IMG/VR virus record: IMGVR_UViG_3300033153_005053
Span: 1 to 23,843 of that record
Reading direction: 5' to 3' (one strand)
Origin: a virus
Length of the DNA: 23,843 bases
The position numbers and the translations under genes were made by a program. The notes beneath the pieces were generated by a model that was not told where the DNA came from, did not search any database, and was given only the letters and a program-made list of their open reading frames with translations. Shown here piece by piece: positions 1-23,843 of this stretch. The number at the start of each line of letters is the position of its first letter. Position 1 is the stretch's first letter.

Positions 1-125
1 CCTTCTATAATCTTTGTATAGTTAGCTATAGTTTCTTCTTCACCTTTAATAGCTTCCTCAAATGTTTTAATATTTTTATTTGCCGCCGCAATTGCTAACC
101 TTAAACTTTCCTTGTCATATGCCAT
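1..125 (-). CDS. Partial hypothetical protein, N-terminal 41 residues
   Basis: The start of a minus-strand gene that runs off the left edge. ATG at 125-123 is preceded by a strong Shine-Dalgarno (AAAGGGGGTGAG, positions 140-129). The visible residues begin MAYDKESLRLAIAAANKNIK and continue as a charged, helix-prone stretch rich in Lys and Glu. I do not recognise a family. Its place downstream of two large structural genes suggests a tail-region protein, but that is inference from position only. The ribosome-binding site can be covered by a hairpin described separately. Confidence 0.7.
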   Translation of the reverse strand, partial: MAYDKESLRLAIAAANKNIKTFEEAIKGEEETIANYTKIIE

Positions 126-137
126 TAACTCACCCCC

Positions 138-180
138 TTTAAAATAAGGGGGTAGCCTCACCCTGTGCAAAGCTACCCCC
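138..180 (-). terminator. Rho-independent terminator-like hairpin after the structural operon
   Basis: Read on the minus strand, a 9-bp perfect stem GGGGGTAGC/GCTACCCCC (180-172 pairing with 156-148, 15-nt loop) begins eight bases after the stop codon of the 831-residue gene and is followed by TTATTTT. The U tract is interrupted, so termination may be partial. The 3' arm can instead pair with the ribosome-binding site of the next gene. Confidence 0.65.
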
Positions 181-187
181 TGTTAGA

Positions 188-2683
188 TTAAGTGTAAATA
201 GTATCCAGCGTCCTGATTGTAGCAACAGACTTATCTGCATTAGTCATGGTATCGGTAGAAGCAAACGGAACCAGCGGACCATCTGGATCAGTAGCCTCAA
301 CATTCCTAACCACTGCTTTAAAATCAATGTTTGAAACATAGATAATAGAAGCAGACATTGTAGCACCAAGAGCATACACTTCAAGAAGTGAAACATACAC
401 ATCATCAAGAGTATCCATAGCAATCGGTAGGCAGTTAATTTCGAGGGTATCACCCGAACTAGTCAGAGTAAAATCAGGTGCAACCTGTAGAGTAGTATCA
501 TTATCAACCGAAATTACATAACTAACTTCACCCTGTGTCGAGTTATAAACTAAATCACCCCGCTTCACAGTACCATCAAAACCACCAGTAGCGTAGATGA
601 TAGTATTCTCATCACCACCACTAGAAACGAAAGCCGCAAAATTAGCTAATGTGAAAGTAGCAGTAACCCATGAAGCAAAACGGATTCTGTACTCCTTATT
701 GTTATTGCTCTCATCCCTGATGCGTAGAACACCACCAGCAGACTTACCGGGGGTATCATCAGTAATAGAACCATCAACAATTAAAGTAGGATCACCAGCG
801 GCACCCGCACCAGATGAAGAGTATTCAGTCTTATCAATGTCACCATTAACATCTAACCTGAACACCGCAACCCTATCATCAGTAATAGTGGTTTCATCAG
901 TACCGATTAAGTTACTAACAGTAAGGCTATTAGCAATCGGTCTAATACGAATCGTGCCGCCAGAATCAGTTAACTGAAAACTGTTCTCATCAGCACTAAC
1001 CCAATCTGAAATGTACACCCCTCTGGCACCAAAGAAAGTACCACCAGCAAAAGTACCAAAAGGTGATTGGTTCTTAGGAGCAAAATTAGTAGCAATAGAA
1101 TCAATTTCGACTGTTTCAGTATCATCATTACTGGTAAGAGTATGATCAGAAGCACCAGTGCCAAAAGTTCCCCGAACATCTCTTAACAAAATTTCTTTGT
1201 TAGTTTCATCATGGGAAACAATCACACCAGTAGCACCACTAGTTTCCTGCGTTACATCTGAACCTTCATTAATAGTTCCAGAAGGTGAACCAGTGTACTT
1301 CAGGAATGCCTCACAACCAACATAAGACTCACCAGTAATAGCAGAAGCACCGGGATCAATATCAGCAGTGTTACCTCTTTGTGTAATGTATTTTAAATAC
1401 TCATACACTTCAGTAAGTGGGTTATCTTGGCAATGAATTAAGATGCCATAAGTTTCATTAACATCGTCACCACTAATATCAGCTTCAGCAGTAGTGAATA
1501 CTAAAGTAGGTGGTGTGTTATTGGTGAACCAAGTAGCTAGAGCAGGACCAGCATCAGTAGAAGCACCCGAACCAGAAGAAGCACCCGTCTGCGTGTTATT
1601 AGTAGTTGCCTCACTCCCGTCAAAATCAGTTTGAGGATCATCAATTAAGTAGTATTCAAAAACAGGAGTGCCAGAAACCTTGGTAAGAATAGCCCTAGCA
1701 TCAGAAACATTACCTTGAATTTCATCCCCAATATCATGGCTACCAGATAAACCAGTAAGCGTAATCTGCTTATAACCAGTAGTGTTATTCAGATCAACAC
1801 CAGTACCTAAAGGAATCGGGTTTCTACCACCTGAAGTAATGGAACACGCAACTTCAAAGTTAGCGTATAGAGTACCACCCTTCCTTGCAAAAATAGAAAC
1901 ATACCCACCATCAACAATTGGATTAGTATCAGTTTTGTAATCTCTGATAGGAACACAAATATCAATGTGACCGTCACCCCACCAATCTTGAGTTTGATCA
2001 ACGATGGAATAAGTTCTAGCCCTTTCACCATCTACGGCAACCGGACCTTGGTAACCATAAATGTGTGAAGCTGATTCAATCGTACCAATTGAATAAAGGT
2101 TAGCCCAAATCTGTTCACCAGTAGTAGAGGCGGCGGCTTGTGCGGCTGTAAAAGCACCCCTATCAGAAGTAATGTCATCAGCAACACTATCAAAGTTATT
2201 AGCGGCGGTATCATCATCAGGACGAATTACTAAATAATCATTTGTCTCACCAACATCAATAATATCAAGTAATGTTCCTGAATCAAGATCATCATGTGTT
2301 ACCGTGTAACCAATATCAGCAGTAACAATAGTTCTACCAGCAGAAACAACAGGCACAACTACAATACCAGTATTGCTATCCTGCACCCTTGTCCAGCCTG
2401 TAGTTCTTAACGCACCATTGGTAATATGCTCCATGCATTCATAGCTAATGTACCAAGGATCATTATCGCCAGAATCTATCTTTCCAATGGAATATTCCAC
2501 GGGGGTCTGGGCACTTAAAATACTGCCGTCATTTAATTGGGCAGACTCATCAAAGTGATCTTGGAAAGCAGAGTAAACAGCATTCAAAGTTTTAGTAGTT
2601 GCTCCACCCGTCCAGTGAACACGCTTCTGCCTGTTCTCATCAAGGTAAAAAATTGTTATATCTGTTAGTATTACATCACTCAT
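188..2683 (-). CDS. Large phage structural protein with repeated beta modules (831 aa)
   Basis: A very large acidic protein rich in Thr, Ser, Asp and Gly, with no Lys-rich or enzymatic motifs, as expected of a virion component. It contains diverged repeats of a type I associate with structural proteins of environmental phages: roughly residues 117-166 (TVTHDDLDSGTLLDI...LVIRPDDDTA), 316-362 (IGDEIQGNVSDARAIL), 467-525 (EGSDVTQETSGATGVIV) and 704-752 (RGDLVYNSTQGEVSYVI). Each pairs a 'G-(D/S)-x-V' strand with a Gly/Thr-rich turn and a second strand. There is no signal peptide. The start has an excellent Shine-Dalgarno (TAGGAGGG). It is the last gene before the terminator and lies immediately after the other large structural gene. 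Tail-tube, baseplate or tail-surface roles all fit the position; which one cannot be decided by eye. Confidence 0.75.
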   Translation of the reverse strand: MSDVILTDITIFYLDENRQKRVHWTGGATTKTLNAVYSAFQDHFDESAQLNDGSILSAQTPVEYSIGKIDSGDNDPWYISYECMEHITNGALRTTGWTRVQDSNTGIVVVPVVSAGRTIVTADIGYTVTHDDLDSGTLLDIIDVGETNDYLVIRPDDDTAANNFDSVADDITSDRGAFTAAQAAASTTGEQIWANLYSIGTIESASHIYGYQGPVAVDGERARTYSIVDQTQDWWGDGHIDICVPIRDYKTDTNPIVDGGYVSIFARKGGTLYANFEVACSITSGGRNPIPLGTGVDLNNTTGYKQITLTGLSGSHDIGDEIQGNVSDARAILTKVSGTPVFEYYLIDDPQTDFDGSEATTNNTQTGASSGSGASTDAGPALATWFTNNTPPTLVFTTAEADISGDDVNETYGILIHCQDNPLTEVYEYLKYITQRGNTADIDPGASAITGESYVGCEAFLKYTGSPSGTINEGSDVTQETSGATGVIVSHDETNKEILLRDVRGTFGTGASDHTLTSNDDTETVEIDSIATNFAPKNQSPFGTFAGGTFFGARGVYISDWVSADENSFQLTDSGGTIRIRPIANSLTVSNLIGTDETTITDDRVAVFRLDVNGDIDKTEYSSSGAGAAGDPTLIVDGSITDDTPGKSAGGVLRIRDESNNNKEYRIRFASWVTATFTLANFAAFVSSGGDENTIIYATGGFDGTVKRGDLVYNSTQGEVSYVISVDNDTTLQVAPDFTLTSSGDTLEINCLPIAMDTLDDVYVSLLEVYALGATMSASIIYVSNIDFKAVVRNVEATDPDGPLVPFASTDTMTNADKSVATIRTLDTIYT

Positions 2684-2695
2684 TTTATTTCCCTC

Positions 2696-4375
2696 CTAAA
2701 CTGCAATTGTATCTTCTTCAAGTGTAACCAATAAAGTATAATCACTTCCCCCTGTTACACCTAAAGTGGAGAATGATCTATACTTTGTATCTCCTGTACT
2801 CGACTTCCTAACCCTAATTTCAATATCCGTAGCACCTCCATTATACGCTTGTTGTGCTATTCCCGTACCCAAAGTATCTTCATTCATTAATTGTGAGCGG
2901 TCACTGATTTTATAAATAGCAACTTGGGCATTTTCAATAGGGTCAGTATTAGTATCCTGCACCGTTACAATTAAATCAATTGCAGTTAAGAATGTAACAG
3001 CAGAACCTTCAGATGAAGCACCATTTGCTGATGGATTACCAGAGTTATTAATAGTAATTGGTTGACCTGAAGAGTTTAGAACATCATCTGTGTTTCCATC
3101 AAACTGTAACCCTACATGGCTATAAGGTGAACTGGTATCATCATCATGTTCAATAGCCGCACCAGTAGTGTTAGAAATGAAGTTACAATATTGAATATTA
3201 ATACTTTCATTCCAAAGTAAAGAAGAGTCTACATCAACGGTATTAATGAAAGAACAATTTCTTAAAATAGGGGCACCAACTGGATCAAATTGAGAACACT
3301 GGTCAAACACAGCAGAATAAGCAAGATGCTGTGCATCATCCCCCATATTTAGCAACCCCGTGCAGTTAACAAATTGGGTGCCGTATAATCTTACTAACGA
3401 ACCAGCATTATTACCACCATATAAATCTAAGCTAATATCCTGATCATCATTACCGATAAATGTTGATCCTGATCTACCTTTATCACTTCCAACTATAACA
3501 CCATCATCAAAAGTAGTAGGGTTTCCTGCACTATCTTCAACGACAATCCCACACGCATCTGTAGGCATAGTTGTAACCCAACCACCACTATAATAATATT
3601 GGGTAGTTCCAAATTGAATAACTTTACCACTATCTGCAAACACGGTATCAACAGATTGTGTACTATCTCCTATCCAAAACTTTCCGAAAGCATAGTAAAC
3701 TCCATCCCTTTCTTGAAGCATCCCCCATGCCCTATTAGGAAAATCAGTGCAGTAAGCTAAAACTTCTTCCCATGCTCCTGAATAAGTTCCGCTATCCCAA
3801 GTTCCGGTAATTCTTAATCCGTTACCTACTGCAATTTGATCTATGAAAATAGACTCTGATCTAACAGAAACATTTGTATCAACCCAAATACCTATAAGGT
3901 TCACGGCACCAACATCAAAGGTTCCTGTGTCAGTTACCGTTCCCGGTAGAGTAGGATCAATCACAAATAATTTCCAACCACCGAACCATCCATTATTATC
4001 ATCTTCACCACATATAACAAAATCTCTATAATCTGTAGTCGAACTACCTATACGAATTGCAAAACCTTTATTAGCAATTGTGTCAAAAGCAGTAGGTGCC
4101 ATCATGTTCAACCAGATATAAATGAATTGCCCTTCTTCATCTCCAGCAGTATCAAAATCAAGAGGGGTGCCCATATTGAAGTAAGTCATTCCGTCCTTGC
4201 TGGCATACTGGCTACCGATAGAAGTAGTGCCATACAGAAACGCATCAGACTGATCTGTGATGCTACCACCACCTAACTCAAGCCAATCATCCGTACCTGT
4301 ACCACCAGTATCATTGGTTGTCTGGTCACAGTTAGCAATTACCCCTTTACCTTCAATCTCTATTGTAAGTGCCAT
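2696..4375 (-). CDS. Virion protein with beta-helix-like core and C-terminal Ig-like domain (559 aa)
   Basis: The first ~250 residues look like a beta-rich, lectin-like N-terminal region (MALTIEIEGKGVIANCDQTT onwards). The middle (about residues 310-430) has short strands punctuated by Asn and Cys, such as QFVNCTGLL, LRNCSFINT and IQYCNFISN, which resemble coils of a right-handed parallel beta-helix. The last ~100 residues (DLIVTVQDTNTDPIENAQVAIYK onwards) resemble a carboxypeptidase-regulatory or Ig-like fold. No signal peptide is present, unlike the beta-helix proteins farther upstream. Its ATG overlaps the stop of the tail-terminator-like gene by one base (TAATG), so it is probably co-translated with it. 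By position it could be the major tail protein or a tail decoration; I do not recognise a tail-tube fold. Confidence 0.72.
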   Translation of the reverse strand: MALTIEIEGKGVIANCDQTTNDTGGTGTDDWLELGGGSITDQSDAFLYGTTSIGSQYASKDGMTYFNMGTPLDFDTAGDEEGQFIYIWLNMMAPTAFDTIANKGFAIRIGSSTTDYRDFVICGEDDNNGWFGGWKLFVIDPTLPGTVTDTGTFDVGAVNLIGIWVDTNVSVRSESIFIDQIAVGNGLRITGTWDSGTYSGAWEEVLAYCTDFPNRAWGMLQERDGVYYAFGKFWIGDSTQSVDTVFADSGKVIQFGTTQYYYSGGWVTTMPTDACGIVVEDSAGNPTTFDDGVIVGSDKGRSGSTFIGNDDQDISLDLYGGNNAGSLVRLYGTQFVNCTGLLNMGDDAQHLAYSAVFDQCSQFDPVGAPILRNCSFINTVDVDSSLLWNESINIQYCNFISNTTGAAIEHDDDTSSPYSHVGLQFDGNTDDVLNSSGQPITINNSGNPSANGASSEGSAVTFLTAIDLIVTVQDTNTDPIENAQVAIYKISDRSQLMNEDTLGTGIAQQAYNGGATDIEIRVRKSSTGDTKYRSFSTLGVTGGSDYTLLVTLEEDTIAV

Positions 4376-4827
4376 TAGGGGTTCTCCCTATCATGTGAAT
4401 ACTCAATCCTACATTCAAGATTGAACATACTTTTATCTTGCATGGATAATACACCCTCATCAGTTGTGATGCTGGTAACCTGTGTGGCATACGCTAGATC
4501 ATCTCTTTCTGGGTCACTCCATAAGACTTTCTTAATATCACCAATTGTATAATTTAGTATTTTATGTGGGTCATTAACATCATGCACATACCCGTAAATC
4601 ATTATGGTGAATTTGCACAGCACTTCTCTGTTAGTTTCATCTTCTAAAGTTTCGGAACCATCACACACAGAAAGATAGGGCATCTGATTAGCATCAACTA
4701 AACCTAATGCTTTTAGCTTTCTATGTACTTGCCTTCCTGCATTTGTTTTATAACCATTGTCAATTAATATTGTTTCTAAATCCGCTACTACACTATCGAC
4801 TATCTGTTGCCTTAAATATTCAGCCAT
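4375..4827 (-). CDS. Tail terminator-like (minor tail protein U type) protein
   Basis: A 150-residue cytoplasmic protein starting MAEYLRQQIVDSVVADLETI. Size, helical N-terminus followed by a mixed alpha/beta body, and its place directly after the gp10-like gene match the tail terminator slot of siphoviruses, where the protein caps the tail tube and contacts the head. The segment TNREVLCKFTIMIYGYV followed by an acidic helix (IGDIKKVLW) is typical of this group in my reading, but no diagnostic motif exists. It starts three bases after the gp10-like stop and ends in a TAATG overlap with the next gene. Assignment rests mainly on gene order. Confidence 0.65.
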   Translation of the reverse strand: MAEYLRQQIVDSVVADLETILIDNGYKTNAGRQVHRKLKALGLVDANQMPYLSVCDGSETLEDETNREVLCKFTIMIYGYVHDVNDPHKILNYTIGDIKKVLWSDPERDDLAYATQVTSITTDEGVLSMQDKSMFNLECRIEYSHDRENP

Positions 4828-4830
4828 ATC

Positions 4831-5400
4831 TTATCCTTTAGATTTTCCGTATTTCTTAAATAAAGTGTCTACATCACTAGCTAATTTTGGAAGCATTGCC
4901 TGTATAGCTGGTGCCATGTACGGACGCTTAGGAATCTTCACACTTTTCTTTAATGCAAACAGTGGACGCTTCAATGCATTTCTACTAGAGGTAAGTTCCC
5001 ATATAATACCATCGTACACTAGCTTACTATCCTTTGGGTAGTCACTAGCCTTTGTACCGATAGACCACTTAAAAGGAATGGTTAATGCTTTAGCTTTCTT
5101 GGGGGTCTGCACACCACCCTCTTCATGTAGCAAAGCATACGGTGCTTCATTCCCACCAGCTAAGAATGCTATTTTATAATCCCACCCCCCGTGTGATTTG
5201 TGAATTTCGTGATGCACAGAATTTCTTAGGTTACCTGTACGCTGGTTAAGTTTACTTTTAATGTTGTCCTTTATCTCACCTTCAGTTCTGAAAGCCCAAT
5301 CAGTAATAGCTTTCTTCATAGCTAAATCAACTTTGCCAAACATATTAGCAAATAATGCTTTAGCTGGTTGAAAACCTTTTACCTTAAAGATAACCCCCAT
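4831..5400 (-). CDS. HK97 gp10-like neck / tail-completion protein
   Basis: A 189-residue protein with the hallmarks of the HK97 gp10 family: a helical N-terminus, RTGNLRNSV at about residues 54-62, then YALLHEEGG at about 88-96 (the family's 'Y...hE.G' signature) and RPYMAPAIQ near 159-167 followed by a C-terminal helix. Such proteins act at the head-tail joint or the tail end. Its ATG overlaps the connector stop codon (TAATG at 5402-5398), and the tail terminator-like gene follows after three bases. This is a normal cluster for HK97-like siphoviruses. Confidence 0.85.
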   Translation of the reverse strand: MGVIFKVKGFQPAKALFANMFGKVDLAMKKAITDWAFRTEGEIKDNIKSKLNQRTGNLRNSVHHEIHKSHGGWDYKIAFLAGGNEAPYALLHEEGGVQTPKKAKALTIPFKWSIGTKASDYPKDSKLVYDGIIWELTSSRNALKRPLFALKKSVKIPKRPYMAPAIQAMLPKLASDVDTLFKKYGKSKG

Positions 5401-5999
5401 TACATTTTCATCCTGATCATAGATGAAAGCATTGAGGTAACCGTGTTGTACACCTTTCCTGCACCCCCGCTGTACACATCATAGGTGACACTATCCCCGT
5501 GCCCGTCAGACCTAGCGGCAATGCCCCAACTTTGTGTGCGTATACTGTTCCATTCACTCGACACTAACAACTTACAGGCTTGCTCTGTAATGTAAGGAAC
5601 AGTATTATACCCACCATCAAATACTACTTTAACATTAGCAACACCACTGACAAACCGGGAAGCAACTAACTCAATAATTCCCTCATCCTCATATACATAA
5701 TAATCAGCGGTGGGGATTAGAGTATCATCACCAAAAACACGGTCAATGTCATCATGCAAAGAAGCAACAGAAATCACAGGGTATTGTTTAAGAACTAACA
5801 TAGAACCTAACCCCGAACCACTAACCTGTTCCGTGAATGTTCTAGCTTTTAACTTGGTCTGTAGTAGTGTATCCTCAATGTAACTGGTAGCTGAATTAAT
5901 TAGGTCTTCCATCTGAACCCTATCAGAAGACGCTGTGCCAGCACCTACATAAGATAAACCAGCAGTTGCAGTTATTAATGCATATTGATCTAGTGCCAT
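5400..5999 (-). CDS. gp6-like head-tail connector protein
   Basis: A 199-residue protein resembling the phage gp6-like head-tail connector family. N-terminal residues form helices that include the typical 'lInsAtsyIE' pattern (LINSATSYIEDTLLQTKL), followed by a beta region with LVLKQYPVISVASL, where a 'yPVisV' strand is common in the family, and a C-terminal helical part (YITEQACKLLVSSEW). Such proteins form the ring below the portal. In most HK97-type genomes this gene follows the capsid gene closely; here about 15 kb of accessory genes separate the two. It overlaps the gp10-like gene by one base. Confidence 0.8.
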   Translation of the reverse strand: MALDQYALITATAGLSYVGAGTASSDRVQMEDLINSATSYIEDTLLQTKLKARTFTEQVSGSGLGSMLVLKQYPVISVASLHDDIDRVFGDDTLIPTADYYVYEDEGIIELVASRFVSGVANVKVVFDGGYNTVPYITEQACKLLVSSEWNSIRTQSWGIAARSDGHGDSVTYDVYSGGAGKVYNTVTSMLSSMIRMKM

Positions 6000-6011
6000 G
6001 TTATCACCACC

Positions 6012-6383
6012 TTATTTAATACCTAAAAGTTTTCCTATATATGGTAATATTTGATTACCACCAGCCGCACTTAAAAAGCACAGTAGCAGTATTATTTTCC
6101 AATTATCTTTTACCCAATCAGCTTTTCTAGTTTTTGGTGCTTTACCTAAATCCTCTTGTGCCCGTCTACCATTTGCATTTGCTTGTTTCAATGCTACTTC
6201 AGTTATCCTTCCATGTAATTCTTTTCGACACACAACTGCATTGGCAGAATTTGATTCCCTAAACTCTTTCACCTCTTGTGTTACTGCATCAATACCTTCT
6301 TTTAAATATCCATGCGTCAATTCATTTGTTGCCGCCATTTCTTTTATCTCTGATAATAACATCTGATTAGTAATTTCAGCCAT
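6012..6383 (-). CDS. Small membrane protein with coiled-coil-like N-terminus
   Basis: About 123 residues. I chose the ATG at 6383 (MAEITNQMLLSEIKE) rather than the in-frame GTG at 6395, because the Shine-Dalgarno AGAAGGTG lies nine bases before this ATG and overlaps the GTG. The N-terminal ~70 residues are polar and helical (KEGIDAVTQEVKEFRES, GRITEVALKQANAN). A basic stretch KAPKTRKADWVKDNW then leads into one hydrophobic segment (about residues 95-118: WKIILLLCFLSAAGGNQILPYIGKLL) near the C-terminus. This layout recalls XhlA-type or holin-associated phage proteins, but there is no sequence signature. The role is unknown; lysis is only a possibility. Confidence 0.65.
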   Translation of the reverse strand: MAEITNQMLLSEIKEMAATNELTHGYLKEGIDAVTQEVKEFRESNSANAVVCRKELHGRITEVALKQANANGRRAQEDLGKAPKTRKADWVKDNWKIILLLCFLSAAGGNQILPYIGKLLGIK

Positions 6384-6416
6384 GATATTCCACACCTTCT
6401 TTCAAACACCGTCCTT

Positions 6417-7667
6417 TTAGTAACTAATTAATGTAGCATTTAAATTTCCATGTTCAATTGTAAGTGTTCTTGTACCCGTACTATTTTCACAATACATTTC
6501 AATATACTGATCAGCAGTCACAGCTATAAATCCTGACACTGATGCATCACCAACATTAAGATTAGAAACTGATCTCTGAAATGCTAATGCTTTATCTTTC
6601 GTACCATTTAAAGAAACATAACAATGCACAACTTCTGTTCCTGCTACTGTAGCAATTGAAAAACTAAGTGTACCATCAACCTTATATTTTCCCGCTGTTG
6701 GAAAAGTAAGACGGTTATCTGTAGTAGAATCACAAGTAACACCATCACAGTTATTGTTTGATTCCCATGTTACTTTATATGCTGTATTAGCATCAGTAAT
6801 AGTAATTGCTTGTGGGGTATCATGGGTAAACATAGAACCGTATAAACTATAATCCCTCGCCTTCCATAATGTAGAACCATCCCAATAAATCATATCACCA
6901 GAAGAAGCACCTGATGTGATAGTATTATCTACATCATGCAGTTCATTTACTTCAGCACCGTTAATAGGATTTACTAACATGATCCCGTCATCAGCAGATT
7001 GAAAAAGTATCTTGCCTATATGCACTGCGTGTATAGGTGAGTTAGGTGGTAACCCACATTCAAACTCCCCTGCTGTACCAGATAGCCAAGCAGTAGCACC
7101 AGCAGTACAATTAACATCAGAAGTATCAATGCCTCGTACTAATCCCCATGTAGTTACATAACCACTTTTACCTTCTTCAATAACAGAAGTAGCAACACCA
7201 ACAGCATAACTAAGTTCTTCAATATCGGCATCAGCTAAATCAACAGTGGGCTTGCTTCCTGATGCACCTGTAAGGTACACAACAGACCCATCAGTAATAT
7301 CATAACCAACACTATCATTGAATGCTCTTAATACTACCTCTTGTCCTAACTGTATGTGTGTTCCTGCTTGTTCAGTGTCAAGTTCTAAAGTCTTATCATC
7401 ATCCACCCAATGCACTCTGCCTTCTTTGTGTTCAGGTATAACAGGTTCAGTATCAAAATCAAGAAAGGGCAAACCATCACCACCATTGCTAGTTGCTTCC
7501 CATAAACCAGTAGTAGCATTCCAATATATCAAGGCACTTTCAGTTTGCCCTAATTGTGTTTTAACATCAGCTAAATCTTTCAGCGTGAAAGGCTGGTGTA
7601 TTTGTGCATTACCCAAAATGGGTATGCCCATTCCTATTATGAGTAAAACTAAAATTAGCTTTTTCAT
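6417..7667 (-). CDS. Tail-fibre-like protein with Sec signal peptide and C1q-like C-terminal domain
   Basis: 416 residues. Residues 1-21 are a clear Sec signal peptide (MKKLILVLLIIGMGIPILGNAQ). Then comes a module shared with two neighbours (PFTLKDLADVKTQ...LIYWNATTGLWEA, about 26-58). Residues about 105-235 form a domain I recognise from phage tail fibres: 'V.D.GSVVYLTGASG..PTV..ADAD', 'GYVTTWGLVRGIDTS' and a Pro-rich 'PNSPIHAVHIGKI' strand. A second 'NELHDVD...MIYWDGSTLWKA' copy lies at about 241-270. The C-terminal ~130 residues resemble a C1q/TNF-like jelly roll, with the pattern 'GKYKVDGTLSFSI...VSGFIAVTADQYIEMYCEN'. This architecture suits trimeric receptor binding. The signal peptide is unexpected for a virion fibre assembled in the cytoplasm. 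Confidence 0.82.
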   Translation of the reverse strand: MKKLILVLLIIGMGIPILGNAQIHQPFTLKDLADVKTQLGQTESALIYWNATTGLWEATSNGGDGLPFLDFDTEPVIPEHKEGRVHWVDDDKTLELDTEQAGTHIQLGQEVVLRAFNDSVGYDITDGSVVYLTGASGSKPTVDLADADIEELSYAVGVATSVIEEGKSGYVTTWGLVRGIDTSDVNCTAGATAWLSGTAGEFECGLPPNSPIHAVHIGKILFQSADDGIMLVNPINGAEVNELHDVDNTITSGASSGDMIYWDGSTLWKARDYSLYGSMFTHDTPQAITITDANTAYKVTWESNNNCDGVTCDSTTDNRLTFPTAGKYKVDGTLSFSIATVAGTEVVHCYVSLNGTKDKALAFQRSVSNLNVGDASVSGFIAVTADQYIEMYCENSTGTRTLTIEHGNLNATLISY

Positions 7668-7675
7668 AGCACCAC

Positions 7676-8368
7676 CTAATCAGGTTGCCCACAAGCAGTG
7701 TATGCCATATGAACAGTTTCAATTACAGCATTAGCCGCATAAGTAGCCAGTTCAGCGGTAAGATTACGATTAATAATTATCATTATTTCATCGTGTGCCG
7801 TTAACGGATTATCAGTATCATCATAATCAATAACTGCATATGAAGCTTCAAACCCATGCAGAGTACCCGTACCTACCTGTGTGAAAGCAGTGGTTGCTAC
7901 AGTAGTATTTCCTCCACTAACATCTTCCCCTGCTGATTTAGTTCTGTAAGTAAGATCAAAATAAACATTATCATCTTCAGCCATAGTAGTAGCAGGGAAC
8001 CAGTGAATGTGTAAACTCATATCACTAGCACCATCCCAATCTTCAGGTGTGTGCCATCTAATGTATGCTTCTTCATTTTCAGCGTCAAAACCCAAACCAG
8101 TAGCAGTGCCCTCAATCACTTCATCAGGGGAGTTCTGCCTAAGCCCACCAAGGATATTTAAATCAGTGTGTTTCTCATAGCAGTTAGAAGAACTATTAAT
8201 CCATAACCCTGATGCACTATCCCAAGTAAGCACATCATTATCAACAGCAGTCATTTGTGTTTTTACATTAACTAAATCATTCAATGAAAATGGATGTTGT
8301 ATATCTCCAAAGACATAAAATGGAATTGCTAATCCTATTGCAATCAATACTACAATTAATTTCTTCAT
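7676..8368 (-). CDS. Exported protein with shared N-terminal module and phage-type beta domain
   Basis: 230 residues. Signal peptide at about 1-22 (MKKLIVVLIAIGLAIPFYVF), then the shared module HPFSLNDLVNVKTQMTAVD...VLTWDSASGLW. The remainder is beta-rich with EDWDGASDMSLHIHWFPAT and VYFDLTYRTKSAG, a pattern seen in phage tail or fibre proteins, where a 'H-x-H-W' strand follows a 'DG-S-D' turn. It ends with a Cys (TACGQPD) that could pair with Cys near residue 62. It lies eight bases upstream of the tail-fibre-like gene. Role: probably a fibre-like or surface protein; exact function unknown. Confidence 0.75.
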   Translation of the reverse strand: MKKLIVVLIAIGLAIPFYVFGDIQHPFSLNDLVNVKTQMTAVDNDVLTWDSASGLWINSSSNCYEKHTDLNILGGLRQNSPDEVIEGTATGLGFDAENEEAYIRWHTPEDWDGASDMSLHIHWFPATTMAEDDNVYFDLTYRTKSAGEDVSGGNTTVATTAFTQVGTGTLHGFEASYAVIDYDDTDNPLTAHDEIMIIINRNLTAELATYAANAVIETVHMAYTACGQPD

Positions 8369-8376
8369 ATTATCAC

Positions 8377-8730
8377 CTACGGCATAGTATCAGGAACAAC
8401 AGGTTCAACATCTTCATCCACATACTGATTGCTCATTGCCTTACCAGCAAGCTTAATAAGAGTAGCAACGGAAGTTTTAGCATTAGCAGGAAGGGAGTTG
8501 TAGCCATAACTAACACGGCTATCACCAGCCCTTTTACCAATGTCATCTAATACAATGCCATTAGCAGTTATTGTGGCATCTTCAATGGCAGTCATCCCAC
8601 GATCCCACTTAACAGTAATTACAATCTTTGTAATCTTGGTTGCATTTAAAGTTCTAACCTTAACCGCATAGGCAGTACCAGTTACGAACACTAACAGCGT
8701 GAGAGCAATAATAAACTTTTTCATTTTCAT
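8377..8730 (-). CDS. Small exported hypothetical protein
   Basis: 117 residues with a good Sec signal peptide (MKMKKFIIALTLLVFVTGTAYA, cleavage expected after AYA). The mature part starts VKVRTLNATKITKIVITVKW and is a mixed beta/alpha polypeptide ending in an acidic Pro-rich tail (EDVEPVVPDTMP). I do not recognise a family. A strong Shine-Dalgarno (AAGGAG) supports the start. It sits in the run of exported proteins and ends eight bases before the next one. Confidence 0.72.
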   Translation of the reverse strand: MKMKKFIIALTLLVFVTGTAYAVKVRTLNATKITKIVITVKWDRGMTAIEDATITANGIVLDDIGKRAGDSRVSYGYNSLPANAKTSVATLIKLAGKAMSNQYVDEDVEPVVPDTMP

Positions 8731-8736
8731 TTCTCC

Positions 8737-9846
8737 TTATGGTGTAGCAGTAGCCATTGTTTCCCATTGATAAGTATCACCAGTATTTTTCAAACAAACT
8801 TCAAATGTATCTGCAACACCAGCACCACCAGCGTCATACCACATTTGCCCTTTCATAGTAGCGTCACAAGTAGGTCTGCTTCCTGTATCACCAAGACCAA
8901 GCGAACCATTTATTCTTAACAAGTCATTATCAAACTCACCATAAATTAGAGGGGTATCAGTTGCTGTGTTATCAATATAAAGTTTATTTGATATTACTGT
9001 GCTTGCTGTAGATGGTCCTGCGTTTGATCCAATGATTATGTTGTCATTGGAACCATCTTCAACATTAGCACCGGACATATTCCCAAGGAAAATATTATTA
9101 TCGCCGTCTGAAAGTTCAGCAGTGTACCCCCCTGCCCGATACCCAATACCAATGTTACTGAGAGAACCACTTTGCATCCCAAGGTAATACAACACATCAT
9201 GCCCAATGCCTATGTTGTAATGATCGCCAGTACAAAGTGCCCCAAGTGCTTCGTTACCAATGCCGATGTTTCCGTCAGCATCGTAATTGCCATCAGTACA
9301 CCAACCATCCACCACAGCATTGTAGCCAATTCCTATATTGTCAGAACCGTCTTCTAACTTAGCTATTGCTCCTGTTCCAATCCCAATATTGCCACCACCT
9401 GTGCCATCAATAGACCTGCCAGTATTTTGCCCAATCAATAAGTTGTTTGTTCCCGAAAGAGTGCGTGGATCAGGAATGTTCTCCCCCAGCGAAATATTGT
9501 GTCCTGATTGATCGTACTGGAAGAGCAGTTCCCCATTTATATAAAGTGAACCGGGGAGATTGATAGAGCCAGCTTCAGGTATCGTGATAGTCGAATCCTT
9601 GATCGTGTCTCCAAGGGTTCCATCCCATAAAACAAGTGCATCATCTGTAGATGATACAGGACCAGAAATACCACCACCAACCGCACCATCTTCCCATAAC
9701 TTTGTAGTGTCATTCCATACGATGCCTTCACCATCAGATTGCTCCATTGTAGTTTTTACATTTGACAACTCATGCAAAGAAAGAAGTGGAGGTTGTGCAA
9801 ATGCCAAACTAGGAATCAGCAGTAAAGTTAAAATTAATTTCTTCAT
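8737..9846 (-). CDS. Exported YadA-head-like / tail-fibre-like repeat protein
   Basis: 369 residues. Signal peptide MKKLILTLLLIPSLAFAQ, then the shared module LLSLHELSNVKTTM...GIVWNDTTKLWED (about 21-53), then ISGPVSSTDDALVLWDGTLG, a linker common in phage fibres. Residues about 135-275 hold eight turns of a YadA-head-like repeat (NLLIG, NIGIG five times, NIFLG, NIIIG) with Gly-rich spacers. Next come NKLYIDNT...PLIYGEFDNDLLRING, a frequent cap to such repeats, and a C-terminal module with two cysteines (PTCDATMKGQMWYDAGG...FEVCLKN). The fold should be a trimeric left-handed beta-roll, usually seen in adhesins and phage fibres. As with its neighbours, an export signal on such a protein is odd. 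Confidence 0.82.
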   Translation of the reverse strand: MKKLILTLLLIPSLAFAQPPLLSLHELSNVKTTMEQSDGEGIVWNDTTKLWEDGAVGGGISGPVSSTDDALVLWDGTLGDTIKDSTITIPEAGSINLPGSLYINGELLFQYDQSGHNISLGENIPDPRTLSGTNNLLIGQNTGRSIDGTGGGNIGIGTGAIAKLEDGSDNIGIGYNAVVDGWCTDGNYDADGNIGIGNEALGALCTGDHYNIGIGHDVLYYLGMQSGSLSNIGIGYRAGGYTAELSDGDNNIFLGNMSGANVEDGSNDNIIIGSNAGPSTASTVISNKLYIDNTATDTPLIYGEFDNDLLRINGSLGLGDTGSRPTCDATMKGQMWYDAGGAGVADTFEVCLKNTGDTYQWETMATATP

Positions 9847-9848
9847 TG

Positions 9849-10331
9849 TTAATACTCCTTATGGCAATCAAGGCATAGCAAAGTAAAATCTGCATTCTGC
9901 CCTTCCTGTGCAGTGTATAATCTCAACATATTACTTTCACTATTATCAGTATGAACATCGTGGCAAGTGGAACATTTTATCTTCCCATCAAATAAAGGCA
10001 GTGTAGTAGGTATAGACTTTTCGGATGGTTCCATTCCATAAGGATGTGAAATTCCTAAATCAACTTTTATCAAAGTTCCAAGTTCGTTTTCTATTTCTAT
10101 ATCACCTTCCCGACTATGGCAGGAAGTACATAGCAATTCTTCATTAGCTTTTAAACCTACAAGTGTAATTTCATTTTCAATAATATGGCATACACCACAA
10201 CCACCATCGACATAGTGTGGTGTTTCCTTTTGCATAGTACGGTACATTTCAAAACTGAAATAAGTTAAACCAGCAAGTAGGATAATTCCGGTGCTTGCTA
10301 TCAATCCCTTTTTATATATTTTAGTATTCAT
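9849..10331 (-). CDS. Membrane-anchored tetraheme cytochrome c (doubled CxxCH type)
   Basis: 160 residues. An N-terminal hydrophobic segment (about 10-30, LIASTGIILLAGLTYFSF) would act as signal anchor, leaving the rest outside the cytoplasmic membrane. Four CxxCH heme-attachment motifs are visible: CGVCH (45-49), CTSCH (68-72), CSTCH (120-124) and CLDCH (153-157). The last pair matches the doubled-CxxCH arrangement (CSTCHDVHTDN...LLCLDCHK). Extra His residues (GISHPYG, CHDVH) could be distal heme ligands. By family it would carry electrons at the periplasmic face and would depend on the host's cytochrome c maturation system. It has its own Shine-Dalgarno (AAGGGGA) and lies in the middle of the exported-protein run. 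Partner and substrate are unknown. Confidence 0.9.
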   Translation of the reverse strand: MNTKIYKKGLIASTGIILLAGLTYFSFEMYRTMQKETPHYVDGGCGVCHIIENEITLVGLKANEELLCTSCHSREGDIEIENELGTLIKVDLGISHPYGMEPSEKSIPTTLPLFDGKIKCSTCHDVHTDNSESNMLRLYTAQEGQNADFTLLCLDCHKEY

Positions 10332-10340
10332 AATATCCCC

Positions 10341-11576
10341 TTATGGTATCACCATTCCACCAGTACCAATTATTGGATTTAAACTTATAGGAAAAAATTT
10401 ACTGATAGGATTCATACCACCACTAGCACCACCACCGTAAAAATGGAACCCAATATCTAACGCTCCTGAATCAAACACACCACTAATTTCTGTATGGCTA
10501 GTATCTAATCCAACAGATGAAGCTGAAATATCTGCCATATCAATAGCAGGAGATAAAGCACCTAAATGCCTTTCATCAAAAAGAGATTCAGCATAAGTAT
10601 CATCGTGTGTACCATATACAGGATCACTTGTAGAATTGTTGGCACCACTATTCCAATTTGTAGTTCCGTTATATGTTATGTTGTAATTATTTCTGCTATT
10701 GCCAGATGCGGTAATGTTTGTAGGGCAATTAGAAATAATGTTGTAATATATATCTGCATATATATTATTGGAATCTTTTATTCCAATAGTGGAAGCAACA
10801 TTATTACAATCTATCGTATTGTATTTTATTACTGATGTTCCTGCAATTCTTGTATCTATTCTTATACCAGTACCATTAACAAAAATATTATTCAGCACAT
10901 GAGTAAAGGATGCATTATCGGCATCATTAGTAACATATACTCCACCATAAGTAGTGCTTGCTCCGGTTAAATCAAAATAACTATTAGAAATAGTAAGTTC
11001 ATTTCTAATCGCTTCACCAAGACCAGCCCCATCAACAAAAGAAAAATATGCCCTACCTTTTGTATTTGTATCATCAAAATAATTCTGATCAATTATTAAG
11101 TTCACTTGCCTTCCAGAACTACTATTGATACAAGCCCCAGTAGCATACCCACAGTAACGATGATAAAATCCCTGCAATCGTGTTTGCACTGTAATAGGGG
11201 TAGTATTGCCAAACGAAAACTGGTGTCCATAAGTAGTATCAGGAGAACCATAACCAGTAATACATTCAGCAGAAGTATCCGCACCAATAGTATTATCACG
11301 GCAATCTGTTGTGTATATCCAATTATCAGGAGTACCATCAGAAAGCATTTGAGCATCATTAGCAGTAAAAGTAATAGTTCTCATAATTGTTGATTGTTCA
11401 AATTTGATAATTGCTCCCGCTTCTACAGTAACAGTGGTGCTAATATTTACGCTTGCAGTAAGAACATAAGTTTCACCTGATACCCATGTTTCAGGAACAG
11501 TGATAGTTCCACTTTTAGTTTCATAACCAAAAGCTAAAGATGGAAACAGCAAAAGTAAAATTAAAAATTTTTTCAC
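10341..11576 (-). CDS. Exported right-handed beta-helix protein, copy B
   Basis: 411 residues, starting at a GTG that overlaps the upstream stop (GTGA, 11576-11573). Signal peptide MKKFLILLLLFPSLAFGYE, then WVSGETYVLTASVNISTTV with 'VEAGAIIKF'. This 'y.l...i.v..g..LtI..G..Ikf' start is usual for secreted beta-helix proteins. Strand-turn repeats rich in Asn follow (NELTISNSYFDLT, VIKYNTIDCNN, IYYNIISNCPTN). The C-terminus contains ISGVFDSGALDIGFHFYGG and then the tail PISKFFPISLNPIIG. It is clearly paralogous to the adjacent upstream gene at both ends but diverged in the middle. It may bind or act on a polysaccharide; no catalytic site is evident. Confidence 0.8.
   Translation of the reverse strand: MKKFLILLLLFPSLAFGYETKSGTITVPETWVSGETYVLTASVNISTTVTVEAGAIIKFEQSTIMRTITFTANDAQMLSDGTPDNWIYTTDCRDNTIGADTSAECITGYGSPDTTYGHQFSFGNTTPITVQTRLQGFYHRYCGYATGACINSSSGRQVNLIIDQNYFDDTNTKGRAYFSFVDGAGLGEAIRNELTISNSYFDLTGASTTYGGVYVTNDADNASFTHVLNNIFVNGTGIRIDTRIAGTSVIKYNTIDCNNVASTIGIKDSNNIYADIYYNIISNCPTNITASGNSRNNYNITYNGTTNWNSGANNSTSDPVYGTHDDTYAESLFDERHLGALSPAIDMADISASSVGLDTSHTEISGVFDSGALDIGFHFYGGGASGGMNPISKFFPISLNPIIGTGGMVIP
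10345..10415 (-). repeat. Direct repeat coding the shared C-terminal tag (copy in beta-helix B)
   Basis: 71 bases encoding the last 23-24 residues of beta-helix protein B. By eye they differ at about nine positions from 11577-11647 in the neighbouring gene. The matching is much tighter than in the body of the two genes. Confidence 0.75.
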
Positions 11577-12865
11577 GGTATCACCATCGTGCCAGCACCA
11601 ATTATTGGATTTAAACTTATTGGGAAAAACTTACTGATAGGCTTCATAGCACTACCAGCACCAGCAGTAAAATAATGAAAACCTAAATCAAGAGTACCAC
11701 TATCATTCACCCCGTCATCAGTAGCGTGTTTACCATCAAGCCCTGCTAATGTTGCGGTAGTGCTTCCTGCATCAATAGCATTTGAAGAAACACCTAAATG
11801 ATAATCATCTGCCCATACAGGTGTGTATGTTCCAGCGTGTTCTTGAAAGTCTGGTGTGGTAGTTATTTCTGATGCTACTTTAACCCATGTAGCACTGTAA
11901 TCTGTTCCATTGTTGTAAGCTAAATTGTTGTAATGCTTTCCAGTAGGTATATCAAAAACAAGAGCATTAAATCCTGCTCCACACCCTTGTACAATGTTAT
12001 CTGAAATCTGTATATTAGGAATTGTTCCATGAGTATAGAAATAAAATCCAGTTCCTGTATGTCCTGCGTTATTACAAACAATAGTATTATTGTTTATAGT
12101 GAATGAAACATTTGCATTATCTCTGCTTTCCAAATATAAAAAATGGGCATCAGAAGATGATTCTGTTATGAACAAATTATTTTCAATTATAAAAATATCT
12201 TCAGTTCCAGCATAACGCATACCAAAATCCATTTGTCTAGCAGAGGTATCATCTCCAGTATAACTATCATGGATAATATTATTTTTAAATATAAAAGTAG
12301 TTACACCAGCATCAGGAGCAAGATTATGTGCTATTAAATAATTGGATGTACAAGCAAGGTCTTGAAAATCACGCACAATACTATTCTGCATATTAAATGT
12401 AAAGTTTGGATTAGCACTCATATAAAAAGAACTAACACCACCAACATATGAAAATTCAGTGTAGTTAATTGTAACACTTGGTTCAGTTGCTCCTGCTATA
12501 TTAACAACAGCAATATCACAATTTGTAACAGCAACATCATCACAAGACGCATGATCAGTTACATCTGCACCTACACTTTTATCAGCACATGAAGTCCAGT
12601 ACACAGGATTTGCTTGTGTGCCATTAACAGAGAGAGTATCATATACATTTATTCTTCTGCCTGATGCAATGCCTGTATTGAATATCTTTATTATTGCACC
12701 ATCTTGAATTGTTAAAGAGTTACCATCAGAAATAGTAAGGGCAACTTGAAGAAGGTATGTTTCTCCAGATACCCAAACTTCATCACCAATAATACTCCCC
12801 CCTTCAACTTCATAGCCAAAAGCTAAAGATGGAAACAGCAATAGTATAAGTAAAAGTTTTTTCAT
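11573..12865 (-). CDS. Exported right-handed beta-helix protein, copy A
   Basis: 430 residues from the ATG at 12865, which overlaps the upstream stop (ATGA). An in-frame start 12 codons farther upstream exists but would add a non-signal extension (residues before MKKLLLILLLF), so I rejected it. The signal peptide MKKLLLILLLFPSLAFGYE is almost the same as in copy B. It is followed by WVSGETYLLQVALTISDGNSLTIQDGAIIKI. The central region has beta-helix-like turns (FNMQNSIVRDF, IIENNLFITES, FTINNNTIVCNN, IQISDNIVQGC). The C-terminus is VNDSGTLDLGFHYFTAG plus the tail PISKFFPISLNPIIG. Tandem duplication with copy B is evident. Surface or extracellular carbohydrate binding is plausible but not shown. 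Confidence 0.8.
   Translation of the reverse strand: MKKLLLILLLFPSLAFGYEVEGGSIIGDEVWVSGETYLLQVALTISDGNSLTIQDGAIIKIFNTGIASGRRINVYDTLSVNGTQANPVYWTSCADKSVGADVTDHASCDDVAVTNCDIAVVNIAGATEPSVTINYTEFSYVGGVSSFYMSANPNFTFNMQNSIVRDFQDLACTSNYLIAHNLAPDAGVTTFIFKNNIIHDSYTGDDTSARQMDFGMRYAGTEDIFIIENNLFITESSSDAHFLYLESRDNANVSFTINNNTIVCNNAGHTGTGFYFYTHGTIPNIQISDNIVQGCGAGFNALVFDIPTGKHYNNLAYNNGTDYSATWVKVASEITTTPDFQEHAGTYTPVWADDYHLGVSSNAIDAGSTTATLAGLDGKHATDDGVNDSGTLDLGFHYFTAGAGSAMKPISKFFPISLNPIIGAGTMVIP
11577..11647 (-). repeat. Direct repeat coding the shared C-terminal tag (copy in beta-helix A)
   Basis: 71 bases encoding the conserved C-terminal tail of beta-helix protein A, the partner of 10345-10415. The most conserved run codes for FFPISLNPIIG. 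Confidence 0.75.
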
Positions 12866-13665
12866 TGTACCGTCACAGGTAATACAGCAGTTGAAAACCA
12901 AGCATCAGAAACCGCTTGTGCAAGGTGATCCTTAGAACCTCCACCCTCAAACAAAACATTTCTTACAACTTCAGAATCACCATTAGCATCTACTGCTTGG
13001 GATTCATAAATGTCGAAGTCTTTAGTGCTTCCTTTGAATTTAATGAGAGTAGAAAATTCAGCAGTGGTTCCATCCCACTCACCACTATCAGTATGGATAG
13101 CATGACCAGTGCTTTTTAACTCATGCCAGAAAGCAAGGTAAACAGTTTGTGTATAAGAATGAGTAGCCCAACCAGCAATGCTAGAAATTACATAGCTAAC
13201 AGAAGGACCACTAACACCAGAAGTAATGATAGCATTCACATTAGGATAGATAGAAGTGTAGGTAATAGTATCACCATCAATACTAATATTAGATGTATCA
13301 GCAGAAGGGTCAACAGCACTAAATTGTGAAGTCTCCTGCTCGAAATAATACACACCACCAAAACTAAAAGTGGTGCTTAACCCATCTCTGGTGTAGGTAA
13401 TGTCACCACTACCTTTATTCAATGACCATGCAATCGGTGCGGTAGTAACATCATAAGTAGTAGTATTATCAACTACAGCTTTGTTGCTCTTTTTCCAAGT
13501 ACCATCATTGTAATTTATACCATCACCTTTTATTGTGTAGGTAGGTGTGGTAGTAGTCCATTCATTAACAATAGTTTCTTGTGCAAAAGACTTCCCACAT
13601 AGGAACCCTATTACTAAAAAGAAACATATGAAAAAAAGGAATAGTTTATCCTGCACATTTAGCAT
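12862..13665 (-). CDS. Exported hypothetical beta-rich protein
   Basis: About 267 residues from ATG 13665 (MLNVQDKLFLFF). The Shine-Dalgarno AGGAAGG is placed correctly for this ATG, while an in-frame GTG three codons upstream overlaps it. Signal peptide with a long hydrophobic core ending GKSFAQE. The mature part has GDITYTRDGLSTTFSFGGVYYF, then ITYTSIYPNVNAIIT and a C-terminal FSTAVLPVTVQ. These resemble the 'Y-x-x-[IV]-YP-x-[IV]-x' and 'aa.yPVt.d' motifs of bacterial surface proteins, a weak similarity from memory. No enzyme motif. It is translationally coupled to the first beta-helix gene by an ATGA overlap. Confidence 0.72.
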   Translation of the reverse strand: MLNVQDKLFLFFICFFLVIGFLCGKSFAQETIVNEWTTTTPTYTIKGDGINYNDGTWKKSNKAVVDNTTTYDVTTAPIAWSLNKGSGDITYTRDGLSTTFSFGGVYYFEQETSQFSAVDPSADTSNISIDGDTITYTSIYPNVNAIITSGVSGPSVSYVISSIAGWATHSYTQTVYLAFWHELKSTGHAIHTDSGEWDGTTAEFSTLIKFKGSTKDFDIYESQAVDANGDSEVVRNVLFEGGGSKDHLAQAVSDAWFSTAVLPVTVQ

Positions 13666-13679
13666 AATAAACACCTTCC

Positions 13680-14072
13680 TTATGGAGCGGTATATTTAGG
13701 AGCGTATAAGGTAACCGTAGTAGATTCACCACTAGCACAAATTAAACTAATAGCGGCATTAGTAAAAGGGGAAAAGTTCATAGTCATATCAGCATAGATA
13801 GGCATATCAGTAATAGCGGCTGTACCACCAGTAAAATCTATAAAGGCAGTAGAAGAACCAGAATTGTAAATACTAAGTTCTCTGGTTACCATAGGTGCCC
13901 ATGTAATAGTAGTATTAGTATCGGCAACTGCTACAACAGTAAATTGAACAGCATTAGATGTAGGAGATTGTGCCCGTACTTCACCGGGGGGATAAGTACA
14001 ATATAAACCTAACCCAAGCATACAACCAGTTAGAACTACAACACCAAAGATTTTAAACAAATTTTTTTTCAT
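13680..14072 (-). CDS. Small exported beta-sandwich-like protein
   Basis: 130 residues with an N-terminal basic-hydrophobic leader (MKKNLFKIFGVVVLTGCMLG). VLTGC fits a lipobox, but VRAQS at about 32-36 is also a plausible signal peptidase I site, so lipoprotein or soluble export cannot be separated. The mature part is short beta strands with LSIYNSGSSTAFIDFTGGTA and ISLICASGESTTVTLYA, a pattern I associate with small phage decoration-like beta sandwiches. First of nine consecutive exported products, just after the sulfotransferase. Strong Shine-Dalgarno (GAGGAG). Confidence 0.72.
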   Translation of the reverse strand: MKKNLFKIFGVVVLTGCMLGLGLYCTYPPGEVRAQSPTSNAVQFTVVAVADTNTTITWAPMVTRELSIYNSGSSTAFIDFTGGTAAITDMPIYADMTMNFSPFTNAAISLICASGESTTVTLYAPKYTAP

Positions 14073-14077
14073 GACGG

Positions 14078-14662
14078 TTACTCCTCATAGTTAAATGCAA
14101 TAAGCATAGCCATAAGATAGCTATTTACTCTAGCAGTTAAAGCATCTGGAAATCTAGCTTTCCATGTTCCTATTTTACCATTGTTTGTTATATGCCGTCC
14201 ATGTATCTGTGTTTTCTTATCATGCTCCTTAAAACTGGTGAAAGTATCAGCAATCTTTTTGTTTTCTTTAATTGAATGTTTAACTGCAATGTTATTAGCC
14301 TGTTCTTCAGATAAATCTGCTCTAACTAATTCAGCTATCCGCTTCACTAGCTGTGCTTCATTTCCCCCAAAGTAATCTTCATATCTTATCAGGTGATGCT
14401 GACCACTAAAGTATCGTGCCTGTAGTAGCTGTAAATGCCTCTTACGCTGTACAAATAAAGTAATGAAGGCTTCCTCTAGGGTTATGTCAAAAGCACCAGC
14501 ATAGGAGCATATAGCATCCCGTGGATCACGGTAAGTTGCTAATGCTATCATGTTATTAGCAGGGGTATAGAAACCATGCACTTTAGTTGTATTACCAAAC
14601 TCTTTAGCAACTTGCCACACAAAGGTAGAGCCAGCCCGTTCCATTCCAGTTACTACAAACAT
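14078..14662 (-). CDS. PAPS-dependent sulfotransferase-like protein
   Basis: About 194 residues. Starting at ATG 14662 gives MFVVTGMERAGSTFVW and the same TAATG overlap used elsewhere in this operon; an in-frame GTG at 14668 would add two residues. The 5'-phosphosulfate-binding loop GMERAGSTF (about 6-14), the 3'-phosphate motif YRDPRDAICS (about 44-53, equal to RxPxDxxxS) and the C-terminal GKIGTWKARF (GxxGxWK type) are all present. By family it transfers sulfate from PAPS to a sugar or other acceptor in the cytoplasm. It is shorter than typical sulfotransferases (about 250-300 aa), with little between the conserved blocks. Last gene of the glycan cassette; a sulfated glycan is the likely product. 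Confidence 0.85.
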   Translation of the reverse strand: MFVVTGMERAGSTFVWQVAKEFGNTTKVHGFYTPANNMIALATYRDPRDAICSYAGAFDITLEEAFITLFVQRKRHLQLLQARYFSGQHHLIRYEDYFGGNEAQLVKRIAELVRADLSEEQANNIAVKHSIKENKKIADTFTSFKEHDKKTQIHGRHITNNGKIGTWKARFPDALTARVNSYLMAMLIAFNYEE

Positions 14663-15498
14663 TACCACCGTGCCCCAAGCATATAGTAATTATTCTTAGG
14701 GGTAGCCTGTAAAAATGTTAGCTTAGTTTTTGCAAAGCTGGGGTGGTCAATGTCGAGCATTTGAAAGTACCGCATATTATCATAGTTTCCAAAATCCTTT
14801 TGGAAAGCTACTTGCATATACTTAATGCCGTTTAGTTTCTGGAAGACTGCATTTCGTAATTCAATAGGTGCTTCACTCAGTGACCAGTTAGCAATTAAAG
14901 CGGCATTAATATCTAACAGTGTTTTCTCTTCATGCATCTGCTCCACATCAGTCACATACCACACACCATCAACACCGCAAGACTCTAGGTAATACTTCTG
15001 TAGTGCAGAGGTAATAGGAGTGTCAATAAGAATGTATTGCCCTGTAAAACCTAATGCATGAATCAACCTACACATACAACCGTAGCCCCCACCAAACTCA
15101 AATACCATTTCTAAATTATGAACATAATCTTTCATGTAGCTTTCCATAACATATATGCTATACACTTGGTGTATCAAGTTAGGTGAAGTGCTAGGATCAA
15201 TACGGCTTCTAGTCGGTGCCCCAACATTACACTCATGTAAAACTGACTGCCAGCGTTTCCATTGTGAACTTGCTTTTAGTAATTCATATTCTTTTCTAAT
15301 GTAAGGAGTATCAGCAGGAACAAACATGGTGTATTGAATAACATCCCATTGCAGAAACTTAGATATGTCACTATGCATAATGTGTTGCTGGATGTGGGCA
15401 TTATTAGTTTCCCAAATACGGTCACTACCATCAGTCTTAGCATCTAGGATTTGTACAGTGTTTACTAATGTTTCTTCTAGTTCCTGCATCCTTTTCAT
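14662..15498 (-). CDS. Putative sugar O-methyltransferase-like SAM enzyme
   Basis: 278 residues. A class I SAM-binding loop is visible at about 132-140 (VFEFGGGYG), followed by GQYILIDTP as the acidic strand-2 region. The long N-terminal part (SQWKRWQSVLHECNVGAPTRS, NLIHQVYSIYVMESYM) and the overall length resemble the putative sugar O-methyltransferase family found in glycan clusters. It overlaps the preceding glycosyltransferase (ATGA) and the sulfotransferase (TAATG). It probably methylates the sugar made by the cassette. Substrate and position unknown. Confidence 0.78.
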   Translation of the reverse strand: MKRMQELEETLVNTVQILDAKTDGSDRIWETNNAHIQQHIMHSDISKFLQWDVIQYTMFVPADTPYIRKEYELLKASSQWKRWQSVLHECNVGAPTRSRIDPSTSPNLIHQVYSIYVMESYMKDYVHNLEMVFEFGGGYGCMCRLIHALGFTGQYILIDTPITSALQKYYLESCGVDGVWYVTDVEQMHEEKTLLDINAALIANWSLSEAPIELRNAVFQKLNGIKYMQVAFQKDFGNYDNMRYFQMLDIDHPSFAKTKLTFLQATPKNNYYMLGARW

Positions 15499-16454
15499 AA
15501 TAGCCCTACTTTCTTAAACACCGTATTAAACCGCTGTTCCCAAGTGTGATCTTTTATACATCTGTTATACCCAGCTTCTCTAATTGCATTTCTGGCTTCT
15601 GTGTTCTCTGCATAGTATTTGCAAATGTCAATTAACTCAGTAAGGTTATTAGGATCAAATGTAACTACTTCTTTTCCAATTTCAAACAAGGTTCCTAAAT
15701 CTTCAAACTCTTCTGATAATGATAGCCCCGCCAGTGCAGTAACCTCGAAATCCCTTAACCTAATTTGCTTCATGTGTGTATTAGATATTTCAGCATTCCC
15801 AATTCCTCTAGGAATAATATTCACAGCAGTTTCACTTACCATCTTAAACATGGTAGGAAAAGACACACCGCTTGACATTGAAATAGATAGGTTACCTTGA
15901 TCCCGTAAGTACAACATTAAATTTGAACGGTAGCCATATATCCTGCCAACCAACCCCACATCAAAATGTGGTCTAACACTCATATCAGGTATATAGAAAT
16001 CAGGGTTAATTGCTAGTGGGGTATACAAAGCATTAGCCCCCAACTGTGCAAAGTATTCTAGTGTGCATCTATCAACCGTCCATGTAACATCAAACTGATT
16101 AGCAATTAATGTGTTAGCCCTTTTAAACGAACCAACATTATTACAGCCAAAGTTCATGCAATACACACCACTACTTTTTATTTCTTCAACAGCCCATGTA
16201 GTAGTATTAACATCAGAAAGATAACCAAAGAAAAGATCAAAAGGTTTTTCTGCATGATTCTTTTTAAACTGTTCGACCATCTCTACATTCATATCACTTT
16301 TATCAGTAATTTTCCAATCAGGATTATATTCACTATACCCGTAATCACCCCAATCAAACCAAACAACATCAAACATATTTTGTAGCGTCCAGATTAGGTT
16401 AGGTTTTTCCCAATCAGTATCATGGAGTGCAACAAATATTCTTAGCTTCTTCAT
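15495..16454 (-). CDS. CgeB-like glycosyltransferase (GT-B, second copy)
   Basis: 319 residues with GT-B organisation: an N-terminal Rossmann half (KKLRIFVALHDTDW... DLFFGYLSDVNTT), a linker at about 150-165 (FYIPDMSVRPHFDVGLVG) and a C-terminal half with IRLRDFEVTALAGLSLSEEF, IDICKYYAEN and AIREAGYNRCIKDHTWEQRF (about 230-312). The last blocks match the CgeB-like 'R.fE..a.G......f..l' and 'G......HtW..R' signatures. The usual Glu-rich sugar-donor motif is only partly kept (RDFEVTALAGLSL). Adjacent to a related glycosyltransferase through a TAATG overlap. Donor and acceptor unknown. Confidence 0.82.
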   Translation of the reverse strand: MKKLRIFVALHDTDWEKPNLIWTLQNMFDVVWFDWGDYGYSEYNPDWKITDKSDMNVEMVEQFKKNHAEKPFDLFFGYLSDVNTTTWAVEEIKSSGVYCMNFGCNNVGSFKRANTLIANQFDVTWTVDRCTLEYFAQLGANALYTPLAINPDFYIPDMSVRPHFDVGLVGRIYGYRSNLMLYLRDQGNLSISMSSGVSFPTMFKMVSETAVNIIPRGIGNAEISNTHMKQIRLRDFEVTALAGLSLSEEFEDLGTLFEIGKEVVTFDPNNLTELIDICKYYAENTEARNAIREAGYNRCIKDHTWEQRFNTVFKKVGLL

Positions 16455-17404
16455 TAGTATCCTCTAGTGTGGTCATAATAAACATGAGGGGTATGAGGGG
16501 AATCAACAACCCCGCCCCACTGGTAGGAACTCTGCACCCTGTTAAAAGATAAATCTTTGAATATAGTTTTTAACCGTGCTTCCCAAGTATGCCCCCCAAT
16601 AGTTTGGTGACCGTTTCTAGCAATCTCTTCCCGTGCCTCATCATGGCTAAGGTAATGCCGCACAATATTAACCATATCAATTTTGTCTCGGTACATTTCA
16701 AGATGCACCCCCGGTACAAAATCCTGTGCAACAAACTTATTATAGTTTGTAACTAAGAAACTTCCACACGCTAAAGTTTCTGGTATCCTTAACTGCATAC
16801 CTCTATCAAAAGAACCGTAGTTAAAAACTATCTTGCTCCTGCAAGTCATATCACGCAGTTCATCTAGGTAGGCAGAGCCAACAACAATGTTAGCCCCCGG
16901 CATCTGCTGTTTTAGGTATCCTAAGTATTCCCCTCTTTGGCTATGCATTGCCCCGATAAATAGCACATCAATATCTTTCTCACACTTCACTTTACTAAAC
17001 TGCTCAATGTCAACACCACTAGGAAGGTAAGAAGCTGATTGCCCGAACAGTTGCCCCATCACTGGTGCATTCTCTGCAATCACTGTGTACCACTTATCAA
17101 AGTGCCCTGCATGATAATTACAATCCCTGAATGCGTGTTCATATCTTAGATCATCTGGATACCACATTACTTTAGGGTAAGGTAGCTTTGATAAGTCCTC
17201 GACATTAACACCGCTTCCTTTCCACATCAAGAGTGCATCAGCCTCATCAGGGAAATGCATCTGACCATGATCCCGCCTGAAATCATAATCTCTCATGATG
17301 TTACAACCAAGATTTTCTAATGCTTTAAAGATGAAGTTACCCGTGCCCCAACCTTCATTGCTAAACCGTGCAGTGATCAATACAATATTTCTAAATTCCA
17401 TCAT
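16454..17404 (-). CDS. CgeB-like glycosyltransferase (GT-B, first copy)
   Basis: 316 residues. The N-terminal half contains NEGWGTGNFIFKALENLG, then LLMWKGSGV and VMWYPDDL. The linker and C-terminal half have DIDVLFIGAMHSQR, IVFNYGSFDRG, LRIPETLACGSFLVTN (about 205-220) and IARNGHQTIGGHTWEARL. This is a good match to the CgeB-like glycosyltransferase pattern 'R.pE.laCG.fl.t......F..g.h' and 'G....H.W..R'. Two consecutive Met codons open the gene (17404, 17401); the Shine-Dalgarno AGGGGG suits the second slightly better. It follows the GT4 gene by six bases. A cytoplasmic sugar transferase acting in the cassette. Confidence 0.85.
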   Translation of the reverse strand: MMEFRNIVLITARFSNEGWGTGNFIFKALENLGCNIMRDYDFRRDHGQMHFPDEADALLMWKGSGVNVEDLSKLPYPKVMWYPDDLRYEHAFRDCNYHAGHFDKWYTVIAENAPVMGQLFGQSASYLPSGVDIEQFSKVKCEKDIDVLFIGAMHSQRGEYLGYLKQQMPGANIVVGSAYLDELRDMTCRSKIVFNYGSFDRGMQLRIPETLACGSFLVTNYNKFVAQDFVPGVHLEMYRDKIDMVNIVRHYLSHDEAREEIARNGHQTIGGHTWEARLKTIFKDLSFNRVQSSYQWGGVVDSPHTPHVYYDHTRGY

Positions 17405-17410
17405 TGCCCC

Positions 17411-18529
17411 CTACGCTACAGAACCAGTAACAACATCAACAAAGTGATCACCGTTTTTATCCCAATTAAAACTAGCTTCAACTAATTCTAAAGATGCTGT
17501 TTGCATTTCACGCATCTCACCTACATTTTTACAAATCTCAATAATAGCATTTGCATATTGCTTAATATCAGAATCATAAGCAACCGTATGGATATTAGGA
17601 AGGTTAAGTTTATTAGCAGGAGGAAGTACCACACCATTTTCCCCATTCACAAACTCTGACATAGGGGCGGCATCGTTTGTAATAATTACTAAACCACTGG
17701 CAAGGGCTTCAAGAAAAGTTAACCCCAACCCTTCCCACATAGAAGGGAGGATTGCCACATCAGAATAGGCATAATAGTTTAGTAATTTATCACGCTCAAT
17801 AGTTCCTATAATGCCTCTAATCTTACTGGTAAGCTGGACCATTCTAACATCATCAGTATGTTGCTGTGCAGTAAACAACATATTAGCATTTACTTTATTT
17901 AATAATTCTGGCTCACTTGATTGTGCTAGTTTAAAAGCGGCAATAGCATCTGGTGTGCCCCGCCTATTGTGAACACCACCCCAACCACCGGGATGAAAGA
18001 ACCTTACTTCATTATCAGTTCTATCCACGCTCTCTCTAGCTTTTACAAACTCATCTAGGTCAGCACCCCAAGGAACATGATAGGCAGTTCTTGGGAAGTC
18101 ACTACGCACAAAGTCATGGCAAGTTTTAGTAGGGCACACGATAGCATCACACGGTTCATAGTACCCCCGCTGTGAACGATCATAGGCTTCACGCATAATT
18201 ACATTCACAACCCTGCACCCTGCCTCTTTAATTACTTCAGCTAGGTAAGGCTCATTCTGCCACTGCTCTTCTACCATCACTACGGTTTCTAGCTTATTGT
18301 CTTTAATCCACGCTTGCACAATTTCAGCAGGGATTATGTACTCAGGGTAACTAGTTAAATTCTTGTGTGTCCATTCACCACTATTCTCAATCTTCTTTAC
18401 TCCATGAACAAAGCCAGCCCGTGCCATCACAAAAACATTATGATTATGTTTTTCAAGTGCAGTAATTATGTTCTTGCCAACATACGCTTGACCTCTTGCA
18501 AACCATAAACTAATTAGCCCAACATTCAT
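17411..18529 (-). CDS. GT4-family glycosyltransferase
   Basis: 372 residues of a typical GT-B, group 1 enzyme. N-terminal glycine-containing start (GLISLWFARGQAYVGKNI), central DAIVCPTKTCHDFV and HVPWGADLDEF, then donor-domain FFHPGGWGGVHNRRGTPDAIAAF, IGTIERDKLLNYYAYSDVAILPS and the E-x7-E motif EGLGLTFLEALASGLVIITND (E266 and E274). All key blocks are intact. Retaining transfer from a nucleotide sugar is expected. Overlaps the small upstream gene by one base (TAATG). Confidence 0.9.
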   Translation of the reverse strand: MNVGLISLWFARGQAYVGKNIITALEKHNHNVFVMARAGFVHGVKKIENSGEWTHKNLTSYPEYIIPAEIVQAWIKDNKLETVVMVEEQWQNEPYLAEVIKEAGCRVVNVIMREAYDRSQRGYYEPCDAIVCPTKTCHDFVRSDFPRTAYHVPWGADLDEFVKARESVDRTDNEVRFFHPGGWGGVHNRRGTPDAIAAFKLAQSSEPELLNKVNANMLFTAQQHTDDVRMVQLTSKIRGIIGTIERDKLLNYYAYSDVAILPSMWEGLGLTFLEALASGLVIITNDAAPMSEFVNGENGVVLPPANKLNLPNIHTVAYDSDIKQYANAIIEICKNVGEMREMQTASLELVEASFNWDKNGDHFVDVVTGSVA

Positions 18530-18891
18530 TATTTCTTTCCCTTCTTTCTAGTAGTTTTTACAGCGGCTTTCTTAGCATCCTGTACATCTTCTGTAGTAGG
18601 AAAGTTTTCTTCATCCTCTTTTTCATCAGGATCAGGCGTAGCCGAAAACCTACTTAGGCTTTCTACCTTGCCCCCTATTACAGATTCAACAAACTCATAA
18701 TTTAAATTAGGAAGCGGCTGTGAGGTTCCTTTGTAGTCAACCTTCCTCCATTCATTAGGACTATTATGCAACCAGAATAAAGCTAAAGTGTCTGGCACTT
18801 CATAGACTTCACCAGCAGTTACTTCCACCATCATCTTTTGTGTACTCACCCCAATAGGCACACCGGGAAGCCCCATAAATCTTAACTTCAT
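18529..18891 (-). CDS. Small hypothetical protein, possible head-associated
   Basis: 120 residues. The N-terminal ~55 residues (MKLRFMGLPGVPIGVSTQKM, VEVTAGEVYEVPDTLALFWL) look like a small beta domain of the kind found as short proteins near phage head genes, with 'G..yeVpe..A..l' before a 'W'. The C-terminal ~35 residues are disordered: acidic (DPDEKEDEEN) then strongly basic (KTTRKKGKK). It sits between two glycosyltransferases with one-base overlaps on both sides, so it is expressed with them. It might be an acceptor or virion protein rather than an enzyme. Function unknown. Confidence 0.7.
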   Translation of the reverse strand: MKLRFMGLPGVPIGVSTQKMMVEVTAGEVYEVPDTLALFWLHNSPNEWRKVDYKGTSQPLPNLNYEFVESVIGGKVESLSRFSATPDPDEKEDEENFPTTEDVQDAKKAAVKTTRKKGKK

Positions 18892-20135
18892 TAGCTTGTC
18901 TCCTTCTCTTGAATTTTAGAAGTTTCCATTTTAATACTTTCTAGCATCCTTGTAGCATCCATCCTTAACGCACTATTTTCTATAAGGTGGATGTTCTGAT
19001 TCATACGGTCATCATCTTTCCCTAAAAATCCCCGCACTACACCAGCATGATACAGTGCTTTATCTGGTTCGTTCTGTTCACTATAGCAAGTCATTAGAAT
19101 ATCAGAAGGATACCAGCTATAAATTCGACCATCTAGAAAATAAGCAGTCACAGGCATATCATTTTCAACAGTCATGCGGTAAGATATTTCAGCCCAATGA
19201 ATAGCTTCCTTCAGCTTCCCTTCTTTAAAAGCAATGTATGCCATATAGAAATATGGTTCTGCTCTATCGTACCTAGCAACCATAGCTTGTAATAGGTACT
19301 GCCTAGCTTCAACAGGACTATCCATTTTAGTATATAGAAGGGAGGCTACCGTAATACACGCTTGTGCTAATAGATCACCATCAGCTTTAGCATCAACAGC
19401 TTTCTTTAAATACTTAATACCTTTTTCAAAATCACCAGCATCAGCATATGTATTACCTAAATAAAATAAATCCCTTGGGTTATCAGAGTTACCTTTCTCT
19501 TCAAGCTGTTTGTATAACCCCGGCACATTCATATCTGTACGCTGTTTGTTTCTCCATTCCTTACGCTTCTTTGGCATCTTATGTTTGAATTTTAATTCAG
19601 GTGTAACGAACCGGGAATTTTTCTTGTAAGCTTTACGCTTTTCATCATCAGTGAAATCAATGAAGTTGTGTACATCTTTCATCCACCTGATACCTTCACC
19701 TGTACGCCACATAATCGGACGGGGAAAAATGTGCTTTGGAATGTTGCCCTCATCTTCCATCATCAAAATGTAAGGCTGTAGTATTTTGTGAGGCTCACTA
19801 TTCTGCTCAAGGAAATTATTTAGGAATGGTAACCCTTCAGGACTAAGCACCTCATGACCATCAGGCATTAGTATCACATCAACATCCAGTGCTTCACATT
19901 TTTCTGATATGAAATTTCGAGGTTTACTAAATGAGTTTTCCCAAGTGAAGTAATAAATCTTATCGGTATACTTTCGGCAAATCTCTTCTGTGTTGTCATC
20001 AGTAGAATCATCAATACCAATTACTAATTCAGAGTACAGCGGCTTGTCTTCATACCAGATGGATTTGATTACTTCTTCGATTGTCTCGGCTTCATCTTTT
20101 AGGACTAGTGCTAATGCTAACTTTGCTCTTGCCAT
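18891..20135 (-). CDS. GT2 glycosyltransferase with C-terminal TPR repeats
   Basis: 414 residues. GT2 fold at about 5-200: ALALVLKDEAETIEEVIKSI, VIGIDDSTDDNTEE (about 38-51), YYFTWENSFSKPRNFISEK and VDVILMPDGHEVLSPEG (about 85-101). The usual metal-binding DxD/DADE position reads D92-G93-H94-E95. The C-terminal half (about 215-400) has TPR-like helical pairs: DLFYLGNTYADAGDFEKGIKYLKKAV, YFYMAYIAFKEGKLKEAIHWA, YSEQNEPDKALYHAG. GT2-TPR fusions occur in S- or O-glycosyltransferases acting on proteins as well as sugars. First gene of the minus-strand glycan operon, with Shine-Dalgarno AGAAAGGAAG. Confidence 0.88.
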   Translation of the reverse strand: MARAKLALALVLKDEAETIEEVIKSIWYEDKPLYSELVIGIDDSTDDNTEEICRKYTDKIYYFTWENSFSKPRNFISEKCEALDVDVILMPDGHEVLSPEGLPFLNNFLEQNSEPHKILQPYILMMEDEGNIPKHIFPRPIMWRTGEGIRWMKDVHNFIDFTDDEKRKAYKKNSRFVTPELKFKHKMPKKRKEWRNKQRTDMNVPGLYKQLEEKGNSDNPRDLFYLGNTYADAGDFEKGIKYLKKAVDAKADGDLLAQACITVASLLYTKMDSPVEARQYLLQAMVARYDRAEPYFYMAYIAFKEGKLKEAIHWAEISYRMTVENDMPVTAYFLDGRIYSWYPSDILMTCYSEQNEPDKALYHAGVVRGFLGKDDDRMNQNIHLIENSALRMDATRMLESIKMETSKIQEKETS

Positions 20136-20184
20136 GCTTGCTTCCTTTCTCTAAGTGCTACAGTTATAGGATAGATACCCCCAT

Positions 20185-20193
20185 ATTCTAACA
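20185..20193 (-). promoter_or_regulatory. Candidate extended -10 promoter for the glycan operon
   Basis: On the minus strand TGTTAGAAT (20193-20185) fits an extended -10 (TGn plus TAGAAT, five of six to TATAAT), about 50 bases upstream of the GT2 start codon. The -35 position at 20213-20208 (GAACTG) is poor. A new promoter is needed here because the capsid transcript ends at 21091-21112. Confidence 0.4.
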
Positions 20194-20223
20194 CCTAACC
20201 ATAGAAACAGTTCTTAAAAATAA

Positions 20224-20234
20224 TTTAGCAAATG
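20224..20234. repeat. 11-bp direct repeat TTTAGCAAATG, upstream copy
   Basis: Exact match to 20326-20336, 102 bases apart, within the divergent intergenic region. This copy lies upstream of the minus-strand -10 candidate. It may be one half of a regulator-binding pair. Confidence 0.5.
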
Positions 20235-20242
20235 AAAACAAC

Positions 20243-20269
20243 CACTTACAGAACCCGATCCCGTAAGTG
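20243..20269. promoter_or_regulatory. Inverted repeat CACTTAC/GTAAGTG in the divergent intergenic region
   Basis: A 7-bp perfect inverted repeat (20243-20249 and 20263-20269) separated by 13 bases, roughly midway between the two divergent start codons. It has no proper U tract on either side, so an operator-like or RNA hairpin role is more likely than a terminator. The rest of 20136-20390 contains no supportable gene. Confidence 0.4.
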
Positions 20270-20316
20270 ATTGATTTTATTAGGGAAAGTTTTTTGTTAA
20301 AAAGTAAAGAAAAGAC

Positions 20317-20345
20317 TTGACAAGCTTTAGCAAATGCATTATCTT
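20317..20345 (+). promoter_or_regulatory. Sigma70-like promoter for the plus-strand gene pair
   Basis: A perfect -35 TTGACA (20317-20322), a 17-base spacer and -10 TATCTT (20340-20345, four of six). It lies about 45 bases upstream of the plus-strand start codon. The spacer contains one copy of the 11-bp direct repeat, so a protein bound there would block RNA polymerase. Confidence 0.7.
20326..20336. repeat. 11-bp direct repeat TTTAGCAAATG, copy inside promoter spacer
   Basis: Second exact copy of the repeat at 20224-20234. It falls entirely between the -35 and -10 of the plus-strand promoter, a classic location for a repressor operator. Confidence 0.5.
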
Positions 20346-20390
20346 ATGTACATGAACACACACACTAACAACGAAACAGGGGGAAACGAA

Positions 20391-20693
20391 ATGAAAAAGC
20401 AAAACGGTTTCACGATGGGTAGCGGCTGTTACACCTGTGAGTGTTGTGGCAAGCGTACCAGAGATACTGGAATTGGAGAAGCTGATCTTGAAATCTGTGC
20501 CGATTGTTACGAAATCGGTGGTGATCATAACCACCACACCGACAACCATGATAACGGCTTTGACCTCGACACTGGTAAAGCGGCTACCGATTACATGACC
20601 GGGAAAGCTTGCAGATTCTGCCAGTGGGAAAAAGATGGCAAGGATGTGGAATTTGAAATGCTGAAGGAAGCTAACCCCAACTACAAAAAGTAA
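20391..20693 (+). CDS. Small double-CxxC zinc-binding protein
   Basis: 100 residues from ATG 20391, which follows AGGGGGAAACGAA; longer in-frame starts upstream lack a ribosome-binding site and overlap the transcription start. C16-x2-C19 (TCECCGKRTRDTG) and C36-x2-C39 (EICADCYE) form a probable zinc ribbon, followed by His/Asp-rich GDHNHHTDNHDN and a third CRFC pair. The 'CxxCGkxTRxTG...lCxxCye' layout is that of a small phage protein family I have seen without known function. Opposite in strand to all structural genes and with its own promoter, so it may be expressed at a different time. It may bind nucleic acid or another protein; unproven. Confidence 0.8.
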   Translation: MKKQNGFTMGSGCYTCECCGKRTRDTGIGEADLEICADCYEIGGDHNHHTDNHDNGFDLDTGKAATDYMTGKACRFCQWEKDGKDVEFEMLKEANPNYKK

Positions 20694-20701
20694 AACTAAC
20701 C

Positions 20702-20723
20702 GGGGGTGCCGAAAGGCACCCCC
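20702..20723 (+). terminator. GAAA-tetraloop hairpin between the two plus-strand genes
   Basis: Perfect 9-bp stem GGGGGTGCC-GAAA-GGCACCCCC starting eight bases after the stop codon. No U tract follows on the plus strand (ACTAAAAGGAG, the next ribosome-binding site), so it is more likely an mRNA-stabilising or processing hairpin than a full terminator. Confidence 0.5.
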
Positions 20724-20742
20724 ACTAAAAGGAGAAACGAAA

Positions 20743-21069
20743 ATGGGAAACACGGTAGATAGAATTTGCGGAATACAGAAGAACCCCGAAATCACCGTAG
20801 GTGGAATAAAGATGGAACAGGTTCTGCACATTGCCTCTGGCAAGACGGTGTATGTAGTCAACATCTGCAACCTGATGGATGCCATCACCCCCAATTGGCT
20901 GGATGAGTGGAACAAGCAGGATGAGCATAACAAGGTAGTGGATGCATGGATTGAAAACACCCCTGCTCTGCACTACGGTAGGTGCCGTGAAGACTTCTTC
21001 ATCCATGAAGCGGTAAGGCTTTGTGTTGAGGCTGGCAAAGGTGTGGTGGTAGTCGAGGACTACAGCTAG
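20743..21069 (+). CDS. Small hypothetical protein, plus strand
   Basis: 108 residues, ATG 20743 preceded by AAAAGGAGAAACGAAA. The sequence runs MGNTVDRICGIQKNPEITVG, VLHIASGKTVYVVNICNLMD, ITPNWLDEWNKQDEHNKVVD and HEAVRLCVEAGKGVVVVEDY. It is a soluble alpha/beta protein with four isolated cysteines that do not form a CxxC pair. I do not recognise a family. It probably shares a transcript with the upstream zinc protein and is bracketed by two almost identical GAAA hairpins. The convergent capsid operon ends just beyond it. Confidence 0.72.
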   Translation: MGNTVDRICGIQKNPEITVGGIKMEQVLHIASGKTVYVVNICNLMDAITPNWLDEWNKQDEHNKVVDAWIENTPALHYGRCREDFFIHEAVRLCVEAGKGVVVVEDYS

Positions 21070-21081
21070 AAAGGAGAAGGC

Positions 21082-21112
21082 AAAAAAATAGGGGGAGCCG
21101 AAAGGCTCCCCC
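21082..21112 (-). terminator. Strong rho-independent terminator after the capsid gene
   Basis: On the minus strand, stem GGGGGAGCC-TTTC-GGCTCCCCC (21112-21091) is followed by TATTTTTTTG, an excellent U tract, 18 bases after the capsid stop codon. Read from the plus strand the same hairpin (GAAA loop) follows the small plus-strand gene, so it may also stop or stabilise that transcript. Confidence 0.88.
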
Positions 21113-21129
21113 TATCACTGTTACAGATT

Positions 21130-22644
21130 TTACAGGTTGATGATATTACCAACCGTGTTGTCAGCAGTTCCACGCACACTCTGGAAATCGTGCCGTGCCA
21201 TAGCAACCACCTTCTGCATATCAGTCTCAATATCCCTTTCCGACTCAACCGTATACTTCCTACGGTCAGCAAGAATGAACTGATTAGTATTAACCAGAAC
21301 GATGGTGGTATCAATATTCACAGAGGTAGCCCCACCGCTAACACCAGAGGAGTTTAAATCTTCCCTGATACCAGTAGTAACGATGATGGGAATGCCCTGA
21401 TACTTAGCCATCTCACCACTGTGAACGATAGCTTTAGGACCGTACTTGTCAACCGTCTGGATGTTAGGAAGCTGAAGGAACTTCATGTAACCAGCCGCAC
21501 CCGTAACCCAAGCTAACTCATTAGTATTGATCCCGTACTTGCCAAGCTTTGCCCGTAGGTTCCTTAGCACATACTCACCATTAGCCGTGCTACCAGAAGT
21601 GGCAAACAGATCATTAGCATCAACACTCATGCTACCAATACCCGTAGCAATCTTACGGTAACCATCCCATGCTCTCATAGCAGAGGTAGCCGCCATAGAA
21701 CCACCAGCTTGATCAGTATCATCAACGGTGCCAGCAGTATCACCATTAACAATGTTGAACTCAAGGGCATCAGCCATAGCGATAGAAAGACTATCCTTCA
21801 CAAAAGGCATGATGCTAACAATCGAATCCTCTTCCAGTTCACTGGTGAAGTAAACTCGACCACCAAGCTTAGTAGCCGTGAAGGTTAGATTAGCAGTACC
21901 GGGGGTAGACTCAGTAGGCTTAGTTCCACTGGAAGCGGTAGACTCAGCAACCTTGTAGATGTAAGCATCAGCCGCCGTCATCGGGAAGATGTAAGGGTTG
22001 TTAGGCATATTAATCCTACGGTGAAGATTAGCAACCTTACCCTGTAGACGCACCTTCTTGATCAGTTCAGAACTGAAACCCGTAGGCACCCACTCATCAC
22101 CAGTAGCAGAACCAGTAGAGTACAGAGCCTTAGCAAACTCAGCCGTATCATGACGGAAAGCCTGATAGGTTTTTAGGGAACGAGGATCACACTTCAGCAC
22201 CTTCGACATAATATAAATGTCATCAGCACGGCTCTGCATCTCCGCAACAAAATCTTCACTGTACACAGTGCCGCCCTTCACATAAGACTTGGCACCGTCA
22301 AACATAGCCTTCTCAAAGGTATCAATCTTACTTCCACCTTCAACATGAATCACAGGCTTCTCAACATTAAACTCACCCTTACGGTGTAAATGCACTTGAG
22401 CCTTAGTCATATCTTCAACACGCTTCAGAAGTTCTTCCCGTCCAGCCTTAGAATCCTTAACAGCGGAAGCAAGACCAGCAACCATTTCCATCAGATGCTC
22501 ACGGGTAAGTTCACCAGCAGGGGTAGCTTCAACCTTTTCCTTAGTAACTTCAGGAGCCGCTTCCGCAACCTCAACCTTAGTGCCACACTCAGCACAAAAC
22601 TTAACACCCTCAATTAATTCATTTTCACATTTCTTACATTTCAT
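21130..22644 (-). CDS. HK97-fold major capsid protein with N-terminal zinc ribbon
   Basis: 504 residues. Residues 1-21 form a zinc-ribbon knuckle pair (C3-x2-C6 and C17-x2-C20: CKKCENELIEGVKFCAECG), followed by an Ala/Glu/Lys-rich coiled-coil-like region (about 30-90, LMEMVAGLASAVKDSKAGREELLKRVEDM) that would be the delta/scaffold segment removed by the protease. The capsid domain follows: GDEWVPTGFSSELIKKVRLQGKVANLHRRI (N-arm), a beta region ANLTFTATKLGGRVYFTSELEEDS, then AWVTGAAGYMKFLQLPNI, GIPIIVTTGI, and a C-terminal FILADRRKYTVESERDIETDMQ. Two features fit the HK97-fold family: the 'W.P..fs..l...vr....v..l...i.m' start and the 'G.P.i.t' strand. Shine-Dalgarno GAGGAG. The zinc ribbon is unusual in this position. 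Confidence 0.93.
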   Translation of the reverse strand: MKCKKCENELIEGVKFCAECGTKVEVAEAAPEVTKEKVEATPAGELTREHLMEMVAGLASAVKDSKAGREELLKRVEDMTKAQVHLHRKGEFNVEKPVIHVEGGSKIDTFEKAMFDGAKSYVKGGTVYSEDFVAEMQSRADDIYIMSKVLKCDPRSLKTYQAFRHDTAEFAKALYSTGSATGDEWVPTGFSSELIKKVRLQGKVANLHRRINMPNNPYIFPMTAADAYIYKVAESTASSGTKPTESTPGTANLTFTATKLGGRVYFTSELEEDSIVSIMPFVKDSLSIAMADALEFNIVNGDTAGTVDDTDQAGGSMAATSAMRAWDGYRKIATGIGSMSVDANDLFATSGSTANGEYVLRNLRAKLGKYGINTNELAWVTGAAGYMKFLQLPNIQTVDKYGPKAIVHSGEMAKYQGIPIIVTTGIREDLNSSGVSGGATSVNIDTTIVLVNTNQFILADRRKYTVESERDIETDMQKVVAMARHDFQSVRGTADNTVGNIINL

Positions 22645-22667
22645 TTTAGTTTCTCCTCGGTTAATCG

Positions 22668-23591
22668 CTATACTATATCTTGTACAGCTTTTGTAAATTC
22701 AAGTTCTTCCTTAACATCCAAAGCAATACTATTAATCACGCTTGCTAATTCCTTAGTATTAATAATATCACTATCTTCCGTTTTCGGTTTAGGTTCTTTA
22801 GGCATATCAGCTTCAAGCACAGCCGCCAAAGCTTCAAGTGCCGCCATGATAGCACCTCTGTTTTTCCTGTTCAGAACTCGACCAGCCTTGATGCCATCAA
22901 CAATAGCTTCACTGCCTTCACAAATATCCTTAGTAAATTCAGCGTCTAGTTCTTGCCACACTTCTTCATCAGTAAGTTCCTTCACCTCTTCTTTTACTTC
23001 TTCAACAGGGTCTTCATTAATTGAATCGGTGCCGTACTGCATAGCCTTGCTAACAGAAAAGAAAGTATTCCTGTTCATAGGAATGCTAACAACAGCAACC
23101 TCTAGTAATTCAAGTTCCCTGATGTGCTTAATATACTTATCACCTGACTTTTCCATATCGGATTTATTAACCTTGTACCCGAAAGAAAAAGCCCGTAGCA
23201 CCTTCTGCTCAATCAGGTTCCAAACCCTATCAGCAATAGGATCATTCTTAGCCAGCACTGCCTTAACACGCAAACCCTTTTCATCAATCTCAGCTTCCGT
23301 AATTAAACCAATAGGCTGATCCCACTTGTGCATATAAGTAAGTAAAGGATTCTTACCAATAAACTTAGAAAGGGATTTAGTAAATGCTTCCTTATGCGTA
23401 ACTTCATTTCCACGGTCAATGTCTTCAGTGGAAGCGTAGCCTTCAATAACTCTTTCTTCACCATCACTACCATCAATCTTTGCTAATTTAAAATCTTTTA
23501 GTTCTGCATGAAACTCAAAATCAAAAGGTTCTGGTAACCCTTTTAAAATAAGTTCATCCTTAGTAAGCTTATTTTTATCCTTGTCACCCAT
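22668..23591 (-). CDS. Prohead maturation protease (S78, HK97 gp4-like)
   Basis: 307 residues. RVIEGYASTEDIDRGNEVTHKEAF begins the conserved domain. The catalytic His is in LLTYMHKWDQPIG (H88), the catalytic Ser in VLRAFSFGYKV (S136), and the third conserved block LELLEVAVVSIPMN carries E164. All key positions of the family are present. The C-terminal ~120 residues are an acidic, helical extension with EEVKEEVKELTDEEVWQEL and RVLNRKNRGAIMAALEAL, perhaps a scaffold-like part. It cleaves capsid delta segments inside the prohead and sits directly upstream of the capsid gene. Shine-Dalgarno AAGGAG. Confidence 0.93.
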   Translation of the reverse strand: MGDKDKNKLTKDELILKGLPEPFDFEFHAELKDFKLAKIDGSDGEERVIEGYASTEDIDRGNEVTHKEAFTKSLSKFIGKNPLLTYMHKWDQPIGLITEAEIDEKGLRVKAVLAKNDPIADRVWNLIEQKVLRAFSFGYKVNKSDMEKSGDKYIKHIRELELLEVAVVSIPMNRNTFFSVSKAMQYGTDSINEDPVEEVKEEVKELTDEEVWQELDAEFTKDICEGSEAIVDGIKAGRVLNRKNRGAIMAALEALAAVLEADMPKEPKPKTEDSDIINTKELASVINSIALDVKEELEFTKAVQDIV

Positions 23592-23623
23592 TGTTATTCT
23601 CCTTAATTGCTTAAAGCAGTTTC

Positions 23624-23640
23624 CTTTATATACTATAAAG
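23624..23640. promoter_or_regulatory. Palindromic element CTTTATA-TAC-TATAAAG upstream of the protease gene
   Basis: A perfect 7-bp inverted repeat with a three-base centre, about 35 bases upstream of the protease start. On the minus strand it contains TATAGT and TATATA, usable as a -10, but no convincing -35 is seen. Could be a promoter core, an operator, or chance in AT-rich DNA. Confidence 0.35.
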
Positions 23641-23660
23641 ATAACACACTACCTTAGTTT

Positions 23661-23843
23661 TTATACTTCTTCTTTTACCATATCCAACACAACATCAGCA
23701 TAGCTTTTACCGTCATCCTTCACTACAACTGCTTTCATATAGGAACCTTTAATATTATGTGGTATAGCAAGTAGGAAATCTTTACCATCTTTCGGCTTTA
23801 ATTCTTTCTTGTTAAAGTCACCATCAGGAAATATCATGATGGC
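23661..23843 (-). CDS. Partial hypothetical protein (C-terminal 60 residues)
   Basis: An open frame entering from the right edge and ending at TAA 23663-23661. The residues read IFPDGDFNKKELKPKDGKDF, LAIPHNIKGSYMKAVVVKDD and end YADVVLDMVKEEV. A Met codon lies near the edge, but no ribosome-binding site can be checked, so the frame may continue upstream. I do not recognise it. In a standard order this slot would be near the portal gene; the visible part does not look like portal. Confidence 0.6.
   Translation of the reverse strand, partial: AIMIFPDGDFNKKELKPKDGKDFLLAIPHNIKGSYMKAVVVKDDGKSYADVVLDMVKEEV

Follow-up and report, generated by a model that had tools for sequence, protein, structure and literature searches.

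Nine consecutive genes with predicted export leaders, among them fibre-type proteins and a tetraheme cytochrome, within the structural gene string of a tailed phage

Phage fibres are taken to act on the virion only, and the locus described here raises the question of why a phage would encode a run of proteins, several of them fibre-like, that begin with signals for export from the host cytoplasm. The window, meaning the whole stretch of DNA that was analysed, corresponds to an entire IMG/VR viral record (23,843 bases). Almost all of its genes lie on the minus strand, in the order prohead protease, capsid, glycan-modifying genes, a block of nine contiguous genes (E1 to E9), adaptor, neck and terminator genes, and presumed tail genes (Table 1).

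Table 1. Features of the window, listed in the order of the minus strand (slashes mark predicted cleavage points)
Feature	Coordinates	Strand	Product and evidence
HK97-type prohead protease	22668-23591	-	TIGR01543, 75 bits
HK97-type major capsid protein	21130-22644	-	TIGR01554, 65.6 bits
Glycosyltransferase genes	15495-16454, 16454-17404, 17411-18529, 18891-20135	-	Pfam Glyco_trans_1_2, Glycos_transf_1; Glycos_transf_2 with TPR
Small ORF	18529-18891	-	among the glycosyltransferase genes (15495-20135), upstream part of the string
Putative sugar O-methyltransferase	14662-15498	-	TIGR04371, 1.6e-8, below cut-off; same string
Sulfotransferase	14078-14668	-	Pfam Sulfotransfer_1, 34.8 bits; same string
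E1	13680-14072	-	130 aa, predicted exported; possible lipobox LTGC or cleavage VRA/QS
E2	12862-13674	-	270 aa, predicted exported; hydrophobic core, SFA/QE
E3	11573-12865	-	430 aa, predicted exported, beta-strand rich; paralog of E4
E4	10341-11576	-	411 aa, predicted exported; paralog of E3
E5	9849-10331	-	tetraheme c-type cytochrome, predicted membrane-anchored; CGVCH, CTSCH, CSTCH, CLDCH
E6	8737-9846	-	predicted exported fibre: leader, stalk module, YadA-like NIGIG repeats; phrog_4636
E7	8377-8730	-	117 aa, predicted exported; AYA/VK cleavage site
E8	7676-8368	-	leader and stalk as in E9 and E6, unrelated distal part
E9	6417-7667	-	predicted exported fibre: leader, stalk, GYVTTWGLVRGIDTS domain, C1q-like C-terminus
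Small protein	6012-6395	-	membrane segment at the C-terminus; gene lies between E9 and the connector
Head-tail adaptor, neck and tail terminator genes	4375-5999	-	phrog_442, phrog_5, phrog_3907; Phage_tail_terminator_7; downstream end of the string
Two presumed tail proteins	188-4375	-	559 and 831 aa, no family match in Pfam or PHROG; terminal genes of the string

Gene order and export leaders of the block

From the first glycosyltransferase gene (position 20135) to the last tail gene (position 188), 22 genes form an unbroken string whose 21 gaps range from -7 to +21 nt, and E1 to E9 sit inside it, with the glycosyltransferase genes upstream and the head-tail connector and tail genes downstream. 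Strong terminator-like hairpins, at about 21.1, 20.7 and 20.25 kb, all precede the string. Because the string is shared with connector and tail genes, E1 to E9 are probably late genes; judging from gene order, they are most likely produced late in infection, alongside the connector and tail proteins. The tightness of the string also argues against separately expressed cargo, and the promoter and terminator of its own that would mark a moron were not found for the nine-gene block.

All nine products have a strongly hydrophobic N-terminus, either a leader or an anchor. Signal peptides were called with a home-made rule (10-residue mean hydropathy of at least 2.4, a net positive start and a cleavage-like site), which was passed by eight of the nine products and by no other gene in the window. 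E2 misses the rule on start charge alone, having a neutral start, a strong hydrophobic core and a cleavage site of the SFA/QE type (MFIMLNVQDKLFLFFICFFLVIGFLCGKSFA/QE); the features of a Sec signal peptide (positive start, hydrophobic core, cleavage site) were thus recognised by rule in eight products and by eye in E2. Textbook cleavage sites are present in E3, E4, E6 and E7, the leaders of E6 and E3 being MKKLILTLLLIPSLAFA/Q and MKKLLLILLLFPSLAFG/YE, respectively. Applied to genes that precede the capsid gene in related phages, the same rule was passed by 13 of 219; in nine other phage loci it was passed by one of 75. These base rates are approximate, since ORF calls in the GC-rich relatives are rough. 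At a base rate of about 5% per gene, a run of eight or nine passing genes has a probability of about 1e-10, so that eight of nine passing is not chance. Export of the proteins of the block is therefore a well-supported prediction from their leaders. The original prediction of a leader or anchor on every product from 14072 down to 6417 proved real, with the quoted leader sequences in place.

Fibre-type proteins, their neighbours and the cytochrome

Homology to virion fibres was found for E6 and E9, and not for E1, E2 or E7. E6 matches the PHROG tail spike family phrog_4636 (1.7e-9) and the fibre of a T4-like phage (L011, 6e-17). Residues ~60-400 of E9 match phage tail fibres (best 6e-22), and its C-terminus gives a weak BclA_C/C1q-like match (6.7e-4, below cut-off). 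The homolog with the best coverage of E9, a 390-residue Manatee Spring phage protein (UOF82836), has an identical domain order and no leader; its N-terminal ~65 residues have no counterpart in E9, where they are replaced.

Similarity among E6, E8 and E9 is confined to the N-terminal ~60 residues, comprising leader and stalk (E = 2.5e-13 for E8-E9, with 1.7e-7 and 6.4e-5 for the other comparisons); beyond these the three are unrelated. In this shared part silent differences exceed replacements (pS of 0.63, 0.64 and 0.53 vs. pN of 0.35, 0.32 and 0.36), suggesting that the leader and stalk are being preserved. At least three fibre-type products had been claimed; homology bears this out for E6 and E9, whereas E8 is fibre-like in its first 60 residues only. 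The view that export leaders are unusual on fibre proteins held up as well, with 13 of the 14 checked homologs of E9, E6 and an exported fibre of a related phage (L023) being leaderless. These comprise L003-L010, L011 and the fibres of E. coli phage P817, pelagiphage HTVC112P, Methylophilales phage Venkman and Flavobacterium phage immuto. Among cellular organisms, Bacteroidota probably encode many exported tail-fibre-like proteins. No cellular relatives of E6 or E9 were found in 81 and 297 sampled genomes, PDB sequence searches with either protein were empty, and a Pfam search of E6 returned neither a YadA-type C-terminal membrane anchor nor any other family.

Among the remaining products, E3 (whose start is an ATG within a longer TTG ORF) and E4 share 40% identity, with the leader and the C-terminal 24 residues in common and a middle that has drifted. 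Both are beta-strand rich, and a beta-helix is suspected for E3, for which a PDB fold search gave no significant match; the AlphaFold models of E2 and E3 were of low confidence. E1, E2 and E7 have no known relatives: E1 had no match in Pfam, PHROG or INPHARED, and E2 none in phages. E1 may be a lipoprotein, as its possible lipobox suggests; no other product of the block carries the lipobox of a small Llp/Cor-type lipoprotein.

E5, whose cytochrome nature the original prediction had missed, scores above the Pfam cut-offs for Paired_CXXCH_1 (PF09699; 40.4 bits, cut-off 20.6) and Cytochrome_C7 (28.6 bits, cut-off 24.8). Its four CXXCH motifs exceed the two that were required, along with a profile above cut-off, for calling a multiheme cytochrome, and four such motifs arose in none of 20000 shuffled versions of E5. 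The protein falls below every named NCBIfam cytochrome cut-off (NrfH, TmcA, CctA and DmsE types; TIGR01905, 21.6 vs. 25.2). Its N-terminus looks like an uncleaved anchor rather than a cleaved leader. Maturation of c-type cytochromes is possible on the periplasmic side only, and E5 therefore fits export. No relatives of E5 were found among 50,697 phage records, among 81 Calditrichota-group genomes (threshold 1e-8) or in a PDB sequence search; weak matches (E of ~1e-9 to 1e-11) occur in 6 of 395 genomes of another phylum, and cellular doubled-CXXCH homologs show 27-38% identity. A search of open-access literature text returned no description of a phage multiheme cytochrome, and a tetraheme cytochrome encoded by a phage within a structural operon is unusual in itself.

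Predicted exported proteins near the head genes of relatives and in phage PAU

With the major capsid protein of the window as the query, 52 related viral loci were found, together with seven loci in binned genomes of Poribacteria, Proteobacteria, Abyssobacteria, Omnitrophota, Calditrichota, Armatimonadota and Planctomycetota, the host being assigned by binning only. Homologs of the first glycosyltransferase lie behind the capsid gene in 10 related loci. One relative (L048) encodes five proteins in a row, between the capsid gene and the head-tail adaptor, that are exported according to the rule. Other relatives have such genes near the head genes as well: L061 encodes three predicted exported proteins, L019 (which is the contig of Calditrichota L067), L036 and L044 encode two apiece, and L014, L023, L042 and L043 encode one. 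Additionally, a Calditrichota contig (L078) has one between the capsid gene and the adaptor, and an Abyssobacteria contig (L079) encodes a predicted exported protein of 717 aa directly before the protease and capsid genes. Two of these proteins are fibres by content: that of L036 matches a tail-fibre PHROG (2.4e-10), and that of L023 has YadA-like repeats and a cap in common with cyanophage structural proteins. The exported protein of L014 gives a weak Phage_cement_2 match (0.017).

The exported payloads of different relatives are barely related to one another, and two exported families, common to the pairs L048/L044 and L043/L042, turned up nowhere else. Scans of IMG/VR with E5, E3/E4 and E6/E8/E9 for close relatives of the block returned none, or a leaderless fibre only, and the relative closest by its glycosyltransferases (L030) has no exported block in the sequence covered. 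Family-wide, genes passing the rule are not significantly enriched downstream of the capsid gene (21 of 242 vs. 13 of 219 upstream, p=0.29). The nine-gene window is an extreme case within the capsid-protein family, not the norm.

An exported fibre of this sort is also predicted in a cultured phage. Gene product 257 of phage PAU (JQ362498, 181144-183153; 669 residues) has a textbook leader (TFA/Q), YadA-like repeats and a C-terminal cap that is also present in the exported fibre of L023 (51% over 80 residues). Its direct similarity to E6 is slight, suggesting that it is the same kind of exported fibre rather than an ortholog. The PAU host strain, HER1398, is a Sphingobacterium (PMC3738902), and passages of a paper on the PAU capsid (PMC5646251) make no statement on gp257. 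This recurrence, like the operon-like continuity of the block with glycan-modifying and tail genes, lay outside the original prediction.

Proposed role, alternatives and comparison with known systems

Our preferred explanation, which we offer tentatively and rate as somewhat short of probable, is a late envelope cassette: its fibre heads, beta-rich proteins and cytochrome would be placed at or within the host envelope, beside glycan-modifying enzymes, and would mask or alter receptors. The phage would be a tailed phage of a Gram-negative-type host, with the cassette encoded between the capsid gene and the connector and tail genes. During virion assembly in the cytoplasm, the Sec pathway would carry eight of the proteins across the inner membrane, to the periplasm or farther out. 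Among these, at least E6 and E9 would be fibre shafts and heads in which a signal peptide replaces the usual N-terminal part, with the fibres ending up at the surface or in the medium; E3 and E4 would add beta-strand-rich paralogs, and E5 would sit in the inner membrane by its anchor, on the periplasmic side. Surface glycans would be altered by the glycosyltransferases, methyltransferase and sulfotransferase encoded next to the block. With fibre heads off the virion and glycan-altering enzymes encoded alongside, occupying or changing receptors is the simplest suggestion: the receptors of the phage and its competitors may be occupied, masked or changed, leading to superinfection exclusion, and progeny may be prevented from adsorbing to the dying cell or to cell debris. 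Surface display or release, with receptor blocking, decoys or an extracellular matrix as possible roles, had been suggested in the original prediction.

Counting for this explanation are the leaders on all nine products, eight of them by the rule against a base rate of ~5%, the shared leader and stalk under selection, the leaderless homologs, the 22-gene string and the recurrence. Counting against it, a Pfam search gave no outer-membrane anchor for the fibres, so surface display would need a further outer-membrane export step; late expression would be late for superinfection exclusion; receptor masking does not account for a cytochrome; and the family-wide test gave p=0.29, L030 is without an exported block, and the leaders were called by a home-made rule. 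E5 fits this explanation and its rivals poorly and is the least explained part of the block. An unlikely variant is that the phage builds a late extracellular or periplasmic structure of its own from secreted fibre heads, beta-rich proteins and the tetraheme cytochrome, either as a coat on the dying cell or as parts that decorate virions after lysis.

The position of such genes beside head genes in several relatives, with the 717 aa protein of L079 directly before protease and capsid genes, the weak cement match in L014 and the string shared with connector and tail genes, could instead indicate that the exported proteins are virion parts, which fold in the periplasm (with disulphides or heme) and join heads or tails once lysis mixes cytoplasm and periplasm. 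To our knowledge, periplasm-folded virion parts have no precedent in tailed phages, and E6, E8 and E9 have no N-terminal docking domain such as their homologs have; a membrane-anchored cytochrome also fits poorly, and we regard this possibility as rather unlikely. A similarly low probability is given to cargo for host ecology, in which adhesins, matrix proteins and an electron-transfer cytochrome would help the infected or lysogenic cell to attach, aggregate or respire. In its favour, adhesive modules are present in the form of YadA-like repeats and C1q-like ends, cellular homologs of the doubled-CXXCH cytochrome exist, and glycan genes share the string; however, gaps of up to 21 nt leave no space for a promoter, which sets the block apart from a lysogenic-conversion gene, the 23,843-base fragment contains no integrase or lysogeny gene, and the sampled cellular genomes hold no homologs of E6 and E9.

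The remaining alternatives are weaker still. An exported set that aids lysis or virion release at the outer membrane or a surface layer, like spanins or exported endolysins, would agree with the probable late timing and with known Sec-exported phage proteins being mostly lysis proteins (PMC6116005). It is improbable, as Pfam and PHROG place no hydrolase, endolysin or spanin family among E1 to E9, and fibre and cytochrome domains do not point to lysis. The original prediction had offered leaders as virion membrane anchors as another option. E5, and perhaps E1, look like anchors; most of the nine carry cleavable-looking signal peptides, with textbook sites in four, and an HK97-type virion has no membrane, which makes uncleaved anchors in a virion-associated membrane less likely. 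The string is unbroken and matches arrangements on other contigs, which argues against an assembly artefact, and we consider either of these readings very improbable.

If fibres are indeed retargeted in bulk through the host Sec pathway, receptor-binding heads would also be tools against competitors or for control of the host surface, genes annotated as tail fibres would need a check for leaders, and fibre repertoires in metagenomes could not simply be read as host range. With PAU, a cultured phage is already available on which the basic question can be tested.

Exported, phage-coded exclusion proteins of the T5 Llp, Cor and Sie types are encoded near receptor-binding genes. These are small lipoproteins made early or in lysogens, whereas the products described here are large fibre-like proteins of a probable late operon. 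Known tail fibre and spike proteins (UOF82836, gp44 of Acinetobacter phage phiAC-1 and the T4-like L011 fibre) are homologous to E9 and E6 over most of their length and share the same distal domains, but have ordinary, leaderless N-terminal parts in place of the signal peptide and common stalk of E6, E8 and E9. Trimeric autotransporter adhesins of the YadA family combine a signal peptide with YadA-like head repeats as E6 does, and differ in their C-terminal membrane anchor domain, which E6 lacks. E5 resembles the doubled-CXXCH multiheme cytochromes of anaerobic bacteria in its Pfam score, four heme motifs and N-terminal anchor, and is unlike them in its place in a phage structural operon and in falling below the named NCBIfam cut-offs. 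Sec-exported endolysins (Lys44 of fOg44 and SAR endolysins; PMC6116005) use the host Sec pathway late in infection, as is proposed here, but are lytic enzymes, none of which occurs among E1 to E9. A parallel in kind, gp257 of Sphingomonas (Sphingobacterium) phage PAU, likewise has a signal peptide and YadA-like repeats and lies near structural genes, although PAU is another type of phage and has one such gene compared with nine here. In agreement with the original prediction that no such system had been described, no description of exported fibre cassettes was found in open-access literature text. Overall, exported lysis enzymes, small exclusion lipoproteins and fibres on virions were known before, and the predicted exported fibre-type cassette with its tetraheme cytochrome appears to be new.

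Heme and other redox genes

The structural operon also encodes a tetraheme c-type cytochrome (E5), of whose seven histidines three lie outside the heme motifs. Another pairing of a fibre gene with a redox-annotated gene is seen in the Manatee Spring phage (L003), in which the closest homolog of the exported fibre E9 adjoins such a gene.

Shared tail and capsid region

The C-terminal tail common to the paralogs E3 and E4 is strongly constrained, with replacement differences (pN) of 0.07 vs. silent differences (pS) of 0.39, and is possibly a targeting or anchoring signal. The capsid protein scored 22.4 bits against Zn_Ribbon_1, slightly under the cut-off; paired CxxC motifs also begin the capsid protein of a Calditrichota contig (L078). 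Homologs of the glycosyltransferase occupy the equivalent position in approximately 10 related phage loci.

Features of the window and of compared loci
Feature	Position	Strand	Remarks
High potential iron-sulfur protein (annotation)	L003:5308-5715		just downstream of closest E9 homolog
Tetraheme cytochrome E5	9849-10331	minus	
E3/E4 tail, 24 residues	10341-10415; 11573-11647	minus	PISKFFPISLNPIIGxGxMVIP
Family 2 glycosyltransferase fused to TPR repeats	18891-20135		directly after capsid gene
Two ORFs (the next two rows) amid three strong terminator-like hairpins	within 20239-21116	plus	capsid gene-glycosyltransferase interval
Cysteine-rich ORF	20334-20693	plus	same interval
Second ORF	20743-21069	plus	same interval
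HK97-type major capsid protein	21130-22644		zinc-ribbon-like start, MKCKKCENELIEGVKFCAECGTKVE
gp257	L099:31144-33153		phage PAU; annotated "gp257" only

Leaders in phage PAU

A leader, with a cysteine, is also present on gp233 of phage PAU. Judged from its sequence, PAU gp257 is a predicted exported fibre-like protein from a cultured jumbo phage.

Follow-up and report, generated by a model that had tools for sequence, protein, structure and literature searches.

The window, the whole 23,843-nucleotide stretch analyzed here, is a fragment of a tailed-phage genome whose minus strand carries a tight operon at positions 14,078 to 20,135, with the genes lying where the first-pass annotation had placed them. 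The operon encodes a GT2 glycosyltransferase with TPR repeats (GT2-TPR), a 120-residue protein of unassigned function, a GT4 glycosyltransferase, two PF13524 glycosyltransferases, a NanM-like putative sugar O-methyltransferase and a PF00685 sulfotransferase. A family cut-off is exceeded for five of these seven proteins, and Pfam bears out the original reading of four glycosyltransferases of three families (PF00535, PF00534 and PF13524 twice). The same annotation described the genes as joined by overlaps of one to four bases, which is nearly right: neighboring genes overlap by 1, 1, 1 and 4 b, but a 6-b gap separates the GT4 gene from the first PF13524 gene, and the sulfotransferase and methyltransferase genes overlap by 7 b if the former starts at a GTG, or by 1 b if it starts at the in-frame ATG at 14662. 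Its description of the cassette as complete-looking does not hold, as no gene for sugar-nucleotide, PAPS or SAM supply is seen in the window, so the host must supply these compounds.

The operon lies 994 b from the gene for an HK97-type major capsid protein (21130 to 22644, minus strand; PF05065, phrog_10, TIGR01554 at 65.6 bits). This interval contains two small plus-strand genes and, 3' of the capsid gene, a strong terminator-like hairpin (21087 to 21116, minus strand; a 13-pair stem followed by TTTTT); like the 120-residue gene, these features were absent from the first-pass annotation. Because the hairpin and the plus-strand genes intervene, co-transcription with the capsid gene was discarded as a model, and the two units are probably transcribed separately. 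Overall, the promoter and terminator scan found sites no more numerous than in shuffled sequences.

The GT2-TPR protein (18891 to 20135, minus strand; 414 residues) is predicted from Pfam, PDB profile and modeled fold to be a protein-priming glycosyltransferase resembling SunS, ThuS and GmaR. Pfam detects both parts of the protein (PF00535, 27.9 bits against a cut-off of 23.3; TPR_2, PF07719, 34.8 bits). Searched alone against the PDB, the window sequence retrieves GmaR as its sole glycosyltransferase match (6.8e-9), and a profile of eight phage homologues ranks GmaR (2e-25), SunS (2.2e-15) and 7msk (ThuS, 4.7e-10) as the top three glycosyltransferases, with TarS lower (2.6e-6). Structural modeling (pLDDT 81.6) yields a GT2 domain with TPR helices for which SunS and ThuS are the best fold matches, both in Foldseek (7e-18 to 1e-15, the next glycosyltransferase at 1.6e-7) and in VIA-align (Z 24.0, 23.4 and 22.8 versus 17.8 for the next row), the SunS alignment (Z 24.0) spanning 274 residues at 3.0 Å.

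In architecture, with TPR-type helices coming after a GT2 domain, the window enzyme matches the glycocin S-glycosyltransferases SunS and ThuS and the flagellin GlcNAc transferase GmaR. SunS is itself an enzyme from a prophage, SPbeta. SunS and ThuS glycosylate proteins or peptides according to their PDB titles, and GmaR glycosylates a protein according to the available text of PMC9638930; by sequence and predicted fold, the window enzyme is thus closest to enzymes with such acceptors. However, identity to SunS/ThuS is only 16-19%, and the DxD sugar-nucleotide motif, DAD in GmaR and SunS, is DGH in the window enzyme, as it is in all eight aligned phage GT2-TPR proteins and in L060, a phage whose capsid protein is unrelated. 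Since DxH occurs in polypeptide GalNAc transferases, the substitution is compatible with activity. We therefore describe a likeness to the SunS/ThuS/GmaR type rather than membership of it. With the window enzyme as query, tblastn of phage records and an IMG/VR scan were both unproductive.

Genomic neighborhood analysis reveals that this enzyme recurs behind the capsid gene. In eight other capsid-relative phages, a strong GT2-TPR homologue is encoded downstream of the major capsid gene, at a distance of 395-689 b. Among 48 capsid-gene neighborhoods (window included) with at least 1500 b downstream, 16 have a GT2-profile match within 3 kb before duplicates are removed. After removal of repeated contigs (L055, L056, L057, L063) and apparent second copies of the same phage (L017, L018), a match is present in 11 of 42 loci, eight of them strong (the window, L015, L016, L020, L021, L023, L032, L035) and three weak (L003, L011, L029), and none was found in the remaining 31. 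The match in L041 is also strong, but only 1070 b are available downstream and it stands outside the 42-locus count. Every strong, non-truncated GT2-TPR protein has a GT-B partner, either fused to it (L015, L023, L032, L035) or encoded downstream (the window, L016, L020, L021), and the order GT2, GT4, PF13524, PF13524 is repeated in L021/L056. A tblastn search with the L015 fusion enzyme was unproductive; a scan of genome contigs yielded no more than six MAG contigs, drawn from mixed phyla, and we therefore name no host.

The remaining glycosyltransferases are predicted to extend the chain. The GT4 enzyme (17411 to 18529, minus strand; GT-B, PF00534, 52.1 bits) has homologues of 27% identity 3' of GT2-TPR in L016/L017, L020 and L021; a PEP-CTERM/exosortase reading of it (TIGR03088) fell far under the cut-off and was dropped. 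Of the two PF13524 (Glyco_trans_1_2) enzymes, the one at 16454 to 17404 (minus strand; 68.3 bits) has a 26% homologue in L021/L056 and gave an unproductive PDB search, and the one at 15495 to 16454 (minus strand; 60.9 bits) is matched at the end of L056 by a homologue of 45% identity. The 120-residue protein (18529 to 18891, minus strand) has no family match; it weakly resembles a 131-residue protein that precedes the head-tail genes of L015 (L015:14146-14541; BLASTP E 0.005, single comparison). The putative sugar O-methyltransferase (14662 to 15498, minus strand), predicted to cap the chain, lacks a Pfam match and reaches 34.4 bits (E 1.6e-8) against NCBIfam TIGR04371, ‘putative sugar O-methyltransferase’, short of the model cut-off of 44. 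It has partial matches (34-36%) to cyanophage genes, in two of which the record names a methyltransferase, and an IMG/VR scan and PDB search with it were unproductive. The earlier call of an O-methyltransferase-like protein is accordingly likely but not certain, and we file the protein only as NanM-like.

Such enzymes could also act on glycans of the host surface, whether LPS core, O-antigen or capsule, as in lysogenic conversion or superinfection exclusion. Surface polysaccharide loci do contain soluble GT4, PF13524 and GT9 enzymes, sugar O-methyltransferases and sulfotransferases, and the GT2 protein has a weak GtrB match (phrog_841, 17.1 bits). Yet this match is the only sign of a gtr-type O-antigen cassette in the operon, where no flippase, polymerase, polyprenyl-linked GtrA/GtrB pair or membrane segment was detected, the last by hydropathy. 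The absence of membrane segments fits soluble protein glycosylation. Furthermore, the GT2 enzyme is SunS-like with TPR repeats, the cassette is located among the late virion genes, and GT2-TPR recurs 3' of the capsid gene. We consider modification of the host surface improbable, with something like one chance in six.

The last gene encodes a compact PAPS-type sulfotransferase (14078 to 14668, minus strand; 196 residues, or 194 from the ATG at 14662), as first annotated. It scores 34.8 bits against PF00685 (cut-off 22; 31.5 bits in the search of its own record), the alignment covering residues 45-184 only. By eye, the sequence contains ERAGST, KVH (KxH), RDPRDAICSY (RDPRDxxCSY) and NGKIGTWK (NGxxGxWK), which we take to be the 5'-phosphosulfate loop, the catalytic KxH, the 3'-phosphate site and the GxxGxWK motif; a regular expression missed ERAGST. 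The alignment-free structure model (pLDDT 39.7) is not usable, and the fold assignment rests on Pfam and these motifs. The statement that sulfation by a phage-coded enzyme is uncommon was too strong: cyanophages S-SRM01, S-SKS1 and S-SCSM1 carry annotated sulfotransferases, papers also name phage sulfotransferases, and the available text of PMC10580990 attributes sulfotransferases to OM43 phages and calls the biological function of phage sulfotransferases unclear. The three cyanophage enzymes are of the Sulfotransfer_3 type, with about 260-280 residues against 196 here, and are 26-31% identical to the enzyme of the L088 record, whereas tblastn with the window sulfotransferase matched none of them. 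That search (50,697 phage records) and an IMG/VR scan were unproductive.

Among the 51 capsid relatives, only the window has a sulfotransferase over the cut-off (0 of 50 others), and these phages therefore do not have sulfation in common. The pairing with glycosyltransferases that the first-pass annotation looked to in related phages is thus not kept by capsid relatives, but it does occur in L060 and in two tail-adjacent sets. In L060, the major capsid gene is followed after 59 b by GT2-TPR-GTB, methyltransferase, GT-A-like, MptE-like, sulfotransferase and GT2 genes, then by small proteins and a head-tail adaptor, and an APS kinase (PF01583, 63.9 bits) lies upstream. A scan with the L060 GT2 matched only its own contig, and tblastn with its sulfotransferase was unproductive. 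In a T4-like contig and in S-SRM01, sets of glycosyltransferase, methyltransferase and sulfotransferase genes adjoin tail genes; the S-SRM01 sulfotransferase is one gene removed from a GT2-methyltransferase fusion, close to an epimerase and near tail-fibre genes.

APS kinase and sulfotransferase occur together in the L060 and L088 records; the kinase is absent from the window and from all six examined sulfotransferase records of the annotated collection (ten records were matched, of which three RefSeq copies and one other were left out). This amounts to 2 of 9 sulfotransferase-bearing versus 0 of 64 sulfotransferase-negative records (about p 0.014, by hand), a hint of association from a comparison chosen after the fact, on fragments of unequal length and covering only records searched for a sulfotransferase, which excludes L038 and L051.

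Immediately 3' of the operon, nine consecutive ORFs (6417 to 14072, minus strand) have N-terminal signal-peptide-like or anchor segments by hydropathy scan of their N-termini; eight pass a threshold of 1.6, and bh411 peaks at 1.38. The block includes fibre-like, predicted beta-helix-like and tetraheme cytochrome proteins, and 8737-9846 has a tail-spike PHROG match. These proteins might be glycosylated in the cytoplasm before Sec export, so that exported fibres or the host envelope, rather than the capsid, would carry the glycan. Their ORFs start 5 b after the sulfotransferase, three share a fibre-like N-terminal stretch, and LamG-like proteins lie 3' of the cassette in L060 (match under cut-off) and L023. 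However, the same search found neither homology between those LamG proteins and the window's nor homologues of the window's exported proteins in capsid-relative loci, yet GT2-TPR recurs after the capsid gene there. We give this alternative about a one-in-five chance.

Hypermodification of phage DNA bases by glycosylation and sulfation is far less probable. Such phage systems are reported in the available text of PMC10829341, and that of PMC12619734 cites phage glycosyltransferases acting on DNA, but no base-hydroxylating or nucleotide-modifying enzyme was found among the window genes (the contig is a fragment), and the TPR/SunS-like architecture suggests a protein acceptor.

Support for a phage protein as the acceptor comes from a first enzyme that is SunS/ThuS/GmaR-like and encoded 3' of the capsid gene in relatives, and enzymes suited to a methylated, sulfated glycan do lie beside the capsid gene, as originally proposed. 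In the mechanism that we infer, to which we give an even chance, a phage-coded protein would acquire, in the host cytoplasm, a short O-methylated and sulfated oligosaccharide that the enzymes of the operon assemble directly on it. GT2-TPR would hold the acceptor with its TPR part and link the first sugar to one of the acceptor's side chains; the GT4 and the two PF13524 enzymes, all soluble, would then lengthen the chain with presumed further sugars, the NanM-like enzyme would add a methyl group from host SAM, and the sulfotransferase would add sulfate from host PAPS. A virion protein, be it the major capsid protein or a different one, would be the likeliest acceptor; next would come the fibre-like proteins with signal peptides whose genes lie directly downstream.

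Mycobacterium phages such as Che8 offer a precedent, their glycosyltransferases being predicted or reported to glycosylate the capsid and also the tail tube in the available portions of PMC12619734 and PMC11256854. There, the glycosyltransferase genes lie near the genome 3' end (PMC11256854), the host group differs, and those portions of the two sources mention neither a sulfotransferase nor a TPR-linked GT2. SunS, ThuS and GmaR differ from the window enzyme in setting, as the gene of the latter lies 3' of a phage capsid gene and precedes those for extension, methylation and sulfation enzymes. The literature searched yielded no report of phage enzymes making a sulfated virion glycan; phage sulfotransferases are known and virion glycosylation is known, and their combination here appears to be a new variation.

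More tentatively, an uncultivated tailed-phage lineage may glycosylate its own capsid protein via a SunS/GmaR-like TPR enzyme whose gene directly follows that for the capsid, with the window phage and L060 finishing the chain with methyl and sulfate groups and L060 using its own APS kinase for PAPS. Sulfotransferase and APS kinase genes of phages are mostly catalogued as auxiliary metabolic genes with no clear role. Their occurrence in a single gene set alongside a protein-type glycosyltransferase, next to capsid or tail genes, offers a concrete and testable one, the placing of a charged sugar on the virion. A sulfated coat could alter particle charge, adsorption, stability and recognition by host defences and, if the proposal is true, the cassette would provide glycobiology with new soluble enzymes that place a glycan onto protein without a lipid carrier.

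The window is a single 23,843-b record of an IMG/VR virus. On its minus strand, an incomplete ORF at the right end is followed by a prohead protease (PF04586, 83.8 bits), an HK97 capsid protein (21130-22644), the glycan operon (20135-14078), nine ORFs (14072-6417) whose N-termini are of signal-peptide-like or anchor type, a 127-aa protein, a head-tail adaptor (phrog_442), a neck/tail-completion protein (phrog_5) and a tail terminator (PF23818). The first-pass annotation, which described overlapping genes for a methylated, sulfated glycan beside the capsid gene, is accurate overall; it left out the gene for a 120-aa protein, one 6-b gap and a 994-b interval separating capsid gene and operon. 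This interval holds two small plus-strand genes (20352-20693, with CxxC pairs, and 20743-21069) and a terminator-like hairpin; upstream of 20352-20693 lies the region's best sigma-70-like site (20317-20345). The first 24 residues of the capsid protein form a zinc-ribbon-like CxxC...CxxC (PF13240, 22.4 bits, below the cut-off of 25; phrog_2546 also matches).

The most informative operon member is GT2-TPR (18891-20135, minus strand). A profile built from the GT domains of eight phage homologues had as its top PDB matches GmaR (2e-25), SunS (2.2e-15) and 7msk (4.7e-10), the latter ThuS by its title. Structural comparison of the predicted model of the window enzyme (pLDDT 81.6, pTM 0.70) places SunS and ThuS well ahead of all other matches. 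Passages of PMC9638930 describe GmaR as transferring GlcNAc to flagellin and propose that its TPR recognizes the protein substrate; PDB titles name SunS and ThuS as glycosin S-glycosyltransferases. This likeness in sequence and predicted fold argues for a protein or peptide as the probable acceptor. Unlike GmaR and SunS, which carry DAD, the eight phage homologues and that of contig L060 have DGH, retaining the first Asp.

A capsid profile built from two sequences matched 52 IMG/VR loci and six MAG contigs. Strong GT2-TPR homologues lie 395-689 b downstream of the capsid gene in L015/L018, L016/L017, L020, L021, L023, L032, L035 and L041; the distance in the window, measured likewise, is 983 b. 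With repeats removed and the window included, 42 loci extend 1500 b or more beyond the capsid gene; eight of these have a strong match, three further loci a weak one (L003, L011, L029) and 31 none; GT2-TPR is therefore an optional rather than fixed neighbour of the capsid gene. It is fused to a GT-B domain in L015, L023, L032 and L035, and a separate GT4 lies farther downstream in L016, L020 and L021; L021/L056 additionally encode a GT9, a radical SAM protein and both PF13524 enzymes. Directly after the L015 fusion, the product of 13103-14149 has an HPr-kinase-type look by eye (GTGKT) and no Pfam match. No sulfotransferase exceeded the cut-off in the 50 capsid-relative records, mostly fragments; one sub-threshold match occurred, in G001.

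Contig L060 (40.9 kb), reached through the GT2 profile, has PHROG matches for a terminase, a portal, a scaffold, a major head protein and a head-tail adaptor, and its capsid protein does not match the window capsid profile. The head-protein gene is followed immediately by genes for GT2-TPR-GTB, a methyltransferase, one GT-A-like and one MptE-like protein, a sulfotransferase (56.3 bits) and a further GT2; small proteins and the head-tail adaptor come next. On the upstream side are a GT9, a second methyltransferase and an APS kinase (63.9 bits). L060 is an independent case of the GT2-TPR/methyltransferase/sulfotransferase set following a head-protein gene.

Several of the nine exported or anchored proteins have features of their own. 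A fibre-like N-terminal stretch with the pattern L-x-[DE]-L-x-x-V-K-T is common to three of them, and the products of 10341-11576 and 11573-12901 have a C-terminal ISKFFPISLNPIIG in common; export signals on fibre-like proteins are odd for a tailed phage. The product of 13680-14072 (minus strand) shows by eye a signal peptide with a lipobox-like LTGC, possibly marking a phage-coded lipoprotein. Within this late gene block, 9849-10331 (minus strand) encodes an N-anchored protein of 160 aa that carries four CxxCH haem motifs (PF09699, PF14522) and has no tblastn relative among 50,697 phage records; a multihaem cytochrome coded by a phage would be unusual.

The favoured reading is that a phage protein is glycosylated directly, in the cytoplasm, because the operon enzymes are soluble, without membrane segments, the putative starter is SunS/GmaR-like with a TPR, and this starter recurs behind the capsid gene in phages of two capsid families. 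GT2-TPR would then act as the starter enzyme, directly on the phage protein. The nine exported proteins are a serious alternative as acceptors, since they lie only a few bases from the cassette, but no homologues of them occur in the relatives retaining GT2-TPR. Modification of the host surface or of DNA is possible, each less probable than phage-protein glycosylation.

The operon's sulfotransferase scores over the PF00685 cut-off (34.8 bits against 22), and its methyltransferase is NanM-like, under the model cut-off. The former carries ERAGST near its N-terminus, then KVH, RDPRDAICSY and NGKIGTWK, which we take to be the phosphosulfate loop, the catalytic Lys/His, the 3'-phosphate site and the C-terminal GxxGxWK of cytosolic sulfotransferases, respectively. 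PDB matches to its C-terminal half are weak and of the right kind (retinol dehydratase, 0.023; estrogen sulfotransferase, 0.66). For Mycobacterium phages, sections of PMC12619734 and PMC11256854 describe glycosylation of the virion by phage enzymes, and phage sulfotransferase genes are described in sections of PMC8290583, PMC10580990 and PMC10829341; the open-licence literature searched yielded no report of a sulfated glycan on a phage virion.

A third contig, L088, has a tail sheath gene. The stretch between this gene and a fibre-like gene encodes two glycosyltransferases, one of which scores below its cut-off, together with an FkbM methyltransferase (100.5 bits), a PF13469 sulfotransferase (65.7 bits) and an APS kinase (48 bits). 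In the cultured cyanophage S-SRM01, a sulfotransferase lies two genes before a GT2-methyltransferase fusion, with tail-fibre and RCC1-like proteins nearby; S-SKS1 and S-SCSM1 have sulfotransferases with no obvious annotated glycan set nearby. No APS kinase was found in six sulfotransferase-bearing records from the annotated collection, and PAPS supply by the phage is therefore the exception. The APS kinases of L088 (10994-11410) and L060 (3392-3880) lie 1 kb and about 11 kb from the sulfotransferase, respectively, and this shared neighbourhood suggests a role in sulfation, not in sulfate assimilation, for some phage cysC-like genes.
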